DNA from: Thermomicrobiales bacterium
Lineage (GTDB): Bacteria; Chloroflexota; Chloroflexia; Thermomicrobiales; UBA6265
Assembly (NCBI GenBank): GCA_020432165.1
Contig: JAGQGU010000060.1
Span: forward strand, 1-45,211
Direction: 5' to 3'
DNA: 45,211 bases
Shown piece after piece: positions 1 through 45,211 of this stretch. How positions within the stretch are numbered: the stretch's first letter is position 1; each line of letters opens with the position of its first letter. The position numbers and the translations under genes are program-made. The notes beneath the pieces were generated by a model. It made no database searches. It saw only the letters and a list, made by a program, of their open reading frames with translations, and had not been told where the DNA came from.

Positions 1-755
1 GGATTGGTCTCACAAGTCTCGACTTCGCAGCCCTCCATTTCCGGGTTGGTCTCACAGGTCTCGACTTCACACCCTTCCATTTCCGGGTTGGTCTCGCAGG
101 TCTCGACTTCGCAGCCTTCCATCTCTGGATTGGTCTCGCAGGTCTCGACTTCACAGCCATCGAACTGGATGTACTCGGTCGCATTCTCCCAGGTGACAAA
201 GACATACGCCCAGCGAGGCTGCCAGTCCTGTTCCCAGTTCTCGAAGTTGCCACCATTCGGGTTGTATCCCAGCAGCGGCGCATCATCGGCAACGCCAGTG
301 AACATGTTGTCGTAATCAAGAACGCCTGTAGAAGTGAGGGTGTTGTAGAGCTCATGCAGCCATTCTCGGCCCGCTACACCATCCCAGAAGTAGTAGTAAT
401 CCAACTGAACCCAAACACCACCACCCGAGGTGGTCACCTCTTCACAGAGCGTCTTTTCCGTCAGCAAGTACTGAGGGAATGTGGCCGTGCTCTGTGTCGG
501 CTCTGTATTCGAGTCGTTCCAACCCGGCATAAGCCAGGCGCCAGTGGCATCCGGCTCATGACCATTCCAACCTGGCCACGCTGCCGTTGCCCCTACGGTC
601 TGCTGATCAGACTCCACCACCGGGTCATCAATTACCGGGGTTGCCTCCTGGGCGCCAACCGGCGATACCAGGTGGCTAAACATACTCATGAGCAACGCCA
701 GAGCACCCATCAGGTGTATGACTTTGCTTCGCGTCATCCTGAACCCTTTACCCAT
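1..755 (-). CDS. Secreted Cys-rich repeat protein, C-terminus cut by window edge
   Basis: The function is not recognised. Reading leftwards from ATG 755, the frame stays open to the window edge, so at least 251 residues are present and the C-terminus is missing. The start has an AAAGGAG ribosome site 9 nt upstream. A second in-frame ATG at 737 has AAAGGG upstream and would also work. Residues 1-36 are a signal peptide: basic start, hydrophobic core, likely cleavage after VGA-QE. The middle (about 37-200) is rich in Trp, Tyr and Asn. From about residue 201 a 14-residue unit, CEVETCETNPEMEG, repeats with almost no change: three full copies and part of a fourth are visible. Each copy has two Cys and five Glu, which suggests a disulfide-linked acidic stalk or a metal-binding wall domain. 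Export is well supported; the role is unknown. Confidence 0.75.
   Translation of the reverse strand, partial: MGKGFRMTRSKVIHLMGALALLMSMFSHLVSPVGAQEATPVIDDPVVESDQQTVGATAAWPGWNGHEPDATGAWLMPGWNDSNTEPTQSTATFPQYLLTEKTLCEEVTTSGGGVWVQLDYYYFWDGVAGREWLHELYNTLTSTGVLDYDNMFTGVADDAPLLGYNPNGGNFENWEQDWQPRWAYVFVTWENATEYIQFDGCEVETCETNPEMEGCEVETCETNPEMEGCEVETCETNPEMEGCEVETCETN
3..170 (-). repeat. Tandem 42-bp coding repeat
   Basis: Three complete 42-bp units (3-44, 45-86, 87-128) and a partial one (129-170) lie head to tail with no spacers. They encode the 14-residue Cys/Glu repeat of the secreted protein. Differences between copies are mostly at third codon positions, so the protein repeat is under selection. 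The array continues beyond the left edge, so the copy number is unknown. Confidence 0.9.
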
Positions 756-1377
756 ACCCCAAGACTCCTTTGCCTTGTGTCTATCAGGAACTCGTCGTCC
801 CATCCTCCTAAAGACGGACACACATGTCATCCACACCTGCCAACATCGCATGCGACATAAACCAAACGGTGAGACTACGCCTTTGTCATTACTAATTAAC
901 ATAAGGATTAGGTCTTTACCAGTACTAATTTCACATCACACTAATTCCTTTACATATAGTACGTACTAGTTCTTTTCGTTGTTTTCGGCACTATGCTGAT
1001 AGTCATTTATGCGGTCGTTTCTTCAAATTTCGATAGCGTCTGTATTTACATATATGGCGTGTGAGGAGACATAAATATCAGTTTATGTATACGTACAATA
1101 GCATCATCGATCCGGATGAGTCCGACAATGTCTCATTTTTGAGTTTCCATAAGGATCAACGGAGGAACTAGGCGGGATGGTTTCCAGGGGTGGCTAGGAT
1201 GCTTTAAACGATCCAGGAACGAGCACGAAGATGCGTGCAGAGTTGCCAGAATCGAAGCGAATCCGACCATATTCCGCGCTCAATTATGCGAGGAGGCTCT
1301 GAGTTCAAATCTACCGGGGCTGAGATATTGGACAAGTGGGCCACACCGGATTCACCCTCGGCGGGTGGATGGGCACC
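756..1377. other. Gene-free AT-rich intergenic region
   Basis: No gene is supported in this stretch; the short open frames have no ribosome sites or recognisable products. The part from about 870 to 1130 is clearly more AT-rich than the rest of the window. It holds three direct copies of ACTAATT (891, 924 and 940), a perfect 12-bp palindrome TAGTACGTACTA (957-968) and TGTATACGTACA (1086-1097). It probably contains the promoter and operators of the secreted repeat protein on the minus strand. Confidence 0.55.
957..968. promoter_or_regulatory. Perfect 12-bp palindrome, candidate operator
   Basis: TAGTACGTACTA is a perfect palindrome about 200 bp upstream of the secreted repeat protein. It lies just beyond the three ACTAATT direct repeats. 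A regulator-binding site is an inference; no regulator gene is adjacent. Confidence 0.35.
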
Positions 1378-1424
1378 AAAAACCCGGGCCTGGGGCAACA
1401 CACTGTCACCCAAGGCGCCGGGGT
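1378..1424 (-). terminator. Intrinsic terminator of the aminotransferase gene
   Basis: Read on the minus strand, ACCCCGGCGCCTTGGG pairs with CCCAGGCCCGGGT across a short loop, with three single-base bulges, and is followed directly by TTTTT. It begins 16 nt after the stop codon of the aminotransferase. Confidence 0.65.
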
Positions 1425-1439
1425 TATCCAGAGATCAGG

Positions 1440-2816
1440 CTATCCCTCGATCTCGTGCGCGAACTCGCGCTCGACTTCGGTGAGAGACTCGTCGACGATG
1501 CTGACCATGCGGTCGATCTCGTCCTTCGTCACGACCAGCGGCGGAGCGAAGTGAATGATGTTCCAGGTGCGGGTAACCAGACCCTTCTCGAAGACTTTCT
1601 TGCCCAACTCCACGCAGAATTTGTCGGTCTTGGCCAGCGGAGCCTTGGTCTCCTTGTTCTTCACCACCTCAATACCCTGAAGCAAGCCGATACCACGGAC
1701 ATCACCAACGGATGGGTGACTGCGGAGTTGCTCAAGCTGGCTGCGGAGGTAGACACCCATCTCGGCGCTACGAGCCACCAGATTCTCTTCTTCGAAGATC
1801 TGCAGGTTCGCGAGCGCGGCGGCGGCAGCGACGGCATGACCACCGAAGGTCAGAAGGTGGCCCATGGAGACTTCCGGCTGATTCTCGAACTCGGCGAAGA
1901 TGCTCGGCGAGCAGATCGCGGCGCCCATTGGCACATAGCCACTGGTGAGGCCCTTGGCCACGGTCATGATATCCGGGGTGACACCCATCTGCTCCATGCA
2001 GAACATGGTGCCAGTACGACCAAACCCGTTGATCACCTCGTCCGCGATCAGGATGACACCGTGGCGATCACAAATATCGCGCAGCATCTGCCAGTAGATC
2101 GGATTTGGAACATGGATACCGGCAGCACTGGAGACCGGCTCGCCGATGACACAGGCAACCGTTTCGGGCCCCTGATTGATGATTTCCTGCTCAATGTACT
2201 TGGCCGCCATGATATCGCCGGCCTCACCTTCGAGACCAAAATCGTTCCGGTAGTGATTCGGTGCGGGTACAGTGGAAACACCATACATGAATGGACCGAA
2301 CCACTTCTCCTCGCGGCTGCCAGTCAGGCTCATGGCGCCGTGGGTCATGCCGTGATAGCTACCGCGGCGGGAGATGACCTTGTAACGGCGAGGGAAGCCG
2401 CGCATGGCCTGGACCTGTTTGGCGATCTTCATCGCGGTCTCAACAGCTTCGGAGCCACCAGAGACGAAGTAGCTACGGCTAAGATCGCCCGGGGTGATCT
2501 CGGCGAGCTTGTAGGCCAGATGGGCGGCGGGTTCGCTGGTGAAATTGACGGAAGAGACGTAGGCGAGCTTCTTCGCCTGCTCTCCGATGGCATCGGCGAT
2601 TTCGGCGCGACCGTGACCGGCATTCACTACCCACAGACCAGAGATACCATCCAGATAGTCTTTGCCATTGATATCTGTCAGCGTGGAGTTTTTGCCGGAA
2701 GCAAAGATGGTGAGACCATCATCCTGCGCCTGAACGTTCCAGGGCATCTGATGCGGCCATACATGCTCACGCGCGAGCTCGGATACTTTCTTTTTGGTAG
2801 CAACAAACGATGTCAT
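1440..2816 (-). CDS. Class III (omega) aminotransferase, PLP-dependent
   Basis: This 458-residue protein is a fold-type I, class III transaminase. It transfers an amino group from an omega-amino donor, such as beta-alanine, a polyamine or a related amine, to pyruvate or another oxo-acid, using PLP in the cytoplasm. The PLP signature is clear: Asp259 in IADEVINGFGRTG, and the Schiff-base lysine Lys288 in TVAKGLTSGY. The phosphate-binding SGGSEAVETAMK motif lies near residue 119. Length is normal for the class. GGGAG lies 6 nt before ATG 2816. It stands alone, divergent from pgi, with its own terminator. The exact substrate cannot be read from sequence. Beta-alanine-pyruvate, taurine-pyruvate and putrescine aminotransferases are the nearest relatives I can name. 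Confidence 0.88.
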   Translation of the reverse strand: MTSFVATKKKVSELAREHVWPHQMPWNVQAQDDGLTIFASGKNSTLTDINGKDYLDGISGLWVVNAGHGRAEIADAIGEQAKKLAYVSSVNFTSEPAAHLAYKLAEITPGDLSRSYFVSGGSEAVETAMKIAKQVQAMRGFPRRYKVISRRGSYHGMTHGAMSLTGSREEKWFGPFMYGVSTVPAPNHYRNDFGLEGEAGDIMAAKYIEQEIINQGPETVACVIGEPVSSAAGIHVPNPIYWQMLRDICDRHGVILIADEVINGFGRTGTMFCMEQMGVTPDIMTVAKGLTSGYVPMGAAICSPSIFAEFENQPEVSMGHLLTFGGHAVAAAAALANLQIFEEENLVARSAEMGVYLRSQLEQLRSHPSVGDVRGIGLLQGIEVVKNKETKAPLAKTDKFCVELGKKVFEKGLVTRTWNIIHFAPPLVVTKDEIDRMVSIVDESLTEVEREFAHEIEG

Positions 2817-3041
2817 TTCAACTCCCTTGATAAGCGCAAAATGCCAACTCGTCGAAATACATGGGCATAGACGCGCTGGTTCGATATATCAATGGTACGG
2901 GAGCCTTGTCAGCTTGCACACCCCCCGATCTGGCAAGAAGCACACATCCCCGGAATCGGCGGTCGGATGGTATTCTTCAATGAATGTGTGGGGGCCTGAA
3001 ATGGTCAATTCATGCGTACCAAAACCGGAAAGGAATACGGG

Positions 3042-4457
3042 GTGACACAGGAAATGACTTCTCGTTTGGTGATCGATTATCGCAATGCCACAGATCATGC
3101 TGTGGGTGCAGATAATGGGGTAAGTGCGGCTGAACTGGATGCGATCCAGAGCTATGTGAGCGAGCAACACGCCCGCATTAACGCGGAGCATGCATCGCAG
3201 GTACAGCGCTGGCAGGATTTGCCGGATAACATCGCGCTGGCAGATGAAATCGCGGCGTTCGCCGCAGAAGCACGCGAGCAGTATGACGATTTCATTCTCA
3301 TTGGTATCGGTGGCTCGTCGCTGGGTGCCATCGCGACGATCATGGCACTCTGCCATCCCTATCGCAATCTGCTGCCAAAAGGTCAGCGTGTTGGTCCCCG
3401 CTTCTTCGTGCTCGATAACCCCGATCCTGAGAAGGTCAAGGCCACGCTGGAGACAGTCGACCTCAGCAAGACACTGGTGAATGTTGTCTCCAAGAGCGGC
3501 CAGACAGCGGAAACCGCCGCGAATTTCCTGGTTGTGCGCGAGGCGCTGGTTAACGCCGTTGGTGAAGCACAGGCAGCGAAGCAGATCATTGCCACAACCG
3601 ATCCCGAATCCGGCATCCTCCGCCAGATGGCAACCGAGCAGGGCTTCCGCACCTTCCCGGTACCTCCCGGAGTAGACGGTCGGCAGACGGTGCTGAGCGC
3701 GGTTGGCTTGATCCCGGCAGCACTGGCCGGTGTTGATATCCATGCCCTCCTCGCCGGTGCCCGTGCCATGCGTGAGCGTGCCAGCACGGACAATGTGCGC
3801 CAGAACCCTGCCTATCTCCTGGCCGCCCTCTCGGTGCTCTCGGACACAAATCATGGCAAGAGCATGCTGGTGACCATGCCATACGCCGATGCGCTCTTTG
3901 GCATCAGCGACTGGTTCCGTCAGCTCTGGGCGGAAAGCCTGGGCAAGAAGCTGAGCACCGATGGCAAGGAGGTCTTTGCCGGCCAGACGCCAATTAAGGC
4001 GCTAGGTGCAATCGATCAGCACAGTCAGGTGCAGCTCTACACAGAGGGTCCGAACGACAAGCTGATCCAGTTGGTCGCGGTAGAGGAATATCGTGATACC
4101 GTGGCCATTCCTGAGCCACCGCACGCCGATCTCGAGTATCTCAAGGGCGGTGAACTCGGCCAGTTGCTCAGCCGCGAGCGTCTCGCCACGGCGTGGGCAC
4201 TCACGCAGGCAGCGCGTCCAAATCTCACTATTACGATCCCGACGATTGATGCCGGAATCGTGGGTGAGTTCTTCTACATGATGCAACTGCAGACAGTAAT
4301 GGCCGGTGCGCTGTATCATGTGAACCCGTTCGGTCAGCCGGGCGTGGAAGCAGGCAAGAATGCCACCTATGCGCTTATGGGCCGTGGTGGATACGAAGAT
4401 CTGAAGGCCGAGCTGTTGGAAACACCAACAGACGCGGACGCCTACATCTGTAGCTAG
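3042..4457 (+). CDS. pgi: Glucose-6-phosphate isomerase
   Basis: It interconverts glucose-6-phosphate and fructose-6-phosphate in glycolysis and gluconeogenesis. Two SIS sugar-isomerase domains are visible: GIGGSSLGA near residues 88-96 and the sugar-phosphate loop VSKSGQTAET near 149-158. The conserved block LWAESLGKK and the GAIDQHSQVQLYTEG segment carrying the active-site histidine follow. The C-terminus has NPFGQPGVEAGK, with the family's conserved Gln and Lys. I chose GTG 3042 because AAAGGAA lies just upstream; an in-frame ATG at 3012 has no ribosome site. From 3042 the protein has 471 residues, usual for the short bacterial and Chloroflexota form. The glycogen phosphorylase gene at the far right of the window feeds the same sugar-phosphate pool, though it is not linked. 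Confidence 0.93.
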   Translation: MTQEMTSRLVIDYRNATDHAVGADNGVSAAELDAIQSYVSEQHARINAEHASQVQRWQDLPDNIALADEIAAFAAEAREQYDDFILIGIGGSSLGAIATIMALCHPYRNLLPKGQRVGPRFFVLDNPDPEKVKATLETVDLSKTLVNVVSKSGQTAETAANFLVVREALVNAVGEAQAAKQIIATTDPESGILRQMATEQGFRTFPVPPGVDGRQTVLSAVGLIPAALAGVDIHALLAGARAMRERASTDNVRQNPAYLLAALSVLSDTNHGKSMLVTMPYADALFGISDWFRQLWAESLGKKLSTDGKEVFAGQTPIKALGAIDQHSQVQLYTEGPNDKLIQLVAVEEYRDTVAIPEPPHADLEYLKGGELGQLLSRERLATAWALTQAARPNLTITIPTIDAGIVGEFFYMMQLQTVMAGALYHVNPFGQPGVEAGKNATYALMGRGGYEDLKAELLETPTDADAYICS

Positions 4458-4467
4458 TTCCCCCGAT

Positions 4468-4504
4468 ACGGGATCAGGGGAAACCAACATTCTCCTGATC
4501 CCGT
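4468..4504 (+). promoter_or_regulatory. 11-bp perfect hairpin between pgi and the permease gene
   Basis: ACGGGATCAGG (4468-4478) pairs perfectly with CCTGATCCCGT (4494-4504). No T-tract follows. The 3' arm abuts the GGAGGA ribosome site (4505-4510) of the next gene. It may act as an RNA processing or decay barrier or modulate initiation, rather than terminate. Confidence 0.5.
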
Positions 4505-4519
4505 GGAGGAGCACCTGTC

Positions 4520-5674
4520 ATGTCAAATCAGCCTTACACATTGCGGGTCGCAATCGCCACCGTCATGGTGATTGCCATCGGCGTGAGCGCCTGGTTTGTC
4601 TGGCAGGTGCGTTCAATTCTGCTGCTTCTGGCCGTTGGCATCCTCATCGCGGCCATCATCGAACCACTGGTGAATCGACTCCGCCGTATCGGCTGGAGCC
4701 GCGGTCAAGCGCTGTTGGCATGGTATGTCATCTTCTTCGCTGTGTTGGGTGTTGGAATCTACTATCTCTCACCCATGATCGGCAGGCAGATTTCCAACTT
4801 CGATAAAGCCATTCCGGATATTCTCAACAATCTGCACAGCCAGGCCGCTGCCAGTTCAAATGACACCATCCGGCGCTCTGGCACGCGGATCATTACGCAG
4901 ATTCAGGTCTCATGGAGCGAGTTCCGCAACGAACCAAACGTTGATCCGGATCAGGCATTCAGCGTGGTGAATACGGTCTTCGGATTCGGACTCAGCTTTA
5001 TCTCCATGCTCATTGTCACGTTCTACTGGACTGTGGAAAAAGTGAGCATCAAGCGCTGGATTCTGGGGCTTTTCCCATTTAGCTCTCGCGCCCGCGCGCA
5101 TGCGATCTGGGATGAAGTCGAGTACAGAATCGGTGGTTGGGCGCGTGGTCAACTTCTGCTCATGATCACCATCGGCGTGATCTGCACCGTCATGTATCGC
5201 CTGATCGATCTGCGCTTCTGGCTGGCACTGGGTATTCTGGCTGGCATTACCGAAGTCATTCCATACATCGGTCCTATCCTCGGCGGTGCCGCGGCTGCTT
5301 TGGTTGCGCTCACGGACTCTCCACAAAAGGCCTTACTGGTAGTAGCGCTGGTATTTGCCGTGCAGCAGCTGGAAGGTGCCTTCCTGGTACCGCGCATCAT
5401 GAAGCACGCCGTCGGGATGACACCTCTCACGGTGGTGCTGGCTGTTCTCATCGGCAACCAGATCGGTGGACCCGCGGGTTCGATCATCGCTATCCCTGTC
5501 GGTGCGGCGGTACAAGTGATCGTGAGTAGTCTGCTGCGTAGTCGTGACAATGTTATTGATGCCGAGCTAGGAACGCTAAGCGTGCAGCAGCTTGCACCAA
5601 ACCACTTCGATACACCATTTCTGCCGCCGCAGAAAGGTCGCTTCTCGCTCAATTCCGGACCGCATGAGTCATGA
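4520..5674 (+). CDS. AI-2E family membrane transporter (PerM/YdiK-like)
   Basis: This is a 384-residue polytopic membrane protein of the AI-2E/UPF0118 family, whose members export autoinducer-2 or act as Na+/H+ antiporters. Hydrophobic helices occupy about residues 8-26, 30-50, 63-84, then after a roughly 70-residue soluble loop 150-170, 205-230, 235-262, 270-290 and 300-335. The family hallmarks are present: the ITEVIPYIGPILGG segment near 241-254, and the QQLEGAFLVPRIMKHAVGM block near 285-303. ATG 4520 has GGAGGA 9 nt upstream. The stop overlaps the start of the next gene by 4 nt (ATGA), so the two are translationally coupled. The substrate cannot be told from sequence. Confidence 0.85.
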   Translation: MSNQPYTLRVAIATVMVIAIGVSAWFVWQVRSILLLLAVGILIAAIIEPLVNRLRRIGWSRGQALLAWYVIFFAVLGVGIYYLSPMIGRQISNFDKAIPDILNNLHSQAAASSNDTIRRSGTRIITQIQVSWSEFRNEPNVDPDQAFSVVNTVFGFGLSFISMLIVTFYWTVEKVSIKRWILGLFPFSSRARAHAIWDEVEYRIGGWARGQLLLMITIGVICTVMYRLIDLRFWLALGILAGITEVIPYIGPILGGAAAALVALTDSPQKALLVVALVFAVQQLEGAFLVPRIMKHAVGMTPLTVVLAVLIGNQIGGPAGSIIAIPVGAAVQVIVSSLLRSRDNVIDAELGTLSVQQLAPNHFDTPFLPPQKGRFSLNSGPHES

Positions 5675-6762
5675 AACTCTCCTCCCTCATCCCACGCGAT
5701 GTGATTACTGGGCAAAGCGATCCACCGTTAACCCTGGCGGCGCTCTTCGATGATGTCATCGATGCCGAGCGCGTGCTGGCGTTGCTTCGTCGTAGTCAGT
5801 TACCACCCTCCGCGGTGTCAGTGATCCTACGCGAGCACGTGCTGGAAGAGAACGACTGGAGCAACCCGTATCGCACCGTGCTTTCGGAGGTAGTAGCTCG
5901 CAGCAGCCTGGAGGCTGCCAGCAAATGGCTGGAGGGATTGGCGAGCCTGATCCTGCCGGATCGTGCCCAATACCTCACTGCCGGGCCAGTCGGTCAGATT
6001 CTCAGCACCATCCGCGATACGATGCAGACGATTGAGAGCGACACCATGGAATTCTCGGAACGCGCCGAGATTCGACAGCTCTCACAGACCTTCCAGCTCT
6101 TCGGCCTTGATCGGGATGAATCACGCTACATTGAGCAGCGCATTGTGGTCGGTTCACCCTTTATCGCGATCACGACCTCCAATACACAGCAGCTGCGGAG
6201 CGTTCACCGTCTGCTGACCCGCAGCATGCCGGTCTATATGGGATTGGCGCGAACGGATATCTCGGTATACCGACGTGCCCAGGAGCTGCTCAAGACAGGA
6301 TTGAGCAACACCGGTACCGTCGTGATTGCCGATGCCATCTCGCCACTTGAGCATGTCAGCGGGGCGCAGGAACTACGCGGAACGAATCGGGATCTGCGGA
6401 GCGAATCTGTGCGCAGCCGCTATGGCGAGGTCATCGGTCGGGTGGAAGATATGCTCTATGAGCGCAATCCTACCGAAGGCACCGTGGGTTATCGCCACGG
6501 CGACCTCAGCGATAGCCGCTTCCTGCTGCGGTATGTGATTGTGCGACCGAGCAGAAAGCCTGGTATGGGGCGCAAGTTGATCGCCCTACCGGAGGACCGC
6601 CTTACGGTGCAAGATGGCAACCTGGTGGCGAATGTCACCCATGAAGAGCTGGTCAGCGCGCCACGAACCGAACAGATATCTACCCTCAGCCGTCAAGATG
6701 AGGCGACGATTCGCCGCCATTTCTCTTCACCGTTTTATTGGATCATCACAGCGGAAGACTAG
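5671..6762 (+). CDS. YflT/DUF1269-like and PRC-barrel domain protein
   Basis: A soluble 363-residue protein of unknown function, translationally coupled (ATGA overlap) to the permease upstream. Residues about 20-55 (TLAALFDDVIDAERVLALL) and 155-200 (GSPFIAITTSNTQQLRSV) look like the two alpha/beta halves of YflT/general-stress-17M proteins, which sense or bind small ligands. Residues about 245-330, starting RYGEVIGRVEDMLYER, look like a PRC-barrel, a small beta-barrel used for protein-protein or RNA contacts. No catalytic motif is seen. The pairing suggests a cytoplasmic regulator of, or adaptor to, the AI-2E permease, which is inference. The domain calls are from pattern memory and need a profile search. 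Confidence 0.6.
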   Translation: MKLSSLIPRDVITGQSDPPLTLAALFDDVIDAERVLALLRRSQLPPSAVSVILREHVLEENDWSNPYRTVLSEVVARSSLEAASKWLEGLASLILPDRAQYLTAGPVGQILSTIRDTMQTIESDTMEFSERAEIRQLSQTFQLFGLDRDESRYIEQRIVVGSPFIAITTSNTQQLRSVHRLLTRSMPVYMGLARTDISVYRRAQELLKTGLSNTGTVVIADAISPLEHVSGAQELRGTNRDLRSESVRSRYGEVIGRVEDMLYERNPTEGTVGYRHGDLSDSRFLLRYVIVRPSRKPGMGRKLIALPEDRLTVQDGNLVANVTHEELVSAPRTEQISTLSRQDEATIRRHFSSPFYWIITAED

Positions 6763-6763
6763 C

Positions 6764-6955
6764 CTGGCGCATACGCCAGGCAACCATTTCACCCCCCGTG
6801 GGTAAACCACGGGGCTACGAATGAAATGGCTTCGCCGAGGTCATTCGGTCGTGCTGGCGCATACGGGAGCCGACGATTTCACCCCCGTGGGTAGACCACG
6901 GGGCTACGAATGAAATGACCCTAACGAGGTCCTTCGGTCGTGCTAGCGCACGCCC
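6764..6955. repeat. Tandem ~90-bp intergenic repeat with nested palindrome (REP-like)
   Basis: Two units begin at 6764 and 6854 (CTGGCGCATACG), exactly 90 bp apart, and a third begins at about 6943 and is broken off. Each unit holds a nested palindrome: ATTTCA and TGAAAT outside, and CCCCGTGG and CCACGGGG inside (6786-6827 and 6876-6916). A tail containing TTCGGTCGTGCT follows. The first unit opens with a perfect 7-bp hairpin, CCTGGCG-CATA-CGCCAGG (6763-6780), which may end the upstream transcript. No coding capacity is seen. Dispersed elements of this look are common between genes in Chloroflexota and Actinobacteria (general knowledge). No transposase is linked. Confidence 0.75.
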
Positions 6956-6971
6956 TCAGGATGACGCGCCT

Positions 6972-8231
6972 CTATGGGACGGCGAGCATGCGATCAAGGG
7001 CGATCTTGGCGGCGGCCTTGATCTCTGGATCGACAATCACCTGATTCACAACCTCGCCGGCAACCAGATGCTCCAGCGCCCACAACATATAGGCGGGATG
7101 AATGCGATACATGGTGCTACACGGGCAAATGACAGGATCGAGGCAGAAGATCGTCTTGTCCGGCATCTGCGCTTGCAATCGGCGCACGAGATTGATCTCG
7201 GTACCAACAGCCCAGACCGACCCGGATGGGGCATTGCGAATCATGCTCACGATGTACTCTGTGGAGCCATCGTAGTCGCTCTCTGCCACAACCTCGGCAC
7301 GACATTCCGGATGCACCAGAATGTTCACCTCCGGGTACTCCTCGCGTGCCTTACGGATTTGCTCAACGCTGAAACGGGCATGCACCGAGCAATATCCCTT
7401 CCAGAGGATGACTTTGGCATTCTGGAGTTGCTCTTCGGTGTTGCCGCCCAGTGGCAGGAACGGATCCCAGACCACCATCTGATCGTTGCGGATGCCCTTC
7501 TTGATGGCGGTGTTGCGGCCGAGATGCTCATCCGGGAAGAACATGATGCGCTCGCCGCGCGCGAAGGCCCAATCATACACACGCTGGGCATTGCTGGATG
7601 TGCAGACGATGCCACCATTGCGCCCACAAAATGCCTTGATGCTGGCGGCAGAGTTCATGTAGGTGATCGGTACGATCTGATCGATACCCAGGCTATGCAG
7701 CGTTTCCCAGGCGGCTTCGACATCCTCCGGCTTGGCCATATCGGCCATGGAACAGCCAGCCTCCATGTTGGGAAGGATCACCTTCTGGTTGTCGCCACCC
7801 AATACATCGGCACTCTCGGCCATAAAGTGCACACCACAGAAGAGCGTGAACTCGGCATCGCGCTGTTCGGCCGCCATCTGGCTGAGCTTGTAGCTATCGC
7901 CCTGGAAGTCCGCGAACTGCACGACCTCGTCACGTTGGTAGTGATGACCAAGAATCGTCAAACGTTTACCAAGCTGCCTTTTCAACGCGAAAATCTTGGC
8001 ATCGCGTTCGGCGGCTGGCATCTTGAAATAGCTGGTATCGATCTTGACCTGCCGTTGCGGCGTGATTCCGTATGTTTCCAGCCGCTCGTATGCTCCTACA
8101 CCCTCTTCCGGGGTACAGGATGCGACTTCCATCTGCGGCTGATGGAACCATATGGTCGCTGTGGTAGCGTTATTGTCGGTGGTGGTGGCCGTTGTGGGCC
8201 AAAGTGTTTTGGTAGCTTCCTGCACCGCCAT
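6972..8231 (-). CDS. nadA: Quinolinate synthase
   Basis: NadA condenses iminoaspartate with dihydroxyacetone phosphate to quinolinate in de novo NAD synthesis, using a [4Fe-4S] cluster. The family blocks are clear: ILGHHYQRDEVVQFADF near 93-109, LFCGVHFMAESADVLG near 130-145 with Cys132, IVCTSSNA with Cys210, and ICPCSTMYRIHP with Cys369 and Cys371. Cys132, Cys210 and one of the last pair are the expected cluster ligands. ATG 8231 has an excellent GGGAGG site; the first ~70 residues are a poorly conserved extension before the catalytic core. nadB and nadC are not next to it, so this is a single-gene unit with its own promoter/operator upstream. Confidence 0.95.
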   Translation of the reverse strand: MAVQEATKTLWPTTATTTDNNATTATIWFHQPQMEVASCTPEEGVGAYERLETYGITPQRQVKIDTSYFKMPAAERDAKIFALKRQLGKRLTILGHHYQRDEVVQFADFQGDSYKLSQMAAEQRDAEFTLFCGVHFMAESADVLGGDNQKVILPNMEAGCSMADMAKPEDVEAAWETLHSLGIDQIVPITYMNSAASIKAFCGRNGGIVCTSSNAQRVYDWAFARGERIMFFPDEHLGRNTAIKKGIRNDQMVVWDPFLPLGGNTEEQLQNAKVILWKGYCSVHARFSVEQIRKAREEYPEVNILVHPECRAEVVAESDYDGSTEYIVSMIRNAPSGSVWAVGTEINLVRRLQAQMPDKTIFCLDPVICPCSTMYRIHPAYMLWALEHLVAGEVVNQVIVDPEIKAAAKIALDRMLAVP

Positions 8232-8291
8232 TGGTGCCTCCCTTGTGCTGACCGATTTGCGGAACTTCCTCCGCGGGTTGCAATCCCGGCA

Positions 8292-8320
8292 ATGGTAGGG
8301 AATGCGGAACTTAATGTCAA
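8292..8320 (-). promoter_or_regulatory. Sigma-70 type promoter of nadA
   Basis: On the minus strand, TTGACA (8320-8315) and TACCAT (8297-8292) are separated by exactly 17 nt. The predicted start of transcription near 8285 gives a leader of about 55 nt before the nadA ATG. Confidence 0.7.
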
Positions 8321-8331
8321 CATGACACTAA
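8311..8331. promoter_or_regulatory. 21-bp inverted repeat overlapping the nadA -35 box
   Basis: TTAaTGTCA-ACA-TGACAcTAA is an inverted repeat, 8 of 9 bp per arm, that covers the -35 hexamer of the nadA promoter. That is where a repressor would sit. NAD synthesis genes in other bacteria are often repressed by NiaR, NrtR or NadR. I cannot tell which, if any, binds here, and no such regulator is encoded in the window. Confidence 0.55.
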
Positions 8332-8381
8332 CTCCAATTGGTTAACGTTGCAACCGCTCCCACGGGTTCCTGAAGGATGAA

Positions 8382-9080
8382 ATGATGACCGATCGCTCCG
8401 CCGGACAGACACTGATCTTCGATGCCGATGACACACTGTGGGAATGCAACAAGTATTTTGAGGATGCAATCCACGAGTTTATCGACTTTTTGCATCACGA
8501 GCATCTGTCGCCCGAGGAAGTCCGCCTGGTGATCGATAAATTCGAGCGGGTGAACGGCTATGGAGCACAAGCCTTCGCGCAGAGCCTGGTGGAGACCTAC
8601 CGCGAGCTCGCGACCGAGAATGATCCGGGCGATGAGGAGAGGGTGCGTGCGCTGGGCCTGCGCATTCTCGATACCAACATGGAAACGATACCCGGTGTTG
8701 AAGAGACGCTGCGCGCCTTATTACCGCGGCACCAACTCCTCTTGTGCACCAAGGGTGACGAAGAGGAACAGATACTCAAGATCCGTCGTTCCCCACTCGC
8801 TGATTACTTCGAGTATCACATCGTGGTGGAGGACAAGACGGTGGAGACCTACCAGGAGATCGTGGAGAGCTTCGCACTCGATGCCAAGACCAGCTGGATG
8901 ATTGGCAACTCGCTGAAGAGCGATATCTATCCTGCATTGGAAGCTGGAATCAATGCGATCTATGTGCCCAATCCGCATACCTGGCATATGGAGCATTTGG
9001 CGTTCGATCGCGCGGATCATTGGTCAGGAGCTTGGCTGGAGATAGAACGAATCGAGGAGTTATCAGAGATGTTCGGTTAG
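8382..9080 (+). CDS. HAD-superfamily hydrolase (phosphatase)
   Basis: A 232-residue cytoplasmic HAD hydrolase with a C1-type alpha-helical cap. Motif I is FDADDTLW (nucleophile Asp14, acid/base Asp16), motif II is LLCTKGD near 115-121, and motif IV is the acidic GNSLKSDIYPALEAG near 176-190. The cap lies between motifs I and II. This class removes phosphate from small metabolites; the substrate is not predictable. ATG 8382 (or the adjacent ATG 8385) follows AAGGATG. It is divergent from nadA, sharing the 150-bp control region, and ends 7 nt from the convergent kinase gene. A role in nucleotide or NAD metabolism would fit the position but is only inference. Confidence 0.85.
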   Translation: MMTDRSAGQTLIFDADDTLWECNKYFEDAIHEFIDFLHHEHLSPEEVRLVIDKFERVNGYGAQAFAQSLVETYRELATENDPGDEERVRALGLRILDTNMETIPGVEETLRALLPRHQLLLCTKGDEEEQILKIRRSPLADYFEYHIVVEDKTVETYQEIVESFALDAKTSWMIGNSLKSDIYPALEAGINAIYVPNPHTWHMEHLAFDRADHWSGAWLEIERIEELSEMFG

Positions 9081-9087
9081 CAGGCAC

Positions 9088-10491
9088 TCATCCCGGAAGC
9101 CAGCCGGTGGCAGTGTTCCAGATTGAATCGATGTCCTCGCGGGTTTCTACATAGCCAGCAGCCCGGTTCATCAGCCAGGTACGTTTCAGGGCGTCATCAT
9201 GCACCCAGCCGCTGGTGTCCCCGCTCTCCACTGGCCACCAAAGATCGGTACCCACCAGTTTCGGAGCTCCGGTGACCTGCACCTTGTCCCCCTCCTGCAC
9301 CACAGCCTGTACCTCACTTGCCGTATTCGCTGAGGCACGCAGATTCCAATTTCCGTTGACCACGGTTGTGTCTGAACCGGGGAGAAAGCCGAGCGTAAAG
9401 TCGGCAATCGCGTTCCCGCCAATGGCCGGTATACCAAGAATCAATGCAATCATCAGAGCAAACATAGCGAGTGCCCGCTGGGTGTTGCGCCACTCCTTTC
9501 GTAACCAGGCACCCATACGCGATGGATTTCGCTGTGGCACTGTTTCCGTGACCTGGGGTCGAACGACAGGCTCATCAATCAGCGCGGTGGGTGCGCCGCC
9601 AGCCGTCACAACGGGTTTGGATCGGCGAGGCCAACTGAACTTCAGCAAGGGCGGATTCGCCTTCTCAGCAAAAGCTTCGGCGAAGGCAGTCGCACTCGGA
9701 TAACGCTCCGCCGGATTCGGCATTATCGCCTGCGCGACCACCGTATCAACCCACTCAGGAAGCCTCAGCTCCGGGGCAATACTTGTCGGCAACTCCGGCA
9801 CGCTATCTTGCCGCAACGCAATGGTGGCATCGTTGGATGGATCGTGTTCGCTAAAGACTTTTTTGCCGGTCAGAAGTTCGAAGACGACGCATCCCAAAGA
9901 ATAAACATCGGCGGCAGGCGTAACGTCGCGGCCGCTGCCGTGTTCCGGAGAAATATAAGTGGCCGTGCCGAGCAGCTTGTCACCTTCGCGCTGCGGTCGT
10001 CGATACGCTTCCTGCGCAATACCAAAATCGATGAGCTTCACCATGCCATCGTGGCCCAGGAAGATATTCTGCGGTGTGACATCCAGATGCACATAGCCGC
10101 GACGGTGCATCTCCTCAAGCCCTGCCGCGACCTGTGTGAGCCATCCGGCCACAGCATCTGGTTTTGCCGGCCCTTGACGTTTAAGGCGATCGCGCAAACT
10201 TTCGCCCTGCAATCGCTCCATAACGATCCAGGTACCGCGGCGACCATCGATCACGTCTACAAGATCCACGACATGCGGATTCTGCACGGCCCGGAGTACA
10301 TTCGCTTCATTGCGGAAGCGAGCCCGGCGATGGGCATCGCCCTGATATGCGGGGAGGAGCGTCTTCGCGGCGACCTCAACATCAGTTTGCGTATCGGTGC
10401 CCGCATAGATGACCGCCATACCACCCTCACCGAGCGATGGTTCGTGGTCGTGAATGGCATATCGATTGTCCAGCAAGGTGTCGACGGCCAC
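9088..10491 (-). CDS. Membrane Ser/Thr protein kinase with extracytoplasmic SH3-like domain
   Basis: An eukaryotic-type (Hanks) kinase of about 467 residues from GTG 10491. The kinase lobe (about 10-275) has the glycine loop SLGEGGMAVIYAG, ATP-binding Lys43 (EVAAKTL), the catalytic loop HLDVTPQN with Asp137 and Asn142, the metal-binding DFG (Asp155), and SPEHGSG. The usual Arg of HRD is Leu, so this is a non-RD kinase. A basic/proline linker leads to one TM helix (about 340-358). An extracytoplasmic SH3-like domain follows (NLRASANTASEVQAVVQEGD, about 378-435), probably a wall or ligand sensor. An in-frame GTG at 10521 would add 10 residues but has no ribosome site. It faces the oxidoreductase gene divergently and converges with the HAD gene at 7 nt. 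Confidence 0.88.
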   Translation of the reverse strand: MAVDTLLDNRYAIHDHEPSLGEGGMAVIYAGTDTQTDVEVAAKTLLPAYQGDAHRRARFRNEANVLRAVQNPHVVDLVDVIDGRRGTWIVMERLQGESLRDRLKRQGPAKPDAVAGWLTQVAAGLEEMHRRGYVHLDVTPQNIFLGHDGMVKLIDFGIAQEAYRRPQREGDKLLGTATYISPEHGSGRDVTPAADVYSLGCVVFELLTGKKVFSEHDPSNDATIALRQDSVPELPTSIAPELRLPEWVDTVVAQAIMPNPAERYPSATAFAEAFAEKANPPLLKFSWPRRSKPVVTAGGAPTALIDEPVVRPQVTETVPQRNPSRMGAWLRKEWRNTQRALAMFALMIALILGIPAIGGNAIADFTLGFLPGSDTTVVNGNWNLRASANTASEVQAVVQEGDKVQVTGAPKLVGTDLWWPVESGDTSGWVHDDALKRTWLMNRAAGYVETREDIDSIWNTATGWLPG

Positions 10492-10508
10492 AGGAATCCC
10501 CGTTAAGG

Positions 10509-10520
10509 TGTATACGTACA
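10509..10520. promoter_or_regulatory. TGTA-TACG-TACA inverted repeat in divergent promoter region
   Basis: TGTATACGTACA (extended to GTGTA-n4-TACAC) lies in the 61 bp between the divergent kinase and oxidoreductase genes. The identical 12-mer occurs at 1086-1097. It is a candidate shared operator; the binding protein is unknown. Confidence 0.4.
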
Positions 10521-10552
10521 CAGAGCAGTACTACCCCAACAGGATACGCGAT

Positions 10553-11689
10553 ATGACGACAATCGGAATTGGACTGGTCGGCTACAAGTTCATGGGCAAG
10601 GCGCATTCGAATGCCTATCGGCAGGTGAACGCCTTCTTCCCGGATACGCCCAAAGCGCACATGATCGCGATCGCGGGCAGGAATGAGGACGCTGTGGCCG
10701 AGGCGGCAGAGACCTTTGGCTGGGAAAGCTGGACAACTGACTATCACGATCTGCTCGCCAACCCGGAGATCGATGTTATCGATGTCTCCACACCGGGTCA
10801 CCTCCATCACACGGTCGTGATGGAAGCTTTCGCGGCGGGCAAGAATGTCTTCTGCGAGAAGCCTCTCGCCAATACACTCGCGGAAGCAGCCGAAATGGTG
10901 CAGGCCTGGAAAGCGGCGGGCACCGTGGGCATGATCAACTTCAACTACCGCAAGGTACCGGCCGTGATTCTGGCCAGGCAGATTATCGAAAGCGGTCGCA
11001 TCGGCGAGATTCGCAGCTTCCGCGGTAGCTATCTGCAGGATTGGCTCCGTGATCCCAATGCGACTATGGGTTGGCGGCTACAGAAGGAGTTCGCGGGTAG
11101 TGGTGCACTCGGCGACATCGGCGCGCACATTACTGATCTGGCCCACATGTTGGTGGGGCCGATTACATCGGTCACCGGCATGTTACGTACCGCGATCCCG
11201 CAACGCCCTCTCGAAAGCGATCCCACGCAGATGGGCGATGTCACGGTGGACGACTGGACCGGTTTCCTCGCGACATTCGCAAACGGAGCCACCGGGGTCT
11301 TTGAGGCGAGTCGATTGGCGACCGGTCGACGAAACCACAATGCTTTCGAGATCAATGGCAGCAAGGGAAGCATCGCGTTCAATCTGGAGCGAATGAACGA
11401 ACTGGAGGTCTACTTCGATGACGATGCACCAGACGTGCGCGGATTCCGCACGATTCTGGTGACGGAAGGGGTGCATCCCTACGTGAATCGCTGGTGGCCG
11501 AGTGGGCACATCATCGGTTGGGAGCATACTCACGTGCATCAGGTTCACGATCTACTCGTGGGAGTGGCTGAGGGAGTTTCACCGGCGCCAAGTTTCGCGG
11601 ATGGATTCCGCTGTCAGGCGGTACTGGACGCCGTCGAACGAAGCGCCGCCAGCGGACGATGGGAGACACCGGTGGCACTGCCGGAGTGA
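10553..11689 (+). CDS. Gfo/Idh/MocA family NAD(P)-dependent oxidoreductase
   Basis: A 378-residue dehydrogenase of the Gfo/Idh/MocA superfamily, which oxidises or reduces sugars, inositols or their derivatives with NAD(P). The N-terminal Rossmann fold begins GIGLVGYKFMGKAHSNAY; the family EKP motif (FCEKPLA, catalytic Lys) sits near residue 103. A conserved GDIGAHITDLAH helix near 190 carries the catalytic His in the C-terminal alpha/beta domain. Start ATG 10553 follows AGGATACG; frames opening further upstream would run into the divergent kinase gene. The stop is 2 nt from the convergent kinase-like gene. The substrate is not predictable. Confidence 0.88.
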   Translation: MTTIGIGLVGYKFMGKAHSNAYRQVNAFFPDTPKAHMIAIAGRNEDAVAEAAETFGWESWTTDYHDLLANPEIDVIDVSTPGHLHHTVVMEAFAAGKNVFCEKPLANTLAEAAEMVQAWKAAGTVGMINFNYRKVPAVILARQIIESGRIGEIRSFRGSYLQDWLRDPNATMGWRLQKEFAGSGALGDIGAHITDLAHMLVGPITSVTGMLRTAIPQRPLESDPTQMGDVTVDDWTGFLATFANGATGVFEASRLATGRRNHNAFEINGSKGSIAFNLERMNELEVYFDDDAPDVRGFRTILVTEGVHPYVNRWWPSGHIIGWEHTHVHQVHDLLVGVAEGVSPAPSFADGFRCQAVLDAVERSAASGRWETPVALPE

Positions 11690-11691
11690 TC

Positions 11692-13977
11692 CTACACATC
11701 AATCCGTTTGACACGCTTGCGGGCGCGGGCGATATCGACGCGCTCGCGCTCGGCGGGAGTTAGCAGCTTTAGCGCGCCGGTGGTATCGGGTGAGGCGGCC
11801 AGGCGAATGGCGCGGTCGTCGTCCTGGGCAATGGCCCGCCGAATCCGACGTACGGCAGCACCACGGACAATGATCGCCTGTAACCGATCGATCCCATATT
11901 CACCACGGAGCGCATGGTCGTGGGCAATCCCCATCTCCCGCAACCTCGGCACAATCGCGGCAAGGGAGCGATCATCAGGTGGATTCTTGCTGGCGGCATG
12001 AATAGCGGCCTGGATAACTTCACTACGGCGCACAATCTGTTGGACCTGCGACCAAAGCTGGGGATCGTCAATCGTTGCCCCGGTCTGGTCAACAATAGCG
12101 AGCGCCGAGATGATCCGCGGATTATTGCCCGCGCGCAGCGCCAACTCAAGCTCGCGCACTGCACGACGACGATCGATCAACTCACCAATACGCCGGCGTT
12201 CGCTCGATCCCAGGCGCTGACGTCCGCCCTCTGGTTCATTCGCGACCAGTAACTCGAGTGCCTCGGCATCATGATCGCGCAATTTTGCACGCACCTCGTC
12301 TTGCCACTGCAGGCGGTTTCGCGCGAGGTCGATCCGCATACGCATCGCCGAAGGCAGGGCTTTGATGTCCTCAAAAACCTCTTCGTCAAACCAGAGCATA
12401 ATGAGCGTGTCGTCGTCGGTCTCCAGTGCGCGCAGCAACCCTGGCCACTCCAGAGCTTGCAGGACCTTCAGCAACGATTCTCTCTTCGTATCACCGAGAA
12501 GCGCCAGCTCTCCACTGACAGCCAGATCGGCGAGATCACGACGGTTGTTTGTCTCCAGTGCACGGGCAAGACGTTTGCGGATATCGTCACGCTCCTGTGC
12601 CTGACGGATAGTTCGCCGTGTCGTTTCTTCCAGCACGAGTTGCTCACGCCCAGCCGCCTGGGCGAGACTGAGAACCAAAGCATCGTCCTGTTGCTGGGCA
12701 GCGCGATTGATCTCACGATCCAGTTCACGTGCAGCACGTGCCTCATCTTCCAGGACCTGGGCGAGCTGCCGTTGATTCCGACGAGCGATGCGCTCAATTG
12801 GTCTCCTCACGACCTCCGGGACAGGAGCCGTGGAAATCACTTCATCCTCCCAGATATTCGGAACCGACGGCACGATCGGATCCGGGGTTTCTACAGGCTC
12901 CGGCCAGGTCTCTGCGAAGTTAAAACTCGGGCGCGTGGGTTCGACTGCAGACTGACCATAGAGTTCGCGCAATCGTGCAACCGCGGCGCCAATATCTAGC
13001 TCTTCCGGAGTTTCGGAGGGAGGTTCCCAGGTTGGTGCGGATTCATCCTGTCCGCGCACTGCACGCGCAATGTGAGCCAGATCGAATGCCTGATCCAGCA
13101 TCTCCTGAGCGCGAAACGCCTCTGCCTCGCAGGCTCGTTCCAGAATCTCCAGCAGATTACGCCCCAACGGGGTGGTGTGATCGCGAACAAAGGCCACCAT
13201 CTCAGAATCTCGCGACTGCCGCAAATCCCAGACGTTGAAGAGTAAGGGAGCGTCCGGCGCAGAAAGATCGTGATCGGAATTCGGCTGTAGTTGCGGTGTC
13301 TCCCGCAAGATGACGATGCTGACAAACATCACCAAAATGGCAAAAGCATCCTGATGAGCGGGGGTGCCGCTACGACCAGGATGTCGATAGGCGTGCTCCG
13401 GAGCGTCATGGACACGCTTGCGCGCGCCGGGCCATTCGAGCGTATCGAGATCAACACAAACGATATCGCCATTCGGGCGGAGCATGAGATTCGTGGGCGT
13501 CAGGTCGCCATGGGTGATGCGGCTATCGCGCAGTGCAATCGAGAGATCCTGGAGGGCGCCAGCCAGCGCATCAAGCACGGCACTATTGCGGGCAATCGCA
13601 GCCTTGTCGATCGCCTGCATAAGGGTGGGACCATCAATCCATTCTTCCAGCACTGTCGGCATCTTGCGCCCAACAATGGTGATACCACCAGTGAGTGGCT
13701 GAATTCTGGCAGGAAAGTAACTACGGGCGGAGCGAGGCAGGCCATCTTCCATGCTGCCGTAATGACGCTGCCAGAAGATTCCGGTGCTGACTTCCCTGGC
13801 GACGCGAACAGCGATCTTGCGACCGCTGGCATCCCGCACACACGCGACATTCGCAGCCATGCCGCTAACGACCTCGACCCGACCATCCCTACTCAAAACA
13901 GGTTCGTAGCCTAATGCCTCAAGCTCCGGAACCCGATTGCCTTGCAGTGCGTTTGATAATCGAGAGCGGCTCTCCAC
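11692..13977 (-). CDS. Kinase-like protein with long helical C-terminal region
   Basis: A 761-residue soluble protein. Residues about 30-310 form an atypical kinase lobe: HGDLTPTNLML (156-166, catalytic Asp158 and Asn163), then VDLDTLEWPG (175-184) in place of DFG, then HAYRHPGR and QDAFAILVMFVSI. This pattern recalls TerY-associated/YegI-type kinases, whose DFG is replaced by a D-x-D-S/T motif (pattern memory). The usual ATP-binding Lys is not evident: the AVK position reads AVRVAR, so activity is uncertain. Residues 310-395 are a Pro/Glu-rich linker. Residues 395-760 are a charged alpha-helical region with coiled-coil stretches and apparent repeats. GTG 13977 follows AAAGGG. It is divergent from the membrane pair at 14122-16899 and probably acts with it. 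Confidence 0.65.
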   Translation of the reverse strand: MESRSRLSNALQGNRVPELEALGYEPVLSRDGRVEVVSGMAANVACVRDASGRKIAVRVAREVSTGIFWQRHYGSMEDGLPRSARSYFPARIQPLTGGITIVGRKMPTVLEEWIDGPTLMQAIDKAAIARNSAVLDALAGALQDLSIALRDSRITHGDLTPTNLMLRPNGDIVCVDLDTLEWPGARKRVHDAPEHAYRHPGRSGTPAHQDAFAILVMFVSIVILRETPQLQPNSDHDLSAPDAPLLFNVWDLRQSRDSEMVAFVRDHTTPLGRNLLEILERACEAEAFRAQEMLDQAFDLAHIARAVRGQDESAPTWEPPSETPEELDIGAAVARLRELYGQSAVEPTRPSFNFAETWPEPVETPDPIVPSVPNIWEDEVISTAPVPEVVRRPIERIARRNQRQLAQVLEDEARAARELDREINRAAQQQDDALVLSLAQAAGREQLVLEETTRRTIRQAQERDDIRKRLARALETNNRRDLADLAVSGELALLGDTKRESLLKVLQALEWPGLLRALETDDDTLIMLWFDEEVFEDIKALPSAMRMRIDLARNRLQWQDEVRAKLRDHDAEALELLVANEPEGGRQRLGSSERRRIGELIDRRRAVRELELALRAGNNPRIISALAIVDQTGATIDDPQLWSQVQQIVRRSEVIQAAIHAASKNPPDDRSLAAIVPRLREMGIAHDHALRGEYGIDRLQAIIVRGAAVRRIRRAIAQDDDRAIRLAASPDTTGALKLLTPAERERVDIARARKRVKRIDV

Positions 13978-14033
13978 GGTGCCCTTTCCCTAAGGTCTGC
14001 GTACGTATTACCTCGTCTGGCTGGACGATGATG

Positions 14034-14088
14034 GTACAGTGTATGTACAGTCCCTGCATATCTGCAACGTCCCGCCCGCAGGGGACTG
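14034..14088. promoter_or_regulatory. Nested inverted repeats in divergent kinase-like/membrane-pair region
   Basis: GTACA-GTGTA-TGTAC (14034-14048) is directly followed by a hairpin. CAGTCCCTGC (14048-14057) pairs with GCAGGGGACTG (14078-14088), with one bulge and a 20-nt loop. A further 6-bp hairpin, AAAGGT-TGCG-ACCTTT (14103-14118), ends just before ATG 14122. These elements fill the 144-bp divergent region and probably control both directions. Confidence 0.45.
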
Positions 14089-14121
14089 ATCGTCAGAACC
14101 GAAAGGTTGCGACCTTTGTCC

Positions 14122-15783
14122 ATGCGAACTTCCGCTAATCATAGAACGACCGACGAGTCGACTCGTTCCCCTCTGCCCGAATCAACCTGGTTGAATCGGC
14201 AGCCTTCCTCGGCGGTATTCAATACGCCAGCCCCGGAAGTAGCCCGTCAGATCGATGATATCGCGCAGCTTCTCCAGGATGTCGATACGCGCAGCGCCGA
14301 TCGTCTTGACGAGCTTGCCAATGCTGTCAGCAACGCAAATGGTCGTCAACGCTGGAGTGATGTTGATCTCCGCCGCGCCTTCAACACCGATCGTCTTGCC
14401 CACGCCTATGCGGTGAAGCACGAAGGTGGCTATGCACCCAAGGCAGTCGAAATCGCTGACAAGCTTCGCAACGTGTTGGTGCTGGTACCGATTCTCCTGA
14501 CATGGTGGGCGCTGGGCGCTGCCGTGAGCAACTGGGCTGCATTCGAGGAGGCGAACCCGGATAGCGGTATGTCCTTCCTGGTCGCCTGGGAGCAGGGTTT
14601 CGGCGGACTCTCGCGTTGGTGGGAGCCAAGCCTTTCACACGTCGCCTTCGTCGATGCAGTACTCATTCTGGCAATCATCATCCTGACGTTCTATGCCCAT
14701 GGGCGTGCAGAAGCCCAGGAAGACAAAATCGCAGATACCGCCAGCCTCTTCCAGGCCGAAATGGATAACGCGCTGGCCGAAGCAAGCGTGCTGTTGGCCA
14801 CGGATCGCAGTTCCCGACCGGTGCGCCTGGCCGACGCCGTGGAGCGCATGGCTGATTCCTTCGAGGAAAGTTCCGCGGCAATGCTCAATCAGTTGCAGGT
14901 GGAACACGATCGCATGGAACTCATGGCAACCCGCCGCGAACGCGAGGTCAACGACTTCGGCACCTTCGCCACCGGTATGCGTGCCGGCGCCGAAGAGATG
15001 CAGCGCGTGCTTGGCAGCCTGCGCGATGTAGCCAAGGGGCTGGAAGCCAGCATCAACGATATGACCGGCGATACCGCCAAATCCGCCGAGCAGCAACGGG
15101 CATTGCTACTGGCTGTGAATAATCTGGAGCGGCTCACCTCCTCTGCCATTCAGAACGATCAGTCGGCGACACGACAGCTTTCGGCGACCGCTGCCCGTCT
15201 GGGCGAAACGGCAGAAAAGACAATCTCGGGCGCCGAGAGCGCAAGTGCCGCTGGTCGATTGGCGATGGAAGCAGTGGCGAACATCGCCGAGATCGCCAAA
15301 GAGATCACCGCGAGTCAGAACCGTATCGATAGCGTGCTGACGGCGCAGAATACCGCCAGCGCTCGCCTCAGCGAGACACTGGGGAGTACTGAAGGACAGA
15401 GCTCGCAGACTGCACGGCAGCTTGGTGAGATCGGCAATGGCCTGGCGGCCATCCAGCGCGATTTCGCCACCGTAGGGCAGCAGAATGCACAGCAGATTAA
15501 GGCGCTTGCCAAGGTTGTGGAAGGTCAGACAACCAGCAGTCAGGATCTCACCAATTTGGCCCGGGAAATCAGTGGTGTTGCCATGAGTACAGCTCAGAGG
15601 CAACGCGAGGTAAACGACCAGCTCCAGCACCTGGTGCAGCGACTCGATAGCGTCGCCAATAGCCTAAATCACCTGATTGCCCAGCAACCCGGCAGTATCC
15701 ACGGCGAACGCGTCGACATCGTGGATGCGGATACCCCTTCCACCACACCAGCTACCGCGCGTTGGAGCCGCAGTCGCACGTGA
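14122..15783 (+). CDS. Two-TM membrane protein with long coiled-coil tail (ZorA/MotA-like architecture)
   Basis: A protein of about 553 residues with no enzymatic motif. Residues 1-112 are soluble, with a conserved-looking segment AYAVKHEGGYAPKAVEIADK just before the membrane. TM1 is about 117-138 (VLVLVPILLTWWALGAAV), a loop of some 33 residues follows, and TM2 is about 171-192. From 195 to 530 there is a continuous Ala/Gln/Glu/Ser-rich coiled coil, probably cytoplasmic by the positive-inside rule. It resembles methyl-accepting receptors in composition but has no HAMP or signalling hairpin. The layout (TM block, long cytosolic tail, MotB-like partner downstream) matches ZorA-type stator proteins, although those have more TM helices. 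ATG 14122 is chosen; an in-frame TTG at 14107 has no better ribosome site. Its partner starts 48 nt downstream. Confidence 0.6.
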   Translation: MRTSANHRTTDESTRSPLPESTWLNRQPSSAVFNTPAPEVARQIDDIAQLLQDVDTRSADRLDELANAVSNANGRQRWSDVDLRRAFNTDRLAHAYAVKHEGGYAPKAVEIADKLRNVLVLVPILLTWWALGAAVSNWAAFEEANPDSGMSFLVAWEQGFGGLSRWWEPSLSHVAFVDAVLILAIIILTFYAHGRAEAQEDKIADTASLFQAEMDNALAEASVLLATDRSSRPVRLADAVERMADSFEESSAAMLNQLQVEHDRMELMATRREREVNDFGTFATGMRAGAEEMQRVLGSLRDVAKGLEASINDMTGDTAKSAEQQRALLLAVNNLERLTSSAIQNDQSATRQLSATAARLGETAEKTISGAESASAAGRLAMEAVANIAEIAKEITASQNRIDSVLTAQNTASARLSETLGSTEGQSSQTARQLGEIGNGLAAIQRDFATVGQQNAQQIKALAKVVEGQTTSSQDLTNLAREISGVAMSTAQRQREVNDQLQHLVQRLDSVANSLNHLIAQQPGSIHGERVDIVDADTPSTTPATARWSRSRT

Positions 15784-15831
15784 TCGTCATGGCACTCCAC
15801 AATCCTTGCCTGATCCACTTTGGAGAGCACC

Positions 15832-16899
15832 ATGCAGCCCTATAAGCGCAAACGACGAACCCGTCGCGATATGATCACTCTCGGCGGCTGGCTCTTCGCT
15901 GACCTGCTGCTGGGACTCTCGCTGCTCTTTCTGGTAGCGAACACGGTCAGCAATGATCCCCCTGCACCCACTCCTACGCCGATGCCGGACTACTTCGCGA
16001 CTGCCGAAAGTGAGATAGCCAGTAACCAGCTTGAGAACCAGCAAACCGTTGTTGCGCTGGAGAGTGATCTGGCCGACAAGGAGAACCAACTCGATAACGC
16101 GCAGGCGACAACCGATGCCGAGGCGACACGCCAGGCACGCGATGCCGACGAGTCCGTAGCAGCCCAGGCAACTATCGCGGCTCTGAGCACAGAACAGGCG
16201 GCAAATGCTGCCAGTCAGGATGAACTCAACTCCGCATACGCGACCACCGTGGCGGAAGCGACGAATGTTGCCAGCCAATTGCAGGCATCCGGCACCGAGC
16301 AGGCAGAGTTGCGCGCTGCCGCCACGGAGAATGCCGCACATGGAAACGATGCGGAGGGCACGATCGCCGTGCTCAATACCACCGCCGCCAACGCCCAGGC
16401 TACAACCGATGCAGCCGTCGCCACCAGCGATGCCGCCAACAATGAGATTCTGGCAGCGCAGCAGCAGGCACAACTGAATACGCTGGATCCAAATGCGATA
16501 CCAGAGACACTTCAGGTCGATCTGAACGGTGTGATCGCGGGCGACGAGGATGCACTCGCGGATGCGCGCGACGAGCTGCACAGAGTACTCGATCCCTATG
16601 CCGATTCCGAAACGTGCCGTATTGGTTTCGTGCTGATTTCAAGCCGGGCACCCGAGCTTGGACAAGGTATTCAGCTGTCAGATGCGATTGCGGCAATGAT
16701 TCCGGACGAATTCCCCGATCTGTTGCCAACATCCTCTGATGGCGGTTCACCGACCCTCGCCAGCGAATCGATTGCCCTCCCCGGCACGACCCCAACCGGC
16801 GAGGTGCAGCTGCTGCTCTTCATGAGTGCTGGCTGTGAGCCAACTGGCCAGACGAATGACCTCGCCCCGATAGCTATCTACATCCGCGAGGCACGGTGA
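15832..16899 (+). CDS. MotB/ZorB-like single-TM protein with Ala-rich rod
   Basis: A 355-residue protein with a strongly basic N-terminus (PYKRKRRTRR) and one TM helix (about 17-38) containing an acidic residue, Asp24, in FADLLLGLSLLFLV. An Asp at this place is the ion-carrying residue of MotB, ExbD, TolR and ZorB. After the TM comes a Pro/Thr linker (PPAPTPTPMP), then a long Ala/Thr/Asn/Gln-rich coiled coil (about 55-215). A C-terminal globular domain (about 220-355, two Cys, IGFVLISSRAPELGQGIQLSDA) follows, which may correspond to a diverged OmpA-like domain. The rod should lie outside the membrane. ATG 15832 follows GGAGAGCACC. Its 3' end overlaps the convergent glycosyltransferase gene by 22 bp. 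Confidence 0.6.
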   Translation: MQPYKRKRRTRRDMITLGGWLFADLLLGLSLLFLVANTVSNDPPAPTPTPMPDYFATAESEIASNQLENQQTVVALESDLADKENQLDNAQATTDAEATRQARDADESVAAQATIAALSTEQAANAASQDELNSAYATTVAEATNVASQLQASGTEQAELRAAATENAAHGNDAEGTIAVLNTTAANAQATTDAAVATSDAANNEILAAQQQAQLNTLDPNAIPETLQVDLNGVIAGDEDALADARDELHRVLDPYADSETCRIGFVLISSRAPELGQGIQLSDAIAAMIPDEFPDLLPTSSDGGSPTLASESIALPGTTPTGEVQLLLFMSAGCEPTGQTNDLAPIAIYIREAR

Positions 16900-18020
16900 T
16901 AAACCTCCGCGGTAGCGATCGCAGCGGCGTACCAGGTGAACTCCCCCGCTCGTTCGAGACTACGACGCGCCAGATCGGTATGGAGGTTGGTATCAGTCAG
17001 CAGAGTCACCATCGCCGCCGCGAGATCATCGACGGTCGGTTCGACAACAAGCCCGGCATCACCGACAACCTCCGGCAGACTGGTGCGATTGGCAACAATC
17101 GCCGGAACGCCACAGGCCATAGCCTCAAGCGGAGTCAGACCAAAACCTTCGTACTCTGAGGCGGTGATGTAAACAGTAGCTGCCTGGTAGAGCGCGCGGC
17201 GATCGGCATCCGAAATACGACCGATGAGAATCACGCGGTCATCCAGTCCATACTGCCGAATCACAGGAGCCAGTGGCGGGAAGATATGCTCGTTCTCCGA
17301 GTGCGGTGCCCCACCGATCACTAATTTGGCATCCTCAGGGAGTCCTGGCAGCGCGCCCGCGAAGGCCGCAATCGTCAGCGGGAGATTCTTGCGCCGATCA
17401 TAGCCACCGATATTGAAGAGATAGGGACCAGTCAGGCCCCATTTTTCCGCGACAATCGAGGCGGCTTCCCCGGTAGTGTCTGGAGCCAACGTCGGATCAG
17501 CTGCTTCGGGGATGGCAACGATGCGCTCCAGATCAATACCCATCACTTTCGCAATATCGGTTCGCGCAGCCTGACTTGGGGCGATGATGAGCCTCGCGCG
17601 GGCACTGGTGCGCTTCATCAGATCGAGATAGGTACGCATGGCACGGCTGGCACGGTAATCCTCCAGCACCAGCGGGATGACATCGTGAATCGTTACCACC
17701 ATTGGTGCCGGGGTAATGATGGGGGCACTCATCTGCGGTAGATGGAGCACATCGGGCTTGCCTACCTGTCGCAGGGTTGCTGGTGTGATCCCGAAGCTAT
17801 CCCACAGGAAGCGATGCAATTTGTGTCCGGGATGCAGAATTCGGCCCGGTTTCGGTGTAATCAGACGGATATCCAGCCCCAGGTCGTCTTGCTGTCGGAT
17901 CAGCGCAGTGGTGAGTCCGCTCACGTAACTCCCGATACCACTGGCTGGCAACGAAAGGAAACTCGCATCAATGGCGACAGTGATCGGTTTTGCTGGTGCT
18001 GAGGGTTTGCGATTGCTCAT
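16878..18020 (-). CDS. Glycosyltransferase family 4 (GT-B fold)
   Basis: A 380-residue cytoplasmic or membrane-associated sugar transferase. It has the two Rossmann-like lobes of the GT-B fold: the acceptor side begins VAIDASFLSLPASGIGSYV, and the donor lobe begins after YLFNIGGYDRRKNLPLTIAAF. The nucleotide-sugar signature is the E-x7-E type SEYEGFGLTPLEAMACGVP near 288-306. It probably adds a hexose to a cell-surface polysaccharide or glycolipid; acceptor and donor are unknown. The frame is open up to 18377 but that part lies opposite thioredoxin, so ATG 18020 is the sensible start (GTG 18029 is possible; neither has a strong ribosome site). Confidence 0.85.
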   Translation of the reverse strand: MSNRKPSAPAKPITVAIDASFLSLPASGIGSYVSGLTTALIRQQDDLGLDIRLITPKPGRILHPGHKLHRFLWDSFGITPATLRQVGKPDVLHLPQMSAPIITPAPMVVTIHDVIPLVLEDYRASRAMRTYLDLMKRTSARARLIIAPSQAARTDIAKVMGIDLERIVAIPEAADPTLAPDTTGEAASIVAEKWGLTGPYLFNIGGYDRRKNLPLTIAAFAGALPGLPEDAKLVIGGAPHSENEHIFPPLAPVIRQYGLDDRVILIGRISDADRRALYQAATVYITASEYEGFGLTPLEAMACGVPAIVANRTSLPEVVGDAGLVVEPTVDDLAAAMVTLLTDTNLHTDLARRSLERAGEFTWYAAAIATAEVYHRASRM

Positions 18021-18063
18021 AACGGCCACTAGTATAGATGTAATCGTGACAGGAGCAGGCGTC

Positions 18064-18092
18064 TTCACTTTACGACCGCAAGCTGCTATCAT
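18064..18092 (+). promoter_or_regulatory. Candidate promoter of the thioredoxin gene
   Basis: TTCACT (18064-18069) and TATCAT (18087-18092) are spaced by 17 nt, about 50 bp before the thioredoxin ATG. The -35 box matches the consensus moderately. Confidence 0.4.
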
Positions 18093-18141
18093 TTGGGAAG
18101 TATAAGGGTACCGAAGGTCGATACCCATCCGGGAGGAAACA

Positions 18142-18465
18142 ATGTCCAATACCGTTGCCGTCACCGACGCCACCTTCGAGAACGAAGTTATCAATAGCGA
18201 CAAGCCCGTGCTGGTGGATTTCTGGGCACCATGGTGTGGCCCCTGCCGCATGGTAGGACCGGTGCTGGAAGAGATCGCGGACGAGAATAGCGATGTCAAG
18301 ATCGTAAAAGTTAATGTGGATGAGAACCAGCAGTATGCTGGCAAGCTGGGTGTATTCAATATCCCGACAATGATCATCTACAAGGGTGGCCAGCCGGTTG
18401 ACAAGCTGGTGGGTGCCATGCCGAAGCAGCAGATTCTGGATCGCATCACGCCACACGTCGGCTAA
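18142..18465 (+). CDS. trxA: Thioredoxin
   Basis: A 107-residue classical thioredoxin that reduces protein disulfides in the cytoplasm. The active site is [11 protein letters not shown] (Cys33 and Cys36), with the cis-Pro loop [11 protein letters not shown] near 73-83. Length and order match the one-domain family. ATG 18142 has GGGAGG 6 nt upstream. It is a single-gene unit with its own promoter and a strong terminator. Confidence 0.96.
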
Positions 18466-18480
18466 CCTCATAGAATCCAG

Positions 18481-18522
18481 CCACCGTCTCGGGGACCCCC
18501 GAGGCGGTGGTTTTGTTTTTTT
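18481..18522 (+). terminator. Intrinsic terminator of the thioredoxin gene
   Basis: CCACCGTCTCGGG pairs with CCCGAGGCGGTGG around a GACC loop (13 bp with one T-G pair). It is followed by TTTTGTTTTTTT. Confidence 0.92.
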
Positions 18523-18621
18523 GCTCGGTATCACATCCCGTCTACCACATAGACACATTGATTTGAGTCTCTATGAATCCTATTATGTAGATAGTCATCT
18601 TCAGTTCTCCGGGACTGAAGG

Positions 18622-18646
18622 AAGGGGGCCAGTGATGGCCCCCTTC
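18622..18646 (+). promoter_or_regulatory. Strong hairpin covering an upstream candidate start of the NYN gene
   Basis: GAAGGGGGCCA and TGGCCCCCTTC form a perfect 11-bp stem with loop GTGA. It contains both a G-rich ribosome-like site and an in-frame ATG (18635). It has terminator-like symmetry but only a short T run. It either blocks that start or attenuates transcription ahead of the NYN gene. Confidence 0.55.
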
Positions 18647-18670
18647 GTGTATCCAGAGAAAGTTGACCGG

Positions 18671-19552
18671 ATGGCCAGGTTGCTCGTGTACGTCGATGGT
18701 TTCAATCTCTATTACGGATTCTTCCTACCCGGTAAGAAGAGAGATGGACGCCCCTCTCGCGACAAGTGGATTGACCCAAACAAGCTTGCAATCGCTATAG
18801 CTCAGCAGATATGGCAGGACGAATCTGAATTTGAAGTTGTTCATATCCGTTACTGCACCTCAGAGGCACTAGCCGACGCTAACGATCCGGATCTCAAGAT
18901 TCGGCAGACTCATTATCTTAACGCTCTCGACTCTCTGGAGAACCTGAAGCTGATCCTTGGCTCGTTTGTTGAGCGTCAGAAGAACGCCCGTCTCTACTCA
19001 CCTGGTCATCGAGTGAACAAGCATGCAAGCCAGTTCTACTCCTCGCCCGAATATGACGAAGAAGGTGACCCCATGTCACCAAGCTACTCCACCCTCAGCA
19101 CACTGGTCTCTTCGGGACATACCTGCGAGCAAGTCTTCGAGTGGGAAGCAAAAAAGCATAAGGTCAAACCGAATGGCATACAGGATCACACCATTAGGGT
19201 GGCTATCAGGGAAGAGAAAGGCTCCGATGTCAACCTTGCTGCCTATCTGGTGAGAGACTGCATACGTGAGGAGTTCGATTATGCACTCGTCATCAGCAAT
19301 GACTCAGACCTTGCAGACGCGATAGCTCTCGCACGTGAAGAGTCCGGGAAGCCTATATACGTTGCTTCTCCCCACTATCGCAATGTCCGCAAAGCCTTTC
19401 CCATCAAAGACAGTCGGCAGCAGAAGCTCATTGACAGCGCGAGTGGTTACCATGTCATTGACACAACCGTTCTGCCGGATTGCCAGTTTCCAGATGAAGT
19501 ATGGAATGCCAAATCCGGGATCACGGCTCGCCGCCCCAAGGACTGGCGTTAG
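18671..19552 (+). CDS. NYN-domain (PIN-like, LabA/DUF88) protein, putative ribonuclease
   Basis: A 293-residue protein of the NYN family, PIN-fold metal-dependent nucleases acting on RNA. It starts typically, MARLLVYVDGFNLYYG, with the first catalytic Asp at residue 9. The second acidic cluster is EEKGSDVNLAAYLV (Lys-Gly-x-Asp), and the third is VISNDSDLADAI, as expected for the family. Residues about 105-175 are an insert with HTCEQVFEWEAKKHKVKP. ATG 18671 fits the family start. An ATG at 18635 would add 12 residues but lies inside a strong hairpin. The gene is less GC-rich than its neighbours and uses more ATA, AGG and AGA codons, a sign of recent transfer. No partner nuclease, toxin or antitoxin gene adjoins it. 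Confidence 0.82.
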   Translation: MARLLVYVDGFNLYYGFFLPGKKRDGRPSRDKWIDPNKLAIAIAQQIWQDESEFEVVHIRYCTSEALADANDPDLKIRQTHYLNALDSLENLKLILGSFVERQKNARLYSPGHRVNKHASQFYSSPEYDEEGDPMSPSYSTLSTLVSSGHTCEQVFEWEAKKHKVKPNGIQDHTIRVAIREEKGSDVNLAAYLVRDCIREEFDYALVISNDSDLADAIALAREESGKPIYVASPHYRNVRKAFPIKDSRQQKLIDSASGYHVIDTTVLPDCQFPDEVWNAKSGITARRPKDWR

Positions 19553-19675
19553 TTAAGGCGCCCGTATTTCGAATAGCGTACCCCTGGTCTCTCAAGAGAT
19601 AGCTCATCATGGCCAGAGTCAGCGACCGTCGAAGCGCTGATTTCGCTTTCCCAGCGTGACCTTGGCAACCTCTCC

Positions 19676-19706
19676 CCGTTTACATTGTGTGTACACACGA
19701 TATTCG
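19676..19706 (+). promoter_or_regulatory. ECF-type promoter of sigma factor gene 1 with internal palindrome
   Basis: CCGTTTAC (19676-19683) and TATTCG (19701-19706) are 17 nt apart. The same pair stands before the secreted protein gene at 24299, 18 nt apart. The spacer holds the perfect 12-bp palindrome GTGTGTACACAC (19687-19698), where a repressor could lock the promoter. Confidence 0.55.
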
Positions 19707-19718
19707 CGCTGACGGCAG

Positions 19719-20294
19719 GTGACCCATGAAAGTCCGCAGGTGAACACCCGCGAAGAACTCCGCCAGATAGCCCGGGCGCAGCAGGACAGCCGGGAATTCG
19801 CACCGCTGTATGAACGCTATGTCGCGCTGGTCTGGAACTACTGCCTCGCCAGACTCCGCAATCCGGCAGTTGCAGAGGACGCCACCAGCACGACGTTCGT
19901 TAAGGCGTTGGCATCGCTACCGCGATATCAGCCGCAGATCCGGGGAGAGCAAACGACTTTCCGCAGTTGGCTGATGACGATCGCCCGCAATGTGGTGTTG
20001 GACGAACAACGGAAGCGACCGTTCGCACCGATGGATGACCACATCCACACACTCGCCTCGAAACAGGACGGTCCGGAGCAGATCGCAGTCGCCACAGACC
20101 GTCGCGAGCAACTCCTGCAGGCATTCGCGCAGTTGAGCGACCAACAGCAGGATGTGATTCGCCTGCGGCAACAGGAACTGAGCGGTGAGGAGATTGCGGC
20201 GGTGCTCGGTATCAGCGTTGGTGCGGTTAAGTCGACCCACTACCGCGCCATCCAACGACTCCGCGAGATGCTCGCTGAGGAGAACGAGATATGA
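19719..20294 (+). CDS. ECF-family RNA polymerase sigma factor 1
   Basis: A 191-residue group 4 sigma factor. Region 2 spans FAPLYERYVALVWNYCLARL to SWLMTIARNVVLDEQRKR (about 27-105). A short linker follows, then region 4 with the helix-turn-helix LSGEEIAAVLGISVGAVKSTHYRAIQRLREML (about 148-182, given by its ends) that reads the -35 element. GTG 19719 gives a very short leader if the promoter at 19676-19706 is right. GTG 19740 matches the start of the paralogous sigma factor at 22342 and is an alternative. It overlaps its membrane anti-sigma gene by 4 nt. It very likely transcribes its own gene from the CCGTTTAC element. Confidence 0.9.
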   Translation: MTHESPQVNTREELRQIARAQQDSREFAPLYERYVALVWNYCLARLRNPAVAEDATSTTFVKALASLPRYQPQIRGEQTTFRSWLMTIARNVVLDEQRKRPFAPMDDHIHTLASKQDGPEQIAVATDRREQLLQAFAQLSDQQQDVIRLRQQELSGEEIAAVLGISVGAVKSTHYRAIQRLREMLAEENEI

Positions 20295-22144
20295 CCAACC
20301 ACGATCCTGAAAACGATCTCTTCGAATTCGCGGCATCTCGGAACGCTGAAAAGACGGAAGAGGAGCATCTATTGAGAGAGCTTCACTCCGCATTGGGAGC
20401 CCAGCCGGTGCCATCGGCGCTCCGTCACGCACCTGTTTCAACTTCATCTGGAGAGGATCATGAGATGAACGCAATTACAGTGCACACGTTACCGCAGCCA
20501 CGCATTTGGCGGCCCAGTCGCTGGCTCACCATCGCCGCAACATTTGCGGTGGTTCTATCGATGGTCGGCTATGGCATCTGGGATGCGAATCGAAATCAAG
20601 CTCCCGAAACCCCGTTGGCTCCATACAATCCAGGATTGGCGATGCAGTCGCCTCCAGCCAGTGAGGGCTGTTTCGCTCAAGGCCAGCCGCTCATGCTCTA
20701 TGCCAACAGCTTCCCTGTTGATGCGACGACACTGATTATCTCTGACAGCGGTCAGCTAATCCTGCGCTGCGTAGGCAACCCGCAAACCTACCTAATCGAT
20801 TCCGCTGTGCTCTTTGTCACGCCGACGAACAATCCAGCGACGATAATCGTCGCAACACAAGATGCAGACCAATCCCAGAACGATCTCAACGTCGCCTATG
20901 AGGAGTATCTTGTGAATCTGGAAACTGGCGATCGGTTGGAACTCGTACCCGGAAGCCAATCGGCACGCATCACCCAGGCCGAGCACGGCCCCTGGTATGT
21001 AGCACAGACGAAAGACGTACCGGGAGTGTTGGTCGTTGTAGACCTACGTACACTCGAAACCCACCCAATCCTGCCCGACAGAACGAATGACGAGTCGGCC
21101 TGGGCCGTGGCGACATCGAATGCGGATGGGAGCCTAACCGCAATCGTTATTCTCGATTCGTTTCGCATCAGCCGCGATCCTAATCAGGTCGGAGCTTCCG
21201 ATATGCTGGTGATTGGCGATTCGTTTGATGACGGGACCTGGGTACCGCTTGATGAAACCGACGGGCTGATCAACAGCATCGCGATGTCCCCCAATGGTAT
21301 GTATGTGGCCCTGGAGATACTTGGGGATACCGATGGACCTGCGGAACCAATCGTCGAGCAAATCACCATCATCGAAACCCACACCGGCGAAATCGCGATC
21401 AAAGGGGCAGGTCAAGAGCCATTCCGCATCACATCCGCGGGCTGGACGACCGATTCCGCACGGTTCGTCTACACATCCGGTTCCATGATCGGCGCGCTGG
21501 CACCGGAGGATCCGTCCTCGGCAAGCTCAGCAGTGGAAACCAGCGGCACCGTAACGATGTTGGCATTCACAAGTGACCCAAACATTATGCTGGCCGATGT
21601 ACGCACACCATCCACCGAACCAATTGCTGGCATCTATCGGCTTACGCTCGATACCGGTACATGGGAACTCCTGGGGCAATCTGACGGGTTCATGGGATTC
21701 CAAACGACCCGATCTACCGCTCCAGTCATCATTGTCGAGAATGGACTCGATTACTCCTGGCAAAACGCGGCCACAGGCGAGGTACTTTCGGCCTATTCAT
21801 ATGCCTCGCTCGCAGAAGCGACTCCACCGGCGGAGACAGGGATCGCGCATGTAACCATGCTGATCGGCTCCCCCGCCTTTATGGGCATCGACACCGATCA
21901 CCTGGAAATCGTCTATTGGGGCAATGACTTTCAGGTTCGGGTGATTGCCGCACCAAATGAACCGATGGATGCATACCGACATAGCAGTGAAGTTGCCGGG
22001 AACGGTCGCTTCATCGTGCTCTACAACTATCCTGCCCAGTTGTGGGATGGCCAAACCAGCCCGGTGCCGCACGAAGGAGCACCGAAATCGGTCTATATCC
22101 TGGACACGGAGGCCGAAGAGCCCATCTGGATCCCAATCGAGTAG
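20291..22144 (+). CDS. Membrane anti-sigma factor 1 with beta-propeller-like sensor domain
   Basis: A 617-residue single-pass membrane protein, coupled (ATGA) to ECF sigma factor 1 and so probably its inhibitor. The cytoplasmic part (about 1-77) has no HxxxCxxC zinc motif. It carries NDLFEFAASRNAEK near 8-21, shared in form with the second cassette. The TM helix is about 79-97 (WLTIAATFAVVLSMVGYGI). The large outer region (about 100-617) has repeated blade-like segments such as INSIAMSPNGMYVALE and looks like a WD40/TolB-type propeller. The expected model is that the outer domain senses an envelope signal and releases the sigma factor. The ligand is unknown. Confidence 0.72.
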   Translation: MTNHDPENDLFEFAASRNAEKTEEEHLLRELHSALGAQPVPSALRHAPVSTSSGEDHEMNAITVHTLPQPRIWRPSRWLTIAATFAVVLSMVGYGIWDANRNQAPETPLAPYNPGLAMQSPPASEGCFAQGQPLMLYANSFPVDATTLIISDSGQLILRCVGNPQTYLIDSAVLFVTPTNNPATIIVATQDADQSQNDLNVAYEEYLVNLETGDRLELVPGSQSARITQAEHGPWYVAQTKDVPGVLVVVDLRTLETHPILPDRTNDESAWAVATSNADGSLTAIVILDSFRISRDPNQVGASDMLVIGDSFDDGTWVPLDETDGLINSIAMSPNGMYVALEILGDTDGPAEPIVEQITIIETHTGEIAIKGAGQEPFRITSAGWTTDSARFVYTSGSMIGALAPEDPSSASSAVETSGTVTMLAFTSDPNIMLADVRTPSTEPIAGIYRLTLDTGTWELLGQSDGFMGFQTTRSTAPVIIVENGLDYSWQNAATGEVLSAYSYASLAEATPPAETGIAHVTMLIGSPAFMGIDTDHLEIVYWGNDFQVRVIAAPNEPMDAYRHSSEVAGNGRFIVLYNYPAQLWDGQTSPVPHEGAPKSVYILDTEAEEPIWIPIE

Positions 22145-22154
22145 CTCTCACCCA

Positions 22155-22186
22155 GTTGCACCCGCCAGGCGAGTGGCGGGTGCAAC
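22155..22186 (+). terminator. 12-bp hairpin between the two sigma cassettes
   Basis: GTTGCACCCGCC pairs perfectly with GGCGGGTGCAAC around an 8-nt loop, 10 nt after the anti-sigma 1 stop, and is followed by GTTT. The stem is strong but the T-tract weak. It probably ends the first cassette transcript. Confidence 0.7.
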
Positions 22187-22201
22187 GTTTCCTCCCCCTC
22201 C

Positions 22202-22225
22202 CCGTTTACCCTTATGTGTACACAT
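22202..22225 (+). promoter_or_regulatory. CCGTTTAC element plus palindrome upstream of sigma factor gene 2
   Basis: CCGTTTAC (22202-22209) is followed 4 nt later by the perfect 12-bp palindrome ATGTGTACACAT (22214-22225). The same CCGTTTAC and TGTGTACACA core stand before sigma gene 1 at nearly the same spacing. The -10 element is less clear here than at the other two sites. Confidence 0.5.
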
Positions 22226-22260
22226 GCATGCAATGCAGGACAGGGTGAACGGGGAATGCC

Positions 22261-22923
22261 ATGCACAAGCAACGAGGCGCTGTTGCGCTCGCGCTGGAGC
22301 CGGATAGCACCACCATCCCCTGGCGAAAGCCACGGGAACACATGGTGACGCCCGCCGAACGCGAGTTGCAGCAGATCGCCGCAGCACAGGCAGATCCCGC
22401 CCGCTTTGCACCACTCTACGATGCCTATATGGAGCAGGTCTGGCGCTTCGCCATGAGCCGACTCGGTGATCCCGAACGCGCTCGCGATGTCACCAGTCAA
22501 ACCTTCGTCAAGGCTATCCAGAGTCTGAAGTCGTTCACCCCAAAACTGCAGGGCGAAGGCACCAGTTTCCCCAGCTGGCTGATGATGATCGCGCGCAACA
22601 CCATCATCGATGAGCAGCGGAAACAACGCCCAACGGCGGATATCCAGGCGCCGGAGCTACAGGCACACCTGGCTGCCACCGATTCGCCCGAACAACACGC
22701 GATCAGCCGCGATACGCAAGAGCGTGTGCGGCAGGCGATAGCGCAGCTGAATCCGCGTCACCAACGCATTGTGCAAATGCGGATAGCGGGCTACAGCGGC
22801 GCGGAGATCGCCGAAGCCATGGACATGACACTCAATGGCGTGCGGACTGCCCACTCGCGTGCCTACGCCCGTCTGCGTGATTTACTCGCCGACGAGATCG
22901 AAACGAAGGAGCACTCGAAATGA
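22261..22923 (+). CDS. ECF-family RNA polymerase sigma factor 2
   Basis: A 220-residue group 4 sigma factor paralogous to the one 2.5 kb upstream. Region 2 runs from FAPLYDAYMEQVWRF to SWLMMIARNTIIDEQRKQR (about 52-125). Region 4 contains the helix-turn-helix YSGAEIAEAMDMTLNGVRTA (about 179-198). ATG 22261 has GGGGAA 5 nt upstream. An internal ATG at 22342 would remove a 27-residue extension and line up with sigma 1. It overlaps the next gene by 4 nt. Both cassettes share an upstream motif, so they may regulate each other. Confidence 0.9.
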   Translation: MHKQRGAVALALEPDSTTIPWRKPREHMVTPAERELQQIAAAQADPARFAPLYDAYMEQVWRFAMSRLGDPERARDVTSQTFVKAIQSLKSFTPKLQGEGTSFPSWLMMIARNTIIDEQRKQRPTADIQAPELQAHLAATDSPEQHAISRDTQERVRQAIAQLNPRHQRIVQMRIAGYSGAEIAEAMDMTLNGVRTAHSRAYARLRDLLADEIETKEHSK

Positions 22924-24140
22924 CGTCTCTACCACATGAGCCAGACGGCCGCGATGTGTTCGACTTCGCCGATGCCGTCAATGCGGGGAAACATCCGCAG
23001 CCACGAAACGACCTGGAACGCACCTACCTGCATGTACACCGGGTAATGAGCGCTGCCAGCCCGCCAATCGACCTGAAGCAGCAGACCTGGGAGAGTATCA
23101 CGACAGAACTCGGGATGTCGGCAGAGAAACCGATTTCCAACCGCACGAAACGGCAATTGGCTCCACCGCCAGCAGCACCAACGCGCCGTTCACCGAAGCG
23201 TTGGCAATGGACGCCAATGGCATCAATCGCAGCTGCTGTGCTGGTGATGCTGACGAGTGCGGGTATGTGGTGGCGACTCACCACCACACCGGTGGAGCAT
23301 CACGATGCCCCGTATGCGCCGAATCTCGCGCTGCTTGCCGGAGGTGATTCCACTCCGGTCGCCACCCAGATTGCCGAGAACTCCTACTGTGCAGACATGA
23401 CGGAGAACATACCAGTGGCAGTCGTGGACATGGACGATCTGCCTCAGACCACCGGCTCGTTGGATGTCGTTGTCTGGATGGATGGAACCACAGTGATGGC
23501 TCGTTGCACCGATGGTACCCAGATTGTGCTGGCCGAAGGCGCTGAGGATGTCTACGCCAGCAACTACCCCCAAATCGTGGAATATGGATTCCGGGATGGC
23601 TCTATCTACATCCGTGTCTATCACAACCTCATGAATGGTAGAACCATCGCCGATAACTGGTCGTTGCGAACAAGCCTGAATACCGGTGAATTCGGCTCAT
23701 CTCTTGCGAATCCCCTGCAGGTGGTGATCTCCACCCAGGATCAGATGCAATGGTCGCTGGCGAACTTCGACACCATGGAGGAGAGCACACTCACCGACCT
23801 GGCGGGCGTGCGTATCTACTCGGGTCAGAGCATTACCGCCACAAGTTCGGAGGACGGATCAACGATGGCGATCGCCGTAAGCATGTATGAATCCGAGGGC
23901 TCGTCAACCTTACTGCATGTTCCGGGAGCGCCAGGCGATGTTGTGGTTATCTCCGCCGACTTCCAACAGGTCTACTGGCTTTCGATACCAGAGGGGATGA
24001 CACAGGTAAACAACATCAGTCTCTCCGGCGATGGCAGCCTGCTTACGTTCACCTGGGATCCAAAATGGAGTCAGGGCGAGGGTAAGGTGCAACAAATCAC
24101 GGTGGATGTGGCCACCGGAGAAGTTGTCTCCGATAACTAG
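22920..24140 (+). CDS. Membrane anti-sigma factor 2 with partial propeller-like sensor
   Basis: A 406-residue single-pass membrane protein coupled to ECF sigma factor 2 (ATGA). The cytoplasmic part (about 1-97) has no zinc-binding motif but has RDVFDFADAVNAGK near 11-24, matching NDLFEFAASRNAEK of the first anti-sigma. The TM helix is about 101-121 (ASIAAAVLVMLTSAGMWW). The outer domain (about 125-406) is clearly homologous to the N-terminal half of the secreted protein encoded next. For example QWSLANFDTMEESTLTDLAG here lines up with QWSIVNFETMESRSIADLTG there. It is shorter than anti-sigma 1, holding only part of a propeller. Confidence 0.72.
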   Translation: MTSLPHEPDGRDVFDFADAVNAGKHPQPRNDLERTYLHVHRVMSAASPPIDLKQQTWESITTELGMSAEKPISNRTKRQLAPPPAAPTRRSPKRWQWTPMASIAAAVLVMLTSAGMWWRLTTTPVEHHDAPYAPNLALLAGGDSTPVATQIAENSYCADMTENIPVAVVDMDDLPQTTGSLDVVVWMDGTTVMARCTDGTQIVLAEGAEDVYASNYPQIVEYGFRDGSIYIRVYHNLMNGRTIADNWSLRTSLNTGEFGSSLANPLQVVISTQDQMQWSLANFDTMEESTLTDLAGVRIYSGQSITATSSEDGSTMAIAVSMYESEGSSTLLHVPGAPGDVVVISADFQQVYWLSIPEGMTQVNNISLSGDGSLLTFTWDPKWSQGEGKVQQITVDVATGEVVSDN

Positions 24141-24220
24141 ATGGACCTTCTCCTGGTATGCGGACGTTGACATGAGTACTCAGCGCCGTAACCAGAACCT
24201 GACACAAATCCGACGATCAG

Positions 24221-24252
24221 CCGTTTACCACATCAATCAGCTTCTGTATTCG
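24221..24252 (+). promoter_or_regulatory. ECF-type promoter of the secreted propeller gene
   Basis: CCGTTTAC (24221-24228) and TATTCG (24247-24252, followed by TC to give the ECF-like CGTC) are 18 nt apart. The same two elements stand before sigma gene 1. There is no TGTGTACACA palindrome here. Confidence 0.5.
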
Positions 24253-24261
24253 TCGTCATTG

Positions 24262-24284
24262 CCTACGGGTGGTTTACCCGTAGG
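24262..24284 (+). promoter_or_regulatory. 9-bp hairpin at the predicted mRNA 5' end, next to the ribosome site
   Basis: CCTACGGGT (24262-24270) pairs perfectly with ACCCGTAGG (24276-24284) around GGTTT. It ends one base before the AAAGGAG ribosome site (24286-24292). If transcription starts just after the TATTCG element, the hairpin caps the 5' end and could protect the mRNA. Confidence 0.45.
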
Positions 24285-24298
24285 GAAAGGAGAAACCC

Positions 24299-26029
24299 GT
24301 GAACAAGCATCGACGCAGGCTATCTTTCATTCTCGGCTTCATGCTGCTCATCACACCGTTGACTGCCTTCGCCGTCAGCCGCCAGGGCAACGATACACTC
24401 CCGGCCGTAACGACCCAGCAACAGGTCGAATCGCAGGCAGCAATCCAGGCAGCAGCCACACCCGAGAGCTCAGCGACAAGTGCGACATCCTTCTCTATCC
24501 CCATCATTCAGGGCGTGGATGAGCAGCCAATGGCGGGACCGGTAATCTGGATGACCACGACCGGTGATGTCATGTATGCCGACGGCTCCACTGTCACCAA
24601 ACTCGCCGAAAAAGCGACGCAGGTCACACCCCAGACAACCAACGTAATTATGGTAGTCACAGATGAGCCAGACAAAGACACCACCGACAAATCCGGCCGA
24701 GAGATCGAAGGCTACACGATTACCTACATCAACCTGGTCAATGGCAAATCGCTGGTGGATGATGGCACATTCTCATCGCTCCTCGGTGGACCCAATACCT
24801 TTGGTGCCCTTCAGGTGCTGACGATTGCCGATGCACCCAATCAGTGGAGTATCGTCAACTTCGAGACGATGGAATCCAGATCCATTGCCGACCTCACCGG
24901 CGGCCAATTCCGCTCTTCCGATTCCATCTCCGTCGCCGTATCCGATGACTTTTCGACCATCGCGATTGGCACAAGTCAGTACGAATCAGAGGCGTCTGCG
25001 ATTCTTAACCAGCAATCTGGACTGCCCGGCGAGATCGCTGTGATTCCGGCCGATCTGTCATCGGTAAGCTGGGTCAAGATTCCATCTGATATGCCCGCGG
25101 TAAACAACTTCGTGCTATCGCCAGACGGCTCCAAAGTCGCGCTCATTTCCTCAACCTTCGGTGATGCCGATGCGGGTATGACAGTATCGGTAATTGATGT
25201 GGCAACTGGCACGGAGCTCACACGCACCGAATCAGTGGGGTCAGCGTTCGGAAGTACCTTCCGATGGTCCGCTGATAGCAACTCATTCCTCATCATCGCC
25301 GCGAACAGCGTGCAGAAATGGGCGACCGATGGCTCCGAACCGACGACGTTGCTGGAATCCGAGGGCACGATTCTCCAGATGCCACAGATGCGTGGTTCGA
25401 GCATGGTATATCTGGTGGTGAGTTCAGTCTCGCTGAATGACTCGAGGCTATCTCCAGAGCATACACAGCTCGTGATCCTCGATCCGGTTACGGGCGACTC
25501 AATCACGGTAGACGGCCAGCCCTGGTTCCCCGGAAGTTCCTATCCGGTTCAGTTCTCCGTGAGTTTGTCTCCGATTCCCGTGAGCCAAAACGATGGCGAT
25601 AACAACGCCATCCTGGTTCACCCGATCACCGGTGAACCGATCGATGACCTGATGGCAGATACGTACGATCCGCTGGCGGATCCCGAATTCACGCCCGAGG
25701 CGGGGGTTGCATATTACATAGTCCAGACGGTAACTACCGCGCAGGAGGCGCCGGTATCGGTAGTCAAGCTTTCTGATGGCAACCTGGCGGTTGTGACCAT
25801 CACGCAGGACGGTATTGAGACCCGAGAGGTAGCGCTTCCGGAGGACGACACGGTTGGTACACAGTTACTCCTCTCAGCGGATGGTAACTTCCTTACAGCC
25901 GGGGCATCCTGGGAAACGATGAACAATGGCACCTCCTACGCAATGCTCGATCTTACCGATCCGAACAGCGAGTGGGTCCTCGGGGCACCCGGTACGATGC
26001 TTCAGTTTGTCTCGATAGAAGCTGAGTAA
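24299..26029 (+). CDS. Secreted beta-propeller-like protein, paralogue of the anti-sigma sensor
   Basis: A 576-residue exported protein of unknown function. It starts at GTG 24299 with AAAGGAG 6 nt upstream. A signal peptide covers about 1-25 (basic start, LSFILGFMLLITPLTAFA). A low-complexity Ala/Gln/Ser stretch follows to about 65. The remainder is made of blade-like segments with SPDG turns (NNFVLSPDGSKVALI near 265), suggesting a TolB/WD40-type propeller. Residues about 140-310 match the outer domain of anti-sigma factor 2. Its upstream CCGTTTAC/TATTCG element suggests it is a target of one of the ECF sigma factors. It could bind the same ligand as the sensor and act as a decoy, a co-sensor or the effector; this is inference. 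Confidence 0.7.
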   Translation: MNKHRRRLSFILGFMLLITPLTAFAVSRQGNDTLPAVTTQQQVESQAAIQAAATPESSATSATSFSIPIIQGVDEQPMAGPVIWMTTTGDVMYADGSTVTKLAEKATQVTPQTTNVIMVVTDEPDKDTTDKSGREIEGYTITYINLVNGKSLVDDGTFSSLLGGPNTFGALQVLTIADAPNQWSIVNFETMESRSIADLTGGQFRSSDSISVAVSDDFSTIAIGTSQYESEASAILNQQSGLPGEIAVIPADLSSVSWVKIPSDMPAVNNFVLSPDGSKVALISSTFGDADAGMTVSVIDVATGTELTRTESVGSAFGSTFRWSADSNSFLIIAANSVQKWATDGSEPTTLLESEGTILQMPQMRGSSMVYLVVSSVSLNDSRLSPEHTQLVILDPVTGDSITVDGQPWFPGSSYPVQFSVSLSPIPVSQNDGDNNAILVHPITGEPIDDLMADTYDPLADPEFTPEAGVAYYIVQTVTTAQEAPVSVVKLSDGNLAVVTITQDGIETREVALPEDDTVGTQLLLSADGNFLTAGASWETMNNGTSYAMLDLTDPNSEWVLGAPGTMLQFVSIEAE

Positions 26030-26053
26030 CCCAACCTCGACAGATAGTTGCAC

Positions 26054-26087
26054 AAAGGCTCTGGCTTCAATTGAAGCCAGAGCCTTT
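26054..26087. terminator. Bidirectional intrinsic terminator
   Basis: AAAGGCTCTGGCTTC pairs perfectly over 15 bp with GAAGCCAGAGCCTTT around AATT. It is A/T-flanked on both sides and sits between the convergent secreted-propeller and nrdR genes. It serves both strands. Confidence 0.92.
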
Positions 26088-26111
26088 GTCGTCCGCTCGT
26101 TGCGGAAATGG

Positions 26112-26561
26112 CTAGTCCTGCAGTGTGGTCAGGGCCTGGGCGAACTCGTCGGCATCGCGGAACTCGCGGTAGACGCTGGCGAAGCGAATGTAGGCCACCT
26201 CATCCACCTTACGGAGCTCGGTGAGTGTGATCTCGCCGATCCTGCTGCTGGCGACTTCCTTCTCGCCCAGCGACATCACATTCGCCTCGATATTACCGAT
26301 CAGCTCGTCGAGCTGATCCTCGCTCACCGTGCGCTTGGTCAGGCTAATACGCAGGCTGTTGCGGAGCTTGAGCGGATTGAACTCCTCGCGGCGGCCATCC
26401 TTTTTCACCACCATCATTGCCACTGGTTCGTAGCGCTCATAGGTGGTGAAGCGACGATGACACACCTCACACTCACGGCGACGACGGATGGCCTCGCCGG
26501 TATTGATATCGCGGCTGTCGACTACCCGGGTGTTATCGGCATGGCAGAATGGGCATTTCAC
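26112..26561 (-). CDS. nrdR: Transcriptional repressor NrdR
   Basis: NrdR represses ribonucleotide reductase genes by binding NrdR boxes, using ATP/dATP to sense nucleotide levels. The N-terminal zinc ribbon has four Cys: MKCPFCHADNTRV and RECEVCHRRFTTYERYE. The ATP-cone domain follows (VVKKDGRREEFNPLKLRNSL, about 50-135). The length, 149 residues from GTG 26561, is typical, and this start places the first Cys at residue 3, as in the family. A TTG at 26582 would add 7 residues without a ribosome site. It is the last gene of the cell-wall/division operon, 53 nt after ftsZ. No NrdR box or nrd gene is seen in the window. Confidence 0.94.
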   Translation of the reverse strand: MKCPFCHADNTRVVDSRDINTGEAIRRRRECEVCHRRFTTYERYEPVAMMVVKKDGRREEFNPLKLRNSLRISLTKRTVSEDQLDELIGNIEANVMSLGEKEVASSRIGEITLTELRKVDEVAYIRFASVYREFRDADEFAQALTTLQD

Positions 26562-26585
26562 AGCGTGGTATCCCGTGTGCAATGA

Positions 26586-26607
26586 ACCCGGGCATTGCGG
26601 CCCGGGT
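26586..26607 (-). promoter_or_regulatory. 8-bp hairpin between ftsZ and nrdR
   Basis: ACCCGGGC and GCCCGGGT form a perfect stem around a 6-nt loop just after the ftsZ stop. There is no T-tract, so it is more likely an RNA-processing or stability element, or a weak terminator that lowers nrdR expression relative to ftsZ. Confidence 0.45.
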
Positions 26608-26614
26608 CAGAAAG

Positions 26615-27865
26615 TTAGCGTTCGCGCAGGAAGCGGATGATAGAGCTTTCGCTCTCCCAGTCCTCGCCCGGGTAATCGGGCTGACCCGTTCCCTGATAGC
26701 TCTGTCCGCTCGGCGGCGTGCTCGGGCGGTAACTCGGCTGGCTGCTCTGGCTCGGTTGAGTCGTCGGCTGGTAGTTGCCGAAACCGTAGTTGTTATAGGT
26801 ATCCGGGCGATCCTCAAAACCGGTCGCGATGAGCGTGATCAACATGCTATCGCCCAGGCTTTCATCGATCGAGGTGCCGTAGATAATCTCCGCCTCCGGA
26901 TCCGCAGCCGCGCGAATGACCTCCGCGGCTTCACTGGTCTCGAAGAGGGTAAGACCGCTGCTCGCCGAGATGTTGTAGAGCACACCCTTGGCGCCGCGAA
27001 TATCCATCTCGAGCAACGGACTCTCGATGGCCTCACGCGCAGCATTGACGGCGCGATCCGCACCTTCACCGACACCGATCGCCATCAGGGCCGAACCAGC
27101 ATCCTGCATGATCGTCTTCACATCGGCGAAGTCCAGATTGATGATGCCCGGCTTGGTGATGAGATCGGAGATACCGGCGATACCCTGTCGGAGCACGTCA
27201 TCGGCAATCTCGAAGGCTTCGCTGACGGTTGTTTTCGGCTCGACCATCTCCAGCAAACGCTGATTCGGGATGGTGATGAGCGCATCGACCACGTCCTTAA
27301 GCGCGGCCACACCCTCTTCCGCCGCCCGGCGGCGACGTCCACCCTCGAACTCGAAGGGCTTGGTCACCACAGCGACCGTGAGGGCACCGCTCTGCTTGGC
27401 GAGGTGCGCCACCACCGGGCTGGCCCCGGTACCGGTGCCGCCACCCATACCAGCGGTAATGAAGACCATATCGCAATCGCGCATGGATTCAGCGAGATCG
27501 TCAGTGCTCTCTTCGGCGGCACGTTCGCCGACTTCCGGGCGACCGCCAGCGCCAAGGCCCTTGGTGAGCTTGTCACCAATGCGGATCACCTGGCTGGCTT
27601 CGCTGGTCATCAGCGCCTGCGCGTCGGTATTGACGGCAACAAACTCAATGCCCTCAACGCCACTGGCAACCATGCGATTAATTGCGTTGCCGCCAGCGCC
27701 ACCAACACCCACAACCTTGATGCGTGCGAAGGTATTGGCAAAGAGCTCGCCGGAGGACCAGCGACTTTCGCGCTTCGGTGCTTCCTGCTGAACCTGCTGC
27801 TGTGCTGCCTGTGCGATCGGTGCCTGCTGCGGCCGTCGAGCCGGATTCTGACCTCGGGACTGCAT
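26615..27865 (-). CDS. ftsZ: Cell division protein FtsZ
   Basis: FtsZ is the tubulin-like GTPase that forms the division ring. From ATG 27865 (GGTGAGG upstream) it has 416 residues. A Gln/Ala-rich N-terminal tail (about 1-30) leads into IKVVGVGGAGGNAINRM. The GTP-binding signature GMGGGTGTGASP lies near 131-142, and the T7 synergy loop GIINLDFADVKTIM near 225-238. A disordered Ser/Gln/Tyr/Pro linker (about 345-395) ends in the conserved C-terminal peptide SIIRFLRER, the docking site for FtsA, SepF or similar. No ftsA or ftsQ accompanies it, so SepF may anchor it, as in many monoderms. It has its own promoter downstream of ddl. Confidence 0.97.
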   Translation of the reverse strand: MQSRGQNPARRPQQAPIAQAAQQQVQQEAPKRESRWSSGELFANTFARIKVVGVGGAGGNAINRMVASGVEGIEFVAVNTDAQALMTSEASQVIRIGDKLTKGLGAGGRPEVGERAAEESTDDLAESMRDCDMVFITAGMGGGTGTGASPVVAHLAKQSGALTVAVVTKPFEFEGGRRRRAAEEGVAALKDVVDALITIPNQRLLEMVEPKTTVSEAFEIADDVLRQGIAGISDLITKPGIINLDFADVKTIMQDAGSALMAIGVGEGADRAVNAAREAIESPLLEMDIRGAKGVLYNISASSGLTLFETSEAAEVIRAAADPEAEIIYGTSIDESLGDSMLITLIATGFEDRPDTYNNYGFGNYQPTTQPSQSSQPSYRPSTPPSGQSYQGTGQPDYPGEDWESESSIIRFLRER

Positions 27866-27994
27866 AATCCCCTCACCACCCATACTGCTGTGCGATGTGG
27901 CGATGCCGCCCGGCACCGCATGTGTTAGCCAAGTGTGTTTGCGCAAGGCAAACGCCAGAGATACCGGTAAGATACGGGTATCCACAGTGTCGGA

Positions 27995-28003
27995 AGTATA
28001 GCA
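27995..28003 (-). promoter_or_regulatory. Extended -10 promoter for ftsZ
   Basis: On the minus strand TGCTATACT (28003-27995) is an extended -10 box (TGnTATACT) with no strong -35, right after the ddl stop. It would give ftsZ a leader of about 120 nt. The leader contains small inverted repeats: GTTTGC-CTTGC-GCAAAC, and GATACC paired with GGTATC. Confidence 0.5.
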
Positions 28004-28018
28004 TATGAACGTACAGTA

Positions 28019-29131
28019 CTAGCGCTTGTGCGCGTGTCGTTCCAGGGCCAACTCAACCAGCCGATTCACGAGTTCAGGGAGGGCAATACCGGCCTGTTGC
28101 CAGAGCATGGGATACATGCTGATACTGGTGAAGCCGGGGAGCGTATTGACTTCGTTCAAATAGATCTGATTCGTGCCATCTTCCAGGAAGAAGTCGACGC
28201 GGGCGAGTCCGGCCAGATCGAGCGCGATGAAGGATTCGATAGCAATCCGCTCCATCTCCTTCTGAATCTCGGGATCGACATCGGCGGGGATGATGAGATC
28301 GGCGGAATCGTCCAGATACTTACTGGCGTAATCGTAGAACTCGGCGCGCGGTTTGATCTCGCCGAGTCCGGAGGTGATCGGGGCATCGTTACCGAGCACA
28401 CCCATCTCCAGCTCGCGTCCAGTCACGCCCTGCTCCACCACCACACGACGATCGAAATGCGCGGCTTCCTGCAGGGCAGTGCGCAGATCATCGCTATTCT
28501 TCGCCTTGCTCACACCCACGCTGGAACCCATATTGGCGGGCTTCACGAAGACGGGATAGGGTAATGCACGCTCAATGCGGGCAATGACCTCATCGGGATT
28601 CAGTTGCCATTCTCGTCGCGTGATCAGCACCCACGGCAGTTGCGGTACGCCAGCCTGCTCCAGAATGACCTTGGTCATGGCCTTGTCCATACCAACCGCA
28701 GACCCGAGCACTCCACTACCAACGTAGGGGACGCCTGCCATCTCCAACATACCCTGAATGGTGCCATCTTCACCCATAGGCCCATGGAGAGCCGGGAAGA
28801 AGATATCGATGCCATTGGCGGCCTGCTGAGGCAACAATGCCTCCGCACCGATCACCGGGCGGATATCGCGACTGCTATCCGGAACAGCCGTCTGCTCGCC
28901 TTCGGTGAGATGGAACATCGGACTTTCCGCCACCAGCGCCGCGTGTGGACTCTCACCTGCCAACCATTGGCCGGAACGGGTGATACCGATCTCGACAACC
29001 TCATAGCGGTCGGAATCGAGCGCATCCATGATCGTGCGAGCGGAGCGGAGAGAGACATCGTGCTCGTCGCTTCGTCCACCGAAAACGACCGCTACCCGAA
29101 TCTTGCGCGGTTGGGAGTTGGAATCTGTCAT
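28019..29131 (-). CDS. ddl: D-alanine--D-alanine ligase
   Basis: Ddl joins two D-Ala with ATP, making the dipeptide that MurF adds to the wall precursor. The 370-residue protein has the N-terminal VAVVFGGRSDEHDVSL, the ALHGPMGEDGTIQG block near 111-124, and the ATP-grasp segments VFVKPANMGSSVGVSKA near 195-211. The metal-binding and omega-loop end is EVNTLPGFTSISMYPML near 332-348. The C-terminal motif reads Ser-x-Ser-Met-Tyr. In general knowledge Tyr versus Phe at the specificity position in the N-terminal part decides D-Ala or D-lactate; I did not resolve it. ATG 29131 is chosen. It lies 65 nt after murC in the same operon. Confidence 0.95.
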   Translation of the reverse strand: MTDSNSQPRKIRVAVVFGGRSDEHDVSLRSARTIMDALDSDRYEVVEIGITRSGQWLAGESPHAALVAESPMFHLTEGEQTAVPDSSRDIRPVIGAEALLPQQAANGIDIFFPALHGPMGEDGTIQGMLEMAGVPYVGSGVLGSAVGMDKAMTKVILEQAGVPQLPWVLITRREWQLNPDEVIARIERALPYPVFVKPANMGSSVGVSKAKNSDDLRTALQEAAHFDRRVVVEQGVTGRELEMGVLGNDAPITSGLGEIKPRAEFYDYASKYLDDSADLIIPADVDPEIQKEMERIAIESFIALDLAGLARVDFFLEDGTNQIYLNEVNTLPGFTSISMYPMLWQQAGIALPELVNRLVELALERHAHKR

Positions 29132-29196
29132 TGAATCATCCAGTCAATCGGATTATCACGGGTTCAGCCCGGCTGCCCGGGTTAGGGGCAAAAAGA

Positions 29197-30594
29197 TTAC
29201 GGAGTTGAATGTACCAGCAATGGGCCAACCTGTGTCACGGTGCCAGCACCGATGGTGAAGATGACGGCTTGAGCATCATCCACCAGCAGATCGCGTACGG
29301 CCGCCGCAGCTTCATCTGGTGTCGTCGCAAGCGTTACATTGCGTGTCATCCGGGCTGCGAGATCGGCACTGGAGATATTGTGAGGATTGGCTTCACCAAC
29401 ACCGTAGATCTCCATCAGCACCACATCATCGGCCAAATCGAGCGACGCCGCGAATTCGTCCATCAGCGTGAGGGTGCGGCTATAGGTATGAGGCTGATGG
29501 ACAACAATCAAACGCTTGCCCGCAAAATGCTCGCGAGCGGCGTGCAGCACCGCTGTGATCTCTTCGGGATGATGGGCGTAATCATCGACAATCGGTGCGC
29601 CCCGGTATTCACCCTTGTACTCAAAACGGCGGCCGATACCGGTGAAGGACTCCACACCACGAATCGCCTCTTCTACCGAGATGCCAGCAGCGTGCAATGC
29701 GGCAATAGCAGCTACGGCATTGCGGGCGTTGTGCTTGCCTGGCATCTTCGGATGGAGCGGATGGGCATCTCCGGATGGAGCGATCACCACACGGTTGCTG
29801 GCATCGCCCTTCAAGCGCCACTGCGCCGATGCGTCCTCCCCGAAGGTGCGGATGGTAATCCCTTCCCTCCCCTGCACCTGCGCCATCACACGTTGGCAGC
29901 CGGGATCGTCGCTGGCGATCACCAGGGTACCGCCATCGCGGATATTGCCCACAAAGTCCACGAAAGAGCGATCGTAGTCGGCCTGGTCGGTATAGATATC
30001 GGGGTGATCGAAGGCAACTGAGGTGATGATGGCAACGTTTGGGTAAAGCCCGTGGAAGGAGCGATCGAACTCGTCCGCCTCTACCACAAAGTGCTCGCCA
30101 GTACCTGGCTCGGCATTGGTGCCGGTGGCAGCCACGATCGCCCCGACTGCGAATGTCGGATCGGCACCGAGCGTGCGTAGCGCCACGCTCAGCATGCCGC
30201 TGGTCGTCGATTTGCCGTGCGATCCCGCCACCGCAATACCGATGCGTTCCCCCGCCGCCATCCCGAGCAGATCGCCCCGTTTGATAACGCGCGCGCCATT
30301 GGCCACCGCGGCATCGATCTCAACGGCAGCATTCGCGGCGGCCCGCTTGTTGGTGACGATAATATCGGCCTGTGAGGCCAGAGTCGGATCGTCATGGCCA
30401 ATCACCACGGGGATATCCATTGCGCGCAGGGCCTGGGTCTGCGCCGATTCCACCGCATCCGAGCCAGAGACGGTGTATCCCCAAATCTTGAGAATACGAG
30501 CCAAGCCACTCATACCGATTCCGCCGATACCAATGAAATGGAATGTTGCTGGCAGTGGCGGCAAGGGCTCGGGTGAGCGGCGATTAGTTGTCAC
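29197..30594 (-). CDS. murC: UDP-N-acetylmuramate--L-alanine ligase MurC
   Basis: MurC adds L-Ala to UDP-MurNAc, the first amino acid of the stem peptide. The 465-residue protein has the N-terminal UDP-binding GIGGIGMSGLARIL (22-35), the ATP P-loop GSHGKSTT (124-131), FVVEADEFDRSF near 168, and the C-terminal DDYAHHPEEI near 335, all in family order. The P-loop differs from the usual GTHGKTTT by Ser for Thr at two places, a conservative change. GTG 30594 follows AGGAG and overlaps the end of murD by 11 nt, so they are translationally coupled. murG and ftsW, which usually lie between murD and murC, are absent. Confidence 0.95.
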   Translation of the reverse strand: MTTNRRSPEPLPPLPATFHFIGIGGIGMSGLARILKIWGYTVSGSDAVESAQTQALRAMDIPVVIGHDDPTLASQADIIVTNKRAAANAAVEIDAAVANGARVIKRGDLLGMAAGERIGIAVAGSHGKSTTSGMLSVALRTLGADPTFAVGAIVAATGTNAEPGTGEHFVVEADEFDRSFHGLYPNVAIITSVAFDHPDIYTDQADYDRSFVDFVGNIRDGGTLVIASDDPGCQRVMAQVQGREGITIRTFGEDASAQWRLKGDASNRVVIAPSGDAHPLHPKMPGKHNARNAVAAIAALHAAGISVEEAIRGVESFTGIGRRFEYKGEYRGAPIVDDYAHHPEEITAVLHAAREHFAGKRLIVVHQPHTYSRTLTLMDEFAASLDLADDVVLMEIYGVGEANPHNISSADLAARMTRNVTLATTPDEAAAAVRDLLVDDAQAVIFTIGAGTVTQVGPLLVHSTP

Positions 30595-31990
30595 CTTGCG
30601 ACTCCTGGATATGTTTCACGGCATCCTTGAACTGGTTACCACGATCAAACTCGTTGCGGAACATACCAAAGCTGGCACAACCGGGCACCAATGCGATAGC
30701 GTCCCCGGCTTCGGCGCGCGATGCCGCGGCATCCACAACCTCCGCCATGGAGTGATAGGGACCTTCGTAGAAGACACCACGATCATCCAGCAGCTGCATC
30801 AAAATCGTGGTGGCGGTGCCATCCAGTAAATAGACCGAGACCTTGTGACTGGCAATCGCATCCGCAAAGGGGGTGAGATCGGTCTCCTTGTCGGCACCGC
30901 CAGCGATGATATGCACCACCTGGGCCTTTTGACTGAGCACATCAATCGCGTGCACGGCCGCAGCCGGGGCTGTGGCCGAAGTGTCGTTCACGTACATCAC
31001 ACCAGCGATGGTCACGATCTCTTCCATGCGGTTCTCCACTCCTTTGAATCCTGCGATTCCGGTGGCCACCGCAGACGCAGGTGCACCATAGGCGAGGCTG
31101 GCAAGTCCGGCCGCGAGTGCATTACGCAGACCCTGCTCGCCACTGAGCGAGAGCTGGGTCGGCAGTGGTAGATCCAGCGTTACGCCATTGAGGCGAAAAT
31201 GCAATGCCTCATCGGCCCAGGCACCATCGCCGCCGGGTTCAGTCATCTGAAACGGAAGCAAGTGCGCGCCGGTTTCGTGCACCACTTTGGCTGTATCAGG
31301 ATCGTCGGCGTTGTAGACGAGGTAGTCACCGGCACCGAGATGATGGGCAATCGAGCGCTTGGTGGCGGCGTAATCCTCGAAACCGTCATAGGCATCGAGA
31401 TGATCGGGAGAGATATTCGTGATCACCGCCACATGCGGACCGAGCTTGTGTTCAGCCAACGCTTCCAGCTGCCAACTGGAGAGCTCAATCACGACTAGCT
31501 GATCTGGTTGGATGTCATCGACGACACCAAGTGCGCTCACACCCATATTGCCGGCGAGAATCGCATTCGGTCTCCAGGCGCGCATGATATCGCCGGTCAG
31601 GGTGGAAACGGTCGTCTTCCCCTTTGTACCCGTGATACCCAGAATCGGAGCGGCGCAACGCGGGAAGAAGAGACTCATCTCCATATCAATGCGCACACCA
31701 CTCTCGCGGGCAAGCTTCAGGTATGGGCTCCAGCGTCGCACACCGGGATTACGGATAACGATATCCGCATTCTCACTCGTAAAATCGGCATCAATATGAC
31801 CACCAAGATGGTAGGTAATCGGCAATCCCGCGAGTTGATCGATCGAACTCTGTAGCTGATCGGCCGGTCGCATATCGGTGACGGTGACGATGCCGCCGTG
31901 ACTGGCGAGATACTTCGCGACACCAACTCCACCGCCTAGGATGCCGAGCCCAAGCACGGTAAAGCGGACGCCAGCGAGATCGTTGCTCAT
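30584..31990 (-). CDS. murD: UDP-N-acetylmuramoylalanine--D-glutamate ligase MurD
   Basis: MurD adds D-Glu to UDP-MurNAc-L-Ala. Recognisable blocks are the Rossmann-like VLGLGILGGGVGVAKYL at the N-terminus, the ATP loop GITGTKGKTTVSTLTG near 117-132, the ELSSWQLEAL segment near 168, TNISPDHLDAYDG near 190, NDTSATAPAAA near 332, and the C-terminal LVPGCASFGMF. ATG 31990 follows AGGTGGG; an in-frame GTG at 31999 is possible. From 31990 it has 468 residues, normal for the family. It begins 9 nt after mraY. Confidence 0.95.
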   Translation of the reverse strand: MSNDLAGVRFTVLGLGILGGGVGVAKYLASHGGIVTVTDMRPADQLQSSIDQLAGLPITYHLGGHIDADFTSENADIVIRNPGVRRWSPYLKLARESGVRIDMEMSLFFPRCAAPILGITGTKGKTTVSTLTGDIMRAWRPNAILAGNMGVSALGVVDDIQPDQLVVIELSSWQLEALAEHKLGPHVAVITNISPDHLDAYDGFEDYAATKRSIAHHLGAGDYLVYNADDPDTAKVVHETGAHLLPFQMTEPGGDGAWADEALHFRLNGVTLDLPLPTQLSLSGEQGLRNALAAGLASLAYGAPASAVATGIAGFKGVENRMEEIVTIAGVMYVNDTSATAPAAAVHAIDVLSQKAQVVHIIAGGADKETDLTPFADAIASHKVSVYLLDGTATTILMQLLDDRGVFYEGPYHSMAEVVDAAASRAEAGDAIALVPGCASFGMFRNEFDRGNQFKDAVKHIQESQGDN

Positions 31991-31999
31991 GCCACCCAC

Positions 32000-33055
32000 C
32001 TACATCAGCGCCAGGGCGACGCCCAGGAGCCCGGACATCATTCCGGCAAGCCAGAAGCGCAATGCCACCTGGGTATCACTCCATCCCAAAAGCTGGAAGT
32101 GATGATGAATAGGCGTGCGCAGGAAAATACGTCTGCCCTCGCCATATTTCTTCTTGGTGTATTTGAAGTAGCTGGTCTGCAGGATAACCGAGATGTTCTC
32201 CGCCACAAAGACAGCACCTACCACCAGCAAGAGCAGCCACTGGCCGGTCATAAAGGCCGCCACTGCCAGCGCCGACCCCAACGAAAGCGCCCCGGCATCA
32301 CCCATGATCACCTGCGCCGGGTAGGCATTGAACCAGAGGAAGCCCATGAGCGCGCCGACCATGGTGAAGCAGAAGGTGACCACACCCAGCTGGCCTTGGA
32401 GGTAGGCGATGATGCCATAGGAGACGAAGGCAATGGCGCTCAGACCAGCGGAGAGCGTATCGATACCATCCGAGAGATTGACGGCATTGCTCATGGCCAC
32501 GATCGCGAAGACTGCAATGGGGATATAGAACCAGCCGATATTGTAGCGACCCACCAGCGGGATATAGATATGGGTGAGCCCCATTCCCCACGGATCCGGC
32601 AGATGCAGCACGAAAGCCGCGATTACCGCGACGGTGGTCTGTACGATGAGCTTGTAACGACCGGCAAGCCCATCCTCCTGTCCGGCCTTGTTCACCGAAC
32701 CGACCAACGTCGTCAGATCATCGATCACACCGAGGATACAGGTGGAGACAAGCACAAAAATGGGCAGCAGCATACTCAGACGCCCATAGAGATTGAAGAG
32801 GCATGTCAACAGCACGACGGTGAAGACGAACATGACGCCGCCGATCGTCGGTGTACCCATGCCAGAGAGCGATGTATCCCGCATCTCCATCCGGATGCGC
32901 TTACCAACCTTATGCTCGCGCAACCAGGTGACATAGGGACGACCGATGATGACCGTCAGCACAAATGCCAGACCAGCGAGTGCCAGCGAGACCGCCATGT
33001 TCTCGCCCGCTCCCACGGGCATAATGGAGGTTTTGGCGAGGACGAGCGGTGTCAC
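32000..33055 (-). CDS. mraY: Phospho-N-acetylmuramoyl-pentapeptide transferase MraY
   Basis: MraY transfers phospho-MurNAc-pentapeptide from UDP to undecaprenyl phosphate, forming lipid I in the membrane. The 351-residue protein has about ten TM helices and the family motifs GTPTIGGVMF near 68, LGVIDDLT near 109 (catalytic Asp pair), NAVNLSDGIDTLSAG near 190, and TPIHHHFQLLGWSD near 318. The third motif is usually NLTDGLDGLA, so this form is slightly divergent but keeps the Asn and both Asp. GTG 33055 follows GGAGGAGC and overlaps the murF stop by 4 nt. Confidence 0.95.
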   Translation of the reverse strand: MTPLVLAKTSIMPVGAGENMAVSLALAGLAFVLTVIIGRPYVTWLREHKVGKRIRMEMRDTSLSGMGTPTIGGVMFVFTVVLLTCLFNLYGRLSMLLPIFVLVSTCILGVIDDLTTLVGSVNKAGQEDGLAGRYKLIVQTTVAVIAAFVLHLPDPWGMGLTHIYIPLVGRYNIGWFYIPIAVFAIVAMSNAVNLSDGIDTLSAGLSAIAFVSYGIIAYLQGQLGVVTFCFTMVGALMGFLWFNAYPAQVIMGDAGALSLGSALAVAAFMTGQWLLLLVVGAVFVAENISVILQTSYFKYTKKKYGEGRRIFLRTPIHHHFQLLGWSDTQVALRFWLAGMMSGLLGVALALM

Positions 33056-34476
33056 GATGCTCCTCCTCCGGTGATTGATGTCCGCAGAGCGGCAACAATG
33101 CGCTCCATCTCCAACCCACGCGCGCCCTTGATCAGCACCATATCGCCATCAGCGAGATCATCCAGCAGTAGCTGAATCAGTTCCTCCCGTTGAGAAGGAT
33201 CAAAGCGATAGACAGTAAGTTGGCGACCGCTCCGCTTGGCGGTCTCGACCGCGGTGGCGATGGTGATATCAGTGAGTTCACCAAAAGTAACGAGCACATC
33301 CACGACCTCACCGGCGCGACCACCGATGATACGATGTCCTTCTTCAGCATGTGCACCGAGCTCGCGCATCTCGCCCAAAACGGCGATTCTGCGTTTGCCC
33401 GGCAGTTCCTTCAGGAGATTCAATGCGGCCAGCACTGAAGGGGTACTGGCGTTGTAGGTGTCATCGATAATCTGGGAATTGTTGGGGCCTTCAACCAACA
33501 GCAAGCGCACCTGCGTGTTGTGATCCTGCAAGCCAGCCATCATCTCGGCGAGATCCATCCCGAAACCGTGGCCGACGGCCAGTGCGACAATCGCGATCAG
33601 CACGCCCGGACCACCCACGAATGGCACGGTTAGATAGCGATCCTCACCCTCGATATTTACCCAGAAGCTGAGTCCCTTGATGCCCTGACTCTGGACATCG
33701 TGGGCATAGACATCGGCCTGACCTTCGACACCATAGGTGATCACGCGGGCCCGACTACTCGCAGCCATGGCACGCACACGCGGATCGTCGTGATTCAGCA
33801 CCACGAATCCGTCTGCAGGGATCGCCTCGACCAGTTCTGTCTTCGTCTTCGCGATATTCTCCAGCGAACCCATCCGCTCCAGATGAACGGGATAGATATT
33901 GGTCACAACACCAACGGATGGCCGGGCGATTTCGGCGAGCATGGTGATTTCGCCAAAGGCGTAAGCACCGCCCATCTCCAGCACGATGATCTCGGCATCT
34001 TCCGGGCAGTCGAGAATGCTTAGCGGTAAGCCCACCTCGTTGTTGAAGTTACCCGGGCTACGAAAAACCTTGAAGCGTTGGCTCAATACAGCGGCGATCG
34101 ACTCCTTGGCGCTGGTTTTGCCCACGCTGCCAGTGATACCAACGACACGAGCCTTGAGCCGGGCACGTTGCCAGGTGGCCCAGCGTTGCAACGCCGCGCC
34201 CGGCTCATCGACCAAAATCAGAGGAATCTCGATTTCCGGATGCTGCTCGGCCCAATCTCGCGCCACAATCGCGGCCACAGCACCATTCTCGATAGCCGCA
34301 GGGACGAACTGGTGAGCATCGTGATGCTCACCACGTAGGGCAATAAAGAGGCCACTCTTGCGCGGCATGCGACGCGAATCGCGCTCCAGCTCCAGCTCAA
34401 TCTCCTGATCAGGCACAGGTCGGCTGAGTACGCCGCCGGTCGCCTCCAGAATCTGGTTCAGGGTGTAGCGTTTCAT
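33052..34476 (-). CDS. murF: UDP-MurNAc-tripeptide--D-alanyl-D-alanine ligase MurF
   Basis: MurF joins D-Ala-D-Ala to the UDP-MurNAc tripeptide, completing the precursor. The 474-residue protein shows the N-terminal substrate domain (DSRRMPRKSGLFIAL near 31), the ATP loop GITGSVGKTSAKESI near 114-128, EMGGAYAFGEITML near 172, the DDTYNASTPSVLAAL segment near 343, and the C-terminal VLIKGARGLEMERIV. ATG 34476 has AAGGAG 4 nt upstream. murE, the enzyme before it in the pathway, is not in the window. The gene starts 23 nt after rsmH. Confidence 0.95.
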   Translation of the reverse strand: MKRYTLNQILEATGGVLSRPVPDQEIELELERDSRRMPRKSGLFIALRGEHHDAHQFVPAAIENGAVAAIVARDWAEQHPEIEIPLILVDEPGAALQRWATWQRARLKARVVGITGSVGKTSAKESIAAVLSQRFKVFRSPGNFNNEVGLPLSILDCPEDAEIIVLEMGGAYAFGEITMLAEIARPSVGVVTNIYPVHLERMGSLENIAKTKTELVEAIPADGFVVLNHDDPRVRAMAASSRARVITYGVEGQADVYAHDVQSQGIKGLSFWVNIEGEDRYLTVPFVGGPGVLIAIVALAVGHGFGMDLAEMMAGLQDHNTQVRLLLVEGPNNSQIIDDTYNASTPSVLAALNLLKELPGKRRIAVLGEMRELGAHAEEGHRIIGGRAGEVVDVLVTFGELTDITIATAVETAKRSGRQLTVYRFDPSQREELIQLLLDDLADGDMVLIKGARGLEMERIVAALRTSITGGGAS

Positions 34477-34499
34477 CCCGCTCCTTATGGTCAGTGTTC

Positions 34500-35435
34500 T
34501 CAGTTCAGGCGTGCAGCCACACGCATGATTGCCGACCGGCTACGACTATTGGCAGCCTGCTCCTGCGCGGTCGGCCGCACCGGCTTGCCGATGCGTTTCA
34601 GTCTGGCTGAATGATGACACACACACACCGGCACGTCAGGCGGGCAGATGCAATCGGTGCTTTCCAACGCCATAAATTGCTTGACGATACGGTCTTCCAG
34701 CGAGTGAAAACTGATGACTGCCAACCTGCCGCGCGGGGCGAGCAGATCAACTGCTGCTGTTAGTACCGATTCCAGCGCAGTGAGTTCATCATTCACGGCG
34801 ATGCGCAACGCCTGGAAGGTCTTGGTCGCGGGATGAATCGCCTTACCGCGGCGCCCCCCAACGGCATTCTCTACAACGCTAGCCAAATCGGCTGTGGAGG
34901 TAAATGGCTGCCGCTTGCGTCGCTCCACGATCGCCCGCGCGATCTGGCGCGAGCGGGATTCCTCGCCATAGCGCCAGATGATATCAGCGATCTCTTCCTG
35001 GGTGTAGGTGTTGACGATATCGGCGGCCGAGGGACCATGGGTCGGATCGAAACGCATATCCAGCGGACCATCGAAGCGAAATGCAAAGCCACGGTCCGCC
35101 TGATCAAGCTGAAACGACGAGAGACCGAGGTCGAGCAGGATGCCGTTGACCGGCGGAATTCGCTGTTCTGAACCGATAGCAGCGAGGTTCCGGAAGTTAT
35201 CGTGAACGGGAATCAACCCCCGACCGATATCCATCGCCCGAAGCTCATCGGCCCGAACCATCGCATCGGGATCAGCATCAATCGCATAAACCGTGGCATC
35301 GCCATGCAATCGGGTCAGTAACTCCGTCGTATGACCGCCACCGCCAAAGGTGCCATCGATATAGACTCCCCCTGTATGTGGCTCCAGCGCATCGACCGCT
35401 TCCTGCAACAAGACAGAGATATGACCCGTACTCAT
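34500..35435 (-). CDS. rsmH: 16S rRNA (cytosine-1402 N4) methyltransferase RsmH
   Basis: RsmH (MraW) methylates the N4 of C1402 in 16S rRNA with S-adenosylmethionine, and classically opens the dcw cluster. The 311-residue protein starts HISVLLQEAVDAL, followed by the SAM loop DGTFGGGGHT (27-36), ILLDLGLSSFQLD near 99, and PATKTFQALRIAVNDEL near 202. The ending is FHSLEDRIVKQF near 244. The ATG overlaps the stop of the carboxylase gene by one base (TGATG). No mraZ precedes it, an unusual feature. Confidence 0.95.
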   Translation of the reverse strand: MSTGHISVLLQEAVDALEPHTGGVYIDGTFGGGGHTTELLTRLHGDATVYAIDADPDAMVRADELRAMDIGRGLIPVHDNFRNLAAIGSEQRIPPVNGILLDLGLSSFQLDQADRGFAFRFDGPLDMRFDPTHGPSAADIVNTYTQEEIADIIWRYGEESRSRQIARAIVERRKRQPFTSTADLASVVENAVGGRRGKAIHPATKTFQALRIAVNDELTALESVLTAAVDLLAPRGRLAVISFHSLEDRIVKQFMALESTDCICPPDVPVCVCHHSARLKRIGKPVRPTAQEQAANSRSRSAIMRVAARLN

Positions 35436-37228
35436 CAGGCGTCGATACTCACAAGTACATGACCCCTGCTCACGGATTGCCCTTTCTCTACGCCAACAAC
35501 AGCGACAGTACCTGCATGCGGTGCCAGAATCTCATTCTCCATCTTCATCGATTCCACCACGCAGAGCAGTTCACCAGCGTTCACCTGCTGGCCGACAGCC
35601 ACCTCCACCCGAAGGACCGTTCCCTGGCCGGGGCTCACCACATCACGGGCGTTGTCGATATGCGCGGCGGCTTTCTTCGCTTTGTGTTTTTTGGCGTGCG
35701 CAGCCTTGGGATTCGCAGAGGCAACTGCCAATGTCGGCATCCCGAATACCTTCACATCGAAACGGTGCCCATTGACTTCCATGAGCATCGGCGTCGGCGG
35801 ATCGGACTCTGCCGCGTCGTCGTTCTGGACAATGGCTGGGCTCACCAATCCGTCAAAGATCGCATCGTGATGCGTTTCCAGGAAACTTGTATAGGTGATG
35901 CCCTGCTGGAACTCAGGAATATCCAGCACGCGCAGATGGAACGGGATCGTCGTCGGTGCATCGCTCACCTCGTAATCGATGAGTGAGCGCCGCATGCGTG
36001 CGATCGCTTCATCACGGGTACGGCCCCAGGTGATGAGCTTGGAAATGAGCGAATCGTAGCGATCGGAAATGGTATCGCCAGATTGCAATGAGGAATCGAC
36101 GCGAACGCCAAAACCAATCGGTCGGACAACGGATCGGATCGTTTCCGGATAAGGTCGGAAATCATCGGCGGGATCTTCCGCATTGATGCGGCATTCGATG
36201 GCGTGGCCATTGGGAATCAGCCTGTCGCTCTCAAAGGTCGGTGGCAAGCCCATCGCCGCCCGGAATTGTTCCTTCACGATATCGTAACCGGTGACCATTT
36301 CCGTAATCGTGTGTTCGACCTGAACACGGGCGTTGATCTCCATGAAATAGAACTCACCGTTCTCATCCAGGAGGAACTCCACCGTGCCGACATTGGTGTA
36401 GTTGGCCGCAATAGCAAGGCGGACAGCGGCATCCTGCAGCTTCGCCCGCAACTCTGGCGTGACAACCGTCGATGGGGTCTCTTCAATCAGCTTCTGATGC
36501 CGACGTTGGATACTGCACTCGCGCTCCGGGAAAGCGATCACACGACCATCAGCAGCACCGAAAACCTGCACTTCGATATGGCGGGGATTGGCGACATAGC
36601 GCTCGAAAAAGACATCCGGATTGCTGAAATAGCGATCCGCCTCACCACGGGCGGAATCGAATGCAGAGGGAAGTTCTTCAGGTGTGTGCGCTACGCGGAA
36701 ACCGCGTCCACCACCACCCGCCGTGGCCTTGACCGCGATTGGATAGCCAATCTCGGCAGCAATGCGCCTGGCGTCCTCAATCGTCTCTACAGCGTCGCGA
36801 GTACCAGGAACGGGAGAGACACCCGCTTCGAGCGCGAGTTTACGGGCGCTGATCTTGTCGCCCAGTTGCTCCATAGCATGCGCCGGCGGGCCGACAAAGA
36901 TGAAGCCGGCTTCCTCCACAGCGTGAACGAAGCGAGGGTTCTCTGAAAGGAAACCGTAACCGGGATGAATGGCATCCGCGTTGGCATTGCGTGCGATCTC
37001 GAGAATACGATCGATACGCAAATATGGCAGCCCGTCGCCATCGCCGATCCGATACGCCTCGGTAGCGTAAAGCACATGGCGGGCATGCTCCTCACCATCG
37101 CCATAAACGGCGATCGTCTCAATCCCCATTTCATGGGCGGTGCGCATGATGCGTAAAGCAATCTCGCCCCGATTCGCGATCAAGAGTCGGCGGATATCTC
37201 GGTGTTGCACGGCTTTGTACTCTGCCAC
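35435..37228 (-). CDS. Biotin carboxylase fused to biotin carboxyl carrier domain
   Basis: The 597-residue alpha subunit of an acyl-CoA (acetyl- or propionyl-CoA) or related carboxylase. It carboxylates biotin with ATP and bicarbonate and hands it to a separate carboxyltransferase. Residues 1-445 are the biotin carboxylase: LLIANRGEIALRIM, an HPGYGFLSEN loop, the ATP-grasp glycine loop TAGGGGRGFRVA, and EINARVQVEHTITE. A Lys/Ala/His-rich linker (about 505-528) leads to the lipoyl-like carrier domain with biotinylated Lys562 in ESMKMENE. The carboxyltransferase partner is not in the window. GTG 37228 is the start; the ribosome site is weak. It shares the cell-wall operon through a one-base overlap with rsmH and diverges from the GT39 operon. 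Confidence 0.9.
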   Translation of the reverse strand: MAEYKAVQHRDIRRLLIANRGEIALRIMRTAHEMGIETIAVYGDGEEHARHVLYATEAYRIGDGDGLPYLRIDRILEIARNANADAIHPGYGFLSENPRFVHAVEEAGFIFVGPPAHAMEQLGDKISARKLALEAGVSPVPGTRDAVETIEDARRIAAEIGYPIAVKATAGGGGRGFRVAHTPEELPSAFDSARGEADRYFSNPDVFFERYVANPRHIEVQVFGAADGRVIAFPERECSIQRRHQKLIEETPSTVVTPELRAKLQDAAVRLAIAANYTNVGTVEFLLDENGEFYFMEINARVQVEHTITEMVTGYDIVKEQFRAAMGLPPTFESDRLIPNGHAIECRINAEDPADDFRPYPETIRSVVRPIGFGVRVDSSLQSGDTISDRYDSLISKLITWGRTRDEAIARMRRSLIDYEVSDAPTTIPFHLRVLDIPEFQQGITYTSFLETHHDAIFDGLVSPAIVQNDDAAESDPPTPMLMEVNGHRFDVKVFGMPTLAVASANPKAAHAKKHKAKKAAAHIDNARDVVSPGQGTVLRVEVAVGQQVNAGELLCVVESMKMENEILAPHAGTVAVVGVEKGQSVSRGHVLVSIDA

Positions 37229-37268
37229 TAGCTGCCTGCATCGGCAGCACCCACCATCGCGCGAGTAT

Positions 37269-37303
37269 CATTACGCGCGTAATGCTAGGTTCAGAGTAGC
37301 ATT
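37269..37303. promoter_or_regulatory. 16-bp perfect palindrome and adjoining inverted repeat in divergent promoter region
   Basis: CATTACGCGCGTAATG (37269-37284) is a perfect palindrome. It overlaps AATGCTA (37281-37287), which pairs with TAGCATT (37297-37303). Both lie in the 93 bp between the divergent carboxylase/cell-wall operon and the GT39 operon, so one regulator could control both directions. Confidence 0.55.
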
Positions 37304-37321
37304 ATTCTCAGGTGATATTCT

Positions 37322-38716
37322 GTGTACGATCCGGGAGTTTCGGTGCAATTTCCCATCTCCAGACAAGCAGCACCAACCGAATCCGGTAGCTGGGTGAAGA
37401 CAGCCTCGGCAACGAGGAAGCGCACCCGCAGGATCGACGCAATTCTGGCGATCCTGATCTTCGCAATCGGTTTCGGTTGGTATCTCAGCGGGATTGATAG
37501 TCAGGACTATCATCTGGACGAGAGCCGCTGGATTAACCGTGCTCACTATCTCGGCGATCTTACCGATCCCTTTGGTCCCACCTGGAACCATCAGTATCTC
37601 ACCCGCGGCCAACCACCAATTGGCTCGTATTCCATCGGACTCGGCCTCCTGCTGCAGGGTCGCGATCTGGAGACAAATCCGGCCTATGATTTCCGCCGCA
37701 CCCACGCCTGGAATGAGGAGTATGGCACCCTGCCCGATCACGCGGACCTGATGGCAGGCCGCCGCTGGAACGCCTTCCTTGGTGGTGTCAGCGCGGCGGT
37801 GCTCTACCTCGTGGTGCGCACGCTAACCAATCCGGTTGGCGGTGTGGCAGCGGCGATCTTCTTCCTCAGTAATCCTCTGGAGATCTGGTACAACCGCATC
37901 GCCCTGGCCGATACCACACTCACGCTAACGCTGGCTCTACTCTACCTGGCCACGATTCATTTCATGCGCCGTCCACGCTGGTGGCTGGCGATAGCCATGG
38001 GTATCCTCGTCGGCCTGGGAGCCGGTAACAAGTTCACACCCATGGCGCTTGCTCTGCCGCTGGCGGGCATCGGCGGTCTCATCTTCCTGCGGGCCTGGTG
38101 GTTCCGCTTGCGACATCGGGATCTGCAGGATGCGATGTTCTGGCGGTTACCCAGGCTCACTCATATGAGCTGGATGCTCATGAGCACGCCGTTTGTCGCG
38201 CTGTTTACGTTCATCGCCAGCTATCCCTACCTGTGGCCCGATCCCATTCGCCGCACCATCTATATGCTGGAGTTCCGGCAAATGGAGATGGACAACCAGT
38301 ACATTCTCAACCCTCGATTCCAAACCGACTCCCCTGCCGAGAGCCTGCAGATGACCTATGACCTGCTGGGTAACACCTGGAGCAGCACATTACAGATCTT
38401 CCAGTGGTTCAATCTCGATCATCTCGGCGATGTATTGAGCTACGGTGATCTCTGGCTGGCAGTGGCGGGCGTCCTCCTGCTGACGTTCATTGGTATCCGC
38501 AAAGGTTTACGTAGCGCCGAACTGATGATGGCAGCCCTCATCGTCTTCCAGCTTGTCACAATCATGTTGAGTATGCGCGTGGCATTCGAACGCTACTATC
38601 TGCCCATCATGGTGGGCGAGTTCGTGGCAATCGGCTGCACTATCGGGTATCTGGTCTCTCCACTTATGCCAAAACCTCGACCGGCAGATCTGCTCGTGGC
38701 GGAAGCGGTGGAATGA
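37322..38716 (+). CDS. GT39/PMT-family membrane glycosyltransferase
   Basis: A 464-residue polytopic protein of the GT-C fold, family 39 (protein O-mannosyltransferase/ArnT-like). These enzymes use a polyprenyl-phosphate sugar to glycosylate proteins or lipids on the outer face of the membrane. TM1 is about 38-56. The first outer loop carries the catalytic acidic pair in YHLDESRWINRAHY near 68, with DPFGPTW and GQPPIGSYSIGLGLL following. Eight or more further hydrophobic helices are visible. GTG 37322 follows AGGTGA. It overlaps the next gene by 4 nt (ATGA) and shares with it the ESRWINRA.Y and DLTDPFGPTW-type motifs, so the two arose by duplication. Confidence 0.82.
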   Translation: MYDPGVSVQFPISRQAAPTESGSWVKTASATRKRTRRIDAILAILIFAIGFGWYLSGIDSQDYHLDESRWINRAHYLGDLTDPFGPTWNHQYLTRGQPPIGSYSIGLGLLLQGRDLETNPAYDFRRTHAWNEEYGTLPDHADLMAGRRWNAFLGGVSAAVLYLVVRTLTNPVGGVAAAIFFLSNPLEIWYNRIALADTTLTLTLALLYLATIHFMRRPRWWLAIAMGILVGLGAGNKFTPMALALPLAGIGGLIFLRAWWFRLRHRDLQDAMFWRLPRLTHMSWMLMSTPFVALFTFIASYPYLWPDPIRRTIYMLEFRQMEMDNQYILNPRFQTDSPAESLQMTYDLLGNTWSSTLQIFQWFNLDHLGDVLSYGDLWLAVAGVLLLTFIGIRKGLRSAELMMAALIVFQLVTIMLSMRVAFERYYLPIMVGEFVAIGCTIGYLVSPLMPKPRPADLLVAEAVE

Positions 38717-40764
38717 CCTACCGTATCCTGACCCTCGTCCTGATCGCGCTGCTCGGTTGGCAATCCGCTCAGGCGGCAGAAATGCCGACGCTGCTTGTCA
38801 GCGAGGGGCTCTTCAGCGAGAGCCAGCTGGCAACACTGCAGCGCGATGCTGATCTGGCGCAACGTAGCGGTGTCCCCATTCTCTTTGTCGTTGTTTCGGG
38901 TGACGGCACCTCGGCGGGATCAGCACAGTCCTATGCAGAGACAATGCGGACGGACTACAGCGTGGAGACCAGCCAGGATGCAGACGACGGGATTGTCTTC
39001 GTTGTGCACTGGGTTGCCAACGATCCGACAAAGAGTGTGGTCGTTTACTCTGCTGGCGAGCATGCGTTTGCTACCACCGGTTTGAGCGAAGAGACAATCG
39101 ACAGCTATATCGATAAATTTGTCATCCCGCGGCTGCAGAATGGCAAGCTCTTCGAAGCCAGCGCTTTTCTGATCCGCCTGACAAGAGCGACCAGCCTTTA
39201 CGCACCGCCACCAGCGCGAGCGATTGCGGGGGCTGCCCAAACCACCCAAAACCTCCTGCGCTATCTGGCACCGACCGTGGTGTTAGGCGTCTTCGCACTG
39301 GCTGCCACCCGCCGTGAGCCTTCCGCGAAAGAGCGATACGCGTTCATTGGGGCTGGTTTAGGGATTGCACTTATGCTGGCGGCACTGAGCATGTGGAGTC
39401 ATAGCCGAATCGGTATCGCTGGTTTGATCGCTATCGTCATTGCCCTCCTCGTCTGGGGACTCTGGACAACACATACTCCTCTGGCAATCGACTGGAGGCG
39501 ACTCGCACCAGATATCGTCATCGTGTTGGCGCTCATCGGTACATCGCTCTGGATCAACTGGCAACAGGTGGAAATCACACCCGGCGATCGCGATGAAACC
39601 CGCTGGATCAATCGCGCCTATTACGCCGCCGATCTCGCTGATCCCTTCGGTCCTACCTGGCAGGACTATGTCATCACCGTGGGGCAACCACCGCTGGGAA
39701 GTATCGCCATCGGTATCGGGATGGCGCTTCAGCATCAGGATCTGCGCGCAACAGGTGTCTGGGACTATCAGTACGACAGGAACTGGTATACCGCCATCGG
39801 TGGCTACCCCACAGATGAAGCCATGACCGCGGCCCGGCGCACAAACGCCGTGATTGGCGCGCTGGCGACAGGTGCGGCCTATGTACTGGCACGCCTCCTC
39901 ACCAATCGCATCGGCGGTGTGGCGGCCGGTGTTTACCTTGCCTGGCATCCACTCCATATCGTCCTGAGTACACAGGCATTGAGCGACGAGACATTCGCCC
40001 TCATGTTGCTACTGGCATTGATTGCCGCCTACCGATTCGCCGAGAAGCCGACCTGGGGACGTGCACTGCTGCTGGGAATGCTGCTCGGATTAGGAGGGGC
40101 AACCAAGCTAACGCCTCTTCTGCTCGCCCCACCTCTGGCAGGATTTGGGCTATTGCGACTCTGGTTCGATCGCTCTTCGGCGGGAAGACGCGCCGGCTGG
40201 ATGCTCATCGCCCAACCGTTCATCGCCTTTGCCACGTTCGTTGCCGTCTATCCCTGGCTCTGGGAGAATCCTGTACGCCGCACGTGGAGACTCTTCGCCT
40301 TCCGTTCCTCGGAGATGGATGCGCAGACAAGTGCGTGGCCAAATGCACTGGTAGAGAATCCGCTGGATGCCCTCGCCCACTTCGGATACAAGCTTACCTA
40401 CACGCATAGCACCAGTCAGAAAGCTCTCCAACATATCTACGATTGGTTAGGTATCGAGCGCACAGCAGTCGGATTCGATCTCGTGCTGGCCGCCGCCGGT
40501 ATTGTGCTGCTTCTGTGGCACGTAGGACGATATGGACTGTGGACACCGCATGCGCTCGTGGCAATACTCATGGCTGGCGAGATCGCCATCCTTGCGCTGG
40601 GAATGAAAGCCGACTTCTACCGCTACCATCTGCCCGTGGTCATGATCGTTTCAGCATTGTCGAGTTACCCGATCGGTATTGGCTGGGAAATACTCTGTGC
40701 GTGGGTATCGCAACGGCGCACGCAGCCAACACCCGAGATTATCCCGGAGGAAGCCATCGCATGA
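38713..40764 (+). CDS. TPM-domain/GT39 glycosyltransferase fusion
   Basis: A 683-residue membrane protein that joins two modules. A signal-like helix (1-21) precedes a TPM (TLP18.3/Psb32/MOLO-1) domain (about 30-165, LFSESQLATLQRDADLAQRS, DDGIVFVVHW). Then come TM helices at about 185-200, 213-233, 238-256 and 272-288. A GT39 module follows from 290, repeating the motifs of the preceding gene: DRDETRWINRAYYAADLADPFGPTW (given by its ends) and VGQPPLGSIAIGIGMAL. TPM domains act in assembly or turnover of membrane complexes, and some have phosphatase activity. It overlaps genes on both sides by 4 nt. I do not recall this fusion as a known family; function is inferred to be surface glycosylation. 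Confidence 0.75.
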   Translation: MTYRILTLVLIALLGWQSAQAAEMPTLLVSEGLFSESQLATLQRDADLAQRSGVPILFVVVSGDGTSAGSAQSYAETMRTDYSVETSQDADDGIVFVVHWVANDPTKSVVVYSAGEHAFATTGLSEETIDSYIDKFVIPRLQNGKLFEASAFLIRLTRATSLYAPPPARAIAGAAQTTQNLLRYLAPTVVLGVFALAATRREPSAKERYAFIGAGLGIALMLAALSMWSHSRIGIAGLIAIVIALLVWGLWTTHTPLAIDWRRLAPDIVIVLALIGTSLWINWQQVEITPGDRDETRWINRAYYAADLADPFGPTWQDYVITVGQPPLGSIAIGIGMALQHQDLRATGVWDYQYDRNWYTAIGGYPTDEAMTAARRTNAVIGALATGAAYVLARLLTNRIGGVAAGVYLAWHPLHIVLSTQALSDETFALMLLLALIAAYRFAEKPTWGRALLLGMLLGLGGATKLTPLLLAPPLAGFGLLRLWFDRSSAGRRAGWMLIAQPFIAFATFVAVYPWLWENPVRRTWRLFAFRSSEMDAQTSAWPNALVENPLDALAHFGYKLTYTHSTSQKALQHIYDWLGIERTAVGFDLVLAAAGIVLLLWHVGRYGLWTPHALVAILMAGEIAILALGMKADFYRYHLPVVMIVSALSSYPIGIGWEILCAWVSQRRTQPTPEIIPEEAIA

Positions 40765-42137
40765 TCAATCACCTCTTCCGGATCATCGCGGTCCTTACCC
40801 TGGTCCTACTGCCAATGCATGCCGCCGCCCGCGAGGGCGATACGCTGGAGCCAATCAGCATTGAAGCGCCAAATCTGGTGACTTACCCTGAAAATCTGCT
40901 CTCCGAAAACGACTTCAAGGCCATCAGCGGACGTGTGCAGGAAGCTCGCAACTCCGGAGTGCCGCTGGCAGTGCGCATTGTTGATGTCAGCCAACCCACG
41001 GAGGATATCCCCTTCGCCGTTCGCCGGTACGCCAGCACGGACTTCACCCAGCCATTAACGAGTGAACGCAAAACACAACTCCTCAATTCCTGGATCGAAA
41101 GCGAAGCGATCGAGACCAGCGAGGGCGCAAACGACGGGTTCCTGCTTCTGGTATTGGTGCCAGAGGATCGCACCATGACACAGGCCATCTGGTGGATAGG
41201 ACCAAACGCGCTCCCGCTCAATGGACTCACGGCAGAGAACATCGCGGCGACGCAGACGGTGATGCAACGCGAGTTCGATGCCGGCAATATGCCAAACGGC
41301 ATCTACCTGGGCATCAGCGAGTTCAGCTACAACATCCAGTTCGGCGAACCCGCGCAACTTGAGCGAACCACTCTTCAGAATACCCTGCACACTGCCACAA
41401 CCCTACTTGGTGTCGGCACCGCTCTGGCAGGTCTGGCCGTGCCAGTGGTTGCATGGATGATCTCCCGGCGACCAGTACACACCGATCCGATTGATGCTGA
41501 AATCACACCATGGGAGGCCGCAGCCTTACACGATGGCAGAGCCACCAGTGCGATCACCACGGCCATGCTGCTGGATGCAGTGCATCGGGGCGAAGCCACA
41601 CCGACCCGGAACAACGGACTGTTGATCGAAAAATCATCGGATATCGAAGCAATCGCACTCTTACAACCATTTGCTGATAGTGCAGGATCTGTGCCGCCTG
41701 ATGCCATGAACGAGATCGAAAGTATCACGATGCCGGTGCGTATCCGCATCGAAAATCGACTCGCCGATATCGGAGCATTCAATGCCCGTGCTCATGTGGA
41801 ACGCATGTGGATGCTGATCGCCATGGCGGTGGCGGCACTCATGGCGGTCGGGGCGGTTGCGCCGACTGTACGAAGCATGAGTGCGATTGGGGTGCTCGGC
41901 ATCGTGATCGCTTTGCTGGGAGTCGGCTTCGGTTGGTGGTGGTTGTCACGACGACGGTACACAACCGTCTCCGGAGAGGCGCTACTCGCGAGTTGGTTGC
42001 AGTCTGCTTCGCGTGAAGAACGCATTCTTTTCGACCTCGCTACTGAACAAACCTATCTGGTCGATCAGACCGGTGGCCCCAACACATCGTTGCAGACACA
42101 GTTGGTGCGGCGATTGCGTGGTTTGGGAGCACATTAA
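40761..42137 (+). CDS. TPM-domain membrane protein
   Basis: A 458-residue protein, third of the overlapping operon. Signal peptide 1-22, TPM-like outer domain about 36-185 (LLSENDFKAISGRVQEARNSG, EGANDGFLLLVLVPEDRT), TM about 203-222. A cytoplasmic part follows (about 225-345, WEAAALHDGRATSAITTAML), reminiscent of DUF2207 proteins. Two further TM helices lie at about 350-370 and 374-392, and a soluble tail ends the protein. The real start is ATG 40761, overlapping the previous stop as ATGA, with GGAGG 10 nt upstream. It pairs with the TPM module of its neighbour and probably forms a complex with both GT39 proteins; this is inference. Confidence 0.72.
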   Translation: MINHLFRIIAVLTLVLLPMHAAAREGDTLEPISIEAPNLVTYPENLLSENDFKAISGRVQEARNSGVPLAVRIVDVSQPTEDIPFAVRRYASTDFTQPLTSERKTQLLNSWIESEAIETSEGANDGFLLLVLVPEDRTMTQAIWWIGPNALPLNGLTAENIAATQTVMQREFDAGNMPNGIYLGISEFSYNIQFGEPAQLERTTLQNTLHTATTLLGVGTALAGLAVPVVAWMISRRPVHTDPIDAEITPWEAAALHDGRATSAITTAMLLDAVHRGEATPTRNNGLLIEKSSDIEAIALLQPFADSAGSVPPDAMNEIESITMPVRIRIENRLADIGAFNARAHVERMWMLIAMAVAALMAVGAVAPTVRSMSAIGVLGIVIALLGVGFGWWWLSRRRYTTVSGEALLASWLQSASREERILFDLATEQTYLVDQTGGPNTSLQTQLVRRLRGLGAH

Positions 42138-42143
42138 CGACAA

Positions 42144-42167
42144 ACGCCGACCATTTCTGGCCGGCGT
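42144..42167. terminator. Hairpin between convergent TPM and glycogen phosphorylase genes
   Basis: ACGCCG-A-CCA-TTTC-TGG-C-CGGCGT forms a 9-bp stem with one mismatch, 6 nt after the TPM gene stop and 33 nt from the end of the convergent phosphorylase gene. T-tracts are weak on both strands, so termination strength is uncertain. Confidence 0.6.
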
Positions 42168-42200
42168 TGCTGTCATCTCGTGTCACACTGGGTATAAACC

Positions 42201-44354
42201 CTATTGCTCACCCCTGGCGGCAGCTGTGTAGAGCTGCTCCACATAATCAATGAGCATGCGGCGAGCACTGAATTTCGGTGCGCAGGTGCGAATAGCTTCC
42301 TTCATCACCTTAATCCATTCGGTCGGGACACCCTCAGCATCACGCTGGTAATAGAGCGGCACGATGCCATGCTCCAACACATCGTACATGGCGTTGGCTT
42401 CGGCTTCGTCCTGATCCGCGCCCTCAAGATCGAGGGCTGGTTCAATACCCCAGCCATTGCGCGGATTGGCCTGGAAGCCCTCGATCCACCAGCCATCGAG
42501 AATGGAGAAGTTCGGCACACCATTGGCGGCAGCCTTCATACCACTCGTACCGGACGCTTCGAGCGGGTAACGTGGGTTGTTCACCCACACATCCACACCT
42601 GAGACGAGATTGCGGGCAATGCCCATCTCGTAGTCCTCGACAAAGGCGATACGACCACCAAACTTCGGATCGCGCGCGGTCATGTAGATCTCGCGGATCA
42701 ACTGCTTGCCACCATCGTCGGCCGGATGAGCCTTACCCGCGAAGACCAACTGCACCGGGAATTCCGGATTGGTGAGGATGCGCTGTAGACGATCGGGATC
42801 GCGGAAAAGCAACGTGGCACGCTTGTACGTGGCGAAACGACGGGCAAAGCCAAGCGTCAACACCTTGGGCGTCTGGAACGCACCGGAACTGAGCACCTGC
42901 CAGGCGTCGAAATCACCGCCGACGTAACGAGCGCGGGAGCGCTCATCCATCGCGGTGATCAGGCTCTGCTTGGCGGCCATATGGGCTGCCCAGAACTCGT
43001 TGTCGGGGATATTCAGGATGGTATCCCAAACATGCTCCTTCTCCTGCTGCTGCTGCCAGTACTGCGGCTGGTAGCGAGCATATGCCTGACGCATGTGCTT
43101 GCCGATCCAGGTACGCAGATGCACACCATTGGTGATGTGCTTGATCGGAGCATCCTCCGGAGTAGCATTTGGGAAGATGTCATACCACATCTCACGACTG
43201 ACTTCGCCGTGCTTCTCGCTCACACCGTTGCGGTGATCGGCGAGACGCATGGAGAGTGCCGTGAAGTTAAATCCCGGCTTGTCACCATGCTGACCGAGCG
43301 CGTAGAACTCCTCACGCGTCATCTTCAGGTCTGGCCAATAGCTGTGGAAATACTTGTCAATCTGCTCTTCGGTGAAGATATCGTGACCGGCCGGTACCGG
43401 TGTGTGTGTGGTGAAGACGGTGTGAGCGGCCACCTTGGCCATGGCTGCTTCCACATCCATGCCATCCACCACATACTCGCGCACGCGCTCAATCATGCTG
43501 AGAGCAGCGTGACCTTCATTCGCGTGCCAATAGGTGGGCTCGATACCGAGCTTGCGCAACAGGCGGACACCACCGATACCGAGCACGATCTCCTGGCGGA
43601 GTCGATGCCAGGTATCGCCACCGTAGAGACGGCTGGCAAGCTGCCGCGTCCAGTCCGGATTGCCTTCAACATCCGAGTCCAGCAGATAGAGAGAGACGCG
43701 TCCCACCTTGACCTGCCAAACGGCGAGTCGGAGTGCGTTCGCGACATCGTGAAGGTCGACCTCGACATAAAGCGGTGAGCCATCGGCATTCATCACCTGC
43801 TGCACGGGCTCGGAATCCGGCTCAAGGATCGCCGGTACATCCTGCTGCCAGCCGGTACTATCGATACGCTGCTGCAGATAGCCCTGGCGATAGAGCAATG
43901 ACACCGCGGTCAGCGGAATGCCCATATCACTGGCTTCCTTGATGTGGTCGCCAGCGAGCACACCAAGACCACCCGAATAGATCGGTAGCGCAGGGTGCAG
44001 GCCAAACTCGGCGGAGAAGTAGGCGAGGTTCTTGCCCACCAGCTCCGGATGATTCAGCGCAAGCCAGGTATCGGCTTCCTGACTGTGGAGCATGGCATCG
44101 AAGGTGCGCATGACTTCGTCGTAGCGGCTGAGAAATGCCGGATCCGCCACAGCCTTCACCAGGCGTTCCGGCTCAATGCGGTGCAGGAAGAGCACCGGAT
44201 TCTGCTTCACTGTTTCCCACAGTACCGGGTCCAGCTCCTTGAACAGGTAGCGGGCTGGCAAATGCCAGGTCCACCACAGGTTGTAGCTGAGCTCGTTCAG
44301 GCGATCGATGCGTTTGGGCATGTTCACCCGATTGGTCCGGACTTTGAATCCCAT
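42201..44354 (-). CDS. glgP: Alpha-glucan (glycogen) phosphorylase, GT35
   Basis: It cleaves glycogen or maltodextrin with phosphate to glucose-1-phosphate, using PLP as a phosphate donor. The 717-residue protein is of the short archaeal/Thermotoga-type family (N-terminal LSYNLWWTWHLPARYLF region, then the catalytic fold). Visible blocks are LAYFSAEFGLHPALPIYSGG near 110, WHANEGHAALSMIERV near 280, FTTHTPVPAGHDIF near 320, and FARRFATYKRATLLF near 515. The PLP site is EASGTSGMKAAANG near 625, with the Schiff-base Lys. ATG 44354 follows CGGAG; an in-frame GTG at 44387 lacks one. A TGTGCACA palindrome (44381-44388) lies just upstream. No other glycogen gene adjoins. Confidence 0.93.
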   Translation of the reverse strand: MGFKVRTNRVNMPKRIDRLNELSYNLWWTWHLPARYLFKELDPVLWETVKQNPVLFLHRIEPERLVKAVADPAFLSRYDEVMRTFDAMLHSQEADTWLALNHPELVGKNLAYFSAEFGLHPALPIYSGGLGVLAGDHIKEASDMGIPLTAVSLLYRQGYLQQRIDSTGWQQDVPAILEPDSEPVQQVMNADGSPLYVEVDLHDVANALRLAVWQVKVGRVSLYLLDSDVEGNPDWTRQLASRLYGGDTWHRLRQEIVLGIGGVRLLRKLGIEPTYWHANEGHAALSMIERVREYVVDGMDVEAAMAKVAAHTVFTTHTPVPAGHDIFTEEQIDKYFHSYWPDLKMTREEFYALGQHGDKPGFNFTALSMRLADHRNGVSEKHGEVSREMWYDIFPNATPEDAPIKHITNGVHLRTWIGKHMRQAYARYQPQYWQQQQEKEHVWDTILNIPDNEFWAAHMAAKQSLITAMDERSRARYVGGDFDAWQVLSSGAFQTPKVLTLGFARRFATYKRATLLFRDPDRLQRILTNPEFPVQLVFAGKAHPADDGGKQLIREIYMTARDPKFGGRIAFVEDYEMGIARNLVSGVDVWVNNPRYPLEASGTSGMKAAANGVPNFSILDGWWIEGFQANPRNGWGIEPALDLEGADQDEAEANAMYDVLEHGIVPLYYQRDAEGVPTEWIKVMKEAIRTCAPKFSARRMLIDYVEQLYTAAARGEQ

Positions 44355-44394
44355 CGTTATCTCCGTTTCAGGCGGATTGTTGTGCACACAAAAT

Positions 44395-44417
44395 CAAGGG
44401 GCCCCATGATCCCCTTG
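44395..44417. promoter_or_regulatory. 7-bp inverted repeat upstream of glgP
   Basis: CAAGGGG and CCCCTTG pair perfectly around a 9-nt loop, between livF and glgP and close to the TGTGCACA palindrome. It may be a regulatory hairpin or operator; no T-tract is seen. Confidence 0.3.
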
Positions 44418-44479
44418 CCGTTCACCATAATACTCCAGATAGACAAACTCACCGAGGACGCAAGCCCCGGAAATGGGTT

Positions 44480-44510
44480 CACCTGCATCTCCCAGCCAGA
44501 GATGCAGGTG
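44480..44510 (-). terminator. 12-bp hairpin downstream of livF
   Basis: CACCTGCATCTC pairs perfectly with GAGATGCAGGTG around a 7-nt loop, 9 nt after the livF stop. The T-tract on the minus strand is short (CCCATTTCC), but position and strength fit the end of a transporter operon. Confidence 0.7.
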
Positions 44511-44519
44511 GGTTGTGGT

Positions 44520-45211
44520 CTATTCTTCGCCGAGATACGCCTTACGAACCGTTTCATTGGCAAGCAGTGCCTTGGCGTTATCTTGCAGGATGATCTGGCC
44601 AGTCTGCAACACATACCCGTGACTGGCCACAGCCAGCGCCATGAGTGCGTTTTGTTCCACAAGGAGCACCGTTGTGCCCTGCTTGTTGATGTCTTTGATA
44701 ATGCTGAAGATTTGCTCCACCAGGATCGGACTGAGACCCATGCTCGGCTCGTCCAACAAAAGCAATCTCGGGCTGGCCATCAACGCCCGACCTATCGCCA
44801 GCATCTGTTGCTCACCACCGCTCATGGTGCCTGCCTTCTGGCTGGCACGCTCCTTCAGGCGGGGGAAGAGATCATAGACACGCGCCAGATCGTTCGGATC
44901 GACCTTGCCATGCACAAACGCACCCATCTGCAGATTTTCGAGCACCGACATACGTGGGAAGATACGGCGCCCTTCCGGCGACTGCGCGATTCCCATTCCA
45001 GCCACCTTGTGGGCAGGGATACCGGCAATATTGTTGCCCTTGTAGAGCACTTCGCCCTTGCGGGGAGAAAGCAATCCCGAAATGGTGCGCAAGGTTGTGC
45101 TCTTGCCCGCTCCATTCGAGCCGATCAGGGTGACGACCTCACCCTCTTTTACATCAATCGAGATACCCTTCAGGGCATGGATCTGGCCGTAATAGGAATG
45201 CACATCGTTGA
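44520..45211 (-). CDS. livF: Branched-chain amino-acid ABC transporter ATP-binding protein LivF, 5' end cut
   Basis: LivF is one of two ATPases of high-affinity Leu/Ile/Val (or amide/urea-type) importers. The frame stays open to the right edge (reading NDVHSYYGQIHALKGIS), so some 8-10 N-terminal residues are missing; the GTG at 45203 is internal. The Walker A is GSNGAGKST, the signature is MSGGEQQMLAIGRAL, the Walker B is LLLLDEPSMGLSP and the switch His is VEQN-type, as in LivF. The LivF-typical AHKVAGMGIAQSPEGRRIFP segment is present. It is the last gene of its operon; livG, livH, livM and the binding protein should lie beyond the right edge. Confidence 0.93.
   Translation of the reverse strand, partial: NDVHSYYGQIHALKGISIDVKEGEVVTLIGSNGAGKSTTLRTISGLLSPRKGEVLYKGNNIAGIPAHKVAGMGIAQSPEGRRIFPRMSVLENLQMGAFVHGKVDPNDLARVYDLFPRLKERASQKAGTMSGGEQQMLAIGRALMASPRLLLLDEPSMGLSPILVEQIFSIIKDINKQGTTVLLVEQNALMALAVASHGYVLQTGQIILQDNAKALLANETVRKAYLGEE

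Follow-up and report, generated by a model that had tools for sequence, protein, structure and literature searches.

We asked what is encoded by three neighbouring genes, here called K, A and B, in a 45,211-nucleotide stretch of Thermomicrobiales DNA (the window). A first-pass annotation had read them as a kinase-like protein divergent from a ZorA/ZorB-like membrane pair, and had proposed an ion-driven complex acting in defence or envelope signalling. The ORFs lie at 11692..13977 on the reverse strand (K) and at 14107..15783 and 15832..16899 on the forward strand (A and B), and as all three are conserved, they are real genes.

A conserved locus and a more widespread membrane pair

A neighbourhood survey upheld the three-gene linkage that the first-pass annotation had supposed: K, A and B occurred together in 10/10 well-assembled or near-complete genomes of the family (Chloroflexota), and in each complete locus of the family K was oriented divergently to A-B. 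A and B were found in none of 18 comparable genomes from sister families. The locus is single-copy and fixed in the near-complete family genomes, its copies are syntenic and vertically inherited, and a tree of A groups largely by genus. A single genome-wide scan with B recovered one close relative only.

The distribution of A-B was searched in Chloroflexota and in plasmids, phages and viral contigs. The A family was found across Chloroflexota, where A-B also occurs without K; in nearly all distant loci the two genes lie next to each other, and the motif W-[LI]-[FWY]-A-D is present in distant B proteins. B was present at L081, L082, L096, L099 and L111, and was absent from the A loci L092, L097, L102, L107, L110 and L115 only; these six loci count as one or two events in evolution rather than as six. 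An apparent A-B fusion at L114 was dropped as unreliable. Searches for A in phages, plasmids and viral contigs were empty.

K resembles a pseudokinase

K is a 761-aa protein with homologues in family genomes. Its kinase-like domain (about residues 36-300; 13078..13872, reverse strand) carries HGDL...VDLD motifs, and its best PADLOC match is STK_OB (E=1.3e-15 over residues 49-265). The position of the catalytic Lys (VAIK) is taken by Arg58 (13804..13806, reverse strand); this Lys is missing from 22/22 alignable K proteins, all of which have Arg there, unlike most of the neighbouring PknB-like kinases, which retain it. HGD (the catalytic HxD) and DxD (the metal-binding Asp) are retained by the window's K and by most of the other K proteins, and HGD is gone from several (L048, L055, L057 and L065). 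An alpha-helical repeat tail follows at about residues 420-755 (11713..12720, reverse strand); the same tail is also found without a kinase domain, directly upstream of A at L078, L079 and L082. The ORF, its domains and its orientation agree with the earlier description of a kinase-like protein with a long helical tail facing a two-gene membrane unit. Judging from sequence, K is probably pseudokinase-like, and the function that we assign to it below is putative.

Anatomy and conservation of the membrane subunits

A is a 558-aa membrane protein whose start codon is uncertain. Hydropathy peaks place TM1 at residues 123-141 (14473..14529, forward strand) and TM2, which contains Thr194, at residues 179-197 (14641..14697, forward strand), while helix content in the AlphaFold model and coiled-coil-type HMM matches place a long cytoplasmic coiled coil at about residues 200-525 (14704..15681, forward strand). 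In the model the N-terminal part is helical, two long helices are present and the coiled coil runs to about residue 525, which together with the hydropathy bears out the two TM helices and coiled coil first described. TM1 carries the motif P128-x3-T132-W133 (14488..14505, forward strand); every aligned locus with B (30/30) retains it, and its Trp was lost in 6/6 loci without B. A reading of A as a SLATT two-TM pore domain was rejected, as the matches shown included no SLATT family.

B has 355 aa from the ATG at 15832 or 359 aa from the TTG at 15820, of which the ATG is the better conserved start. Sequence and model agree on the layout given in the first-pass annotation: a basic N-terminus, one TM helix with an Asp, an Ala/Thr-rich rod and a small C-terminal domain. 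The helix (15880..15936, forward strand; residues 21-39 of the 359-aa ORF) bears the motif GGWLFADLLLGL, in which G, W, A and D are invariant. Seven K/R residues precede it and none follow, a positive-inside topology that places the C-terminal domain outside. The intramembrane Asp (15901..15903, forward strand), residue 24 from the ATG or 28 from the TTG, is invariant in 43/43 homologues from a scan not selected on Asp, so the conservation that the earlier reading relied on holds. High pLDDT and the alignment delimit the extracytoplasmic domain (residues 222-339; 16483..16836, forward strand), which has a beta-alpha-beta-alpha-beta-beta order and a Cys pair that is invariant in the home family. 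This domain also occurs on apparently secreted proteins of the family.

The two subunits differ in how their helices are conserved. Each helix of A has one conserved face (TM1, p=0.002; TM2, p=0.001), with a polar residue on it, Thr132 in all 30 aligned loci with B and Thr or Ser at position 194 in most members, whereas the B helix is conserved on all faces with no single conserved face (p=0.79). In a control with known proteins, MotB resembled B (all faces) and TM4 of MotA resembled A (one face). One-faced helices in A and all-round conservation in B are the pattern that a ring enclosing an axle should show. As an Asp set against a Ser/Thr ring is the stator signature, the invariant Asp of B and the Ser/Thr on A's conserved faces bear out the stator-like anatomy that had been proposed for the pair.

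Comparison with known stators and motors

The profile searches against MotA_ExbB, ZorA and MotB/OmpA that the first-pass annotation had suggested gave no significant match. A had no significant sequence or fold match to MotA, ExbB or ZorA in Pfam, NCBIfam, PHROGs, PADLOC, PDB sequences or Foldseek; MotA_ExbB (PF01618) matched neither A nor anything else in the genome, and was not among the families shown for A's aligned homologues. ExbB recurs among the weak matches of the A fold search, which also include chemoreceptor cytoplasmic helices; the search itself is weak, as the modelled structure is dominated by the coiled coil. B had no Pfam match to OmpA or MotB_plug (PF13677), the latter matchless in the genome. 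Its C-terminal domain had no significant sequence or fold match to OmpA, and Foldseek returned peptidoglycan-binding matches at E of about 0.03-0.05 only. In hhalign, the B TM profile scored no better against Chloroflexota MotB than TM-permuted decoys, 13/200 of which were as good. The best PDB sequence match of this profile was 8QYD, which we take to be ZorB, aligned Asp on Asp at E=0.64; a ZorB-like helix is suggestive only. Since neither A nor B has significant homology to MotA/ExbB, ZorA, MotB or OmpA, superfamily membership is not established.

Such a lack of clear MotAB homology is shared with GldLM, a 5:2 motor (PMC8986121, PMC9389320). Its ring subunit, GldL, has two TM helices (PMC8986121), so that the two helices of A, seen as the weak point of the original proposal, are not fatal to it. 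As in GldLM and PorLM of Bacteroidota gliding and type IX secretion, A has two TM helices and mostly faces the cytoplasm, B has one TM helix and a big outer part, and the genes are adjacent. However, the key acidic residue of GldLM is Glu49 in TM2 of GldL, whereas in A-B an Asp of the small subunit takes that place; the outer part of B differs in being a rod plus one small domain, and the phylum and partners are others. A-B shares with ZorA/ZorB a large subunit with a long cytoplasmic tail and a small one with a small outer domain and an Asp near residue 24, and ZorAB has a Ser/Thr ring around its Asp (PMC11890865). With ExbB/ExbD, TolQ/TolR and MotA/MotB it has in common the Asp in the small subunit's TM, a basic cytoplasmic N-terminus of that subunit and a large subunit with Thr in two of its TM helices, as in Thr148/Thr181 of ExbB (PMC12905483). 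A lacks the further TM helices and the cytoplasmic domain of ExbB, TolQ and MotA, and unlike in the MotA/MotB group, an OmpA-like wall-binding domain in B is without support in the searches.

Genomic surroundings and the possible role of the locus

A canonical PknB-like Ser/Thr kinase with an SH3_3 domain lies at 9088..10521 on the reverse strand (Pfam Pkinase 7.6e-47, SH3_3 3.4e-08). This kinase family recurs near K-A-B in many family loci, and the neighbour is a possible partner of K-A-B. The other flanking genes are an oxidoreductase-like ORF and a glycosyltransferase; the Zorya effectors ZorC/D and ZorE are missing from these flanks, as first reported. As genomic context, an ftsZ/mur cell-wall cluster lies at 26615..35435 on the reverse strand (Pfam; FtsZ, D-Ala-D-Ala ligase, three Mur ligases, an MraY-like transferase and MraW). 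Such a cluster lies 2-10 kb from K-A-B in 4/5 testable genera (those of the window, L050, L055 and L057), and the linkage is missing in G055, one long-contig genome.

This proximity would suit a structural division or wall-tethering complex with a Tol-Pal-like role, in which K would be a scaffold only and signalling incidental. We consider such a role very improbable, given the genome without ftsZ linkage and the signalling genes beside A-B in other Chloroflexota. The partners of distant A-B pairs are STK/PP2C/vWA or GAP1-N2/DO-GTPase2 operons. GAP1-N2/double-GTPase genes accompany A-B in Ktedonobacter-like genomes (L087-L091, L094 and L095), GAP1 only lies beside A-B at L093, and several GAP1-N2/double-GTPase loci include HSP70-vWA genes. 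The A-B pairs of these genomes are hosted by systems like those of Kaur et al. 2020 (PMC7159879), a paper in whose main text a search found neither MotB nor ExbB and whose GAP1-N2 section has no description of such a pair. No GAP1 or DO-GTPase gene was among the flanking genes read at the window's K-A-B. A tie of K-A-B to kinase signalling is supported.

These associations also bear on the idea of a Zorya-related system for defence against phages, in which K would be the sensor or effector. GAP1/DO-GTPase systems belong to predicted conflict systems (PMC7159879), the best PADLOC match of K is a kinase family, and the tail of A and TM helix of B are ZorA-like and ZorB-like in anatomy. However, the PADLOC match of A to ZorA (E=0.017) covers the coiled coil only and ranks below the coiled-coil families LmuB and JetC, and B had no ZorB match. 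A also differs from ZorA in having two TM helices, and the locus from Zorya in its pseudokinase partner. Its vertical inheritance as a fixed single copy, syntenic and close to the ftsZ/mur cluster, with no effector gene and no phage, plasmid or viral-contig copies, argues against defence. Neither kinship with Zorya nor a defence role is supported, and we judge the idea improbable. The likely task is to monitor or remodel the envelope or cell wall, not to defend against phages.

A-B might instead be a non-motor receptor, in which the outer domain of B senses wall or ligand and the coiled coil of A signals without ion flow. The Asp, Thr and Trp residues would then only hold A and B together, and K and partner kinases would receive the signal. 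The signalling modules among the partner operons, the chemoreceptor helices among the fold matches of A and the lack of significant homology to motor families all fit this account, and the intramembrane Asp and Thr could indeed merely join the subunits. Yet the ring-and-axle conservation matches that of MotB and MotA, and P-x3-T-W with a mid-TM Asp is closer to a stator ion site than to a simple assembly motif, which leaves the receptor somewhat unlikely.

A model for the A-B module

With confidence that is evenly balanced, we propose that A-B is an undescribed stator-like, ion-coupled or mechanosensory membrane module whose output goes to signalling proteins of the cytoplasm. Several A subunits, probably five, would ring a B dimer, and the mid-membrane Asp of B would pack against that face of the two A helices which carries Thr and Pro, a contact that may act as an ion-coupled switch or motor. 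Outside the membrane, the rod and small domain of B may serve to sense the cell wall or surface, or to hold on to it. We infer that ion flow or mechanical load would move the coiled-coil tail of A and so pass its state to signalling proteins in the cytoplasm, a direction that is as provisional as the 5:2 stoichiometry and wall binding. The receivers would be the K pseudokinase-repeat protein and probably the neighbouring PknB-like kinase in this family, and kinase/PP2C/vWA or GAP1/double-GTPase modules elsewhere. More tentatively, A-B may represent a new class of membrane motor or mechanosensor, ion-driven and with a two-helix ring, that is spread through Chloroflexota as an interchangeable input (or output) module. 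Its users would be pseudokinase-repeat proteins, kinase/phosphatase/vWA sets and GAP1/double-GTPase sets.

The predictions for Asp24 and Thr132 are directly testable. If true, the model would give some GAP1/double-GTPase systems their membrane half; for these systems a role at the cell membrane was predicted and not explained. It would also bring in a motor-like module of the membrane beyond the MotAB/ExbBD/TolQR/GldLM/ZorAB set, and tie it directly to signalling by kinases and GTPases, in a phylum whose envelopes are unusual.

A conserved divergent locus

K, a kinase-like protein with a helical tail, is encoded on the minus strand (11692-13977) and faces, across ~130 bp, the plus-strand genes for the membrane protein A (14107-15783; two TM helices and a coiled coil) and its small partner B (15832-16899; a basic N-terminus, one TM helix, an Ala/Thr-rich rod and a C-terminal domain). 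The window is a single contig within a 3.2-Mb draft genome. Start codons were assigned by eye; for B, conservation favours the ATG at 15832 over the TTG at 15820. Elsewhere in the window, an NYN-domain protein (putative nuclease; 18386-19552) lies between thioredoxin and a sigma-factor-like gene, and the large ORFs 24299-26029, 20291-22144, 22920-24140 and 2889-3854 had no Pfam match.

Of 61 genomes searched from the order, 26 gave a match to B, 25 to A and 28 to K. The matches to A and B were restricted to the window's own family, and two weak matches to K outside it spanned just part of the kinase domain. Among genomes ≥90% complete and ≤5% contaminated, K, A and B were all present in 10/10 from the family, while neither A nor B was found in 18 of comparable quality from the order's other families. 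K was divergent from A-B in every locus of sufficient length, bearing out the three-gene linkage suspected in the first-pass annotation. The A tree grouped largely by genus, and a PknB-like kinase, an oxidoreductase-like ORF and a glycosyltransferase recurred as flanking genes. Given this family-wide presence, fixed layout, tree and recurrent flanks, K-A-B is a vertically inherited core locus of the family. In a genome-wide scan, B's sole match was a Thermomicrobiales MAG, apparently of the window's genus, which places the source of the window among Thermomicrobiales-type Chloroflexota.

A profile of A's TM region matched five further genomes in the class and 30/400 in the phylum, a few of the latter counted before. 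B directly adjoins A in nearly all fetched loci; in L112 the two are 7 kb apart. The Asp of B's TM helix (Asp24), proposed to carry ions, is present in 43/43 B proteins scored without selecting on it, and A TM1 carries P-x3-T-W in 30/30 aligned B-containing loci. Six Ktedonobacter-type loci (L092, L097, L102, L107, L110, L115) have A and K without B, probably reflecting one or two losses; the TM1 Trp is lost in 6/6, and five of the six genomes hold an intact A-B pair at a second locus. These B-less paralogues mostly follow a vWA gene and a gene of unknown kind that encodes ~700-830 aa.

A proposed stator-like membrane module

We compared conservation along TM helices with shuffled positions in the 30 B-containing loci. 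Conservation was concentrated on one helix face in A TM1 (p=0.002) and TM2 (p=0.001), and was all-round in the B helix (p=0.79 for a face). Among Chloroflexota references, MotA TM4 had one conserved face (p=0.02) and MotB none (p=0.48); a plain kinase anchor helix was poorly conserved overall. The A/B pattern is the one expected for a helix enclosed by a partner ring, and says nothing of stoichiometry.

The two TM helices of A had been seen as a weak point of a stator reading. They are acceptable because the ring subunit of GldLM, GldL, likewise has two and is oriented mostly towards the cytoplasm (PMC8986121); the GldLM motor has 5:2 stoichiometry and bears no clear homology to MotAB (PMC9389320). 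In ZorAB, ZorA contributes Ser/Thr residues against which the conserved Asp packs (PMC11890865), and the essential residues of ExbBD are Asp25, Thr148 and Thr181 (PMC12905483); A-B offers Asp24, Thr132 and Thr194.

The likeness to ZorA/ZorB noted in the first-pass annotation did not extend to sequence or fold matches: neither A nor B had significant homology to any motor family in any search, leaving membership of MotA/ExbB, MotB, Zorya or GldLM unsupported. Profile and fold searches did not establish B's domain as OmpA-like, and the window's genome holds no MotA_ExbB or MotB_plug proteins. Among PDB sequences, the B TM helix best matched entry 8QYD ('membrane protein'; E=0.64), which we take to be ZorB. 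We read A-B as a new membrane module of stator-like build, partnered by a probable pseudokinase; the odds are about even that it functions in the manner of a 5:2 motor or a mechanosensor.

Variable partners of a constant pair

The kinase-like domain of K is nearest to the STK_OB kinase family (PADLOC). Its catalytic Lys position is Arg in 22/22 alignable K proteins, and most neighbouring PknB-like kinases retain Lys; HGD and DxD are present in most K proteins and lost in some. K is likely a pseudokinase or an altered kinase. At L078, L079 and L082, a K-type helical tail lacking the kinase domain lies just upstream of A, with a separate Pkinase gene nearby at L079 and PP2C-family genes at L079 and L082: the same parts, split.

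In Ktedonobacter-type genomes, GAP1-N2 and DO-GTPase2 genes precede A-B, several also with HSP70-vWA genes; other neighbours elsewhere are vWA, PP2C and kinases. Kaur et al. (2020) described GAP1/DO-GTPase systems and inferred that they act close to the membrane; neither MotB nor ExbB is mentioned in the main text of that paper. None of these partners was seen in several small-A genomes (L096, L098-L101, L103, L116), so that A-B is the constant unit. An HSP70-vWA fusion protein is encoded near A-B in a GAP1/DO-GTPase locus (L087:1350-3404), with the same gene family in L088-L091. At L106, a 1305-aa NERD-kinase-STAND-like protein (11859-15773) adjoins an A-B pair, and PP2C and beta-helix proteins are encoded upstream of it.

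Cell-wall neighbourhood

Apparently secreted, Ala/Thr-rich proteins (L038:6930-9461, L039:3254-5551, L035:7472-8266, L041:8947-10515) end in B's C-terminal domain and lack the Asp TM helix; some have putative cupin-like regions. B proteins of L087, L088 and L090 have a putative extra Ig-like insert between TM helix and C-terminal domain.

The first-pass annotation had placed the locus in defence or envelope signalling. Searches for A in phages, plasmids and viral contigs were empty, which speaks against defence. In the window, ftsZ and the mur genes are about 10 kb away from K-A-B; in L050, L055 and L057 the distance to ftsZ is 2-5 kb, and one long-contig genome (G055) shows no such linkage. 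B's C-terminal domain recurs on apparently secreted proteins. This proximity and shared outer domain make an envelope role for K-A-B more likely than one in defence.
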